A stretch of DNA of 64,000 nucleotides from positions 316,590 through 380,589 of the forward strand of contig CM020619.1 of assembly GCA_009829735.1 (NCBI GenBank), in the 5' to 3' direction. Origin of the DNA: Pyropia yezoensis (taxonomy: Eukaryota; Rhodophyta; Bangiophyceae; Bangiales; Bangiaceae). Positions 1 through 64,000 of the stretch are shown in pieces. Below the pieces are notes generated by a model. It ran no database searches. It was not told where the DNA came from and saw nothing but the letters and a program-made list of their open reading frames with translations. How positions within the stretch are numbered: position 1 is the stretch's first letter; the number at the start of each line of letters is the position of its first letter. The position numbers were made by a program, and so were the translations under genes.

Positions 1-1013
1 GCGCCGCCGCCGCCGCGGCGGGCCGCCACAGCACCGTCAGGGTGTCGTTGCGGGCGACCGCCGCGAGCGCCGTGTCGCCCGTGGAGGGGGGAACCGCGGG
101 GGGGGGGGGGGCGGCGCCGGTCGGCACCACCCGTGTCCACCCACGCCCGGCGGCGCCGCCGAGGCCAAACCGCCACAGCGCCAGGCCGCCGCTGCCGCTG
201 CCGCTGCCGCCGGCGGCGGCGGCCCATGGGAGGAGGAGGTAGAGGGAGCCCGCGGCGGGCGCAAAGACCAGCACCCCGCCCGGCGCGCCCGCACACGGTG
301 CCGCCGCGGTGGCAGCATCACAGGCCGGCGGGGCGGCCGCCGACGGGGCGGTGCCCGCCAGGCGCTTCCACGCGCCGCCGCCCCCCCCCCCCCCCCGCCC
401 CCCCCCCTCGCCGCCGCCGCCGGGGTGTACTCGTACAGCCCGTCCGACGGCCCGCCTGGCGCGGCGGTGCGGACCCCCCCCCACAGCCACAGCCTCCCCC
501 CCGCCACCCCCGCCGTATCCCCCGCGGTGGCGGCGCCGGCAACCGCCACGGGGGGGACGGCCCCCCACCCCCCCCCGGCGGCACCCCCCCCCCCCCCCGG
601 CCGCCGGTGTTGGCCACCCCCACCGACGCCCAGTAGCCCTCTGCGGGCTCCCAGCGGCGGAGCTCCGTCGTCCGTGGCGCCTCGGCGGGGTGGAGGAGCG
701 CGTAGAGGCCGGCGGGCGTTGCCCAGGTGGCAACGCCATCGTCGCCGCCGCTGTCGCCAGGCGGCAGGGCGCCGCCACCGCCGCCGGGGGGGGCGGCGGG
801 CGCCGTTGCCGCGCCGAGGTCCCCCCCGAGGTACGCCCACGACCAGGGCGCCGGCGGCGGCGCCGGCGGCGCCGGCGCGGCGGGGGGGGGGGCGGCGAGC
901 GTGGCGGGCACGGCGGCGGCGGCCATGGCCGCCGACGCTGCGACCGCAGCGGCGGCGGCGGCCAGCCGATACCGCGGCGGCCGTGGGGGGGGTGGCGACG
1001 GAGCGGGTGCCAT
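1..1013 (-). CDS. Kelch-like beta-propeller protein, 5' part (runs off left edge; frame broken at poly-C tracts)
   Basis: Starts at the ATG at 1013 (minus) with a Pro-rich leader and an Ala-rich hydrophobic stretch that could be a signal or transit peptide. Protein-like sequence then runs in three successive minus frames: about 1013-600 (motifs WSWAYLGGD, LRRWEPAEGYWASVG), about 583-408 (AGDTAGVAGGRLWLWGGV, DGLYEYTP) and about 380-1 (AWKRLAG, GGVLVFAPAAGSLYLLLPW, LALWRFGLGG, GWTRVVPTG, GDTALAAVARNDTLTVLWRP). The switches fall at C15 (584-598) and at the C16/C10 pair (381-407), so homopolymer miscounts are the simplest explanation. Blades of hydrophobic strands followed by Gly/Trp fit Kelch or galactose-oxidase-like propellers, which are usually binding platforms. 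At least three blades are visible and the 3' end is outside the window. The fold is inferred from pattern only; ligand and location are unknown. Confidence 0.55.
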
Positions 1014-1471
1014 GGTGGGCACTCCTCAACGTCACAGCGGTAGAGCGGGGGAGGGGAGGGAACCACAGAAGGGGGGGTTGGGGGGGGGGGGAGGGGGGGG
1101 GGCGGGACCAAAAAGGAGGGGAAGCACAGGAGGAAGGGGAAGCGACAAGGCGGGTGGATGAGGTGGGGCGATGAGGGGAAGGCGGGGGGGGGGGGGGGGG
1201 CGGAGGAAGTGACCGACAACCAGACGGCCCGTGTACGCAAAGAGGGAAGGAGGGGGGAAGGGACGTTGAGCAGGGGGCGCCTGCCCGTCGGTCGGGGCAG
1301 ATATAGCGGGGACGCACGCCCCGACGCGTTCCCCAACCGGGTGGCGCTTGGGAGGACGCTCGCGACGGTGGCGGCGGCAGCGGCGGCAGCGGCGGGTCGG
1401 GTCCGCCGACCGACACAACCCCGCTCCCCCCCCACACCCCGCGCCGCCGCACGCGGCAGGCGGCCCCCCCG

Positions 1472-1509
<38 letters not shown>

Positions 1510-2962
1510 GAGGTCCCCGCGAGCGGCGCCCCCGCGTGGCGCCCCCCCCCCCCGGGGGCCGGCAGCGCGGGGCACGCCGCGGCGGGGGGCGGGGCTCCCG
1601 GCGGGGGCGGGGCGGCTCGCCTCGCCGTCGCCGCCGGCCGGCCGGCGGCGCGGCGCCCCGTCGTGCGCGCACGCACGCACCCGCGGGGGCGGGCCGGCTG
1701 GCCTCGGGGCGGGCAGACGGGCGGGCGGGCGGGCGGGGGGGCGTACAAACGGGTGTGCTGGGGCGCGGGGTGGGGGAGGGAGGAGGGAGGCTGGGGGGAG
1801 TAGGGGGGGGGAGAGGGGAGGGGAGGGACGCGGGGGGGGGGGGCGGGAGGGGGGAGGTAAGGGGAAGGGGTGGCGGCGGGGAGGGTGGCGGAGGGGGGTG
1901 GTGGAAGGGTGTTTTTGGGGGCAAGTTGGGCGGTGGGGGGGGAGGGGGGAGGGGTTGGCTGAGCGGCGAGCGGTGGAGTGGGGCCCGGGCGGGGAGGAAC
2001 GGGGGGGGGAGGAACGGGGGGTGGGGGGGGGCGGTGGGGGGGGGGGGGGGGGAGGGGCTGGCCGTTGCCAGTGACGCCGCCGCGTGTGCCTGTCGGCGCA
2101 GTGCGCGGCGGCGGTGGAGGCGGCGGCGGCGGTGGAGGCGGCGGCGGTGGAGGCGGCGGCGGCGGTGGAGGCGGCGGCGGTGGCGGCGGCTGGGCTGCCG
2201 GGCACGGCGGTCGCGCGTGGCGGCGCGCCGCGGCGGGGGCAGGCGGCGGCGCGCCGCTGACGAGGCGTGGGCGTCGTCATTGGCCGGGCTGGCGGCCGGC
2301 CTGGCGGGGGGGGCGGGCGGGCTGGGGCGGGCGGGCGGGCGGGCGGGAGGCAGTAGATACGGAAGGGGTGGGGGGGGGGGGGGGGGGGGGGGTTGGGTGG
2401 GGGAGGGCGAGCGCTGCCACCCCGGCTAGAGACTGGGCAGCGGTGGGGGGGGGGGGGGGAACCGGGGCGTCACCGTGGCCACGTCACTGGCGGTGGGGGG
2501 GGGGGGGGGGGGTGTGTGTGTGTCACACGGTGTGGCAGTGACGAGGGGGGTGTTGTTGGCGGATTGGGAGAGGGGAAGGTGGGGGGGGGGGGGGGGGGGA
2601 GGGCGCGTGGGGGGGGGGGAGGGCGCGTGGGGGGGGGGGGCGTGGCCGCTCGCCGTGCGCCAGTGGCAGTGTGCCTCCACAGCCTCCACCCCCGCCGCCG
2701 CCCGTGTGGGCGCACGTCTGGGGGTGGAGGCTGTATCTCGGCGACCGCGGCGGGGTGGCGGTGGCGGCGAGAGGGGGGGGGGGGGGGGGGTGGGAACTGT
2801 GCGTGCAGAGCCGAGGTGGGGTGAGTCGACGTGCTGCTGGGGTAGGGGGGGGGGGGGGGGGGGGCGAGGGAGGGAGTGGGGCTGGTACGTGTGCGCGGGG
2901 CGTGGCGGTATTGAAACTGGGTGTGGCGGTGGGGTGTGACGGGAAAGAGGAATACGGGAAGT

Positions 2963-2995
<33 letters not shown>

Positions 2996-3160
2996 GACGG
3001 CCAGTGGGGGAAGAGACGGGGGAGGAAGGGGGAGGCAGGGGGGAGGGGGGGGGGGGGGGGGGGGGGGGAGGGGGGAGGACAAGGGCGGGAAGAAGCGTGG
3101 GCGGTGGAAGGAGGGAAAGCGTCTGGCGTGGCTTGTGGGTGGGGGGAGGTGGGAGATGAC
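1014..3160. repeat. G-rich (plus strand) low-complexity spacer upstream of the Kelch-like gene
   Basis: Almost purely G-rich on plus (polypyrimidine on minus), with many G runs of 10-31 nt, including G31 at 2963-2993 and G24 at 3045-3068, and a GGC run at about 1481-1509. Long open frames here encode only Gly, Arg or Pro strings and have no protein-like composition. It lies just upstream of the minus-strand gene starting at 1013, so it may hold its promoter, but no clear core element is visible. Confidence 0.7.
2101..2190. repeat. GGC/GGT/GGA minisatellite
   Basis: Tandem array of GGC, GGT and GGA triplets in an irregular 12-18 bp higher-order unit (GGCGGTGGAGGC). It would read as polyglycine in one frame. 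Confidence 0.7.
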
Positions 3161-4259
3161 GTCTCCTTGGGATGATATCCCACCGAAAGCGGATTTAAGA
3201 TGGTCGTTAGATGTGGCCAGATGAAGCAATCGAGGCGGGGGCAAGTTGGACGTTGATGGACCCACTCGATTGCTTGACCCTGTCCGTCACAGAGAATGAA
3301 TTACAGTGAGTGCCACACGCAATGGTGCGCAGACCGCCCGGGCGGTGAGGTGAGATCCAGGCGGCCGCGCTGGGCATGGCCTGGTGCCATTTCTCGTGGC
3401 CCACCACCGCGACTAGCCACGCACTCCCGCCGCGGTTTGCGCAACCGGCCGCCCACCCTCTCGCCCGGCCGGCCATTCCTTCCCGCCGTCTGTCCCCCCG
3501 CCCCTGCGCGCTGCGTAGTGCCCGCCTGCCCGCCTGCCCGCACCCTTCCTCGGTGGCGGGCACGCCTGTCCGCGGACCACGCCACGCTGCCCGGAATCTT
3601 TATGTCGGCCGCCAGGCCGCCTAGCGCTTCCTACCGCGACCTGCTAGTCCACGCGCATACCAGTCGGCGCACCCGTCCCCCTGCCCGCCCAAGAGCTCGC
3701 CTGCACGCCTGCCCACGTACCCGCCTACCCGCCCGCCCACTTACGCGCCTGCCCACCTGCTCGCCTACCCACCTGCTCGCCTGCTCGCCTACCCGCTTTC
3801 CAACCCGCTTGTCTACCCACCTGCCCACCTGATGCCTACCCGCCTGCCTACGTACGCGCCTGCCCACCTGCTCGCCTACCCACCTGGTCGCCTGCTCGGC
3901 TACCCATCGGATGGCCTGCTCGCCCAGCGTTGGCCGGACGATCGCTACAGTAGCGACAATGCGCATGTGGGTGATCCGTCCGGACATGGCGGCGGCACGC
4001 TTGTTGGCAGGTGTGTTACCTGCTCGCTCGCGCTGAGCCCTGTCTCGAGGTCTCGAGCTGCACAGAGGCGCGAGAGCAGACCAGTGGCCACTATAACACC
4101 GGAACATGACACATGGTATGAAACAGGAGCCCCAATGATCGTCGTACGAGATACACGCGGGCGACACACACAACGGAGACACACGCAAGAGAGCCGAAAA
4201 CAGCCATCGAGAAGAGGAAAGAAGAAAAGAAAGCATATTCAATGCCAACAACGTACATC
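3161..4259. other. Intergenic spacer, normal composition with a minisatellite
   Basis: Composition drops abruptly to ordinary complexity at about 3160. Open frames on both strands are short and overlap the minisatellite at 3665-3915. No gene recognised. Confidence 0.5.
3665..3915. repeat. Degenerate 8-bp minisatellite (GCCTACCC / GCCTGCCC / CCTGCTCG)
   Basis: About 250 bp of CGCCTGCCCACCTGCTCGCC-type units built from an 8-bp core with drift. Open frames across it are repetitive Pro/Thr/Leu/Arg and should not be called as genes. Confidence 0.7.
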
Positions 4260-6776
4260 TCACTGGTCCACGGCCGCCGCTTGAAGCGCCTTAAGGAGCT
4301 CAGGCAGCTTCTTGGAGTACTTGTCCTGCGCTTCAAGGAGCGCCTGAGCCGCCTTCGTCTCGTCATCGTCGAACATCATCCTGTTCTGGTCCGCGGCATC
4401 CACAAGAACCATGCCGCGATACGGCTTGTCATCGGTTGGCAAAAAACGGTTCGACCGCATCCCCTCAGCACGGTACCGTACGTACCACCCGAAGTCCTTG
4501 CCCTTGCGACGGCGACCGCGGTTGTCTACCACAATGAGTTCAAGGTAGGACCGAACAAAGCACGCTGCCATGTTGAAGTGCCCAGTCGTGCACTCGGTGA
4601 GCTGGCCGACGCCCACCCCGCCGTCCTTGATGCGGTGGTCGGATCCCAACGAAAGAAGCCCGTCCTTCACAGCGGCCCCGATTCCCTTGCCGCCGTCCTC
4701 AGATGACGCGTACTTGTCTTCAATCAACCACTTGACAGCGTCAATGTCGGACATCTTGAGCATGTCCACCCCATTGTAGTCAAACCACGCCGGCACCATA
4801 CGTTTCTTCAGGTTCTCGATGGTGTGAGGGAGGACCAGCGCCAGCGGCACGGACGCCTTCAGAGTTGGTAGCCGCTTCCCCGGGACCGCAGAGAACTTCT
4901 TGCCCTTGGTTGGCTTGCGGATGTCCGACAGAAGAAACTCCTGGGCATCCTCAATAGTGCCACCGCGCTTTGACTGCACGGCCACGAGGGTCATATCCGT
5001 GATCATGTCAGGTGGCGGGTACGCATGCTGACCGACCATTGCGAGACCGATGCGCCTGTTCACGGCAGTTTGCAGCACAGGACGAATGGCGACCATCAAG
5101 CGGAGCCCCGCCATGTTGCTGTCCGCACGCGCCCGCACCGACTCCTGCACTTTGGCAATGCCCGTCTTGCCGACGGTCCCCGTATGCGCCGCGTGCCGGG
5201 GCGCGTCCGGAGCCACGGCTGCAGGGTTGGTGCTGCTGCCGTCACCTCGCGTGCTGGGCGCCTCTTGCGCATCCTCCTCGTCGATAACACCGTCTCCAGG
5301 GACCGCCACAGTCATGTCGCCGAAGCTGCTGCCATCCGCGTCGTGGTCGAAGTCGTCGTTCTTCTTCGTAGTTTCAGCTTCCGCTTTGCAGGTCATTGAC
5401 TGCAACGTGCCAACGGCGCGGGCAACCTTTTCCAGTGATGCCCCATGTGCCTCCATGCCCTGACGCAGCTCGGAGACTGACTGCTTCATGAAGGTCTCCA
5501 GGGAGCTCACACGCGCATCCAGCCCACTGATACGGGCAAGCGTCGACGCGGTCGTCGGGATGCCATGCTCGAGCGACCCAGAAGACTGAGGAGCCCCAGC
5601 CGGGGACGGCGCCGCCGTATTCGTGGGCGATTCACGTGCCGCACGCGGAGGTGCCGCGGGTGGCCGATCTCCGCTGGGTGCCGCAGAAGGGGACGCCGCC
5701 GGCGAAGGGCAGCCGCCCCCGGCCGAGCCCACGGATCGCGGGTTAGACAGCTGGCGGCGGCCAGAAGCAACAGCTGCGGCCGTGGATGGGCTCGCCGCAG
5801 CGCGTGCACTGCCCCGTGAGGGAGGGGGCGGCAGGAACCTGCGGGGGGGAGGCCGCAGGCATGCAGGTGCCGCTGGCTGGATGTCCGCTGCTGCGCCATG
5901 TGGTGCGTGCGGTGTCATGGGACGAGCATAATGGGGGACAGCGGCACCGGGCCCACGCGGGGTCGCCGCAGAGGGCGGCGCTCCGATTGTCGCGCGACGG
6001 CGTCCGGCCAGCCGCCCAACGCGCGCAACAGGCTGTACGAAAACTTCACCAGGCGAGGTCGTCGCGGTAGCGCGTTGCTCCAGCGGCGCCGTCTCCGCAT
6101 GAACACGGTCAAGCTCACCGGCCTGCATCTGCCCAAACGACGCCAGCGAGGGCAGTCCGGCAATAGTTGCGCGCCGACCCGCACTCGGCAGCGAGGAAGG
6201 ACCGCCAAACGGACCGTTGCGCGACTGCTTCTCCGCGTCCGAGTCAACCAGAGGCTCCGACATGGTCAGCGTCTGAGAGCAGTTGGGAACTGCGGAAACA
6301 GGGGACGAAGCCACGTCGAGCAGTGCGTACGCCGCGTCCTGGGTCATCTGGTCCGTGGCGGCGAGTGCGGGCGAGGGGGCGCCCGCCGCTGGCATGGGGC
6401 CGCTGCCTGTCTCGGCAGCATAGCTTGACACAGAGCTCCCCGCCGATCCCGCGCCGCGAAGCGCTCCAGCATGAGCTTCGCCGCCGCCCAAGACTATCCC
6501 TCGGAAGTCCGTGAAGTAGCTGGCTGCTGATGGAAACGTGGAGGGGACGCCAAACCCTGTCGTGAGTGGATTTATGGATCCCATCGCTGCCGGAGAAGGC
6601 GGCGGCGGCGCCATGATTGCGCTCGGCGCAGAGGAGGACGCTCGCATCCAGTCCTTTGTATCGCGGTCTTTGCGAGTAGGCGCCTGGAGGCGTGCCAGCC
6701 GGGCCATCTTGGACGGAGACACAGCCCTGGATACAGGCTGGCTACGCTTCCCACCGCCGCCGTTGCCTGGCATCAT
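4260..6776 (-). CDS. Orphan 838-aa protein with low-complexity N-half, coiled coil and globular C-terminal domain
   Basis: Intact frame from ATG 6776 to the TGA at 4260-4262. Residues 1-400 are Ala/Pro/Ser-rich and basic. About 410-470 reads as a coiled coil (LDARVSSLETFMKQSVSELR, LEKVARAVGTLQSM), followed by an acidic linker. About 545-838 is a well-ordered globular region with motifs RLMVAIRPVLQTAVNRRIG, VPAWFDYNGVDMLKMSDIDA, HFNMAACFVRSYLELIVVDN and DFGWYVRYRAEGMRSNRF, ending in a charged helix. I do not recognise the family. GC content is lower than in the host genes at 35-64 kb. It lies divergently from the transposase-like gene at 9426 with a 2.6-kb spacer, so it may be the accessory protein of the same element (CACTA-type elements often carry a second gene). 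That role is inference only; a single-copy host gene is the alternative. Confidence 0.7.
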   Translation of the reverse strand: MMPGNGGGGKRSQPVSRAVSPSKMARLARLQAPTRKDRDTKDWMRASSSAPSAIMAPPPPSPAAMGSINPLTTGFGVPSTFPSAASYFTDFRGIVLGGGEAHAGALRGAGSAGSSVSSYAAETGSGPMPAAGAPSPALAATDQMTQDAAYALLDVASSPVSAVPNCSQTLTMSEPLVDSDAEKQSRNGPFGGPSSLPSAGRRATIAGLPSLASFGQMQAGELDRVHAETAPLEQRATATTSPGEVFVQPVARVGRLAGRRRATIGAPPSAATPRGPGAAVPHYARPMTPHAPHGAAADIQPAAPACLRPPPRRFLPPPPSRGSARAAASPSTAAAVASGRRQLSNPRSVGSAGGGCPSPAASPSAAPSGDRPPAAPPRAARESPTNTAAPSPAGAPQSSGSLEHGIPTTASTLARISGLDARVSSLETFMKQSVSELRQGMEAHGASLEKVARAVGTLQSMTCKAEAETTKKNDDFDHDADGSSFGDMTVAVPGDGVIDEEDAQEAPSTRGDGSSTNPAAVAPDAPRHAAHTGTVGKTGIAKVQESVRARADSNMAGLRLMVAIRPVLQTAVNRRIGLAMVGQHAYPPPDMITDMTLVAVQSKRGGTIEDAQEFLLSDIRKPTKGKKFSAVPGKRLPTLKASVPLALVLPHTIENLKKRMVPAWFDYNGVDMLKMSDIDAVKWLIEDKYASSEDGGKGIGAAVKDGLLSLGSDHRIKDGGVGVGQLTECTTGHFNMAACFVRSYLELIVVDNRGRRRKGKDFGWYVRYRAEGMRSNRFLPTDDKPYRGMVLVDAADQNRMMFDDDETKAAQALLEAQDKYSKKLPELLKALQAAAVDQ

Positions 6777-9425
6777 GAAGAGCTGCTAGGTGAAGACGAA
6801 AGGTGATGTGAAGGAGACAGGTAGGTGAAGAAGGAGGGATAAAAGAGCAGGAGGAGGGGGCGAGAGAGCAGAAGCAGGGAGCTCAACGCAGGGTGTGCAA
6901 TGGCGGTGGGGTGGAGGTGAGGCGACAAATGGAGGCCAGAGGGGCAGGTCGGCTCCTCTTATACACGGTGAGGCATGCAGGGCGGACGGATATACCTGCC
7001 ACTGAAGCAGGATGAGTGCCATCGGCAAAAAGCGCAGTGGCAAAGACGCACACGCACGCGTCGCGGTGGCGCGAAAGAGAATACACAGATCATCGAGCGC
7101 GCGGCCGTTAGAAGCGGTTCGTTGGCGCGAATGCACTCGTTCAGACAGAGTGAAATAACCCAAGGTGGCAAGCGGCGCCCTCACGGCACGTGCGAGCTCT
7201 TCGAGTGACCCTTGCATCCCCAGTTGACTTCCCTCCGAGCATCGTCTCTCGCAGTCTCCTGAAGGGCCACGCCATACTACGACCCCCTACCCGCCAGCGC
7301 CTTGAGCGGGCTGTGGATGGTTGCGTCTTTGGCAGCTTCCTCACCCCTCTCCAGTCCAATCAGCTACGGTGATGCTGGCTACTCGCAGCAACCTACAGAT
7401 TGCGCAGGATTGAAGTGTCGCTTGTCACGGCCGCAAAGCGGCAGGCCACGTTCAGCGGCCGCCCAACACGGTTGCTGCAACCCGAGGGCCACCGCGGTCG
7501 GAGCAATCGAGCGCGGCTCCACGGACGGGGCAATCCCAGGTCACCACGGGTGGGGCAATCCCACGGCACCAGGGTTGGGGCGTCCCCGAGGGCATCCACA
7601 GCGAGGAAGCCCATGTGGAAAGGTCTCGAGGGCGCCACGATTGGTCTCACAGGCATGGTCGCCGCGGACGCGCCCTGGCAGCAGGGAAAAGCCATGGCAG
7701 GGGTGAAGCAGCTGGAGGCGGGCGGTCTCCAGCACGCCAACGGGCATCGCAGCGTTGTTGCGCCCAAGTGCTGGCACGCGTCACCTGTCCGTGCAAGGGA
7801 TCCGCAATTGCAATTCAGCCAGTACTCCCCGCACAATGTGGCTCTACACAGACAAAAAACCGATAAAAAGGGACAGGTGGCGAGCTTACACGCGGATTGC
7901 AGGCGTTCTCCACTCGCTCCGAACAGGACTGACGACGCAAATCGAGTAAGTTGCCAACCTGCTGACAGTCCTTGTGCTGCTCTGGCTTGTCCGGCGTCGT
8001 TGATGCCTCGCACATATCGCGTTGGGAGGCCTGCGCAAGCGCCGCTGCGTCTGATCTTCTCAGGCTTCTGCTCCTTCGCTTGCTCGACTTTTGAACGCGC
8101 CTTTTGTTGCGGTATGCCGCGGCGGTGTTTGTCGCGCCTCCTGCCCCATCGTCTGGCTCGGCGGCACACTCGGCCAACTCTGCCAGCTGCTTCTTTGGCG
8201 CGTTCATGACTGCGGACTGGAGTGCGGAGTGCGCAATGCGCCCTCTGCCACGGTACCCCTCGCGGGTACCCACGCGCCACTGCATCGCATTCGCTGCTGA
8301 CAACTGCGCTGCTGCGCATTGGCGGACAGGTGGCGCGTGGCCGACCATTGCCCGCCTGCGTAACCGCCAGAAGCCACCTGTCGCGGCCGGCGAGGCAAGC
8401 AACGGCCACCACCGGCCACCTGCGCGGTGGGAATGACGGGGAGCCGGTCCGAGAGCACCGTCTTAGGCATCGATTGCCGCTTGTCAGCGGCGATGGGTGG
8501 CGCGGGTAGCGGCCGTGCGGGGCGAGAGAGTCGATGGGCGCGACCGAGGTCAGAGGCCTGAGGTAGGCGACGAGTTTGTCTGCAGACGCTTGGTTTTGAG
8601 ACAGCGGCCTGGAGTGGACTCCCGCAGTGCGTAGTTTGCTGGATGGGACCGTGGACGCTGCTCTGAGAGGTCCTGGCGCGCTGGTAGGCGGCCGCTTGGT
8701 TGCTTGGCTCTCGCGGAAGGAGTGATCGCGCCTGGTGCGCACGGTGGAGGGCATGCCTTGTGCCCGTGGGTCGAGGAGGGGGGGGCGGCGCGCACGTTTT
8801 TGGCCGCCTGGACGTGGCCATGGCTGCTTGGGCTCGCGGCCGTGCATTGCGCCCAGCCTGAGGCCGTGCGGGGCGCCAACGGGACGATTGAGCGCTCGCC
8901 GCTGCACGCATTGCGCTGCTTCCTTTTCTGGGAAGGAGTGGACACGCCAGGGGCCCTGTGCGTGGGGTATGTCGGGACGTTGGGAGTGGGCGTGCTTGGC
9001 GCGTCGGGAAGGTCGCCGATATCGAAGAGAGGGGACCCGCACTGGTACGGGCTTCTGCAGCCGACGGGGGGAGGGGGCTACCGCGGATAAGAGCCCGCAG
9101 CCGCCGGTGACGATCCTTCGTTGTGAAGGCCAGCGATTGGGGCATCATGCACTCTGGTCAAGTGCAGGCGCTTTTTCTGCGTGGCTTTGTGGGGAGGTAA
9201 GGCTGTAGGGGCCGTGCTTGCTGGGAGTCTCTTGTTCTCTCTGTGAGTCGAGAAGAGCGCTGTGACAGCACGATGCGAACGGTACCACGTAGACCCTGTA
9301 CTCTGTGGGCTCGAGCATGAGCAGTCACTGACCGTCTATCCTCCCGACCGCTCCTCTTGCTCGATGCATCTTTGCTGGCTTGGCTGTTGATTGCTGACGT
9401 CGCTTTATGACCGTCAACAGTGCGC
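6777..9425. other. Spacer between two divergent genes; no confident gene
   Basis: 2.6 kb of mixed composition. The long minus-strand frame at 7393-9042 has no protein-like signature and is overlapped by comparable frames on plus, so it is not called. The only stretch that reads like protein is listed at 7960-8207. If the two flanking genes belong to one element, this region would hold their divergent promoters. Confidence 0.4.
7960..8207 (-). CDS. Possible small basic protein or first exon (very tentative)
   Basis: From ATG 8207 (minus) the frame reads MNAPKKQLAELAECAAE, then a Lys/Arg/Ser-rich stretch (YRNKRRVQKSSKRRSRSLRR) and DAAALAQASQRDMCEAS. That composition is compatible with a nuclear basic protein. 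It would have to splice near CAG|GTTGGC at about 7957, and no onward exon is clear. It could be chance. Confidence 0.2.
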
Positions 9426-12226
9426 ATGTCTGATGTTAACATCACTCCGGCCCAGCTCAAGTGTCTTATCTGCAATGAGCCGGCCCGCTCTCTTTCTGGC
9501 CTGGTGTGGCATCGAAGATCGCGTCACAAGGAACTTCGTCGCCGCCCGTTTGCTGGCGCGCCTGAGGTGGCACCTAGCGGAGCATCTTCGTCGACGGCAC
9601 TGCCAGAGCCGCCTGTAGGGGTGCAGCCCGCTGATGCACCCATCCGTGGACAACCAGTTGGTGGCCATGGTAGTGATGGGGACCCCTCTGAACCGTCCGG
9701 GACTGGGGCGAACCAGACCACTCCTGCGTCGCTTGGAGCCGCCATGAACGCCCCGACCTCTATGATCCCGGACCCGAACATGTCCCGCGCTGTGGCGGGC
9801 GAGATGGACATGCTCTCCCGAATGACCGCGCATCTCTTGCAGCGTGCGTCGCCTCTTCGGAAGAAGAGGAGAACGGCCGTCGGCTCTGAAAGTGAACAGC
9901 CCCAAGTTCAGTACTCCACCTTGTCCACGGCATTGCGGGCGTTCTACGAGGCAAAGAAGGACTGGACGGGAGCAGTGCCTTTGGTGACTCCGCGAAAGGG
10001 GTGGCGCCCTGGCCAGTTCAAGTACTTTCGGGTGCGCGCCATACAGCGATTTGCGCTCAAGGTTGTGGGCGGGTCTCTCCCGAGAGGAGCTGGCTGCACT
10101 GTACGGGCTCCTGGACATTTGGGACCGTACAATGCCGGGGATGCCGGTCGATGAGGGCACATGATGCGGCTTCGCGACATTTTCCCCACGGTCAACTCCT
10201 TCCTGGACGCCATGGGCGACGATGTAGATGCGGCGGTGCTCGAGGAGGGGTGGATGAAGGTGTCCATTGAGGAGACCGGCCACACCTACACGGCCTTCTT
10301 TCGGTCAGCGCTTGAGGTAAGCCTGATTTTGATGGCGGCGGCTGACAGGTTGCAGCTATGGAGTGGGGATGGAAAGCCAGCAGAGCCATCGTCGAAGCGT
10401 GAGACGCCCATGGACGGGGACGCCTTCAGGTTGCACGAGATGGCGGTCGTGGACGAGCACGGCAGCAGCAGCTTCGTTATCGGCATGCATGTCTCAGCGA
10501 TGAGTGCAAGATTTCGTGGCGTGGAGGTAAGTGCTTGCGCTGAGTTGGTCGCGCTGTTACAGGACTGGTGGGTGTATTGCGTGCATGCCGCCACTGTGGA
10601 GCGCCTCCACCCCAACGTGTGCAAACTTCCTTACTTCAAACAACCACCATCGCGTTCCTCATTTTGTTCTGATCTAATTGGCCTTGTCTTTGACTGTCCA
10701 TGTATCTTCACATAGCCCACAAGCTGTACCCTCTGCGCATGCGGATCATCAACATTCTCACGCAGGAGGAGGACTGGGTGACCGCTGGCATACTTGCCAG
10801 TCATCCGCAAGGAGAAGGAGCCGGCAGCCGACGAGCGCGCGCCGGGAGCGACGCAGCGCTGTTCTCCAGAGGGGTCTCTACCTCATTTTCAGGACATCCA
10901 TATCCGCCAGTCACGTTGGCGTTCGATTCCAGCGCGATGGTCGCGAGCTGTTGGCATTCCCTCGTCTGTTGCCGTACATCTGTGACTACCCGGAGGAGAA
11001 AGCGGTGATGGGGCTTAAGTCGGGCAAGTGTGCTCACCCCTGCTCCATGTGTAACGTCACTGTGGACGCTGCGGGGAGCCCCCGAGCCCTCGACGCACAA
11101 GACCGAGAGTGCTTGCGGATGCTCAAACAGCAGCTTGAGCTCTGCCAGAGGCTGCGCAGCGGCGGTCCTAGGAACCCCTCCGACTTCGACGATGACAGCA
11201 TGCGTGCCGTTGTCCCTGCTTTGGCTGCCTTTGCTGGTCTGTCCACTCCCCCTTTCTTGTTTTACAAGATTATTGGGTTTGACGCGCTACACGTACGTTC
11301 TCTGCTACGTCTTGGTGTGTGCCCTTCTAGCGCTCGCTGTGCACTTTGGTGCATTTTGGTGGGAGCCTTCCCAGGTATGAGTGCATTTCCTTACTAACGG
11401 CCCCTCGCCTTTCCACTTCAAATTCATGCACGCCGTCCATTTTTCTCCCACGCAGGTCTTGGATCAAGGTGTGACTCGTCTAATGACGGACAGACTGGCA
11501 GAGGTCTTCCCTTTGGTATGCGGGGAACGACGCCCGCGTTGTGGGACGACTGGGAGCTTGCAGGACGGCGAACAAGCGCATTGACCACATGGGACGACGC
11601 AGCAGGGCCAGTAGATGCCGCCAGGGTAAGTGCAGCGCCACTCACGCTCGTCGGTCTTCCATTGCTTTTTTCGCCCGAGTGTTGAGCCTTTTGTGTGCGA
11701 CCGTTGTGGTTCTAATCGTCCCGTATTGCACTCGTCTTCCCACATGAACGAGCCTCTGGTCTCTCTATGTCCTGGACAGGTTCTTCAAACTCGTTGGCGA
11801 GAGCTCATCCACCTTCACGGGGGCCACGACGCGGGCAGGGACTTACGTTCCTACCTTTTGTTCTGCCTGGTGTCTTTGCTGTGGGGTGCGGCGTCGTAGG
11901 GCGCCCGTTGAGCAGAGCGAGCGTGACCCGGGAGCTTCTTCGCAGGCCGGACGGTCGAGCGGCGGACGGGGGCGAGGAGCAGCGGGCGGGTCACGCAAGC
12001 GGCGCGCCCATGCCACCGTCGCTGCTGATCAAGACAGCGAGGTTGACAGTGACGGTGAGGAGGAGGAGGAGCTGCGGCAGGGAGCTAGCTTTGACTGGGG
12101 TGTACAAGGCGGCGTTTGGCGACAAGCCATATGAAGACGCGGTCACGGAGATGTTTGCGGAGTACGCCGTCCTCTACGGACGCATCGCCGGGTGGGTGAC
12201 GTCGGCAACCCCCATCCCCATGACGC
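9426..12226 (+). CDS. Plavaka/CACTA-like transposase, multi-exon or decayed, truncated by the gap
   Basis: Begins at ATG 9426 with a C-X2-C-X12-H-X4-H finger (CLICNEPARSLSGLVWHRRSRH region), then a Pro/Ser linker and a helical region. Further blocks appear in shifting frames: about 10925-11130 (LLPYICDYPEEKAVMGLKSG, then CAHPCSMCNV) and 11275-11520 (FDALH joined to VLDQGVTRLMTDRLAEVF). Further on come ANKRIDHMGRRSRASRCR (about 11565-11625) and FFKLVGESSSTFTG (from about 11783). The ADYPEQ-type block, the Cys-rich knuckle and the DLLH...G block are typical of Plavaka/CACTA-superfamily transposases. One intron is well supported: 11293 (GTACGT) to 11455 (CACGCAG) joins DALH to VLDQG in frame. 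Others are likely, such as about 10317-10355 and one opening at GTAAGT near 10529. Some frame changes may be decay. The 3' end is lost in the gap. Confidence 0.5.
9426..12226 (+). mobile_element. Partial DNA transposon (Plavaka/CACTA-like); ends not identified
   Basis: Defined by the transposase-like coding blocks. No terminal inverted repeats were found by eye. The left end could lie as far left as about 3.2 kb if the divergent 838-aa gene is part of the element; the right end is in the assembly gap. Confidence 0.4.
11293..11455 (+). other. Intron in the transposase-like gene
   Basis: GT at 11293 and AG at 11454-11455, preceded by a pyrimidine-rich TTTTTCTCCCACG tract. Removal restores the reading frame across a conserved-looking block (GACGCGCTACAC joined to GTCTTGGATCAA). 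Phase 0. Confidence 0.75.
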
Positions 12227-12726
12227 NNNNNNNNNNNNNNNNNNNNNNNNNNNNNNNNNNNNNNNNNNNNNNNNNNNNNNNNNNNNNNNNNNNNNNNNNN
12301 NNNNNNNNNNNNNNNNNNNNNNNNNNNNNNNNNNNNNNNNNNNNNNNNNNNNNNNNNNNNNNNNNNNNNNNNNNNNNNNNNNNNNNNNNNNNNNNNNNNN
12401 NNNNNNNNNNNNNNNNNNNNNNNNNNNNNNNNNNNNNNNNNNNNNNNNNNNNNNNNNNNNNNNNNNNNNNNNNNNNNNNNNNNNNNNNNNNNNNNNNNNN
12501 NNNNNNNNNNNNNNNNNNNNNNNNNNNNNNNNNNNNNNNNNNNNNNNNNNNNNNNNNNNNNNNNNNNNNNNNNNNNNNNNNNNNNNNNNNNNNNNNNNNN
12601 NNNNNNNNNNNNNNNNNNNNNNNNNNNNNNNNNNNNNNNNNNNNNNNNNNNNNNNNNNNNNNNNNNNNNNNNNNNNNNNNNNNNNNNNNNNNNNNNNNNN
12701 NNNNNNNNNNNNNNNNNNNNNNNNNN
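12227..12726. other. Assembly gap (exactly 500 N)
   Basis: The round length suggests a placeholder. Sequence missing here must include the 5' LTR and most of gag of gypsy-1. If the nested model is right, it must also include the 3' half of gypsy-2 (integrase core and 3' LTR) and the end of the DNA transposon. Confidence 0.98.
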
Positions 12727-12727
12727 G

Positions 12728-12820
12728 CCAGCTCCAGGTGGAGTACTGGCCGTCGAGGAGGCACCTCCGCAGCCGGATGTCCCGGCGGACAGCACCCTAC
12801 CAAGGGCGGGAAACGAGTAA
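12728..12820 (+). CDS. gag: gypsy-1 gag, C-terminal remnant
   Basis: Frame open from the gap to TAA at 12818-12820; the last 30 residues are Pro/Glu-rich and end AGNE. The end matches gypsy-2 gag (PGNE) and carries the same slippery heptamer. The nucleocapsid and capsid parts are lost in the gap. Confidence 0.7.
   Translation, partial: PAPGGVLAVEEAPPQPDVPADSTLPRAGNE
12808..12814 (+). promoter_or_regulatory. -1 programmed frameshift slippery heptamer G GGA AAC (gypsy-1)
   Basis: In the gag frame the codons read GGA AAC GAG TAA, preceded by G, which fits X XXY YYZ. A -1 slip puts ribosomes in the pol frame, which is open from here to 16995. The same heptamer sits at the same place in gypsy-2. 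Confidence 0.7.
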
Positions 12821-15800
12821 GAGGAAGGATGACCGGGGGGCGCTTGGGTAACCCAAGCAAGCCACCCCGGAGTACCGCGGGGAAAGCCCCACGGAGAGCG
12901 CGGTTGAGCCGACGCCGCATCAACCCCCGGGTACACCTTCCGGCCCCGACGACACGGCGTCAGGGGATTGATGACCAACCACCAAGGTTGGGAGGAGAGG
13001 ACGGGAAGCCCCGTCACATGGAACCAGACAAGGGTCCTGTTCAGGATGCCCGAGCTACACCGGATATCGGTGTAGGCCACGTGCTGTTTACCTTGGAGAA
13101 ATTCAAGGTATCAGCCACACTGGGGGTTGACCCCCAGTCGACACGATCGTACTACCCTGTACTGGATACAGGGGCTGGACCCAACCTTATCCGGAAGGAT
13201 ACCCTCCCGGACAAGTGGCTTCCGCGAGTCAGAGTGACTCGGGGACCCACCATCAAGGACGCGAATGGTCGCCTCATTCGTACGACCGCAGCGATGTCGC
13301 TGCGGGTGACCATCGGGGAACTCACCACGGAAGTCGACTTCCTGGTGTGTGAGACCCTATCGGTGCCCTGCATACTGGGGTGCACCTTCATCAACGTTCA
13401 CGTTGATGCAATCCGGCCAGGCCGGAGGACCGTCGAGCTTCAAGAAGCCGACGGGACGAAGCGAGGACACACGGCTATCGTCAGGGACCTGACGCTACAA
13501 GGGAGCCACGTTAACGTGGCTGAGGTGTACGCAAGTGTCGAGCCGAAGACACTTCGGTTGGCCAAGCGAACTCGCTTTGAGCCGTTGTCGGAGACAGTCC
13601 TCCCGGTTAACTGTGACCTCGCAGGCATCTGCAGAGTCAAGTCCAACTTGCGGACGTACAAGCGCCATGGGTTGACCATGGCCAACGGTCTCATAGACCT
13701 CCCATCAGGAGGGTCGTCCCTCCTAGTGATGGCGAACTATCGCCGTAAGGCAGTCACCCTCCCGAAGGGAACTATCCTCGGGATTGCCGAGCTCTACAAA
13801 GGAGATATCCTTACCCCTGACAAGGAAGGTCAAGTGGACCCACTTGAGGTGCTGGCGGTCGCCGAGACCACCGAGCGACAGCAACCCGATGACGTGAAGC
13901 CTAGTCGACCATCATTACCGGCGGATATTCCGCCGAAGGACCAAGAAGCATTGAAGGCACTGGCCGAGGCTGACCTCGACCACCTTCCCCCTTCCGTAGC
14001 CGAAGGGGTACGACGGATGTTAAGAAAGCATGACGTCATGTGGACAGGCGGAGCCCTGGGTACCATTGGGGCAACCCAACATCGTATTGACCTGGTACCA
14101 GGCGCACGCCCCGCCCGGTCACAACCGCACCGAGCGGGACCTATGCAACGAGAGATCGTTGATGGAGAAGTGAAGAGGATGAGTGAAGCTAAGGTGATCC
14201 GACCTTCGATGTCGGAGTGGGGTGCCCCAGTCGTTATTGTACCGAAGAAGGATCAAACCCCTCGGTTTTGCATCGATTATCGACGCCTCAACTTGGTTAC
14301 CAAGAAGGACTCATACCCTTTACCAAGGATGGATGGATGCATCGACTCCCTGGGGGAAGCTACGGTGTTTACCACCATCGACTGCAATGCCGGATACTGG
14401 CAGATCCCGGTGGCGGACGAGGATATCCCCAAGACGGCATTCGTCTGTCACAGTGGAGTGTACGAGTTCCTAAGGATGCCCTTCGGATTGTCCAATGCCC
14501 CCGCTACATTCCAGCGGGCTATCGACATTATACTGTCGGGGGTGAAGTGGCGTAACTGCCTAGTGTACCTCGATGACGTTATCGTCTTCTCGCGTAACAT
14601 GGATGACCATGTGCAACATGTGGACGAGGTACTCACCCTCTTGCGGAACGCCGGGGTAACCCTGCGTCTGAAGAAGTGCGCCTTCTTCCAACAGACGGTC
14701 GAGTATCTGGGCCACCAGATAACCCCTGGTAAACTAGGGGTACTCGAAGCCAATACCCGGGCACTCCGGGATGCCCGGTTCCCTAACACCCAGACACAGC
14801 TCAAGAGCTTCCTGGGAATGTGCAATGTATACCGACGGTTCGTCAAGGACTTCGCTCGGAAAGCTAAACCGTTAACGGTTCTTACGAGCAGTACCCTGCC
14901 CAAGGTACTCCAACCCCCTTCGCCTAGCGAAGAGGAGGCATTCGAGACGCTGAAGCGAGCCCTACTATCCCCACCCGTCCTTGCGTTACCGCACCGACGG
15001 GGTACCTTCGTCATCGATGTCGATGCGTGCGACACCCAAGTGGGATGCACCCTGCTACAGGGGGAGACGTTGATCGGTACCGATAACGTTATCCCGGACC
15101 TACGTCCGGTAGGATACTTCAGCCGGACACTCAACCCGGCTGAGCGTAACTATAGTGCCACCGAGCGTGAATGCCTCGGAGCTATATGGGCAGTGCAACT
15201 GCTCCGTCCATACCTGGAGGGCTCCAGGTTCATCGTGAGGTCCGACTACGAACCCCTACGATGGCTCCTCAACCTTGGTGACAAGGATTCCGATAGCCAT
15301 GGGAGGCTAGCCCGATGGAGGCTAAAAATGGCCGAGCACGACTACCGTACCGTGTATAAGGCTGGGTCAACCCACCATCTCGGAGACGCATTGTCTCGAC
15401 TCGACACCCCGAGCGGGGATACCCGCCCGGTGGACGAGGACATCCCGGTGGTACCGGTCTGCATGGTGGGTAACGCTACCCAAGGTATGGTTGACCATAC
15501 CATGGCACACCGAGCGTGCCCACTAACCCTCGCGGACTTCCGCGAGGCACAAGCCAATGACGACGACTGTAGACGTCATCGCGCTAACCTCCTGGCCGGT
15601 ACGGCCGGCATCTTCTCCGAGAACGAAGACGGACTCATATACCGGCGGGCACCCGCCGATGGACGACATCAAGTCGTGGTTCCCGTGTCCTTACGGCAAG
15701 CCGTCATGGAACGAGAACACGAGAACCCCACAGCCGGACACCCGGGGGGTTCACGTGTGTTCGCAGCAATGCGAAGTTTCTTCTACTGGCCAGCAATGGC

Positions 15801-16995
15801 CGTCGACGTGGTCGACCACGTAAGGGGATGCCACCCCTGTGCACGTAACCGCATGAGTCTGCATAGGCAGGCGTCTGCCATGAAGCTATTCCCACCTGAT
15901 GGGCCCAACGAGCAGGTCGCTATTGACATACTCGGGCCACTTCCGGTAACGGAAGAAGGGAACAGGTACATCCTGGTCATGTCTGACCGGTTCACTAAGC
16001 TGTCACGAGCGGCAGCCATCCCGAATGGTACGGCATACACCATCATGAACGCAGTGGTTGACCACTGGATCAGTGCATACGGAGTCATGAAGCAACTCCT
16101 CTCCGACAACGGAGCAAACCTTACGTCAGCATTCTGCACTAAGGTCCTGGGCATGTTCGGTATCGAACCACGTCGGGCATCCGACTACCACCCGCAAACC
16201 AACGGGCAGGTGGAGCGGTTCAACCGCACCATCGTCAAGATGCTACAGTGCTACGTGGCAGAGCACACGAGCACTTGGGACAGGCTTCTGTCCGTACTCA
16301 CCCTGGCATACAATGCCAGGCCACATCGGAGCACAAACATCGCTCCGCTGGAGTGGGTCATGCCACTAGGCGTCGGTAACCTGACGCTGCCACCAGGCAG
16401 GTGCACTCGGTATGATACACCGAAAGGCCGACCGGCCGAACGTATCCACCTAGCTTGGTTGGCCAAGCTATCGTGGATGATTCCTAAGCTCAAGGGTGCC
16501 CTTGACAGAACACAACTTCGATATAAGAAGAACTTCGACGCCCGACTACGGGTGCGCAACGCTACCCTGATAACAGGTGACTGGGTCTACATCAGACACC
16601 AGAAGTTCCGGGGAGACAAGCTCATGCAACCGGTCAAGGGACCGTACCAGGTTCTCCACAGAGATGACCACTCTGTTATCTTACACTCCGATACGGAGAT
16701 CCAACGCATCAGTGTGAATGATGTCACACCTGCTCCGAAGCCGGAACAGCCTCAGCCGGTACCGGCTGGGTTGCTACATGAAGCTCTTACAACCTACCGG
16801 TCAGATGACCCGGTGGGACCGGATGGGATTCCATACCAAGTAGAGAGCGTGGTCGGACACACCGACCCGGACCTACCAGGACCCTGGTACGTCAAGGTTA
16901 TGTGGGTCGGATACGACTCACCCACCTGGGAACAGGCGGCAAATATACCCCGCCAACTCCTCATGCCTTACATGAGGCGACGACGCCTACTGTAA
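12808..16995 (+). CDS. pol: gypsy-1 pol polyprotein: protease, RT, RNase H, integrase, chromodomain
   Basis: Continuous frame from the frameshift site to TAA 16995. In order: retropepsin with LDTGAGPN (about 13165); reverse transcriptase with FCIDYRRLN, PFGLSNAPATFQRAI and YLDDVIVFS (about 14565); RNase H with DVDACDTQVGCTLLQ, TERECLGAIWAV and SDYEPLRWLL; integrase HHCC zinc region (H..GHPGGSRVF, then CHPCARN, about 15725-15850); catalytic core with VAIDILGPL, SDNGANLTS and a late E in NGQVERFNR (the D,D35E-type triad); and a C-terminal chromodomain-like segment (WYVKVMWVGYDSPTWEQAANIP, about 16885-16950). All catalytic residues that can be seen are intact, so the element may be young. Presumably made as a Gag-Pol fusion by -1 frameshifting. 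Confidence 0.92.
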   Translation, partial: GKRVRGRMTGGRLGNPSKPPRSTAGKAPRRARLSRRRINPRVHLPAPTTRRQGIDDQPPRLGGEDGKPRHMEPDKGPVQDARATPDIGVGHVLFTLEKFKVSATLGVDPQSTRSYYPVLDTGAGPNLIRKDTLPDKWLPRVRVTRGPTIKDANGRLIRTTAAMSLRVTIGELTTEVDFLVCETLSVPCILGCTFINVHVDAIRPGRRTVELQEADGTKRGHTAIVRDLTLQGSHVNVAEVYASVEPKTLRLAKRTRFEPLSETVLPVNCDLAGICRVKSNLRTYKRHGLTMANGLIDLPSGGSSLLVMANYRRKAVTLPKGTILGIAELYKGDILTPDKEGQVDPLEVLAVAETTERQQPDDVKPSRPSLPADIPPKDQEALKALAEADLDHLPPSVAEGVRRMLRKHDVMWTGGALGTIGATQHRIDLVPGARPARSQPHRAGPMQREIVDGEVKRMSEAKVIRPSMSEWGAPVVIVPKKDQTPRFCIDYRRLNLVTKKDSYPLPRMDGCIDSLGEATVFTTIDCNAGYWQIPVADEDIPKTAFVCHSGVYEFLRMPFGLSNAPATFQRAIDIILSGVKWRNCLVYLDDVIVFSRNMDDHVQHVDEVLTLLRNAGVTLRLKKCAFFQQTVEYLGHQITPGKLGVLEANTRALRDARFPNTQTQLKSFLGMCNVYRRFVKDFARKAKPLTVLTSSTLPKVLQPPSPSEEEAFETLKRALLSPPVLALPHRRGTFVIDVDACDTQVGCTLLQGETLIGTDNVIPDLRPVGYFSRTLNPAERNYSATERECLGAIWAVQLLRPYLEGSRFIVRSDYEPLRWLLNLGDKDSDSHGRLARWRLKMAEHDYRTVYKAGSTHHLGDALSRLDTPSGDTRPVDEDIPVVPVCMVGNATQGMVDHTMAHRACPLTLADFREAQANDDDCRRHRANLLAGTAGIFSENEDGLIYRRAPADGRHQVVVPVSLRQAVMEREHENPTAGHPGGSRVFAAMRSFFYWPAMAVDVVDHVRGCHPCARNRMSLHRQASAMKLFPPDGPNEQVAIDILGPLPVTEEGNRYILVMSDRFTKLSRAAAIPNGTAYTIMNAVVDHWISAYGVMKQLLSDNGANLTSAFCTKVLGMFGIEPRRASDYHPQTNGQVERFNRTIVKMLQCYVAEHTSTWDRLLSVLTLAYNARPHRSTNIAPLEWVMPLGVGNLTLPPGRCTRYDTPKGRPAERIHLAWLAKLSWMIPKLKGALDRTQLRYKKNFDARLRVRNATLITGDWVYIRHQKFRGDKLMQPVKGPYQVLHRDDHSVILHSDTEIQRISVNDVTPAPKPEQPQPVPAGLLHEALTTYRSDDPVGPDGIPYQVESVVGHTDPDLPGPWYVKVMWVGYDSPTWEQAANIPRQLLMPYMRRRRLL
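12833..12870 (+). promoter_or_regulatory. Stem-loop downstream of the slippery site
   Basis: Outer 6-bp stem CCGGGG (12833-12838) with CCCCGG (12865-12870) encloses a 7-bp hairpin, GCTTGGG/CCCAAGC with a TAA loop (12842-12858). The spacer from the heptamer is 18 nt, longer than the usual 5-9, so its role as frameshift stimulator is uncertain. Confidence 0.5.
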
Positions 16996-17074
16996 CAACC
17001 CAACCGACACCGACTTCGGCTGTTGGGGGGTGAGGCTTATACCTACTAAGTAGGGTGTGACATGGTTACGGCAG

Positions 17075-17162
17075 ACTTAGGTTTCTAAGTCAAATCAGAC
17101 TTAGGTTTCTAAGTCGAACCAAGCTTAGGCAACTAAGTAGAGTCAAGCTTAGGTAACTAAGT
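17075..17162. repeat. Four 16-bp palindromes at exact 24-bp spacing
   Basis: ACTTAGGTTTCTAAGT at 17075 and 17099, GCTTAGGCAACTAAGT at 17123 and GCTTAGGTAACTAAGT at 17147. Each is a 5-6 bp inverted repeat around a 4-nt centre. They lie just past the pol stop and could act as DNA-binding sites, RNA hairpins, or a boundary to the antisense frame. Confidence 0.85.
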
Positions 17163-17239
17163 AAAACCTGAACCTTAATAAGTTAACTTAAAGGTAAAGG
17201 CTAACTTCGATAATATCGAAGTAAACAGGGGGCTTACAC

Positions 17240-17296
17240 GGGAGGATGACCTCCCCAAGCCAAGACACAAAGTGAGGGAGGATGACCTCCCCAAGC
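17240..17296. repeat. Two copies of a 21-bp hairpin sequence, 36-bp period
   Basis: GGGAGGATGACCTCCCCAAGC at 17240-17260 and 17276-17296. Each contains GGAGG-ATGA-CCTCC, a self-complementary stem. It lies about 180 bp beyond the end of the antisense frame, in its 3' untranslated region. Confidence 0.85.
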
Positions 17297-17473
17297 AGGA
17301 ACCAACCGGAAGAAGTTGGGCGGGAGGCAAGGCACCACTGAGCCAGAAGAGGTACTCCCCAGGGCAGCAAACAGAGGCAAGCAATGCCCCCAAAGGGGAT
17401 GAGTTTATACTCACTACTACCCGGCTACCATAAGGGTCACCGGGGCCCTCTCCCTCACAACCAGTAGCACTCC

Positions 17474-19126
17474 TCAGTGGGTAGGCCCACTGCCCGAGGG
17501 AGGCCACTCACGCGTAAGCGCGTATACCTCCGTGCTCCACCGGTCAACAATCTCACGACGGTCAATCACCCGAGTTACCTCGGTGCATAGGTGGACGAGG
17601 GTGCTGCGGCCAGCCTCCACGTCCTCCAGAGCTTTCTGGAGGCGGTCCAGCACGCCACCGAAGCAACGCGCTGACCCAACTAGCGCAGCACCTGGGGGGA
17701 TATCCCCCCAGCTAACAGAGAGACCCTCCCGCATTGCGCGGGCAACAAGGGCGTCAACGCCCTCGTACCAGAGACGGGGACCCCCGTCTTGTATGACAGG
17801 GGCGAGAGCGGACACTGGCGCAGCCAGAGGAGCCAAAGGAGCCGACACGGCTACCACCGGAGCCGGTGGCACCTGATACGAAGCTCGGTAGGACCCTACC
17901 GAAGGGGCTCCACCGTAACCCCGGCGGGGCTCCGCCCGACGACGGGACACCTCACGCTCCCCACCCGCAGAGCCCCACTCTCGGGGACGACGGCCAACCG
18001 CCGCCGGTATCGGGTTACCGAACCACGGGGCAAGGACCTGAAGAGGGTCATGGATAACCATGGGAATACCCAGGTCAGGAACGGCCTCGGTGGACGCCCA
18101 CCCATGGCAACTAGGCTCACCCGCCTGAGTACGCCGGATACGCAACGAGTGACGAGGCAAGGGGGTAGCCCCAGCCTGCGGGTCCCGGTACGGGGGAAGG
18201 GCCAACACCCCAGCCCAGTTCACGGCATCGTGAACAGCCAGCAGGGCCTCGAACTCCCGGGCCAACCCGGTCTTGGCAGCTATCAGGTCCACGCCCAACT
18301 GCGCGATGTGCCGACGGACACCCGTCGGAAGATGAAACAGGCGCCCCTGCCGGCGGACGGACAGCAAGAAGGAGGACGCCTGCCCGAGGGTAACCTCAAA
18401 AGTGAAGGTACCCTGCAACGGGTGGACCGGCCAGGAGGCCAACACACTCCCGAAGTATCGGAGACAGGAGCCGGTGTCAAACCGGAAAGCAGGGGCGGGT
18501 TCCCACCCCTCCTGCCATAGCGGCGGGCGCACGGGAGTGTATACCGGCGCACGACCGTTGCCGGTCTGCAACGCACACGTTATATCCGTGCGAAACGCAT
18601 CCGCCATGACACCATGGTTACGTCGCCAGCTCGACGCCGACTTCAACCTCGCCATAGGCGGGTAGGGAGCCGTCAACGACAGATACGGGGCTACCCCCGG
18701 GTAGTAATCAAAGTCGGGATACCGACCGGTACTGCCCACCGTCTCCCCAAACGCAACCGGCTCCGCCGCCGCCGCAATCCCCCGAGCACTAGCCGGGTAG
18801 TCAATCTCCCGCGGCAACGCGGGAGCAATCAGGTCGCATACCCCGAAGTTGGGGTCGAGGTAGACCTCACCCCGTCCCACCCGAGTACGCCAGAGCTGCG
18901 CATGCCGGTCGTCCGGCTGACTCAGGATCCAATGGTGTTCCACTAGCACCGCGTTCGGCTGGTTGACCAGCCGCACCAACTCCCGCTCCCAACTCGGGTC
19001 CACCTTGACGCGCCGGGAGGACTCTCCACGGGGATGGGGCAGGTGGAAGTCCACCCGCATCCGCCCATCGGACTCCATTGACTCTTGCACAGTCAGGCCT
19101 CGAACCCGAGCCACCAAGTCGAACAT
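17474..19126 (-). CDS. gypsy-1 antisense frame, downstream part (550 aa, unknown function)
   Basis: Frame from ATG 19126 to 17474. It continues the same frame as the 238-aa part upstream, separated by one TAG. Composition is that of a folded protein in its first 370 residues (motifs VDFHLPHPRGESSRRVKVDP, VLVEHHWILSQPDDRHAQLW, GTFTFEVTLGQASSFLLSV, WYEGVDALVARAMREGLSVS), then a Pro/Ala linker and a helical C-terminus. No family recognised. It lies between pol and the 3' LTR of gypsy-1 in antisense orientation. Several plant gypsy lineages are known to carry antisense ORFs at that place, so it is probably part of the element. It could instead be captured host DNA. Its reverse complement carries no comparable frame, so it is not a shadow. 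Confidence 0.7.
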   Translation of the reverse strand: MFDLVARVRGLTVQESMESDGRMRVDFHLPHPRGESSRRVKVDPSWERELVRLVNQPNAVLVEHHWILSQPDDRHAQLWRTRVGRGEVYLDPNFGVCDLIAPALPREIDYPASARGIAAAAEPVAFGETVGSTGRYPDFDYYPGVAPYLSLTAPYPPMARLKSASSWRRNHGVMADAFRTDITCALQTGNGRAPVYTPVRPPLWQEGWEPAPAFRFDTGSCLRYFGSVLASWPVHPLQGTFTFEVTLGQASSFLLSVRRQGRLFHLPTGVRRHIAQLGVDLIAAKTGLAREFEALLAVHDAVNWAGVLALPPYRDPQAGATPLPRHSLRIRRTQAGEPSCHGWASTEAVPDLGIPMVIHDPLQVLAPWFGNPIPAAVGRRPREWGSAGGEREVSRRRAEPRRGYGGAPSVGSYRASYQVPPAPVVAVSAPLAPLAAPVSALAPVIQDGGPRLWYEGVDALVARAMREGLSVSWGDIPPGAALVGSARCFGGVLDRLQKALEDVEAGRSTLVHLCTEVTRVIDRREIVDRWSTEVYALTREWPPSGSGPTH

Positions 19127-19843
19127 CTACATGGCGGGTTGACCCGCCGCCACGGCGACGCCGCCACCCAACGGGGCAACCCGGGCAGTACCAGGAAGAA
19201 TAGGGGGCGCCGGGGGATGCCCCACCGGAAGAGGGGCCGGCGCCGGAGTCGCACGCGGCCGAGGAGGAAGAAGAAGGACGGGCGCCCGCCCGGAGTAACT
19301 ACCGGAGTCCACAGCCATCGGTGTAGACCCACCTTGACCACCAGACGCCCGCGGCACCGCGGGCAGAGCATCGCCGCCACCCGGACCCGACGTGGGTACC
19401 ACGGGGGCAGCACGGGTAGACCCGCTACCCGCCGCAGCGGACACACCAACCGGGCGGGCACCCGCGCCGTCTTGACCCGCCGGACTGGACGGGGTGCCAA
19501 CACCACCATCCGCCACGCCGGCGACACCGTCTTGAGGTAGAGCCACGCCGGTACCGGGGACAGAAGCCATCCGGGCCGCCGGAGGAGAAGCGGTAGAAGC
19601 CACCGCTGCACGCGGTTGTCCGCCACCCGACGGAGCCGTCGTGCCGCTACACACAGACGACAACCCGCCCGGCGCGCCGTCCGGGGCCACACGAACGGTC
19701 ACCCGGTCGTCCTCGTCCTCCGACGAGCTCGCTAGGAAGCACTCGGCGGCGGTGGCGGAGACGGGAACGTCGTCCACCATCACCTCTTCCCCCTCTTCAG
19801 GCAGGAGGTCGTCCTCGCCCCCGGGTACCTGGGGGTCCGACAT
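19127..19843 (-). CDS. gypsy-1 antisense frame, upstream acidic part (238 aa)
   Basis: ATG 19843 to TAG 19127-19129. Begins MSDPQVPGGEDDLLPEEGEE with a strongly acidic first 70 residues (ASSSEDEDDRVTV), followed by Gly/Ala/Pro-rich disordered sequence. The junction reads ATG TAG ATG: the last sense codon is Met, then the stop, then the Met that opens the 550-aa part in the same frame. A readthrough product would be 789 residues; reinitiation at the adjacent AUG is also plausible. Whether the TAG is a nonsense mutation or regulated cannot be told from one copy. Confidence 0.65.
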   Translation of the reverse strand: MSDPQVPGGEDDLLPEEGEEVMVDDVPVSATAAECFLASSSEDEDDRVTVRVAPDGAPGGLSSVCSGTTAPSGGGQPRAAVASTASPPAARMASVPGTGVALPQDGVAGVADGGVGTPSSPAGQDGAGARPVGVSAAAGSGSTRAAPVVPTSGPGGGDALPAVPRASGGQGGSTPMAVDSGSYSGRAPVLLLPPRPRATPAPAPLPVGHPPAPPILPGTARVAPLGGGVAVAAGQPAM

Positions 19844-20420
19844 GGTGCAACCGGGGTGGCAGGGGCGCCCCTTGCAGAAAAGCCGAGGCCGGCTCGACCC
19901 GGTACGAGGAACGCTCGCGCGGACGAGCCAGGGAAGCGCGGGCGCCCGCGCTTATGACCACAAACGGCCACGAGAAGCGCCGCAGGCGCGCGGGTCGACC
20001 CGCGCCCCACGAGGCTACGAACGGGCTCCACCCAGGCACCTGGGCGGGCCGGGGCCACACCCCCGTACGGGGCAACCAAGAGGGGTTCACCCCGAAACCG
20101 CCCCCGCGAAAAGCGGGAGCGGCCGCCCCCATTCACTCGGTAACACGAGAGGGGCTCCCCTACCACCAGACACCTGGTGGCGGATCCGCTTGCACCACCC
20201 CTCGGAAAGGGGGGTCGTGAACAGAACCCGCATCGGGAATTTAACGGTCCGGAAAACGGATCGTGTGTGTACCACACAAAGGGGGGCACCCCCGTCAGAC
20301 AACCTCGACAAGGGGTGTCTGTCGCGACGGGGCGCAAAGCCCCACCCGACTGGTAAACGGCCACGCGACCCACTTACATTCGGTAACCCGAATGCATCTC
20401 GACCCGAGGACGGGCCGAAT
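19844..20420. other. GC-rich leader of the antisense frame inside gypsy-1
   Basis: About 580 bp between the antisense start codon and the polypurine tract. It contains no convincing coding sequence on either strand and should contain the antisense promoter. Confidence 0.4.
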
Positions 20421-20422
20421 CT

Positions 20423-20432
20423 AAGGGGGGGA
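20423..20432 (+). promoter_or_regulatory. Polypurine tract (plus-strand primer) of gypsy-1
   Basis: AAGGGGGGGA immediately before TA and the LTR start TGTAGC at 20435, the expected position for the retroelement polypurine tract. Confidence 0.75.
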
Positions 20433-20434
20433 TA

Positions 20435-20797
20435 TGTAGCAATATGGTTGGTCGTATTGTAACCCTAATATTAGGGGGGCTACGTCTAACCCTTAACTTT
20501 CAATTTGATAGTTCGTACTGGTCACGGTATCTATAAGTTACGTATGACCAGAGGGACTTGCATCTTGGGGTGGAGGGTAGTTACTAGTGTCTCCGAGGGT
20601 TTATAACGTGGGGGCCGGCGGCGAATCCACCGCCGGCCAAGGTAGAACAACAAACCCCTCCCATTTGGGCTCCCATCTTGGTCCCGTGGCTTGTGCTCCA
20701 AGGACAGCAACCTTGGCCTCCCGGTGACGTTGGTGCCGATCCCCCTTGGTGAGTGTTCCATGAGAGTGGACGTGCGACGGATTCCTATTGTGCTACA
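20435..20797 (+). repeat. 3' LTR of gypsy-1 (363 bp)
   Basis: Starts TGTAGC, ends GCTACA (perfect 6-bp terminal inverted repeat, TG...CA). Preceded by the polypurine tract and followed directly by coding sequence of gypsy-2 integrase at 20798. The matching 5' LTR is not present in the window. Confidence 0.85.
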
Positions 20798-23613
20798 ACG
20801 TCGCTGGCCATGGTTTCCCAGTAGTAATGTCGTCGCATTGAAGCATACATCCGATTGATACCAGGATGTCCGGCCTGGGGAGACGAGTGCTCCAGGCGTA
20901 GGATGTCAGCTCGTAGACTTCGGGGTACGTAGACTTGAGTTGCTTCATCGAAGGGTGACACCCGTACCAGGAGTCCATCTGTAGACTCGGAGAAACGACT
21001 GTTCCGGTTCAGGTCCATTTGGTGGCGAAGCTCCAAGCATTGAGGATCCGTCAGTTGTGCCTCCAGCCTCCGGTGAGTGGTCACCGGTTGATGAGCTTCA
21101 GGTGTCTCATATAGGGGAGCATGCCAGCCACGTCCGACATTCGGGAGGATGAAACAAGGTATTTCCTCCGGGATAGGACCGGTATCGGCCGCAGGAGTCT
21201 CCAGCCGGGACATGGTGTCGGCGCAGTGGTGCTCCCTCCCTGCTCTGGTGCACACCTTGTACTTGAACTCCGAAAGGCGTAAGCGCCACCGGGCGACCCT
21301 TCCTTGGCTGCTGTCCATACATAGCAGCCACCTTAGGCTGGCGTGGTCCGTCCGGATGAGGAACTCTTGTCCTTCAAGATATGGACGTAACAGGAAGCAA
21401 GCCCACACAGCCGCCAAGCACTCGCGCTCCGTCGTGGAGTAATTCTTCTCGGCTGGAGTCAGGACGCGACTGTAGTAGCCTATCGGGAGGAAGTGCCCAT
21501 TAGGTTGCTGCTGGAGTAGTGAGCACCCCACCTGGACGCCACAGGCATCAGTCTCCAGGACAAACTGGCCCTCCCGCTTGGGTAACGCCAGTACTGGAGT
21601 GGTGGTCAGGCGCTTCTTGAGCTCTTTGAAGGCCGCGCTCTGCCTCTCGTCGAACACCGGGAGTTGTGCGGGAAGCTTCTTGCTGGTGAGCTTGGTCAAT
21701 GGCCGAGCAATTAGGGCATAGTCCCTTACGAACCGGCGGTAGACGTTGCACATACCCAGGAAGCTCTTGAGTTCCGGCTGGGTTTTAGGTTGCCGTGCAT
21801 GCCGGAGGGCCTTGATGTTATTCTCATTGACTCGGAGCTCCCCCGGACTCAGCACGTGCCCCAGGTACTCCACCTCAGTCTCAAACAGGTGGCACTTCTC
21901 GGCGTTGAGGGTAACTCCAGCCTTGGACAGGAGGGCCAGGACCTCCCGAAGGTGCTCCAGGTGTTCCGCTGGGGTCTTGGAGAAAACGATAATGTCATCC
22001 AGGTAGACCAAACATGTTCTCCACCTTAGCCCCGACAGGATGATGTCGATGGCTCTCTGGAAGGTTGCCGGAGCATTGGCGAGACCAAAAGGAAGACGCT
22101 TGCACCGGAACAGTCCCAGGTGGCACGTGAAGGTGGTCTTGTCCTTGTCCTCGTCAGCCAGAGGGATCTGCCAGTAACCGGCACTACAATCCAGCGTTGA
22201 GAAGAGGGTGGCATCACCAAGGAAGTCGATGCAATCATCCATCCGGGGTATCGGGTATACATCCTTGACTGTCATCTCGTTCAGGCGCCTGTCGTCAACG
22301 CAGAAACGGAAGTGACCGCCAGGTTTTGGGACGACTACCACCGGGAAGGCCCACTCGCCATCAGACGGTTCGATGACATCCATCTTGAGCATCTTGTTAA
22401 CCTGCTTCTCAATCTCATCCCGGCGATGAGGTCCAGCCCGGTATGGTTGCAGGTGTACTGGCTTGGCGTCTGGCTCGAGTTGAATCCGGTGTAGAGTGGC
22501 GTCCATCTTGCCCAGCTCTCCAGACCACAGGTGCCGATATTCCTGGAGAAGCTTCTCCAGTGCCTCCTTCAAGTCGGGAGGAGCATTTTCTTGTTTGACC
22601 TTCGGCATCCCGGGTGGTGCTTGTTCAGGCTTCGGAGTGGCGCTGCCAGCCTGCTCTTGTTTCGGAGGTACGTCTAAGGCCGTCAAGTTGGATGCCAGCT
22701 CTTGTTGCAGGTTCAAGAGGTCTTCCTTGCTCATAGCACGGGCGGACCCCCGGTAAGGCTCTGCTGTACCAACTCGGGTGCCCTTGGCGAGGGTTATTGG
22801 CTTCCGGCTCACGTTGACGATCAGCACCGAGAACGGGGTGTGCCTTTCTACCTTCTTGTGATGTCCGTGGGCCAAGTATAACCGGTGTTTCGCCAGAAAT
22901 TCCTTACGTCCGTAGATCGGGCATTGACCTGCAGTCCGGGTCGTTACTTGAACCTTGGTCTCCGAGCGAGGAGGTAGGAGCACCGGTTTGAAGAGAGTCA
23001 AGGTAGAGGGTGGGATGCGTTCCTTCTTGTTCTTGACTACACGAACCTTGGCGTGCAGATGCTCCAACACCGGTGACACAAACCCATGGTTGAACTGCAC
23101 CTTTCCTTCTCCGGGTAGGATGCTCTTGACATGCTGCTTCTGGAAGTCCCAGCCTAGGATAAGGGGGACTGATAGGGTCTTGACTATTAGAAAGGGAAAA
23201 AGCATTGGTTCATTGTTGACATAGATGGCGACAGGAAGACGGCCAAGCGGTCGTAGGGTTTGACCCGAAGCGTCGACGATATGGGTTCGGGTAGGCGCTC
23301 TCCAGGCATGTCGACGCCAGCCCGGAGGTAACAGGTTCTCAGTGATGACGCTTGGTCCGGCTCCCGTGTTAACCACCGGCGTAACAGCTTGGGGGAGGCT
23401 ATCCCCCACACGCATACGAGCATTAATCTTGAGGTCTTCCTTACGCAGGACAAGCCAGGTCCCCTTGGACAAACAGGGTGTCCAGGCGGCTACCAGTTGA
23501 GCAGGTAACTGCCGTCCTTTCTCCCGGCACGCAAGGGGAGAACGGGTAGAAGTACCCTGCCGTTGGAGGTTCGGGAAGACACTTGGGGAGAGCGCCTGCC
23601 CTACTCGTTTCCC
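20798..23613 (-). CDS. pol: gypsy-2 pol, 3' truncated: protease (NTG), RT, RNase H, integrase zinc region
   Basis: Frame open from the slippery site (23613) through the junction; the stop at 20785 lies in the inserted LTR. Domains: retropepsin with VVNTGAGPSVI (about 23370), in which the catalytic Asp is Asn (AAC); RT with FCVDDRRLN, PFGLANAPATFQRAI and YLDDIIVFS (about 22000); RNase H with ETDACGVQVGCSLLQ, TERECLAAVWA and RTDHASLRWLL; integrase N-terminal zinc region H..GHPGINRMY ending at MASDVV. Catalytic core and C-terminus are missing. No Met is needed at the start because expression is by -1 frameshift from gag. With Asn in the protease and a severed integrase, this copy cannot be autonomous. 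Confidence 0.9.
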
Positions 23614-25358
23614 GGGTCCGAGGAGTCCTTAGAGGTTTCGGTCTCCAGGTCAAAGTCCGTAGGAGCTTCCCTTGCCAGAGCCTCCGTGATGCTCTGTAAG
23701 GTTGCCACTCGGATTGCGTGTACCTGTGCCTTGTCCATCTTGGAGGGTGCTCGCCGGTCAGCCCAGTTGACCGCCTCTGCAAACACCAGTCCTTGACGCT
23801 TGAGTTTCTCCTGGAGATCCTTGGGAACGGTCGGGCACTGGTAGGACATGTGGTCCTCCTTCTGGCACAGCCAGCAAGACCGGAACCGCTGGTTCTTGAC
23901 CTGCTTGGGGGCGACCAGGGAAGGTTGCTCCGTCGAAACGAAGCCGCCCCACTTGTCCCCTGACCCCACGGGTGAGGCCTCGCCAACTGCGAGTACCGGT
24001 ACAGGGCTATCACCTCCCTTATACTTGTCGGGTCCGGGACGAACTCGCGACAACGGCTTGGGAGTTGATACCATGGGAGCTTGGATGGCCTTGGCTTGCC
24101 GGTACTTGCCCTGGGTGTAGGCCATCAACTGCTGGAAGGTATGTTCTTGATGTTCCTGGTTGTAGTTCGCATCCACTTGAAGATATTCAGGAAGCCCTTC
24201 CGAGAAGATCATCTTGAGCCTGTCCTCAGGGTAAACGTTGCCACAAGCCTCGCTCATCTCCCGGACACGACGGGCGAAGGCCTCTGGAGCCTCTTGTCTC
24301 TCCATGGTTGCCCGGTTCAGCCTGCCGACTGCCTTACGCAGGGAGTCCGCGTCAGCGTAGTTGGACAGAAGCCAGTTGACCGCCTCCGGATAGCTCCCAA
24401 CGGTACGCCCGACAATGTGTCCGGCAGAGTCTGGTAGAACCTGTGCAGACCGCTGTTCCGCTTCTCCGGTCATGAAGTTAACCAGGAGGTAGAGGGCCTT
24501 GCCCTCGGACACATCGTTGTCGTTGCATGCCTTGACAAACCGGCGCAGGAAGGCAAAGATAAGCGCCGGTCTCTTCCCGGAAAACTTAGGATGTCCCCCG
24601 AAGCTCGGCTGCATTCGCCGGTTCAGGGATGCCATCTTCTTGGCCATCTTCCGGGTGTAACCTTGGTCTTGGTTCTCCAGCCGGTAGTTACCCCAATACG
24701 TGACCTTGTTCAGGGTGGCATCTCCCACTTGGTGGGCAGGGAAGTCAAACTCGTCTAGCCTGCGCCGGGTGGGACCAGGAGATGCGTCCCAGTCATATCC
24801 CTCCTCAGAGCTGGAGGAACTGGTCTCGCTGGTGCTGGAGCGACGGCGACGACGCCGACGCCTCCGGCTGCTCCGGTTACCGGTCTTGGAGCTCCCCGCC
24901 CCATAGGATGCAAGGGGAGGAAAAGCATGGCCGGTCCCAGGAGTCGAGGTCTCAGGGAGACCCGTAGAACCAATCACAGCGGTGCCTCTGGCACTGCTAG
25001 TGCTCACAGGAAGAGGTGTGTACACCCAGCTGCCATGTGTGGGTCCAGGAGTAAACACACCAGGGGCTTTCCCTGGAGGTTGAGGAGTAGAACCGACAGG
25101 AGGGAGACGTCTGCTGCGAGCGGACTCAAACGCCGTTGACCCCGGGGTGGCTCCCACAGGAGGAACAGCCGGAGGAACGGGAGCAGGAGGTACTTGGCCG
25201 CCAGTAGACTCCAGTCCGCTACCGGATGTCACACCCAGGTCTGCTTCACCCGTAGGGAGAACGCCGGGTTGGGCACCGTCCCCCGCGGTGACCAGGGATG
25301 CGTGAAGGGACGCGGGGTCTACCCCTTCGGGCACCGTCGTGCCAGGGAGGGTAGCCAT
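23601..25358 (-). CDS. gag: gypsy-2 gag with CX2CX4HX4C zinc knuckle
   Basis: ATG 25358 (MATLPGTTVPEGVD) to TAG 23601-23603, 585 aa. The first 200 residues are disordered, with a run of Arg then Ser (about 24810-24860). The middle is a retrotransposon capsid-like helical domain (FSGKRPALIFAFLRRFVKAC, ALYLLVNFMTGEAEQ, LRKAVGRLNRATMERQEAPE, FARRVREMSEACG). Near the C-terminus lies CWLCQKEDHMSYQC, an exact CX2CX4HX4C nucleocapsid knuckle. An upstream in-frame extension to 25481 exists but lies in the leader and lacks protein character. Ends PGNE at the slippery site. Confidence 0.88.
   Translation of the reverse strand: MATLPGTTVPEGVDPASLHASLVTAGDGAQPGVLPTGEADLGVTSGSGLESTGGQVPPAPVPPAVPPVGATPGSTAFESARSRRLPPVGSTPQPPGKAPGVFTPGPTHGSWVYTPLPVSTSSARGTAVIGSTGLPETSTPGTGHAFPPLASYGAGSSKTGNRSSRRRRRRRRRSSTSETSSSSSEEGYDWDASPGPTRRRLDEFDFPAHQVGDATLNKVTYWGNYRLENQDQGYTRKMAKKMASLNRRMQPSFGGHPKFSGKRPALIFAFLRRFVKACNDNDVSEGKALYLLVNFMTGEAEQRSAQVLPDSAGHIVGRTVGSYPEAVNWLLSNYADADSLRKAVGRLNRATMERQEAPEAFARRVREMSEACGNVYPEDRLKMIFSEGLPEYLQVDANYNQEHQEHTFQQLMAYTQGKYRQAKAIQAPMVSTPKPLSRVRPGPDKYKGGDSPVPVLAVGEASPVGSGDKWGGFVSTEQPSLVAPKQVKNQRFRSCWLCQKEDHMSYQCPTVPKDLQEKLKRQGLVFAEAVNWADRRAPSKMDKAQVHAIRVATLQSITEALAREAPTDFDLETETSKDSSDPGNE
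23607..23613 (-). promoter_or_regulatory. -1 programmed frameshift slippery heptamer G GGA AAC (gypsy-2)
   Basis: On minus the gag frame reads CCG GGA AAC GAG TAG; GGGAAAC fits X XXY YYZ. The -1 frame is open directly into protease. A 5-bp hairpin (GGGTA/TACCC) follows about 50 nt downstream (23544-23557); no strong structure was seen closer. Confidence 0.7.
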
Positions 25359-25567
25359 GTTGGTCTCTTGACAGCCACAGTCCAGTTGCCTGCGTGTCCA
25401 AAGATCGCAAGACCACAAGAGAGGGGTTGGAGAGCCAGGAATAGAATTCCCGTGAACGGGTGCAAATAATTCCCAAACCACAGAAAAAGACAGAACAGGA
25501 ACAACCCAACCGCTGCTCCCAAATGTCTTTTCTCAAACACTCCAATCCCCTGCTGCTCCACCAAATA
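25359..25567 (-). other. gypsy-2 leader with possible primer-binding site
   Basis: Between LTR and gag. On minus, TGGTGGAGCAGCAGGGG follows 4 nt after a possible LTR end (CACATACA). A primer-binding site starting TGG complements a tRNA CCA end, but the tRNA is not identified. Confidence 0.4.
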
Positions 25568-26142
25568 TGTATGTGGTGTAAAACTCGATCCTCTCAGACA
25601 CGTGTCAATATCCCTCGGGAGAAAGGGACAGGTAACACAGAAAGGGGAACTACGAGAGTGGTATGCCTGTTGCCTCACGTGCCTGCTCGCCGAGCAAACA
25701 GATACGCACGGCAGTGCACACGGGGAAGAGGAAAGCAAACGCGCAGTTGTCTTTTTCCTGAGGGCGCGGGCCAAGGGCGCCTCGCTGTCCCTCTTAACGT
25801 GCATCTGGGGGAGCCTCGGCACGTTGGCAAGGTAGCCCCCCCATACCCCCGAGTGGCCCCGACCCGAGTCTAACCTCGTCAGGTCGGGGGCCACTATCAC
25901 TACTAATTCTATTCCCACTCACTAATCTCACACTCAATTTCTCTCAAATCAAGTCCCTCACAAGTATGCAAAAACCCATCAGAAATCCCTCTCTCACGTG
26001 TGGATAGCGTAGTCCACCGCATCCCAGTGCCGGGCACGGGCCACGGCCGCCAACCATCACCACACGGCGGGCGTGTTCTGGCACCTGGTGCCCTCTGGTT
26101 GTAGTCCCGGGTCGGCGCCAAGTCGGGGCCAGGGATGCTACA
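25568..26142 (-). repeat. 5' LTR of gypsy-2 (about 566-575 bp)
   Basis: Starts TGTAGC at 26142 on minus, like the gypsy-1 LTR. The inner end is either ...CACATACA at 25568 or ...TTTTACA at 25577; both give TGTA/TACA ends. The partner LTR is not in the window, so the boundary is provisional. Confidence 0.6.
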
Positions 26143-28430
26143 AAATTGTACCCAGTCGTAGCCGAAGACGCCACACGCACGCCAAACGCGAGTGGGGCCC
26201 GCGGGGACGAAGGCAGCCGTGAGAGCGCTGCGTGGTGGCCAAGTAGGTTGCTGGCTTCCTCTGGCGGAGAAGCCAGCAGGCTCCCAGCCTCTGACACGGG
26301 AGGGACCACGCGTGCATTAGATGAACTTACAATGAAATGAATTATCTGACCTCATTACACTATCCCGGCATTGCGTGGTGACTCAAGTTTACGCCAGCAC
26401 GGTCCTGCCAGCGCAGCCACCCCCCCCCAGCTCGCCCTCAATCCACCTCGCTGCGCGGCGCCTCCCCCACCGGCCGTGGGCTCCGTCAGCCCGCTGCCGC
26501 AACCTCGCCACCACCCCGCCGCGGCTGGCGGCTGCTGCCGTTGCCGCGGCCGGGGTAGCGTGGGACGCCAGCGAGGGGACATCGAGCAGGCAGGCGCCGG
26601 CAGACGCTCTGGTGCTGGTGGTTGTTGCCTCTACGGGTGCCGTTGGTGTCCGATGGGGGGCGCTGACCACTCCCCCCTCCATGCCCATCGCAGCTGCCGC
26701 CCTGGCCGAGGTGCCGACGTGGGGACCCCTCTGAGGGTTGCTGGCCGCACCGGACGACCCCACCGAGGTCGGGGGCTGCGCCAGTAGGTCTGAGGGCTTC
26801 AGCTGTCACGTGAACCAGAGAGGGGTGGCCGCTGGCATGGGAGGCAACTTTGAGGAGGCGGCAGTCGGCAGCGGCAGCAGGGTCAGCGTCCTGTCTTAGG
26901 AGCGGCGTCCCTCAGGCCCAAGAGCCGGCAGCCGACTGTGAAAGCAACCAGAGGTGGCGGCAGCCGGCTTACGGCGTCAGTTTCCGGTAGAGGCGGGCAG
27001 CTGATGGAGGTGGCCGCGCCAGTGGGCGGCAGCAGCCACACTCGGTCGGTGCGGGCGGCAGCCAGCTGCTGTGGCAGCCGGCGTGGGTCGTGGAGCGGGG
27101 CAGGCGGGCCGCGAGGGGGCGCCAGCAGTGGCAGGTTGGTCAGCGGGCGACCTGAAGCGGCCCTAGACTGCCCACAAAGGACAAGAAGGGAAAAATTCGG
27201 CGCTAAGCTGCGACGGCACCAGCCCGTCCATTGCCGATGTACCGTCGCTGCCGCTCTGCCTTAGACTGCAGGCGGAGGCATTGGCTTGACGGGGGCGCCT
27301 GCCAATTTGGCTTTGAAAGTGGGGAGGGGGCAGGGAAAGGATGGCCAGGTTACAGACTGCGCAGCACTGCTTGTCCCCTGTCAAGATACAAGCCCGATGG
27401 CCAGATCTCTTGTTTCGTTGTGCAAATTCTTGCCCTGCTCGAGCACGAAAATGACCGGCTCGAGCAGAATTTTGCTTTTCTGATCGAGGGGATTGGCTGA
27501 GGCCAAAGAATCTCCACCAAGATGACCGACGCGACGGCCGCTGTCGGTGTTCTGTCAACCAATGACAATAGCGGTGGCGCTGCTGTTTGCTGGACGGAGC
27601 GTTCCATTGGTCAGAATTCACGTTGTAGATGTTGAGCACGGCGGAGAGATTCTTCCGTGCGGACCCTCGAAAGCTGTCGTCGCGCAGGTTTTTGCTTAGC
27701 CAGTGCGAGAGATTGCGCGGTTTTTAGACGCTTTTGTATAAACATTGCTCCCAAGCGTAGCGATGGTCGGTCGCTTCTTTGCGCTTCACGAGGGCTCTCA
27801 TCTGCCCCGTGCGCTTCCGTTCGTACCAAGGGAGGCGGCGACTACCAATCACCCGGGCTGTTGTAGGCAGAAAGCATGAAACGGGGGTAAAAGCGGTGTC
27901 TATGATGCCTTGAGGGGGGGTCGATGCAGGTTTTATGCAGGGTTTTGCTCGAGAATTTCCCAAAAAAGCAAGAAAAGTTTGACAGGCGATAAGCAGTGCT
28001 GCGCTGGCGACCCGCTTGCATGCACCGTGACTAGTGGTCGCCTGCCAGGACGGGCAAGGCATGCAAGTTCGCAAGTATCGGTATCGTATTTTGAACCCCC
28101 TACCAACCACCCCAAAATCACCCCCCCCCCCCGTGCTCCCACGTGGCGCGCCCTCAAGCCACCCCACGCACCCCCCCCCTCTCCCAAAACCCGTTATTTT
28201 TTCTTGATTTTGCTTGAGATCGTCCGATACTGTAACGTGACTTTTGGTATGTCGCAGAAAAAAGATACACGGAGCGTTCTTTTCTCATTCCACCGAGATC
28301 CTTCGTGCCGCAGACCTGAGCCAATCAGGTGCCGTGACGGCACGCCCCGGTGTAATGCGCCCCACATGAGCGGTGGTGCGTCCGCTTCGAGAGACCATGC
28401 CAGGACGCTGAACAACTGGAGAGCGAGTAC
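26143..28430. other. Intergenic, no recognisable gene
   Basis: Mixed-composition DNA with short overlapping frames on both strands and a dispersed inverted repeat at 27359-27385 / 27978-28004. I see no protein signature. Confidence 0.4.
27359..28004. repeat. Inverted repeat, 27-bp arms 592 bp apart
   Basis: 27359-27385 and the reverse complement of 27978-28004 match at 24 of 27 positions (core AAGCAGTGCTGCGC). Flanks are not similar, so this is either a remnant of a small inverted-repeat element or two copies of a dispersed repeat. Confidence 0.5.
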
Positions 28431-29420
28431 AGCATGTGGGGAGGGCCACGATACGGCGGGGGGGGGGGGGCGGTGCCGCGGCCGACGTCGACGACGGCAG
28501 CATGGTCGGCAGAATCGACGGCAGCATCGACGGCGGCGGTGACAGCGACAGCTGCGCGACGGCGGCGGCAACGGCGGCGGCAACGGCGGCGGCATCGGCG
28601 GCGGCGACGGCGGCGACACCGGCGGCGTCAACGGCACCGGCGGCGTTAAGGACGGCGACGGCGACGTGGACGGTGATGGCGGCGGCGACGTTGCGTTTGG
28701 GGGGGGGGGGGCGGGAGGGGGCGGGGGCCGCGCCGGTAACGGCGACGGCGACGGCGCCGGTGGCGTCGGCTCCTGTGGCTGCGGTCGGCGCGGCGGTCAA
28801 AGAGGTGGCGGTGGCCACCTCGCCTGTGCCCGTGCCCACGGTGGCGGCCACCTTGCCTGCCGCGGCGCCCGTGGTGACGGCCGCTACATCCGACGTGGCG
28901 GCAGTGGTGACCGCGGCGGCGGCGGTGGCGACGTCGGTCACGGCGGCGGCGGTGGCCATCGACGATGCGGCGGCCACGGCGGCCGCCGCGGCAGCCATTG
29001 AAGCGGTTGCAAAGACGGGCAGGCCGCAGGCGGCTGTGGTAACGTGTTTTGGGGAGGGAGGAAGCGAGGACGGTGTTCGAGGGGGGGGGGAGGGGGGGGG
29101 ACGGCGGGCAGACGGCCGTGTGGACCTTCTGGTGGGGGTGAGGCAGGCCACAGGAAGCTGTGGCTACGTTTTTGGGGGGCGATTGTGCCGCCGCGGTTGT
29201 TGGGAAGGGGGAGAGGGGCGGCAGCCGGCCGCGGGGACGGTGCGCGGGGGGGAGGGTGGGGGGACTGTGGAGGCGCTTCGTGAGGGGGTCGGGCAGGTCG
29301 CTGGGGACGACGGGTTCGGTGTTTTGGCTGGGGGGTGTTGTGGCGGTAGCAGCGCTAGAGAGTGGAGGGGGAGGTTTCCAAGGGCTGATAGCTTCCCTTT
29401 TTATTGAGGGGGAGGGCAGG
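28431..29420. repeat. GCGGCG/ACGGCG simple-repeat region
   Basis: Dense GGCGGCRACGGC-type triplet repeats with G runs. Long frames on both strands encode Ala/Thr/Val or Gly strings. Neither strand has a conserved domain, so no CDS is called, though a low-complexity protein cannot be excluded. Confidence 0.5.
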
Positions 29421-32100
29421 GGAAGTTGATGGCTTTCTGTGTTGGGGGCATTCTGGTGATGCATGGTGGCGGGGTTTTTCTTTGGGAGAGAGCGGCTACG
29501 GCGATGGCGGCGGGGTTTTTGTTTGGGCGAGGGCGGCTACGGCGATGGCGGGCGGTTTGATAGCTGGACGGGGAGGCGGAGGGAGGGTCCGTCGGGGCTA
29601 GGGGAAACGGGCAGGGTAAAGTCTCTGTTTGAATTGAAGTCGAGTGGGAGGTGGCGAAACCAGTGGCGGCGGTGTGAGCCGCCGGCGCCGGCGCCCGCGT
29701 CAGCGCCGGGTTTTATTTTCCGTTGCGGGCGCAGGGGGGCTGGCGCGGTGGCTCCTCTGGGCAGGAGCAATATGAGGGACGGGGCGGGTAACTTCTGGTG
29801 GAGTGGGAGAGGGAGGAAAATGGTGTTGGGATGGTGCAGGGCGTCGCGCGGGCCGATCTTGGGGGGGGCCTTGGGAAGGTCTGCCCGATAGACCAAACAG
29901 CATCGATGCTCAAAGCACGAAGTGCCTTGATGCGATGTCGTGCACTTCCGCCCCTTCTCGACGCATGACCCCCCCCCACTCCCTGCACACGGAGGACGCC
30001 TTCCCCTTTGTTTCCTGGGTCCGTGCACTGTGGGTGCCTGTGGAAAACCCACTCCACGTGGGCACGCCCCCCCGAGCTGCACTCCACCTGCCGAAGGTGG
30101 AACCGCCAGAGGCAAGCGGGCTGGAGGGGGCTGCCTCCCCAATGCTCCCAGTCCAGGAGAGGGGTCCAGGAGGGGACGGGGGGGGAGAGGCTCCTTCATT
30201 AAGAGGCGTGGGGGGCCCTGCCACAGATGCCTGAACAGGCAAGGGGCACTTGAAGACCAGGCTTCTTCGTACTCCAATCAAACGAGCCCATAACATGGAA
30301 CACTTTCCCCAAGAACAGCGTTCTCAAAAACAGGGACCCGCTTACGGAAAAAGGTCCTCAAAGCAATGGCCTCCAGCCGTCCGCGGGCTCCTCCCCGAAT
30401 TCGAGCACCCCTCTTCTAAGCCTCAGTTAGCACATGGGCCCGGACCGACCCCCGAGCGGGCGAAAAAAGTGCGAACAGGATGGCCACATTTCAGGGTTGA
30501 CAGCCGCCGGTCCACCCGGGGTGCCCCTGAGAGAGGTACACCGGCCGGGAGACACACGGACCTCATGAGTTCTCGTGGGGCTCTGTCATCCTTCTGTCAG
30601 CATGGCGGCCGCGGACCCCGGTCTCCTGCCCGGGCCCGAGCCAAGAAGGACCTCCACGTATCTCTTTTGTGCAACGCACCATAGGTACATCTCGCCATCC
30701 CATTAGCCAGAGATTATGAAAAGTGTAAGTTTTAACACCTATGCAAATTAGCACCAATGAGAACCCCCCACGAGCGCAAGTGGGGCTGATCGCAAAGCTC
30801 AACGACACTTGCGCCCTGCCACAGCCAACACAGGTCGCGGGTCGGGGTGGCCACCCTTCGCCGCGTGACCGTGCCTACCCCAGCTTTCAGGGGGCCCACG
30901 GCGTCAGAGGGGAAGGAGGAGTCATTGCCGGGACGAGTGGCGTCGTTGGGGGGCGCATGGGCACCACACGTGGGAGACCCCCCACCCCAGTCATCTCTTC
31001 CCCAGTACCCCCTATTTCGGACCCCCACTCCTCATTCTACCCAATCTCATTCCGCTCCTTGTCGTAGAGGCCACTCACTCACGGCCACCGCCTCCCACAA
31101 TCATTCCAGCTGTCGCTACCACGACGCAACACTGCGCTCCACCGACACGACCGCGACGATAGCAGAGTTGGCACGTCGCGCAACCAGGCGGAAGCCGGTT
31201 GAACAGCTGCCCATCGCGGCCGTACTCTTATCCAACTGACGCTCCCGACAACGCACACAGCGGAGACGGCCGGGCAAGGGCACAGCTCCGTCCAGCTGCG
31301 CTACTGCCTTGCCCACCTCCCTGTGCCCAGCGTTCGCCTTCCTTCTGTGGACTTTCTGCTTTGGCTGGCCGCGGCGGGCCGGGTTACCCACCGTCACCTG
31401 TGAGCCCTTACCGCAGCGCAGCGCAGCGCAGCTCTCCAAATCGCACCTTGTTTAGCGCGCCGAACCCTGACGTAGCATCAAACTCCGGATTTTGGCAGAA
31501 GTATCTACACCCACGGAAGTCTCTTGAATAGCCCATTAAGGCACAAACTTCCACGAGTAGGACTCATAAACGGCTATTTGCTTCCCTGGGGATGAGTCTT
31601 TCTCGCATTTGCACATCCGTTTACCACCACTTTTGTACTTCAGACTCACCTTAAGCTGGAATGGTGCCTGATTGCCCTTCCTTTCCAGGCTAACACGAGG
31701 CTAACACGGGGTCTTCAGGAGGTGATCCACTGTGGACGAACACTTGTCATGATTGTGGCGGTGTGTGCTACTTCATGGTCCACGAGGTAGTGAGACCATC
31801 TGTCAATTTCCCCCTTCATGGTATTTCCAGCAGTAGGTCCACGAGCACAGGGACTCCGCTTACAAGTGCCGAGCAGCTGGGCGTTCCCGTCGCCACCCCT
31901 GTTGTCGCGAGCTGGCTGAAATAATCAACCAGGCTTGTCTGGCCATCGATGCTGTGACCTGAGCACCGTCCCACCTGCTCAGGACGGATGTTTGTGGCAC
32001 CAGCGGAAAGAACGGATGGCGTTCGCGATAAGCCTCGTTCTGTCAGTGCTAGGCGAACGCTGACTCAACGGTGGGCCCGCCGTTCACCAGTTTGCTAGCT
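29421..32100. other. Intergenic, no recognisable gene
   Basis: Ordinary-complexity DNA of lower GC than the genes. Open frames are short, conflict in strand and contain no recognisable domain. A short GCGCA repeat lies at about 31412-31428. Confidence 0.4.
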
Positions 32101-32269
32101 AGCGCTCCATCCGCTCGGCCGCCGTTGAGCTACCGCTCGGGTTGGCACCGTTTTCAGACCATCCGTCTCAGTCTGGACTGCCCGCCGGCGTGACGGGGGT
32201 GTTGCGCGGGGTGGGGGGGTGGGGGGCCAGTGGGGGGGGGGGGTGGGCGAGAGCGGGTGGGCGGCACGT

Positions 32270-32305
<36 letters not shown>

Positions 32306-32804
32306 GGGAAGCCGGTGGGCGGGCGGGCGGCGCCTCGTGACCCCGCCCACTGCGGCTGATCCGGTTGCCGTCGAGGTGGTGCGCGGTGGGGGGGGGGAGG
32401 TGGAGGGGGTGGGGAGGAGTGGCGGGGGGGGCGACGAGTCAAAGGTGGGGGGGCGACGACTGGGGGAGTGGGGGGAGGGGGAGGGGGGGGGGGAAAGCAC
32501 TGGGGTGGTGGCGGTGGTGGAGGAGGAGCGGAAGGGGATGGGCGGAACGGGGGGGGAAGGGGATAGGCGGAACGGGCGGGGGGGGGGGGGGAGGCCTCGG
32601 TCGGCCGCCGCCGGACCGGCCGCCACCCCACCCCACACCCCACACTCCCCGACCGACACACCCCACACTCCCCGACCGACACACTGCCCCCCCCACTCCC
32701 GCACGGGATCCCCCGCCGCACCGCCAGGCGGCCGTCGGGCGGTGGCAAGCCAGTGGGCGGCGCGCCGCCGCTGCGCCGCCGCTGCGCGGCCGCACCAGTG
32801 GCGG

Positions 32805-32843
<39 letters not shown>

Positions 32844-32895
32844 GGGGGCGTCAACGGTGGGCGGCCGCCCCGCCGCGCCGCGCGCCGGGCGTACG

Positions 32896-32925
32896 GTACA
32901 GTAGGTACAGTATGTGTGTACAGTA
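32896..32925. promoter_or_regulatory. Three GTACAGTA motifs
   Basis: Copies at 32896-32903, 32905-32912 and 32918-32925. The same octamer recurs at 45827-45849 and 60483-60496 in divergent promoter regions. Confidence 0.4.
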
Positions 32926-33979
32926 GTACACGCAGGCCTGGGCAGTGGCGCCGTTCCGTCCGTGCAGTGACAGGGTCAGTGCCTCTCTCTTTTCCTGTTC
33001 TCTCCTGCCTCTCTTTTTTTTTTTTTTTGTCTTGCCAAGGCGCCGCGTGGGGGTAGGTAAGTAGGCCCCTGGTGTGGGGCGGGTGGGCGGCACGGCACGG
33101 CCGGCGGTGGGGCGCCGCCGCGACCGCCACGGCAGCGGCGGCGACGGCGGCGGCGTCGAGGACGGCGACGGCAGCGACGGCGGCTGTGGCGGCGACGGCG
33201 GCGACGGCGGCGGCGGCGGCGGCGGCGAGGACGGTGTGGGGCTGCGGCGCCGGCGGCGCGGCAGCGGCGCAGCCGAGTGTCCCTCTTGCGACGCACACAC
33301 GCTTGCGACGCACACGCGGCGGCGGCGACGGCGGCGGCGGCGGCGCCCCGTGTTCCTCTCTCGCTTCTTTTGCTTTGGCACGCCGTCCCGCGACGGCCGG
33401 CCGCGACGCGCATCGACAGCGGCGGCGGTGGCTAGGACACCCCCCCCCCCCCCCCCCCCGTGCCCCCCCCCCCCGCACCCCCTTCCCGCTGTGGGGGGTG
33501 CGAGCACGTACGGCTTCGCGGCAGGGGGGGGGGGTGACGGTGTCTGGGGGCGGAGGCGTGGTGCGCGGCCGCCCGAGGCGGGCGGGGCGGGGCGGAGCAG
33601 GGCGGGGCAGGGCAGGGCAGACGGGCCGTCGCCGGTCGGGCGGTCCAGTCCAGTCTGGTCCGTCTGGGACGGTACGGCACGTACGGTACCGCTGCCCAGT
33701 GGCGTAGAGATGGGGGGGGCGACCGGCATGCTTGGCCAGCGCGCGGGTAGCTAGAGGGTGCGGCGGCAGGGCGCGCCGGCGCCGGCGCCGGCGCCGGTGC
33801 CCACCACCGTCGGCGCCACGATGAACAAGTCAAGAGGGGGGGGGGGGGGGGTGCGGGCGTATGGGCAGGGACGTGGTCGACCGGCGGGCCTCGCGGGGGC
33901 CCTCCCCCCCCCCCCCCCCCGCCCGGGGGGGGGGGGGCCCGGGGGGGGGGGGCGGGGCCCGGGGGGGGCGCCCCCCCGG

Positions 33980-34027
<48 letters not shown>

Positions 34028-34504
34028 CTCTTGTGGAGGGCGCCTAGGGACAGCACAGGGGCGGAACCGTCCCCGGCCGGCGGCGACGCGCCCGCGCGCT
34101 CGCCCAGTGTGCACGGCGCGCGGGCGCCGTGGCGCATTCCGAGCGTGGCCCACCGGGGGGGGAGGGCCACCACCACCCCGTCGGCGTTTGGGGGGGGGGG
34201 GGGGGGAGGAGCTGACCCTCCACGCCGCCGCCACCGCCGCCGGCGCGTCGGACCGGGGGGGAATAAGTGGCACTACCGCCAGTGCGTGTGGCGGGCCCAG
34301 CTCCGTGGCTGTGGCTCCCCACGCCGCGGCCACGGCGGGGGGAGTGGTGGGGCCCTGGGGGTGTGCCCGCGGCACCGGCGGCGCGGCGGCCGGCGAGCCG
34401 CGGCGGGTCCAGCCCGCTTTGGTGGGGGGGGGGGGGGGGGGGGGGGCGGTGGGACAAGCGCCCCACCCCATCGGGCGTGCCAGGCCGGGTCGGCCGCTCG
34501 CGCT

Positions 34505-34607
34505 GGGAGGGGTGGTCGTGTGGGCAGGGGGGAGCGGCGGGGGAGCGGGGTGGATGGGAGGGGTGGTCGTGTGGGCAGGGGGGAGCGGCGGGGGAGTGGG
34601 GTGGATG
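34505..34607. repeat. 51-bp tandem duplication
   Basis: Two near-identical 51-bp units starting GGGAGGGGTGGTCGTGTGGG, differing by one C/T, plus a partial third. Confidence 0.75.
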
Positions 34608-35265
34608 GGAGGGGGAGCGGGGTCCCCGCCGGCCACCGCCCCGCCCATCATCCCCCAGTCGCTCGTACGCCCCCACGTCGGTGGCAATGGCGGCGGCGGC
34701 CGGTGGGTGGCCAAGCAAAGAGCAGGGCGTGGGCGTAGGGCCGTCAGTGCCCCCCCCCCCTGCGGGAGGTTTGGGCTCGCCCTTGGCCCCTCCCTTCCCC
34801 CGCCCCCGCTCCACTGCCCACTTTTGGCAAAGCCCGTTTGGACGGCCGCGCTGCGCGGGCGGCGTGCACACACAAAAAACGATGCCCCTCGTGCCCACGC
34901 GCAGCGGGGGGGCGGGGGGGGGGGGGGGGGGGGTGGGGGAGTATGATGGATGGCAAGGACCGAGAGGGGGAGGGGGGTGGGGAGAGGGGGGGGGGGGGGG
35001 GGCAAGTCGGCGGCGGTGCGTCCAGAGCCGGCGTCAGGAGCGGTCACAGCAGCACAGGAAAAAAAAAAAAAAAGAGGAAGGGTGAGCGACAAAAATAAAA
35101 GAGAGAGGGAGGCGGAGGTGCGGGTGGGGAGGGAGGGAGGGGGGTGAGAGCGCGTGTGGTGGTGGGGAAGGGGCGTGGCCCTCGTCCGGCCGGCGCACGT
35201 TGCGCGCGGTCGCTCGCCATGCCGGCGGTGCCCGGGACCGCCTGTCGGGTGTGCCACGGGCATTG

Positions 35266-35478
35266 TCAGAGGCGGTCGGGTCCCCCCCCCCCCCCTCCCT
35301 CCCACCCTCCTCCCCCTCCTCCTCCCCCCCCCTCCTCCTCCCACTCAAGGTCCACACCCGCCACGCCCCGCCGCCCCCCCCCCGCGGCGGGGCGGTGCCG
35401 CTTGTGCGCCCCCGCCCGCCGCCCGTCGCCGCCGCCGCCGCCGCCGCCGCTGCCGCCGCTGCCGCCGCTGCCGCCGCT

Positions 35479-35510
<32 letters not shown>

Positions 35511-35814
35511 GCGGGCGCGCGCCGGTGGCACGCCCGTGCCGCCGCTGGGCCAGCGGCCCGTCGGCGGCGGCGGCGCCGCCGCCGCCAGTGGCCGTCGACG
35601 TAGACACAGTGGACGATGCGGACGATGCCGGGTCGCCGGGGGGGGGGGAGCCGGCGTCGTGCCGGTATCTGCCGCCCGCCGCCGCTGCCGCCGCCGTGAC
35701 GGCCGTCGCACCAAGCCGCGGGCGGTGGTGGGCGGCGGCGCGGCGGTCGGCCGCCGTCGCGGGCGGCGGGTGGGGGTCCCCGTCGCTGCCGCTGCCGCCA
35801 ATGGTGCTCCAGCT

Positions 35815-35852
<38 letters not shown>

Positions 35853-38800
35853 CGCCGTCGGGGGTGCTGCCCAGGCTGTCGGTGGGGGACGTCTCCTCCC
35901 CCCCGCCGCCGTCGTCCACCCCCCCCCCGCGACCGGTGGCGCGGCGGTGCAGGATGGACGGCCGGGACAGCCGCGCGGCGGCGGCCGACCGCTTGGCGCC
36001 CACGACGCGGGGGGGGGTGTCGGCCGCTGCGCGCCGGCCGCCGCCGCCGTCCCCGCGCGCCACCACCACCACCCGCCGCCGGGCGGCGGCCGCCGCAGCG
36101 CCACTGACGGGGGGGCCCGCCGGCCGGGGGGGCGGCGCCGCCCCGCCGCCCCGCGCGGCGGCGGCCGTCGCCCGCCCGTCGGCGGCGGCACGGCGGGCGG
36201 CGCCGGCGCGCGCGCGCGCCGCCGCCGCCGCCGCCGCGCGGGCCACCGACGAGGGCGTCCCCGCCGCGCCAACACCAACACCAACACCAACACCGCCGCC
36301 GCCGCCGCCCGCGAGGGGGGGGGGACGGCGGCGGCGGCGGGGTGTCTCTGCCGCCACCGCCCCCCCCGCGCCGGCTGGTAGTCGACCCGGAGCGGGGTGG
36401 GGGGGGGGGCAGGCGCCGCCGCCACCGCTGCTGTGGCGGTGGCGGTGGCGGTCGACGGGAGTGGGCGGGGGACGGGGGGGGGGGCGAGTGGGTGCGCCCC
36501 GGTTGCCGCCCCGGCTTTGCCGCCGCCGCCGCCGGCTACGGCGGCTGCGGCTGCCAGTGGTGGGGGTGGTGCGGGAGCGGCGGTCGGGACCGCCGCCTCG
36601 GCGGGGGGGGGTGCTACCCCCGCCGGTACAATGGGCGCCGCCCCCACTGGCACGGCGGGCGACACGGCCATGAGGGTGGGGGATGCCGCCGCTGCTGCTG
36701 CGACCGCGGCCGCGGCCGCCTCCTCTGCCGCTCTGGGTCTTGCTACCACCACCGCGGCGGTGGCGCCGGCGGCCGTGTCACTCGTGGGGGTGAGCCCCGA
36801 CGGGGACATGGCAACGGTCATGGTGGCGTCCTCGGGGCTGGCCCCGCCGCCGCCGCCGCCGCCAATGGCGTGCACCGCCGCCGGCGACATGTCCTCGGTC
36901 ATGTAGACGTCCCGGTCGGCCGCCGCGGCGGCCGGCCCAAACACCCCCCCCCCCCCCCCCCCCGCCGCCGCCGCCGCCGCCCCGGCGGCGGGTGGGGTGC
37001 ACTCGGCCATGGGCGACCCGTCGGGCGCCCCCCCCGCCGTGGCGGCGGCGGCGGCGGCGGCGGCGGCGTCTGCCAGCGCGTCGGGGCGGCGGGCGGCGAG
37101 CCACCGCAGCAGGGCGTGGGCGTAGGCCGGGTCGGGCGCCCGGCCGGCGGCCGCCGCCACCGCCGCGGCGGCCGCCGACTCCAGCGCCCCCACCCGGGCG
37201 GCCGCCGCCGCCGCCGCCTGCCGGCCGCCCCGCTCGGCGGCCAGCGCGGCGCGGGTGGCGTCCACCTCGGCGCGCAGCCGCGACGCCGTCGCCGCCGCCG
37301 CCGGCTCGGCGTCCGCGGCTGCCGCGGCGACGGCGGCAGCGGTGGCGGCGGCGGCGGCGGCGGCGGGGGCGGCGGCGCCGTCCGTGTCCCGCGCCTCGTC
37401 GGCAGCCGCAGCAGCGGCCTGGCGCCCCTCCTCGACAGCGGCCGCTTCCGCCGCCGCCGCAGCAGCAGCAGCGCGCTCCCGGTCAGCCTCTTCGCGGTGC
37501 GCCCGGTCGGCCGCCGCCGCCGCCACCGCCGCTGCTGCGGCCGCCTCAGCCGCGGCGCGCTCCCGGTGCGCGGCGGCCGCGTCGTCGGCGGCGGCCGCGG
37601 CGCCCCCCTCTGCCGCCGCCAGCCGTGACCGCAGCCGCCGCGCGTCGGCGTCGGCGGCTGCCGCCGCGCCGCGCGCGTCGGCGGCCGCCGCGACCGCCGC
37701 CGCGACCGCCGCCGCGGCGGCGCCCGCCTCGGCCACTGCCGTCTCCTCAACCGCCACCCGCGCGGCGCGGTCGCGCGCCGCCTCGTCCGCGGCGGCCGCC
37801 GCCGCCGCCCGGTGCCGGTGCGCCTCGTCGGCGGCAGCCGCCGCCGCCGCCCGATCACGGGCGGCGGCGGCGGTGGCGGCGGCCGCCGCCGTCCGGTCCC
37901 GGTCGGCCGCGTCGGTGGCGGCGGCCAGCGCGGTGCGGTCGCGCGCCGCCGCGTCGGCGGCGGCGGCGGCGGCCGCCCGATCCCGGGCGGCCGCGTCGGT
38001 GGCGGCGCCCAGCGCGGTGCGGTCCCGCTCCGCCGCCGCCCGCGCGGCGGCCGCGTCGGCCGCCGCCGCCGCCGCCGCCGCCTCTGCCGCCGCCGCCGTT
38101 GCCGCCGCAGAAGCCACCTCCCCTGCCGCTGTCGCGGCGCCCGCGTCGGCGGCGCGGGCCGTCTCGGCCGCCGCGGCCGCCGCGTCGGCGGTGCGGGCCG
38201 CCTCGGCCGCCGCCGCCGCCGCGTCGGCGGCGCGTGCCGTCTCGGCCGCCACCGCCTCCTCGTCGGCCGCGCGTGCCGCCTCGGCCGCCGCCGCTGCCTT
38301 GGCGGCGCGGGCCGTCTCGGCCTGTGCCTCCTCCGCGGCGGCCGCCGCCGCCGCCGCCGCCTTTACGTCGGCCGCCTCTGCCCGCCGCGTCGCGGCAGCC
38401 ACCTCCTCCGTAGCGGCGGCGGCGGCGGCCGCCGCCTTGGCGTCGGCCGCCTCTGCACGCCGCGTGGCGGCAGCCACCTCCTCCGCAGCGGCCGTCGCCG
38501 CGGCCGCTGCCTCTGCGTCGGCCGCTTCCGCCCGCCGCGTGGCGTCAGCCACCTCGTCCACGGCGGCCGCCGCCGCCGCCGCCGCCTTTGCGTCAGCCGC
38601 CTCTGCCCGCCGCGTCGCCGCAGCCGCCTCCTCCACGGCGGCCGCCGCCGCCGCCGCCGCCTTTGCGTCGGCCGCCTCTGCCCGCCGCGTCGCGGCAGCC
38701 GCCTCCTCCACGGCGGCCGCCGCCGCCGCCGCAGCCTTTGCGTCGGCCGCCTCTGCCCGCCGCGTCGCGGCAGCCGCCTCCTCCACCGCGGCGGCGATGA

Positions 38801-41800
38801 TCGCCGCCGCCTTTGCGTCGGCCGCCTCTGTCCGCCGCGTCGCCGCCGCCGCCTCCTCCATGGCCGCGGCGGCCACCGCCGCCGCCTTTGCGTCGGCCGC
38901 CTCTGCCCGCCGCGTCGCCGCCGCCGCCTCCTCCCCCGCCCGCCGGGCGTCTGCCTCTGCCCGCCGCCGGGCGGCGCGCTCCCGCTCCACCGCCGCCGCC
39001 CCCTCTGTCGCCGCCGCCCGCGCCGCCGCCAGCTCCGTCGCCGCCGCCGTCGCCGCCGCCGCCGCAGACCGCCCCCCCGCCGTCGCCGCGTCGGCGGCCG
39101 ACCGGCGGCACGCCGCCGCGTCGGCGGCGGCGGCGGCGGCGCGGCCATTGGCGGCGGCGGCACGGCCGTCGGCGGCGGCGGCAAGGTCATCCGCGCGGGT
39201 GACCGCCGCGCGGGCGGCGGCGGCGGCGGCGCGCTCGCGGGCCACCGCCGTCGCCGCCGCCGCCCGCTCCTTGCGGAGTCGCCCGGGGGTGGCCGCCGCG
39301 GCGGCCGCGTCGGCGGCCGCCGTCGCCGCTGCCGCCGCCGCGCGGCGGCCGTCGGCCTGCCGGCCCGACCGCTCGGCGGCGACCGCCGCCCGGAGGTCCT
39401 CCACCTCTGCCCGCAGGCGGCCTGTCTCGGCGGCCGACGCGGTCGCCGCCGCTGTCGCCGCCGCCACCGCCGCGTCGCGGTCGGCGGCGGCGGCGGTCGC
39501 CTCGGCGAGGCGGTCCGTCACCTCCTCCAGCTGCGCTTGGAGCCCTGCAATGCGGGCGGCGGCCGCCGCCGCCGCGGCCGCCGCCTCGGCCCGCACTACT
39601 TCCTCCCCCGCAGAGGCGCGGCGGACAATCGCCGCCGCCTGCGCCGCCGCCCCCGCCACGCTCGCATCGTCGTCGGAGCAGTCGGCCAGCGCGGCTGCTG
39701 CCGCGGCGGCCGCCTCGTCCAGCCGCGCCCGCAGGGCGGTGGCACGGCCCGTGGCGGCGGCGGCCGCCGCCGCCGCGTCCTTGGCATCGGCCTCCGCGGC
39801 GGCCTGCCGTGCGGTAAGCGACGCGATGTGCGCGCGCTTGGCCGCCGCCGCCGCCGCCGCCGACGCCGCCGCCGCCGCCGCCGCCGAGGCAGACCCGCCC
39901 GACAGGCGGCCGCCGCCGTCGGCACGAGCCCCCCCGCCCCCCAGCAGCGGCGGGGGGGCGACGCCCAGCTCCACCCGCGCCGCGTCGGCACCCCACCGGA
40001 GCGTCGACGCCGTCTCGTCTGCCTCGCTCTCCTCTGGCGCGATGTTAACAAACAGCAGCACCTTGCCCGTGGGCCCCAGGCAGCGGGCGAGGAGCTTGGT
40101 CAGCGCCGACTCGCGGTACCCGACGTAGGCGTCCTTGGCGGCGAGCGCCTGGAAGAGCTTGCCGAGCACCGAAAGGCTCCCGTTGATCGCCACCGACTCG
40201 TCCCGCCGCACGCCACTCGCTTCCGTCCGCTTGTTGCGCTCTGAGCCGGCCAGGTCCACCAGCACCAGCTGCCCCGTCGTCGTTGTCGACGTCGTCTCCC
40301 CTGTGGACGTGCCGGCGGTGGTGGTGGTGGTGGTGGTGGTGGTGGTGGTGGTCACGTCGAGGATGACCAGCAGGTGGGACCGCGACGACGCGTCATTCAT
40401 GCGCGTCGCCGCCGACGCGCGGGCGGCGGCGGCGGTGGCCAGCAGCCGCAGCACCTGCGCGGGGCTGGCCACCCGCCGTACCGTTGCGGCGGGCGCGATC
40501 CACCCCTTGCCGGGCAGCGACGGGTCCAGCGCCAGCTCCACGGTGCGCCCGCCGCCGGCGCCGGCGCCCAGCGACGGCCGCCCCATTGACGTGCGGCCAC
40601 GGGGGGGGAGGAGGCTCCCGTCGGCCGGCCGCCGCGGCCGGTGGACGGGCACGCTCGCCGACCGGGGCACCCGTGGCGACCGGCCGGCTGCGGCTGCTGC
40701 TGCCGCCGCCGGGTGCCGCCCCGCACTATCACCGCCGCCGACGCTGCTGCCTACGCTGCCACGACGGACCGCCGACTGCGGGGTGGACGGCGCCGCCTGC
40801 GGGGTCGACGGCGCCGCGCCCCCCGCCGCCGCCGCCGCCGGTTCCCCCACCGGCAGGTCGGCCGGCGGCGCGCCGACCAGCAGGTCCCGGACCGACTCGT
40901 TGTATACCTCGAGGATCCGCACCGCCATTGTCGCCGTCACCCCCCGCTCGGCGGCAAGGGCAAACAGGTCGGTCAGGGCGCGGCCAACGACGCCCGGCTC
41001 CCCCCCCCCCCCCCCCGCTGCCGCCGCCGCCGCCGCCGGCGTGCCCATCATCGTGTGCGTCTTGCCCGACCCCGTCTGGCCATACGCCATGAGGCAGACG
41101 CTCCCCCCCCCCAGGGCGGCGCCCACCACCCCCGCCGTCGCCTCGTACACCGCCGCCGTTGGGGTGTCGGGCGGGAAGACGCGGCCAAACTCGTACGCCC
41201 CCCGCCCCGCCAGCGTCACCACACACCGCGCCTCCTCCCCACCCCCTGCCGGCGGCGGGGGCACCCCCACCGCCAGCCGCGCGGCCGCCGCCCCGCCCCG
41301 CGGCGGCCGCACGCGGCAGAGCACCCGCACGGCGCCGCGGGCGTCCTGGAGGGCCTCAAAGTGCCGGCGGCGGTCCGTCCAGGCGCGGAGGTAGGCGCGG
41401 TCCGCGGCGGCGCGGTCCGCGTCGGCGGCCGCCACGTCGGCGCGGAGGCGCTCGGCCACCTCATTCGCCGCGGCGACTGCCGACAGGCGCGCCGCCGCCC
41501 GCGCCGCCGCCTGGGAGGCGGCGGCGGTGGTGGCAGCGGCAAGGTCCGCGGCGGCCGCCTGCTGCGCCGCCGCCATCTCTGCCGCCGCCGCCGCCTGCCG
41601 GGCGTGGAGGGCGGTCACCACAGACGCCGCCTGTCGGCGCGAGGCCGCCGCCTCGGCGCGGGCGGCGGCCGCGTCGGCGCGCGCCGCCGCCACCGCCGCG
41701 GCGGCGACGTCGTCGTCGGCGGCGGCGGCGGCGGCAGCCGCGGTGGTGGTTGTAGTGGTGGTGGTGGGGGTGGTGGTAGTAGTGGGGATGGTCGTGGCGG

Positions 41801-43271
41801 TGGGGCTGCCACCCCCCGCGGCCGCCGCGTCAACGGCGTCGTTGGCGGCGGGTGCGCCGGCGGCCGCACCGTCGGCGGCCGCACCGGAGGGGGCCGCCGG
41901 CGTGGCCCCACGAACCCCCCCCGCCGCGGGGGGCGTCGCGACGCTGTCGGCGAGGCGGGTGGTCACCCACCCGGCGGGGGGGGTGCCCGCCGCCGGCGGC
42001 ACGCGGGCGCCCTCAAACGGGCGCGCCAGCCGCCGCAGCCCGGCGGCGGTGCCGGCGGCACGGGCGGCGGCGGCGGCGGCGGCCGCGGCGGCACGGCCGG
42101 CAGCGTCGGTGGCGGTGGAGGTGGTCGCGGCGGGGACGCCCGCGACCCCTGCGCCCTCCCCCTGCGCCCTCGGTGCCACGCGGCCATCCCCCGCCATCTC
42201 CCCGTCCTTGCCGTGCCGGGTAGAGGCGGCGGCCGCCGCGGGGCCCGCCGCCACCCCCCCCGCCGCCACCACCGTCTCTGCCGCCGCCGCGCCCCTCCCC
42301 GTACCGCCGGCAGCCCCCCACCAGTCTTGCACCACCTGCTGCGGCGGCCGCCCCCCCGGGAGCCCCCCCGCCGGCGACGGTGGGGGCGGAGCGGAGACCA
42401 TCATGGACCGGCGGTCGCCCGGCTCGTCCACCCACACCGGACCCCCCGACGGGCGCCGGCGGCGGCCGCTGCTGCTGCTGGTGCTGCTGCTGTTGCTGCT
42501 GCGGCGGGGGCGACCCGGTGGGGCCCCCGCCGCCGCCGCCCCCAGGGACGGGGCCTCTGGAGGCGCCGCCGCCACTTCTCGCCGCAGGGCGTACGAGTAG
42601 CCAACGGGGACCTGGTGGTAGGCGGGCACGCACACGTCCAGGGTGACCGTCCAGAAGCCACCACCACCACCACCCCCACCGCCGCCGTCGCCGTCGCCGC
42701 CTGGCAGGCCACCCCCGTCAAAGGCGGGCACCCACCGCAGCGCCACCGCCCGGGCCACGTCCCACCCCCCCAGTTCGGGCAGGGAGCCAAGCACCCCCAC
42801 CCCCGTCACCCCCGCCTCCCCCGGGGGGGGGGCGCCGCGGAGCGTCAGCGCCAGCCGCACCGTGCCGGCGGCGCCCCGGCCGGGGGGGGTCGATGACCCC
42901 GCCGCCGCCGTCGCCGCCGCCGCCGCCGCCGTGTCTGCTGCCGCAGCAGCGGTGGCGGCGGCGGTGGCGGCTGTGAGCGCGGCAGGCGTGGCGGGGGTGA
43001 GCCGCCGTGCGGGGGCGGGCGCAGACCATGGCGGCCGCCGGACCACTGGCGCCGGCACCGCCGGCGGCGACGCGGCGGCCGCCCGGTCCGCCGGTGCACC
43101 CGCCGCCGCCGGGGGCCTACCGCCCGCCCGACGAGGCGAGCGGGCGCTGGTGGTGGTGGTGGTGGTGAGGGTGGTGGGGGTGGTGGTGATGGTGGTGGTG
43201 GCAGCCGCCGACGCCGCCGCGGCGGCGGCGGCGGCGGCGGCAGCAGCCCCCCACACAAACGGGGAGCCGCC

Positions 43272-43306
<35 letters not shown>

Positions 43307-43585
43307 CGGGCGCCAGCGGCACCACCGCCGAGCACCCCGCCGCCCGGGACAGCCACACGGGGGCGGGGGTGGCCCAGCGGACCCCCCCCCCCTCCCCGAG
43401 GGACACCGCCGCCCGCTCCAGCCGCCACCCCTTGTGCGCGGCGGGCCCCCGGAGGGTGACCGCCAGGCCGGCCAGCGCGCCCACGTCGGCGGTCGTCAGC
43501 GTCGCGGTGCGGACAGAGCCCCGGTCGGGGGAGGCGGGGTGGCGGCGGCGGGGCCGCCGCCACCGGCGACCGCCGGCGGTGGCGT

Positions 43586-43628
<43 letters not shown>

Positions 43629-45096
43629 GACGGTGGATCGGCGGGGGGGGGAGGAGCAGGTGGGGTGGGGCGCCTCGTCACTGCTGCTGCTGCAGCTGCC
43701 GCCGCTGCCGCCAAACAGAGCCCCCCCCACCCCTCCCCCACCGCCGCTGCCGCTGGGCAGGTCCACCACCTCCTCGGGGGCGGTCAGCTCCAGCACCGCC
43801 CCGACGGACCGGTAGGCAGCGCCAATGAGCGCCACCTCCACGTCCGCCACCGTCCCCGCGCCGCGGTAGTCGGCGGTGTGGAAGGCGAGGCGGTAGGTCA
43901 GGGCGGGGGTGCCCGGCGGGGGGGCGGCCGCCGGCAGGGGGTGGGGCAACGACACCGCCCGGGGGAGCGGGGCGGGGAGGAGCGGCGGGCCGGGGCGGCC
44001 CCCCCACCCGCCGGGCCCGTCCCCACCGCCGCCCCCATCCCCGTCAGACCCGTCAAAGGCGGGGCCGACGGCGGGGCCGCCGACGGCACCGTCGGCGCCA
44101 AGCAAAAGGGGTGGCCCCGCCTGCGAGAGGGCACCCCCACCGCCCGGGGGCGTGCCCGTTAGCAGCGGCAGCGGCGGCGGGGGGGACTTGGCCCCACCAC
44201 CGCCACCGCCGCCACCACCGTCGGCGCCATCATCATCCCCGCGGAGGGAGGAGGGGGTGGGGGGTGTGCGTACCATGACCGTGCCCGCCAGCGGTGGCGG
44301 TGGCAATGGCAGCGGCAGCGGCCACGCGGCGCCGTCGGCGGGGGAGGGGGGGGAAGCCGGCGACGGCGGCGTGCCCCCACCGCTGCTGCTGCTGCTACCG
44401 CCACCGCCGCGCGACCGCCGCCGCGCCGCCGCCACCGCCGCCGCCGCCGCGGCCGCCGCCCCGGCGCGCGCGTGCGCGGCGCCCGGCGGGGACTTGCACC
44501 GCGTCGGCGGCGACGCCGCCGGCTCCGAGGCGGGCGTGGCGGCTACGCCCGCCGCCGCCCCCCCGCCCCCGCCGCCGCCCCCGCCGCCACACGCGCCCGG
44601 AAACAGCAGCAGCGGCAGCAGCGGCGGTGCGGCAGTGGCGGCCGCCGCGTCTGGGGGCCACCCCCCCCCCCCCCCCCCCCCCCCCCCCCACCTCCCCCCC
44701 GCCTCCCCCCCCGCCACCGCCGCCCATGGCGCGGACGTTGAGGGCGGCGGGGGTGAGGGGCCCGCCGAGCGGCCGCCGCACCGACCGGGTGGCGGTGCCA
44801 AACGCGGGCAGCGGCGGCGGCCACAGCCGCCGCCGCCGGGCTGTTGGGGCGGCGGCGACCGCGGCGGCCGCCGCCGCCGGCCCCCCCCCACCCACGACCA
44901 CCAGAGGGGGTGGTCGGCCGGCGGCGGCGGCGGCGGCAGCGGCAGCGGCGGCCGACGCGGCGGCGGCGGCGGTGGAGGCGGCGGCGGCGCCGACGGGGGA
45001 GGGGGTGGTGGTGGACAGGGGGGGGGTGTCCCCGTCGTGGGGGGGGAAGCGGCCGAGGCGCCAGCCGAGGCTCGGCCGGCTGGGGGATGGCACCAT
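35266..45096 (-). CDS. Giant kinesin with N-terminal PLAT and CBM20 domains and Ala-rich coiled coil
   Basis: Start ATG 45096; about 3,270 residues. Order: disordered N-terminus; PLAT/LH2 domain, about 43905-43360 (TYRLAFHTADYRGAGTVADV, then HKGWRLERAAVSL), split by low-complexity insertions; CBM20 starch-binding domain, about 42870-42390 (GVGVLGSLPELGGWDVARAV, VPVGYSYALRRE, VWVDEPGDR); coiled coil and neck (HFEALQDARGAVRVLCRVRP); motor, about 41340-39965, with P-loop GQTGSGKTHTM, switch I NDASSRSH and switch II DLAGSE; then about 1,000 residues of Ala-rich coiled coil with 25-aa repeats; acidic/Gly tail. The neck resembles kinesin-14, usually minus-end-directed. The N-terminal segment joins the main frame only across C29 (44661-44689), and near 36361 the protein-like sequence moves to the frame ending at TGA 35266; without that shift the frame continues to 35034. 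All motor signatures are intact. CBM20 implies starch or glucan binding in the cytosol. Confidence 0.85.
38320..38940 (-). repeat. In-frame 75-bp minisatellite in the kinesin coiled coil
   Basis: About eight copies of a 25-aa unit (EEAAAATRRAEAADAKAAA plus an Ala run), near-identical in the central copies and more diverged at the ends. Shorter 14-aa repeats (RDRTALAAATDAAD type) lie next to it (about 37840-38030). Confidence 0.85.
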
Positions 45097-47107
45097 GGGC
45101 AGGGGGGGGGGGGGGGGGGGGGGGTGGATTGGGGAGAGAGGGTGGTGGGAGGGGGAGGGGTGGGGGGGGGGGAAGGGGGAGGGGGGGGTGGTGGGGGGGG
45201 GGGGGGAGGTGGGAAAGGCCGCCAAGGTGGGGAGCAGGGGCGGAGCGGGTGCCGACCAAAGAATGACGGCACCACCGTCTGGGATGCAGCAGCCGGTGCG
45301 GTCGCGGGCGGCGGTCGTCCCCCGCCGGTACGGGGAAAGGGGGGCTCAAAAAGGTCGGCGGGGCGCCGGCGCGGGCGCGGCCCCTCTCCCCTACCCCCCC
45401 CGCTGTGACCTTGCGCCCTCGGCCCCCTCTCCCCCTCCTCCCGCAGGGCCACGCCCCCCGCCCGCTGGCGCGCTGCTGCCAGTATGTATCCCGTCGTCAC
45501 GCCCACTGCCGGGAGCCGGCCAGCGTCGGACAGAGACGTGGAGGAGGCGTGGCGGCAGAGGGGGCCGGGAGAAGCAGGCCTGGAGCGGGCGGATGGCGGT
45601 GGTGTAGGGGGACACGCTGCCGCGGCCGGGAGCCAATCTCGTCCGCAGCTCTGCCTCCCCGCACCCCTCCCCCACCGCACACGCACTCACCGCGGTGCCG
45701 ATGTCTTGGCCGGGGGAGGGAGAGGCGGCGGCGGAGGGCGCGCCCGCCCGCCAGACGCAGGCCCGCCAGCGACCGCCGCCGTCGACGACGTGGGCGCGGC
45801 TGTGGTCTCCGACGGAGTGTATCAAGGTACAGTACAGTCCAGTACAGTATGGTAGGTAGGCTATGGCATACACGTCATGTGGGGTCCCTTGCCAAGGGCC
45901 TCGGGGGAGGGGGGCGGAGGGAGGGAACGGGCTCTGTATGCCTCGCGCGTCGCGGTGGCGGTGGCCGCGCGTGGTGGGCCAATGCGGGGTGGTCGCCCGT
46001 GCAACGTAAGTGGCCGTGGGGGGGGGGGGGGCGGGGCGGGCGGCCGTCCCACCGGCCGCGGGCTGGGCCACGCACGGCCGTCCATCGGAGGCCCGCCGAT
46101 GCCACTGGGCGGTGCGGGTGGTGGCGGCCGTTGCGCGCCAACCCTTTTGAAATTCAAAGGCTAGCGAGGGGGGGCAGGGGGGCCCGTGTGACGGGTCGCA
46201 TGATGAGGGGATGGGGTTCGTCCCCTTCCCATTGGCCATCGGGTAGGTGAGGGAACTGTCAACGCTGTGTGTACTTGACCGGGGTGGGCACCCGTCGCGG
46301 TCAGCGGTCTGACCGGTCGCACAGCAGTTGCGTGACCAATGGGGATGTTGGTCGTCTATCGCGACGTGGACAGGCCTTGCGCCTGTGCAGTCTGTTGATT
46401 GCGGGATCCGCGGCACTACACAGTGGATGTGTGACACAAGCGAATGCGCCTTGGAGACAGACTTATATACATGGTTGGCAGTAGTTTTTATTGTGACCAA
46501 TCCAGTGAACTGCATTCGTGCATACAGGTATACTTGAGACAGACAGAGCTCGTTACTTGCCAGAGTCAGTTTGCGATGCGCGCGCGATTGAGCAACGTGT
46601 CACGCCCGTCAAGAGTCTCATGCACAAGCCCAACTCATTGGTCTCCGCTGTGGGCGTGCAAAGCAAAGTCCCGTTTGCAAGTCGAGATTCCGTCCCTGAC
46701 TGGCGTTAGTGGCAGTAGCAGGCACTTGCGCCGTGTTGCACCGAAGCAGCACTTTCATTCTCTCTCCCTCCTGCCCTTGCGCCAGACCCGTCGGGCCTAC
46801 TGACCGGGTGGGCCTGCTCGTGTTGTGACCGAACGCGACTCTACGGCCTGGTACGCCGTTGGAGAGTCGCCGCGGTTGCCATCGGGACGCCCTTCTTGCT
46901 GCTGCCGGCCTCCCTCCTTGGCCGCTCTTTTCTGTCGCCAGCGACCCCTCCTTTTGCTTTCTTGGGTTTCCTTTGTCTCATTCCATCCGTCCTCTCTCCG
47001 GGTTGTTGTTTTCCCTTGGCCTCTCTTCGGTTAAACCGTTCTGTTTTCCCTCGGCCTCCCTCCGCCGGGAACGCCATCGTTCCCAGCGGGTCACCCACCC
47101 CGCCGCC
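45097..47107. promoter_or_regulatory. Divergent intergenic region between kinesin and 5-phosphatase genes
   Basis: 2 kb. Contains G23 (45102-45124), GTACAGTA motifs at 45827-45849 and a TATA-like ACTTATATACATGG at about 46461-46474. No coding sequence recognised. Confidence 0.4.
45827..45849. promoter_or_regulatory. GTACAGTAC motif pair
   Basis: GTACAGTAC at 45827-45835 and AGTACAGTA at 45841-45849. Confidence 0.4.
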
Positions 47108-50100
47108 ATGTCCTACTCTGACTACACGGCGCGAGGGCGGGGCTACCACCGTGACTGGGACGATGACGGCCTTGACGATGGCGGTGGTAGCGGCGGCGGC
47201 GGCAGCGGCAGCAGCGGGCGGCGGTATGGAAGCCGCGGCGACGGGGGTGGCGGGGACGACCGCGGCAGCCGCCGGGATGGGGGGGGGTACGGGGACGACG
47301 ACGACGGCCTGGTGCGCACCCACCCGGCTCGGGTCAGCGGCAGGGACGACGGGGAGCCACAGTCCCGCTCTCGTGGGGCGAGCCGGGAGCGGCGGCCGCG
47401 GAGGGACCCCGAGCGCAGCTGGCTGTCGGATGGGGGCAACGCCCTGAGGGGGCACCTGCGACGCAGCGGCGGGCGGGAGCGCAGCCGCGGGCGGGAGCAC
47501 AGCCGCGGGCGGGAGGACAGCCGCGGGCGGGAGCGGAGCGCCGAGCGGAGGCGCAGCGTCGAGCGGGAGCGCATCGACGAGCGGGAGCGCAGCGCCGAGC
47601 GGGAGCGCCCTGCCGGACGGCGCCCCCTGTCCAGGCGACGCCACGACGACGAGCGGGAACGCGGTGGCGCTGTTCGGGAGCGCATTTCCAGGCGGCGCTC
47701 CCACTCCAGGCGGAGCATCGACGACGACGACGACTACCGGGGCGGGCGTGAGAACGTCGGGGGCAGCGGCGGCCGCCGCCGCCGCCACCGCAGCAGCAGC
47801 CTCACCAGCAGCAGCAGCGGCAGCGACAGCGGTGGTGTCGGTGGCCGCGCTGGCCGCCGCTGGTCCCCGCCGCGCCACGCCCGCGGTGGGGATGCAGACG
47901 TGTTGGACGAGGAGCCGTGGCGGCCACGGCGGGCCGCCTCGGACCCGCGGCGAGCCGACAGCGGCGGCGACAGCGGCTCCCGCCTGGATTGGTTTGCCAA
48001 CGGCACACCCAGCGTGGCGTACAACCGCAGCGTAAGCCGGGGGCTCGGCGGCGACGCGGCGGCTGCCGCCATCATTGTCCCCCCCCCCCCCGTGAACGCG
48101 GGCGGCAGCAGCGGCAGCGGCGGCGATGGCATGCCCGTCCGTGTCTTTTGTGGCACATGGAACGTGAATGGGGGTCCCCCCGCGGCGGGGGTGGACCTCC
48201 GCCCGTGGCTCACCGCCACCGGCGCGCCCGCGGGGGGTGGCAGCCGTGGCGGTGGGCGGCGCGGCACGCACGACCTGTACATGGTGGCGTTCCAAGAGGT
48301 CCAGCCCCTCTCTGGCCGCACCGCCATCACCACCGACACGGAGCGGGGGCGGCGGTGGGAGGCGGCCGTGGGCGCCGCGTTGGGTGGGGCTGACGCGGTC
48401 ACCCGCATCGCGTCGCGGCAGCTGGTGGGCATTCTCCTGGTGGTGTTTGCGTCCAACGCGCTGGCGCCGGCCGTGTCCAACGTCCTCGTCACGGATGCGG
48501 GGGTGGGGCTGATGCGGGCGGCGGGGAACAAGGGTGCCGTTGCCGCCCGCTTTGTGCTCTACGGCACCACTAGCGTGGCGGTGGTGAGCTGCCACTTGGC
48601 CGCTCACGACCACGCGACGGAGCGGCGAAACGAGGACTACCACCAGGTACTGCGGGAGGCAGTGTTTGAGGAGGGCGGGCCCCGCTACGAGAATGCCGAC
48701 TGGGGGACCCTCCGGGCGGCGGTCAACTCGGGGGTGACCAAGGCGCGGTCCAAGGTGCGCGCAGCGGGAGCGGCGTACGGGCCGTCTGGCAGCAGCGCGT
48801 TTGGTGGTGGCAGCGGGGGGGAGGACCTGTACGGCCCAGGGGTGCGGCTGGTCGAGGCAGACGCCCTGTTTTGGCTGGGCGACCTCAACTACCGCATCGA
48901 CCTACCCGCGGACGTTGTGCTTGACTGCATTGCCAAACGGGACTGGCCGACGCTTCGCGACGCGGACCAGCTGACCGCCGCCCGTGCCATGGGCGCCGTC
49001 TTTCGGGGCTTTTCCGAAGGCGTCTTGGACTTTGCGCCCACGTACAAGCACGCCACCCACAGCGATGGGTATGCACTGCACGAAGAAGGGGGGGTGAAGC
49101 GGACGCCCGCCTGGTGTGACCGCATCCTGTGGCGCGCCCATGAAGGCGGCCGGCCGGCGGGTCGGGTGGTACTTCATGCCTACCGCCGCCACGAGGTCCT
49201 GTCGTCTGACCACCGGCCTGTGTCGGCCACCTTTACGCTCACCGCCCGGCTGCCGTCGCAGCCGCGGGGGGGGGGGGGGCGGGGCGGCGGTGGGGGCAGT
49301 GGCGGCGGCAGCGGCGGCGGCGACGGCGACGGCGGCCGCGCCGTGCGAGAGCCCCGCTCCGCGCCCCCATCGATGGCGGCCGTGACGTTGTCGCCGTCAC
49401 CTGTGGTGGCGCCACACCGGTCGCGGGACCCCTCCCCGCGGGCGGCTTCGGTGACGGCGGGAGCGTACGCCGATAGCGCGTCGACGGTCTTTCCGCGGTC
49501 GCCACCGGCGGTGGCGACCGCCGCCGCCGCCGACGCGCGGGGGAGGGGGGGCAGTGGGGGGGTGGGGGGAGAGCGGAGGGACGGGGGGCGCGAACGACTG
49601 AATGGGGGGGCGGCGGCGCCCCGAAACTTTCCCCGGTCCCCCGCACCGGGGCTCGACGCGAACCTGTGGGGGGAGGACACCCCCCGTGGGACCGTCGGCC
49701 GGGGGGGCGATCCGCCGCCGCCGCGGGTGGGGGTACCGCCGCCGCGGCGGGACGACGCCCGCGGTCGCGAGGCGGACGTGTGGGTGGGGGGCGCCCCCCG
49801 GGGACCTGGTCGGGGAGGCGACCCGCCGCCGCGGCGGGACAACGTCCGCGGCCGGGAGGCGGACCTGTGGGGAGAGGACGCCCCCCGGCGGCTCAGCGGC
49901 AGTGGGGGGGGTGACCCGCTGACGCCCCCACCGAGGCGGGATGGCGTCCGCGGCCGCGAGGCGGACCTGTGGGGGGAGGACGCCCCCCGGGGGGCTGGCC
50001 GGGGAGTCGACCCGCCGCCGCGGCGGGACGACCCGCCGCCCCGGCGGGACGACGCCCGCGGCCGCGAGGCGGACCTGTGGGGGGAGGACGCCCCCCGGGG

Positions 50101-50776
50101 GCTCAGCAGCAGGGGCGGTGAGCCGCTGGCGCTCCCACCGCGGCGGGACGACGGCCGTGGCCGGGAGCGTGACGGCGGGGCCCCCCGGCCGTCCGAGCGG
50201 GGCCGGGATGACCTGGCGGTCCGGTCGGGGACGGCCGGATGGGACGAGCGCACCCGCGGGGGGCGGAGGGAGGGGCGAGACGGCCCCCGGCCGGCCGGCC
50301 GGCCAGACGCCCGCCCGTCTGGCCGGGAGGCGGCCCTGTGGCAAGACGCGGGGGCGCCGGCTGCCGCCCGCGGCGCAGGCGCTGCGGCGGCGGCGGCGGC
50401 GCCCCCCCCCGGCCTGAGCGTCCGCCCCCCCCGGCTGCACGTCGGGCGGGTGCGGTACGGCACGCCCGCGTCTGGCACCCTCTCCCTGGCCAACCGGTCG
50501 GGGGGGCCGGTGAGCGTGCGGCTCGCCGCCGCCGACGTGCCGTCGTGGCTGCGCCTCGCCCGGGACGGCGGCGGGGAGGCCATCTTTGGGGCCCCCCGGA
50601 CGCGTGCGCACGCGGCGACGCTGGTGGTTCCCGGCTTTGGCAACCTCTGCCTGGTCGCCACCGTCCTTGTCGACGCGGACGGCTGTGGGGGGGGGGTGGC
50701 CGCCGCGCTCGGCCGCGGCGACGCCCCGCTGGTCGCGTCGCTGCCGTTTCGCGCCGCGCCGGATGGTGGCGCTGGT

Positions 50777-50816
<40 letters not shown>

Positions 50817-51171
50817 GGGGCTCCCCCGCGGCGTCGTCGCCCCCCCCCCCCGTGCTGGTGGCGGTCGTTGAGGGCGACTACCCCCGCACCGCCCTGGGCG
50901 GCTCGGCGGCCGGCCTCACCGCCGACGCGTCCCCGCGGGGCGCCACGCCCGCCATCTACCCGCCAGAGGTGCGGCGGCTGTGCGACCGCCTCGTCGAGGC
51001 GTCCCGCGCGGCGCTGCCGTCCGTGTCACCCCGCGGGAGCAGGGTCGACACGAGCCCGGCGGCGGTGGCCGACACGCTGTGCCTGCCGCCGCCGCGGCCG
51101 CTCCCGTCTGCGGTGGTCACCCTCCTCGACGCGGCCGACACGGGGCGGCCCTTTCCCCCGCTCTCGCCACC

Positions 51172-51202
<31 letters not shown>

Positions 51203-51685
51203 AACGGCCGCGACTCCCGCGACTCCCGCGACGGCCGCGACTCCCGCGACGCCCGCGACGCCCGCGACGGTAGCGGCCGGGACGACCCTTTCGCGGCGGC
51301 CGCCGCCGCCGCGGGCGCCCTCTACACCCTCCTGACCTCGTTGCGGCCACCGCTGCTGCCTCCGTCAGGGAGCCCCACGCAGGGCGACGCGCCGTCGTGG
51401 GCGGCGCTCCACCTGGTGGCCGCCGCCGCCAAGCGGGTGGCGGTGGACCGGGCGCGGGCGGCGCGCCCCGGCGACGGCGACGCGGAAATGGCGGCCATCC
51501 GCGGCGCCGCCGACGCGTGGGTGGCCGCCCTGACGGGGGAGGGGGAGGCGGGCTGGGAGGGGGGGGGAGGGGGGGGCGGCGCGGCGCGCCGCCGTGCCGT
51601 GGCGGCGCTCATGGAGATCCTGCAAACGCCATCGTCGCGGCATGAGGGATCATCCTCCTCCTCCTCCCGCTCTTCACAGAGGTAG
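47108..51685 (+). CDS. OCRL/INPP5B-like inositol polyphosphate 5-phosphatase (1,525 aa)
   Basis: Intronless from ATG 47108 (context GCCGCCATGT) to TAG 51685. Residues about 115-180 are Arg/Glu/Ser repeats (ERERSAERERP). The catalytic IPPc domain spans about 345-705 and has every signature: GTWNVNG, FQEVQ, GNKGAV, SCHLAAHD, FWLGDLNYRI, RTPAWCDRIL and SSDHRPV. It should remove the 5-phosphate of PI(4,5)P2 and related lipids. About 850-1020 holds tandem repeats with ADLWGED. About 1105-1260 reads as an ASH-like beta domain (RLHVGRVRYGTPASGTLSLA, PSWLRLARDGG, LVAVVEGDY). The C-terminus (YPPEVRRLCDRLVEAS, LYTLLTSLRPPLLP) resembles a degenerate RhoGAP domain lacking a clear Arg finger. The order phosphatase-ASH-RhoGAP is that of OCRL, which acts on endosomes and Golgi. 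Activity is confident; the RhoGAP part is tentative. Confidence 0.92.
49670..50180 (+). repeat. In-frame repeats in the 5-phosphatase linker
   Basis: Five to six units of about 28-33 residues with core GREADLWGEDAPRG followed by PPPRRDD. A second, shorter array of RDG/RDS/RDA triplets lies at about 51175-51275. Confidence 0.85.
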
Positions 51686-52441
51686 GGGGGAGCATGGGCT
51701 TCCCTCTCTGGTTTTCTTGAGTGTTTGTGGTAGGTAGGTAGGTAGATAGCAGCGGAAATGTCATGGGCGCGGGAGGGTAGGAGGGGGGTCCGACTGAACG
51801 ACGATGCGGACGGTGGACGTCCTGAGGGCATGAGTGGGGGAGGGAGGGGGGCAGGGGGCCGGCCTGCTGTGCCGCTGTTCCCCCCCCCCGGCAGAGGGTG
51901 CCACCCTACCAGACAAGTTTGGGAGCGGCAGCGGCAGCGGGCCGCTGCGGCGCAGACCGCGCCTGCCGGGTCACCCCCGCCACCCCCCCGGCCGGCCGTG
52001 ACAGCGTTGGTCGAGGCGGTCACGCGCGACGCGACGGGTGCCGCTGCCGCCACCGCTGCCGTCATCGTCGCTGTCGCTGTCGCTGGCGACGCGACCGCCT
52101 GGCGGGCGGGCGCCCCCGTCTGGCTGGCCGTTGGGTGGCGGCCGGCCGTCGGGCGGCCTCTGCACCCAGGGCCGGGTCGACCAAAAAAAGGATGGGCTGA
52201 GTTTCCCCCCCCCACCCATGGGCGTATAACGCATCGCCTCCCTCCTCCAGAAGGGGGCCCTTCCCCCAGACGCGCACGTCCACGCTCCCGTCCATCCTTC
52301 TGTCACGTCCCTTCCCATCTGCCCCCTCCCGCACCCTCCCGCTTGCCCCCCCCCACCCCCCCCCCCTCCAGAAAACCACTCCCTTTCCCTCTTCGTATCC
52401 TGTCCCCCCCCACGGGGGAAGTAGCCGGGGGAGGGGGGAGA
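51686..52441. other. Convergent 3' spacer between 5-phosphatase and TAF1
   Basis: 756 bp between two convergent stop codons. Holds a (GTAG)4-like run at 51730-51750 and polypyrimidine tracts. No gene seen; presumably both 3' UTRs and polyadenylation regions. Confidence 0.5.
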
Positions 52442-55400
52442 TCACCTCAGCGGCTCGGCTGCGGGCGCCCGCCCCGGACCAGTGGAGGTAGAGGTGGCAG
52501 CGGCGGCAGCGGCGGCGGCGGCCGCAGCGGCTGCAGCAGCGCGGGGCCTCCCCCCCGCCCCAGGCGACGGGGTCGCCAGCTCCGCCTCCTCCTTGGCAAT
52601 CAGCGCCTCCGCGGCGGCAACCTGCGGGGCGGCGGCGGCCAAAAAGTCGGCCGCCACGTCGGCGAGCAGCTCCGCGTGCTGCACCACCCACGCCACGTCG
52701 GGGGTGGTGTTGAACAGCCGCGCGTTGTGCACAAGCAGGCGCATGTCGTCCATCGCGGCGGCGGCAGAGGTGTACTGGCCCTTGCGCGCCTTGGAGCGCA
52801 CCAGGTTGAGGTGCATGGGGCGCTTGACCACCTCCCGGTAGTGGGGGACCGACTTGGGGTTGACGGGCAGCGTGAAGTCCAGGCCAGTCCCGGCGGGCCG
52901 CGCCAGGTTGGCCGCCGCGTGGCCGGGCGGCGGGGACTCCCCGGGCGCCAGCCGCTTGATGACCATCGTCGGCGTCTGGGTCGCAATGTAGCCCTCGGCG
53001 TTGCGGACGGCCGCCTCCATTCGCTCCAGGAGGTTGTTGAGGTCCACCACGCCGTGCCGCTGGGAGCGGCGGGAGGTGGGCAGCTCGGCCGACGTTGCCG
53101 CCGTCGCGCCGCCGCCCGCACCGCCGCCCGCCGCCGACCCACCGCCGCCGGGGCGGCCCGCAGACGCGCCGCCAGCCGCCGCGTCGGCGGCGCCCCCCGC
53201 GCCAGCGAGCCGCCGCGACGGCGGAAACTCCTCATCATCCCCATACTGCTGCCGCCGGCGGCGGGCGTCGGCCTCGGCGGCGGCCGCGTCAATCTGCTTG
53301 GCGTTGATCTTGATCTTGGCAATCGCCCGCTTCGGTGCCGGCGGCGGAATGACGTGCGCGCCCCCGCGGGGCGGCGGCGGGCGGAAGGTGCCCCGCGGCC
53401 CGCCGCCGCCACCCCCACCGCCGCCTCCACCGCCACCGCCAGCACCGCCACCGCCGCCGCCGCCACCCGCTGATAACGACGGGCGGCCCCCGACCACGCC
53501 ACTGCCGCTGCTGTGCGCGCCACCGCCCAGGCCGCCGCCGCCGCCACCGCCGCCGCCAATGCCGTTGCCATCCATGCTGCCTCGGCGGGCAGCGCCGAGG
53601 CCGCCCAAGCTGCCGCCCCGCCCGCCGCCGAGCCCAGAGAGGGGCGACGGTGGCCGCTGCGGCGGCCGCGCCTTGCCCCCCCCTACCGCCCCCGCGGTGA
53701 GGGTGTTCACGTTGATGGCAATCTTGAGGCTCCCCTTTTTCGACACCGCCGCCGCCACGCCAGACCGCCGCGGTGCGGGCGGCGGAAACGACCGGACGGG
53801 CGCAAGGCCTGCGGGGGTGGGCGGCGCCTGGCGGCCGCGGTCCCCGGCGGCGCCGCCGCCGCCCGCACTGCCCTCGGCGCTGGCGCCGGCTCCCCCGCCT
53901 TCGCCGTCCCCGCCGCTGCCGCCACCGGCCTTGTCGTCCCCGCCCGCCGCCGCGTCGGCTTCACCCCCGGCCGCCGACGACTTGCGCCGCTTGTTCCGCG
54001 CCAGGATCCGCTCAATCTCCTTGGGGTCCCGCACATACGTGACGACCTTGCGCTTCTTCCCGTCTGGAGCGATGCGGGTCTTAGAGAGCTTGAGCCGCGG
54101 CTGCTGCTTGACCCCCTTTTTCTTCTTGGGCGTGTCCCCAGCGGCGCTGCCGCCGCCGCCGTCGCCGCCGCCTCCACCACCGTCACCTCCGTCTAGCTCG
54201 GCGGCTCCGTCCTTCGCGTCGGGTGAGCCGACGCCATCGACGCCATCGCCGACGAAACCGTCGCGGGGTGTCGGGGGCGCTACGAGCGTCGGCGGCCGCG
54301 GCGTCGCGGGCCCAGTGGGCGCAGCGCCCGGGCTGTGCGGGCCCGCCCCGACGGGCACAGCCGACGCCGCATCCTCGTCGGCCGCGTCGGCGCCTTTTTT
54401 CTTCCGCCGGCCTTTCGTGACCCGCCCGCGGCCCTTGCCTTCGCCCCGACGCGCCTTCCCTTTGGGCGGCAGCGCCCCGTCGCCACCGCCATCCCCGGTG
54501 ACACCGTCCTCGCCCCCGTCCGCAGCAGCCGCGGCAGCAGCCGCCGCAGCCGCCGCGGCCGCGCCGCCGCGGCCGCCCTTGGAAATGGGTTTGGTCGCCA
54601 CCCCCAGCCCCCCCGCCGCGCCCTTGCGCGCCCGGCCCGTGCCGGCACTGCGGCGCCGGCTCTTGGGCTTATCCTCCCCGAAGCCCCCCCCATCTGCGGC
54701 GCCAGCCCCGCCGCCACCGCCCCCCGCCCCGTCGGCGGCAGCCGTGCTGCCGCCGCCACCACCCCCCCCCGACGCGCTGCCTGCAGCGGGCCGAGGTCGG
54801 ATGACCGACACAGAGACGACGCCAAAATTCCCGGCGGGTGCCGACTTGGCGGCCACCTCCGCCTCGGCTGCCACCTGCGCAGCCAGCGCGGCGGCCCTGT
54901 CGCGGTCGCGGGGGAGGCCAGAGGTATCACCCACCTCGAGCGCCGCCCGCTGGAGCGGCAGAGGCAGCAGCCACTCCACTCCACCCGCCGTCGAGGTGGG
55001 GCCAGTGGCGGGGCCGCTGCCCCCACCCGTGCCACCGGCGCTGCTGCCACCACCCCCCCCCCCGCCCGAGGCTGATGAAGTCGCATCCCGGTGGCGCGCC
55101 AGGACCCCCCCAATGATGTCGGCATAGTCCCCCCGTGCTGCCTCGGGGGGACCCCGCGTCGTCGCCACTTGCCGCAGCAGCGCCTTGCGGGCGGCCACGT
55201 CAGCAGGCACCTTTTTCGCCGACACCCGGTAGTGGGCCGTGAGAAGGTGGAGAGCCTCTGGCGCCGACGTCTGCAGCAGCCGCGCGTCCAGCACCGGCCC
55301 CCCCGCGGCAAGATCACGCAACGACCGCGCCGTGGCCAGCGACGACAGCAGGTCCTCGCGTTGCGCCTTGGTCGCCCCCAGCAACGTGGAAGTCCGGTGC

Positions 55401-58400
55401 CAGGGGGTGGCTAGCAAGAGCATGCGGATGAGGCACCCCACCGCCTGCCCGTGCGACAACGTTGTCCGGGCGGCGGCGGCGAGAAGGTTGCCGTGGCTCG
55501 CCGGATAGGTGAACTGGCTGACCCCCCGGCTGAGGAGCGTCGCCACCCCAGCCTCCATCGCCTCAAACGCGCACGACTCTTCGGGGGTGACGGTGCGGAG
55601 GAGTTCTGCTTCCCGAGACGCGAAGTGCGGCGGCTCGTTGATGACGTACCGCCCCCGCTCATAGCTGGTGCGCTCCTTGAGGACCCTAAGGAGGGTGGTC
55701 TCGGGGAAGGAACGGCGGCGCCAAAAGTGCCGCAGGAGCTCCTCCTTATCCACCGAAGGCCGCTCGACGGCTTTTTTTGTCAGCCGGCTAAACTCACGGA
55801 GCATCCACAGCAGCACCCGGTCACGGGCGTAGCGCTTGGCACGATCCGTCCCAGGCGCCATGGCCTCGACGCGGGGCTCAGTCGCCCCTACCGACACCAC
55901 CGAGTCAATCTCCCGAACCGACATCTTGTTGCCCCGCTTGATGACAAGGAAGTCGCAGCCCGCGTGGATACCGCTATTCCCGCCGCCGCCGCCACTCCCA
56001 CCTCCCGAAATTTTGGACGCGGGCGCCGCAAATAAACCACTCTCCACCACCACCAGCGGCGGACCGTCCGGAGGCAGGTCCCCAGCGGCCAGTGGCGGCG
56101 GCTCCTCGGGGGCAAGAAACACCGTGTCGGCGTCGGGGGTGCCCGCCGACGCCGCGGCCGCCGCGGCAGCTGCCGCGGCAGAGGATTTGCGCGCGTACGT
56201 GACGAGGCGGCACGCCATGCCGGGCAACGGCAACAGCGACGGTTGCCGTTCGAGGGCGTACTCAAACAACGCCACCCGGTAGGCGTCTCGGGCCGCACAC
56301 GACAGGTCGCTCTTGCGCTTGGGCATCTGACCCGCAATCTGCGCGGGCCCTTCCTTTGGCCGCTTCCGTCGGATGGGCACAAGCGCCTGCCCCGACGGCA
56401 GCGGGGAGAGGACGCCCAGTCGCGGCCGGTGAAACGCAACCAGCTCCGCATCCGAGACGACGGGGGGGATGGTGTAGGCTTTGGCGGCTGGGGGCGCGTG
56501 GTTGAGACCCCGCAGCGGGGACCGCCGGTTGGCACGGCGGGAGAGGGCACCACTCCCAAACTCGCCGCCGTAAAAGACGTCGTTGGACACGTTGAGGGGA
56601 TCCGCGACGGCCAAGACACCCCCCGCGGCGGCCGACGCAGCCGACGCGGCGGCGGCCGCCGTCTCGGCCGCCGCCGTCATCTGCTGAGTGTCTGCGGCGA
56701 GGAGCACACGCGCGCGCGCGCCAGCGAGGATCACCTCCTTCTCGCCGGGCGCCATTGCGCCGGCACCGACGCCTGCCGCTGAGCCACCAGAGCCCACCCC
56801 GGCTGCACCGCCCCCCGCCTCGTCGGTGGCCGTGGGGGCTGCAGCGGCTGCTGCTGCGGCAGCCGCAGCCGCCGCGGTCGCTGTCGCCGCAGCGGCTGCA
56901 GCCGCGGCGGCGGCCTTGGAGCGACCAGGCGCGACGGCAGCCTTGGCCGCCCCCCCCCCCCCTCGCCCACCTGCCGGGCGGGCCTCCCCTCCCCCCCCCG
57001 CCTTGTCCACCAGCTCTGCCAACAAAGAGCCGTCGTCCTTGCGGAACAGGTCCGCCGGGAGGTCCGCCACGGCCGACACGTCGGCCGCGGCGGGCGAAAA
57101 CAAGGCGTTCCGCCGGCGGGCATGGAAAACCATGGCCGGGTCGTTGAGGTCAAGAATGAGCCGCGAGAAGCGGGATCGCAGCGTCCGGGAGGATAGGTCC
57201 GTCGATGGCACAGCCGGGCCAGCCCTACCGACGCCACGGCCGGCGTCGCTGTCTTCCTCCCCGCCCGAGTCCCACAACACGTCGTCCATCCACGCGCCGC
57301 TGGCAAGAAACTGATTGGGCTCAAGCGGCCGTGCAACGAGCGACCGCGGGGAGACGTCCAAAATGGGCTCCCACACGGGGACCTCCGGGGAGGGGGAGCC
57401 GCCGCCATTCCGGATGTCAATCTCGGGCACCGGCGTGGCGGGAAGAGTGGCGGCATTGGGTGCCCCACCAGCATCAGCCGACAATGGCTCAGCAGGTGCC
57501 TTGGCCTTGGCCGCCGCCCTCGCACTCGACGGGGGCTTGGCACCGCTTGGCAGTGCGGCCGCTGGTGGCCGCGGAGAGGAATTGGGCCCGCCGGGTGCAG
57601 TCGCACCGGAAGGAATGGCGCCCGCAGCGCCCGGTAGATGGGGGGGGGGGACGGTGGGGGGAGGTGACGGGGGCGGGGGTGCCTGCGGCAATGCACACGC
57701 GCCAGGGGTCAAGGGGGCAACGGCGGGCGGGGCGGCTGGTGGCGCATCGTCCTCCCAGATGATACCGTCGTCCTCGTCCGAATCGTCATCGTTCTCTGCC
57801 TTGTCCGTCGCCGCCGCCGGTGAGGGGCTCAGTGCAGGGACGCCACCGGGGCCACCCGCGCCGGGTGCGGCCTCGGCCCCTGTTGGGTTGTGCCCGCCGC
57901 CAGCAGCGGTATTGGCGGCCGGTGCCGCCGGCGCGGGAGGCGCTCCTCCTCCCACGCCCCCAGCGTCGTCCCCTGGCGGGGGCGGCGGCGGCGGTGCTGC
58001 CTCATCGTCCTCCCAAATGATACCATCATCATCGTCACTGTCGTCACTGTCGGCCCCGGCTTTGGTGTCGTTGGCGTTCGTTGGGGCCGCTGCCGATGCG
58101 CTCGCGCCGGTGCCAGCGGCACCGTCGGCGGGCGTTGGTGGAGGCGGATGCCCGGCAACCGCCGCTCCCTGACCACCCAATGGAAATCCCCCCTCGCTGT
58201 CACTGCCGTCGCTGCTGTCCCCACACTCGCCCGCGCCATCCCACTGGATGGCCTCCTCCCACGCGGCCTGCTGCACCATGTCGTACGCGGCCGACTCGTC
58301 CACTGCGGGCAGCAGGCGAGCGCGAGACGCGTCAAGCGGCTGCGCGGCCGACGCGTCATCCTCCTCTTCCTCCTCCTCTTCCGTGCCAGCCACTCCGTCA

Positions 58401-60061
58401 GCGCCAGTGTCCATCGCGTCAGTGCTGCGAAGAGCATGGGATCCGTCCTCAGCAGGCGCCCCCCCCTCCCCCCCGTGTGTCGCACAGGCCGCAGCCTCCG
58501 TTGAAAGGAAGACGGTGATGGTGTCTAGTGACGGCGGCGGCGCGGGCGCGTGCAGCAGCTCCATGTCGTCGGCAGCCAGCGGAACCCCACCGCCGCCGCC
58601 GTCACCGCCGCCGCCGCCGGCCGCCTCGCCCGGCGCCGGAAGGAGGCCCAGCCGTTGCCGCCGCGCCGGCGGCGGGCGCTTGCGCGGCGGCGCGGAAAGG
58701 ACAATGGAGAAGCGGAGGGGCACCCGCGGGTCGCGTGGCACCGCCGCTACGGCGGCGGCGGCAGCCGCGGCCGCCTCCGCGTCCGCAGCCGCGTCGGGTA
58801 CCGCGGTGCCCGACGCCGTGGCGGCTGCCGCGGCGGCACACAAGGCAGCCTGCGTGCGGGCGGCAGCCTCGAGCGCTGACGGCGGTGGTGGCTGCACCAC
58901 CCCCGCAGGGGGGGCCGGGGCGGCCGCCCCCGCGGGGGTGGGCACGGAGGTCGACGCCACCACTACTGGGGTCACGGCGGCCGACGCCACGCCCGGGGTG
59001 GGGGCGGCTCCACCCCCGTCACCGTCATAGTCGTCGTCATCGTCGTCGCCGCCGCCGCCGCTGCCGCCCGTGGCCAGCTGCGGTCCACCAGCTGCGGCCG
59101 CCCGCAAGGCCGCCGCCGCCAATGCCGCTCGCGTGTCGTCGTTGGCAGTGAGAACATTCTCCTCCTCCTCCTCCGCAGCGTCTTCCTCGTTTTCATAGTC
59201 AACGGCTGCGGTGGGTAAAGAAGGAAGGGGGGGGGGATGGTAAGGGGCGTGCATCGAGCGTGCGCGAAGAAAAGGAGAAACGCCAGGGAGAAGGCGGGTA
59301 AGGTTGTGCAAAAAAGAAAAAGGATTCGGGGGAGGAAATGGAGTGGAAGCAATGGGAGTGATGCGGCCGGAGACAAACGAGGAAACCATGCATGCGGGGG
59401 GGTGGAAAGGGAGGAGGGGAGACACAGGCGAAACATCGAGGTGCAGAAACCATAACAGGCGACGCGCGGCAAATGACCCCGTTAGTACTCCGCTGCCAAG
59501 CGCTACACCCACGCCAGGGAGCGCCATCCCGCTTTCATGCTTCCATACGCCGGTGCGGCGACCCTGGCGACGGCGCCAAGCCCCACCCCTCGCCTTCCTC
59601 TACACACGTACAACCGCTCGCCCCGTCCCCCCGCGCCCGGGTCGGCAAAACACCCACCAGAACCCCCTTGCCACCAGCCGCGCCGACCATGCCAACGCAC
59701 CTGCATCGTCGTGCGCCGCGCTGCCGGCGGCGCCCCCCCCCCCCTCCCCCCTGTCGTCGTCGTAGTCCTCTTCATCGTCGTCACCGCCACCGCCGCCGCC
59801 GCCACTGCCCGCTGCGGCGCTCTTCCGTGCCGCCGCCGCCGCAGCCACCTGCGCCAGTTCCTCGGACCGCTCAGCAATAGAGGGAGCGACGTGGCCCAGC
59901 TGCTCCTTGGCGTCCTCCTCCATGTAGTCGGCATCCTCGAGGCGGCCGCGGCGGTCAATGTTCCCAAAGAGGAAGGAGCCATAGCCGCCACCACCGCCTC
60001 CCCCACCGCCCCCGCCCCCGCCATTGCCCTGGCGGCCACCCGAGGGAGAGTCGTCCGCCAT
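52442..60061 (-). CDS. TAF1: TAF1, largest TFIID subunit, with one bromodomain (2 exons, 2,374 aa)
   Basis: Exon 1 is 60061-59701 and exon 2 is 59205-52442 (7,125 nt in frame). The N-terminus has FLFGNIDRRGRLEDADYMEE, the TAF1 start signature, after a polyglycine run. The splice restores AVDYENEED, matching the conserved DAVDYS region of animal TAF1. A long acidic/Pro-rich region follows with DDGIIWEDD twice and GAWMDDVLWDSGGEED once, resembling the WEDDIIWD motif of TAF1. The conserved core (DUF3591, histone-acetyltransferase-like region) lies at about 56600-55290 (NVSNDVFYGGEFG, FHRPRLG, HPASHGN-like stretch, TPWHRTSTLLG). The C-terminus has a nuclear basic region and one bromodomain at about 53050-52580 (FTLPVNPKSVPHYREVVKRP, HNARLFNTTPDVAW) with the acetyl-lysine Asn kept and the usual Tyr replaced by Phe. 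It acts as scaffold of TFIID at core promoters. Animals have two bromodomains; one is common elsewhere. Confidence 0.95.
59206..59700 (-). other. TAF1 intron 1 (495 bp)
   Basis: Donor GATGCAG|GTGCGT, acceptor CCCACCGCAG|CCGTTGAC preceded by a polypyrimidine tract; phase 1. Splicing reconstructs a conserved TAF1 block, which supports both ends. Confidence 0.9.
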
Positions 60062-60589
60062 GGCAGGCGGGCGAGCGCCGCAACCACAACGGGGAGGGAC
60101 GACGGCGCCGCAACCACAACGGGGAGGACGACAGCGCCGCGACTGCCGCGGCGCGACCGCCGCGGCGCGACCGGCGCGCGGGGCGCCCGCGAGGCAGACG
60201 GGGTGCCAGCAGGGGTGACGCACGAGACGACGCGCGAGGGCCGCCAACTGCGCCTCGTCGAACACGTGTCTCGCCTTGAGAAAACACGACTATATTTGCG
60301 AGAAGTATGGTGCTGTTGTATTTCGCATGCAACTCCCTTCTGAGATCCATCGACGTGTCTCGAGGAGCATCGACTTGCTAAATATCTTCAAACGGTTAGG
60401 ACCCAGACGCAGGCAAAGCATTGGCCCTGAAATTTGCATAAATAGCGATACTGTACCATGGTATGTACACATGTGCGGGGCCGTACTGTACAGTACACAG
60501 ATACCACACCGCAACTCTGTTTTTTCGTTGCCGAGGAAGTGCCCGACGTGTCTACCTGCACAGTACGCTCCTCCAAAGCCAAGCTTGCC
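60062..60589. promoter_or_regulatory. Bidirectional promoter region of TAF1 and the Rid-family gene
   Basis: 528 bp between divergent start codons. Contains a 28-bp-type tandem duplication near TAF1 (about 60073-60130), an AT-richer centre (about 60280-60450) and a perfect palindrome at 60483-60496. Confidence 0.6.
60483..60496. promoter_or_regulatory. Perfect 14-bp palindrome GTACTGTACAGTAC
   Basis: Lies 94 bp upstream of the Rid start codon. Shares GTACAGTA with the clusters at 32896 and 45827. Confidence 0.5.
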
Positions 60590-61045
60590 ATGGGCACTGG
60601 CTCCTCCCCTCCGCGTTCCCCCGGCCGACGGGAAGTGTCTTCTGGCGGGCCGTACGAGGACAAGGTTGGGTACAGCCGCGCTGTCCGCGTCGGAGCCCAC
60701 ATCTATGTAGCTGGCACGACAGCCACCGCGGCCGCTGACGGCGGCAAGGCCACCATCCTCCACCCTGGGGACGCGGGCGCCCAGGCGCGCGTGGTTTTTG
60801 CCACCATTGCAAAGGCGCTCGAGGGGCTGGGTGCCGGCATGGTCGACGTGGTCTCCACCCGAATGTACGTGACCGACCCCACTCGGGACTGGGAAGCGGT
60901 TGGCGCCGCGCACGCGGCGGCGTTTGGGCCCGCTGGCGTGCGGCCGGCGGCCACGATGGTGGGCGTGCCGGCGTTGGTGCACCCGGACATGCTCGTGGAG
61001 ATTGAGGCAACGGCGGTTGTGGCAGAGGCCAAGACAAGTGGGTGA
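60590..61045 (+). CDS. Rid (YjgF/YER057c/UK114) family protein, 151 aa
   Basis: Start chosen at ATG 60590 (context GCCATGG), giving the family's usual length of about 130-150 residues; the upstream in-frame extension lies in the promoter. Features of the fold: GPYEDKVGYSRAVRVGAHIY, AQARVVFATIAKALEGLGAG, STRMYVTDPTRDWEAVGAAH and VEIEATAVV. Archetypal RidA deaminates reactive 2-aminoacrylate and similar enamines released by PLP enzymes, using an Arg in a PARS/PART motif. Here the segment reads RPAATMVGV, so that Arg appears to be Ala. It may belong to a non-archetypal Rid subgroup without the deaminase activity. No targeting peptide is obvious. Confidence 0.88.
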   Translation: MGTGSSPPRSPGRREVSSGGPYEDKVGYSRAVRVGAHIYVAGTTATAAADGGKATILHPGDAGAQARVVFATIAKALEGLGAGMVDVVSTRMYVTDPTRDWEAVGAAHAAAFGPAGVRPAATMVGVPALVHPDMLVEIEATAVVAEAKTSG

Positions 61046-61546
61046 GGGCTGTGAGCCCACGAAGTCGTGACACCCACGGTGGTGTCGACTTGCGCCGCCC
61101 AGCGTCGTCGCACGAGCGAGGGGCGGTGAAGCATTCAAACTCTACCGATACGGCCCCAATCTTATTGCCCCTCTTGGAACACAAAAATGTCGCCCCCGCT
61201 CTCCTGGTACTACTGTGACTGGCCCGCTGAGTCAATAGGCCCGCACAGAAGAAAGAAAGAGAAAAAAAGCACCGCCGTGGGAGGAGGGCCGCAGCAGGTA
61301 CGCGCACGGGGCGCGCGCCACTGGCAGGGGGCGCGGCTGACCCCAGCGGCGCGGCCTGGGTGGCCAGAGGTGGGCGGGGAGGGGGGGGATGCGAGGCGGT
61401 GGGAGGGTGGGGGTCGCCGCGGCTGGTGCGGTTCCCGTCCCCCCAGGCCATCAACAAAAAGCCCAGGCAGTCCCACCCTTGGTAGGCCGCCGAGAAGACG
61501 TCCATCGCGTTGGCGGTGCCCACACTGAAGGTCGCGTCGGCGAGGG

Positions 61547-61600
61547 GAACTGGGGTGTCCCTGAACTGGGGTGTCCCTGAACTGGGGTGCCTGACTGGTG
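61547..61600. repeat. 17-bp tandem repeat
   Basis: About three copies of GAACTGGGGTGTCCCT. Confidence 0.8.
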
Positions 61601-61617
61601 TGCCCCTGAACTTGTCT

Positions 61618-61715
61618 CTGTGGCCGTGGCCGTGGCCATGCGGGTGGCCGTGTCGGCAGCCATGCGGGTGGCTATGCCGGTGGCCATGCCGGCTGCCCAT
61701 GCCATTGGCCAACCA
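61618..61715. repeat. Degenerate hexamer repeat (GTGGCC / ATGCGG)
   Basis: Units such as GTGGCCATGCGG repeated about eight times; read on minus it encodes HGHRHSHPHG-type His-rich sequence. Confidence 0.7.
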
Positions 61716-61999
61716 ACCGCGCGGAGACGCAGCAGCTGGCGCGTCACCGATGTTGCCATAGCCTCCCCCCCGGCCGGTCTAGCAACTCTCCTCAATCCAC
61801 ATCGCCACCAGCTGACGCGGCGGCGCCAGGCCCACAAACAAAATGGACAAGGGATAAGCGTCACGACGCGAGAAACAAAACAAGATCGGCATATGTTTAA
61901 TGGAACGAAAAAGAGACAACACAAGTGGAGTACAGAGAAAGGGCCGGAACACCCCGCGCGCGCGCACGCACGGCCGCGCGCGCGTGCGCGCGCGGGGGG

Positions 62000-63631
62000 T
62001 TAAGCGCGCTTGCTGTCGGCGGGCCCGCTGACAGCCAGCTTGCGGAGTAGTCTGCTGACGCCGCTGCTGCTGCTGCTGCTCGAGCTGTTGCCACTCCCCA
62101 GGGACTGCAGCCGCCCCGACGCGCGCACGCCAATGCGCCTGGCCTTGCCGTCGGGCGCCGCGCCCGCGTCGCGGAGTCCCTCAAGGGTGGAGATGATGGT
62201 GTCCCAGTCGGGTCGCTTGTCAGGCGACACGTCCCAACAAGCAGCGAGGAGGGCGCGGAGCTGGGGGTTGTGGATGCGCTTTTGGGACGGCCGCAGGCCC
62301 TTCTTCACCACCCCAATCGCCGCGTGCATGGGAAGCAGGTGTCCGTACGGGCGCTCGTCCGAAAATATCTCATTGACGAGAACGGCGTAAGAGAAGGTGT
62401 CGGCCTTGGCTGAGTAGGTCGTGTGGCGAACTACCTCGGGTGCCATGTATAGGTAGCTACGGGGAGGGAGAGCAGTCAGAAGGCCAGCGACACCCACGGA
62501 AAGAGAAAGGGTGAAAGCAACAAGCCCAAAGACAATGAAACCAAGTGCAAGAGGAGCTCGACATTAAACACGCGATAGTGAGACGCCGCATACAACAAAA
62601 GAGCGGGAGGAGGTCTGCCCCAAGTCCAAGAGGAAAGCACCTCCACGCATCTATAGGGCGAGGACGGGGACCGCCGGGGAAAACCCCGCTAATGGCAACG
62701 GCAGCATGAGGGCAAGCCAGCCAGGACCCCCAGTGCCGTACTCGCCACCGCCCCCGCGGCGTCCACGCCCGACAACAGCGTGCATGAACACATATGCGGG
62801 ACAAAGCTGCCCGCCTCACCCGCATCCCCCGCCCGGAAACACGGCTGCCCCATCGGCCCAGCATCCCAACCCACACCGCAGTCGGTCGGTCGCAAGAGCA
62901 CACACTTCCCGGCGCCCTCCCCCCCCCCCACCAACGACAAGGACCCAACGCCACACCCCCCAGTCACCAAAATGCACAGGGCTGGTCTGCGCGGCAATGC
63001 CGCACCCCCGCCCCCCCCTCCCCGCCAGTCCCACACCCGCGGACTCCCCCCCCTGCTGTCAACACCCCTCCCAAACATACCTGCCAGTCTCCCCCGTCAT
63101 GTCCCCCGACACGTCCACCATACGGCTGAACCCAAAGTCCGTCAGCAAGGGCTCCCCGTTGGCATCGAGCAGCACGTTGGCGGGCTTAATGTCCCGGTGA
63201 ATTAGGCCATTGGCGTGGAGGAAGCGGAGCCCGCGGGCGAGCCCAATAGCCACCTTGTACCGCGCCGCGTCGCCGCCCTTGCGGATGGAGTGTTTTTTGT
63301 ACAGCGCGTCGCCCAGCTCCCCGCCCGTCGCAAAAACAGTTACCAGCGCCGCGGCGGGAGGGTCCATGCTCAGGCACAGCCCCCGAAACGCCACGATGTT
63401 CTCGTGCTTGACCCGCGCCATGATGTCCATCTCGTTCTTCACCGACACCGCGTCGTTGCGCAGAATGGACACCGAGTAGGCCTTGATGGCCACGTCCTCC
63501 CCGCGCAGGCTACCCATGTAGGTGGTGCCCGACGCGCCGCGGCCGAGGACGCGCCCAAAGGTGAGGTCCGCCTCGGGGATGAGCCACCCCTCCTCCGCAT
63601 ACTTCTTTGACAGGCCCTCAAACTTTTCCAT
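62000..63631 (-). CDS. Protein kinase (tyrosine-kinase-like/Ser-Thr type), 2 exons, 335 aa
   Basis: Exon 1 is 63631-63081 and exon 2 is 62456-62000 (1,008 nt in frame). Start MEKFEGLSKKYAEEGW; an N-terminal extension beyond 63631 is low-complexity and unlikely. The domain is complete: Gly loop GRVLGRGASGTTYMG, VAIK lysine, HRDIKPANVLLD catalytic loop, DFG in LLTDFGFSR, and, created by the splice, TGSYLYMAPEV. Subdomain XI is CWDVSPDKRPDW. The HRDIKPxN loop and TGSYxYMAPE are typical of TKL-type Ser/Thr kinases. The last 50 residues are basic and Ser-rich, and no other domain is present. Substrate and pathway cannot be told. Confidence 0.92.
62457..63080 (-). other. Kinase intron (624 bp)
   Basis: Donor CTGGCAG|GTATGT, acceptor CCCTCCCCGTAG|CTACC; phase 2. 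Splicing creates the invariant activation-segment sequence TGSYLYMAPE. Confidence 0.92.
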
Positions 63632-64000
63632 TGTGCGAGCCGCGGGGGGGGCGGGGGGTGCGGGGGGGGGGGGGCGGAAGAGAGAGCGCGCGCAAGAGGG
63701 GCCGTCGCACCTTGTGGGGAGGGGGGAAGCGGCACGGCCAGGGGGTGCGGGGCGGGGCGACGGCGCCTGCAGATGATGACCAGTCCCAGCCCCGTCCCGC
63801 GCAGCGCGGGGGGCGAGCAAGCGGCCGCCACGGCGGCACACGCACCTGCAGCCTACCGCAACGTGGACCCAGCAATGGGGTGCGCGTCGTCGACCAGCTC
63901 GATGCGGCGCGGTCGGTGGGGCGCCCACCAGCTCGATTAACACGCGCAACTGTGCGGCGTGGGGGCAGGCTGGCTGCACGCAGAGACCGTTGGCACCCAC
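63632..64000. promoter_or_regulatory. Upstream region of the kinase gene
   Basis: GC-rich, with G12 at about 63662-63673. No coding sequence supported and no clear core promoter element; the right edge of the window cuts it. Confidence 0.4.

Follow-up and report, generated by a model that had tools for sequence, protein, structure and literature searches.

A divergent kinesin-14-like gene with a predicted CBM20-type tail in the red alga Pyropia yezoensis

Red algal starch lies in the cytosol, and the CBM20 proteins STBD1 and laforin hold glycogen or starch. The former is described as a CBM20 adaptor that holds glycogen (PMC12785236). The malectin domain kinesins MDKIN1/2 of plants are presented as kinesin-14 proteins of 1195 and 1083 aa whose central motor is preceded, on its N-terminal side, by a carbohydrate-type domain (PMC7094084). 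N. yezoensis is reported to be without myosin genes, and kinesin has been suggested for chloroplast and vesicle movement (PMC8888420). In titles or abstracts, a scope outside which most subscription papers lie, we found no description of a fusion of kinesin with CBM20, a starch-binding domain, or a carbohydrate-binding module, and the main text of PMC1434745 makes no mention of starch or CBM.

Here, we describe a locus in a window of 64,000 nucleotides (C2:316590-380589) from a Pyropia yezoensis genome of 107,475,971 bases in 11 contigs. By computation, the locus has one open frame, a well-conserved motor that groups with kinesin-14, and a CBM20-type fold with aligned Trp residues. Its features, all on the minus strand, are as follows.

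35034-45686, minus strand: stop-to-stop frame, 3550 codons by ORF count
36384..44276, minus strand: core open frame by stop count, 2631 codons, beginning at Met 470 and reaching residue 3100 in the numbering of the stop-to-stop frame
44661..44689, minus strand: 29-G run at the upstream frame change (GC by codon position and sequence); its length may break gene models
43308..43904, minus strand: PLAT-like segment, aa 594-792, interrupted by a long insert of low complexity; PLAT at E 0.086 only with the insert cut
42393..42866, minus strand: CBM20-type domain, aa 940-1097; two of its loops are of low complexity, and Trp are aligned at aa 974, 1011, and 1084 (Pfam, profile, structure model with control)
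41331..41426, minus strand: neck-like stretch, aa 1420-1451, that runs into the motor and is of kinesin-14 type by eye (unscored comparison with homologues)
39975..41378, minus strand: kinesin motor, aa 1436-1903 (PF00225, PF16796, near-invariant columns, tree)
38326..38934, minus strand: 75-base tandem repeat, 8.1 copies; in the protein, the unit is 25 residues long, rich in Ala, and part of the C-terminal region (repeat search and translation)
36360..36367, minus strand: 8-G run near the downstream frame change (GC by codon position and sequence)

The P. yezoensis genome is given as 65% GC (PMC7423979). Openness by itself is weak evidence in such GC-rich DNA, and we therefore counted stops in all frames. 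Over 44276-36384, the core frame has 0 stops in 2631 codons, whereas the remaining minus frames contain 25 and 23 and the other five frames average 16.8, and a chance open frame was rejected on these counts. Among the three codon positions of the core frame, GC peaks at the third, with values of 0.85-0.94 across 600-base windows between 44400 and 38701; past 38701, first-position GC is equal or higher in the same kind of windows, due to the Ala-rich part. The frame runs unbroken from the PLAT-like part through the motor into the Ala-rich C-terminal region. At about 44.7 kb and about 36.3 kb, the codon position of highest GC switches frame. The gene ends given in the preliminary description, an ATG at 45096 and a stop at 35266, both lie in these flanking frames instead of the core frame. 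Both frame changes could be explained by homopolymer length or by short introns, and the length of G runs is easily misread.

The surrounding window holds other long frames. Head to head with the kinesin gene lies a long open frame, 46829-51682 (+), that encodes an Exo_endo_phos2 domain (E 1.9e-65) and is inositol-phosphatase-like. A 2361-aa open frame at 52445-59527 (-) carries DUF3591 and a bromodomain, its product resembling what we take to be the transcription factor subunit TAF1. Two retrotransposon-type frames, at 11767-16992 (+) and 20788-23472 (-), share reverse transcriptase, RNase H, and an integrase zinc-binding domain, and the first also has an integrase core.

The preliminary description had proposed a complete kinesin motor with a P-loop and both switches, and this was borne out. 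In the whole protein, PF00225 (Kinesin) matches at E 1.5e-67 and 228.4 bits against a curated cut-off of 29.3, in two stretches of which the best covers aa 1733-1903, and PF16796 (Microtub_bd) matches aa 1436-1602 at E 4.5e-21. The P-loop GQTGSGKT, switch I NDASSRSH, and switch II LVDLAGSE all lie in one frame, and the motor is split by about 100 residues of low-complexity sequence lying within 40488-40877. Set against 108 reference motors that came out of the homologue search, the window motor conforms at 47 of 51 near-invariant columns, all four departures falling in its last third. By eye, against five homologues, INKSL has become INGSL and the SKLT-type motif SALT; the lysines altered are presumably microtubule contacts, so motility is not assured. 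Motor score and residues place the product in the kinesin superfamily, with ATP-driven movement on microtubules as a prediction.

In a 38-row tree, the window motor falls in a 19-row clade (support 100/99) holding rows named KIN14F, KIN14I, KIN14B, and KIFC1 along with two loci of the same genome, L019 and L023. Its branch length is 2.36 and its row was flagged for long branch and composition, so the placement is safe at family level only; at that level, the motor groups with kinesin-14 as a divergent member. Minus-end-directed movement is the default prediction from this grouping, a point absent from the preliminary description. The 25-residue Ala-rich repeat unit looks helical or coiled-coil by eye.

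Across the genome, kinesin profile matches number at least 22, in 13 loci including the window gene by our own grouping, a lower bound. No CBM20 or PLAT match (E up to 0.5) occurred in the open frames of 11 of the 12 other kinesin loci, a scan that left out L029 and the second frame of L027 and that exons in other frames would escape. Two kinesin-like loci are weak and could represent degenerate or highly divergent motors: L029:4514-5856 (+) is split over two frames, and the match of L030:3367-5979 (-) scores 82 bits and is broken into three pieces. The phycobilisome family gave one nuclear match, consistent with a red alga.

For the CBM20-type domain, PF00686 scored 11.7 bits when run over the entire protein, 16.6 bits (E 0.007) on the isolated segment, and 17.5 bits with the loops cut, all under the cut-off of 23.3. 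A custom profile built from 80 bacterial and 7 own-genome CBM20 sequences gave the segment 17.2 bits, or 21.2 with the loops cut; none of 3000 matched shuffles reached the native score and none of 3000 the loop-cut score, and of 1004 pieces of the window only two rose above shuffles, both covering the CBM20 segment. A structure model, run with a control, returned a starch-binding-domain fold for the segment. A chance motif was rejected on the basis of the shuffles and the control to the structure model. In the alignment, all three Trp of invariant CBM20 columns are kept, two of which we take to be the site-1 stacking residues of the glucan-binding face. Two altered positions (Lys to Ser and Asn to Arg) are, we assume, glucan-contact positions of CBM20, and starch binding itself is uncertain because they differ. 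The predicted CBM20-type fold in the tail is well supported, and the earlier CBM20 call stands on the custom profile, shuffles, structure model, and three Trp, though with a Pfam score under the curated cut-off (16.6 vs 23.3).

Relatives of the domain were sparse. Against the bacterial collection it gave 592 pattern matches and 0 tblastn relatives; within its own genome, a search for paralogues returned the gene itself and weak matches only (best E 0.023); and a PDB sequence search with the CBM20 and PLAT segments found nothing below E 0.04, the alignments shown being low-complexity. Over the E 0.01 threshold, the genome has 11 other CBM20 matches in 7 loci, a count that does not include the window domain. 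Three of these loci were scanned and proved GWD-like, GH77, and laforin-like. The laforin-like locus (L034:3710-5821, +) has an open frame of 704 aa in which four CBM20 stretches accompany a dual-specificity phosphatase domain, and the GH77 glucanotransferase carries a CBM20 (L036:2118-5603, -). A 332-aa frame at L037:4168-5163 (-) is a near-copy of the CBM20 part of L036 and is possibly a partial duplicate of it.

The PLAT-like segment gave 0 Pfam matches in its native form. With the insert excised, PLAT matched at E 0.086 and 14.0 bits against a cut-off of 23, over positions 1-103 of 117; as a control, 0 of 9 shuffles matched PLAT, but one matched another family at E 0.026. A PLAT identity for aa 594-792 is therefore best treated as a lead. 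Of the earlier proposal that PLAT, CBM20, and motor share one gene, the motor and the CBM20-type fold do lie in one open frame, whereas PLAT was not confirmed natively. Profile searches of the whole genome gave 0 matches for PLAT, as in 14 control genomes, and 0 for Dynein_heavy, for which the control genomes also gave none, so that absence is not implied.

The single transcript assumed earlier is supported indirectly, by a gap without stops, coding-type third-position GC, no drop in GC to the level of the flanks, and no AATAAA between the parts. Two adjacent genes misread as one, a PLAT/CBM20-type gene and a kinesin whose start would be an internal Met (aa 1163 or 1370, for example), would suit the internal Met codons present and the roughly 1 kb of low-complexity sequence separating the parts. 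We consider this quite improbable: the gap has 0 stops in the core frame against 3 and 2 in the other two minus frames, its GC is 0.79-0.86 vs 0.50-0.62 around 46.2-46.8 kb, its third-position GC is 0.88-0.94, and no AATAAA or ATTAAA was found on the minus strand between the parts. Very improbable, in our judgment, is a decaying or unexpressed gene copy, which the long branch in the motor tree, the two apparent frame changes, and the absence of an annotated protein of this gene among the homologue matches listed would fit; the stop-free run of 2631 codons and the retention of 47 of 51 near-invariant residues in the motor speak against it, and both shifts in frame fall at runs of G, 29 and 8 bases long, that are prone to errors in length.

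Our main reading, to which we assign a probability of roughly 45%, is a divergent kinesin-14 that has a CBM20-type domain in its N-terminal tail, the motor in the middle, and a long Ala-rich stretch on the C-terminal side; the tail would connect glucan with microtubules. Such an alpha-glucan-microtubule link would be the likeliest mechanism: the tail would grip cytosolic alpha-glucan (floridean starch) through its tryptophan face, the helical parts may form oligomers, and the motor would tether or pull the glucan along microtubules, minus-endward by default. Cells reported to be without myosin would in this way position their starch or use it to anchor microtubules. Counting against this reading are the CBM20 score below the Pfam cut-off, the two changed positions that we take to be contacts, the domain's lack of a tblastn relative in the bacterial collection and of a paralogue in the genome (best E 0.023), and the lack of CBM20 in the homologues among the matches listed; full motility is called into question by the four departures in the last third of the motor and by its INGSL and SALT changes. 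The fold may instead be real but no longer a starch binder, acting in protein binding or dimerisation within a kinesin-14 that works in mitosis or organises microtubules, which we regard as somewhat unlikely. The changes at the two presumed contact positions, a sequence far under the family cut-off, and the motor branch of 2.36 would agree with it, but all three Trp of the invariant columns are retained, two of them presumably in site-1 stacking. The case of MDKIN2, which has a carbohydrate-type domain and yet a proposed role in cell division, also favours a protein module (PMC7094084). Returning to the glucan-linking kinesin-14, we think it unlikely that it is a dedicated starch motor, one that would grip granules via the CBM20 tail and move or anchor them on microtubules, with carbon stores placed and shared at division by the cytoskeleton; bangiophytes are reported to lack myosin.

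Like MDKIN1/2, the window gene appears to be a kinesin-14 in which a carbohydrate-type domain precedes a centrally placed motor; unlike them, its domain is CBM20-type, its frame exceeds 2600 codons and includes a long Ala-rich region on the C-terminal side, and Malectin had no Pfam match in the whole frame (E up to 1) or in tail segments (E up to 10). STBD1 and laforin are not known to have a motor domain, whereas the window gene does. L019 and L023 share the kinesin-14 clade of the window motor but are frames of 732 and 839 aa with a C-terminal motor and no CBM20 or PLAT match. PF00686 occurred in none of the homologues among the matches listed (the best 120 of 245, 23 of 23, and 19 of 19), all of them kinesins. 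No orthologue from another red alga was recognised among the matches listed, each search having scored 8000 candidates within set length ranges; because of that number, red algal orthologues may be missed and their absence is not implied. In the literature searched, we found no motor with a starch-binding domain described. If the tail binds starch, the gene would offer a testable handle on how myosin-less cells place and divide their carbon stores, and it would join the malectin kinesins of plants as a second case of a kinesin-14 whose tail is of carbohydrate-binding type.
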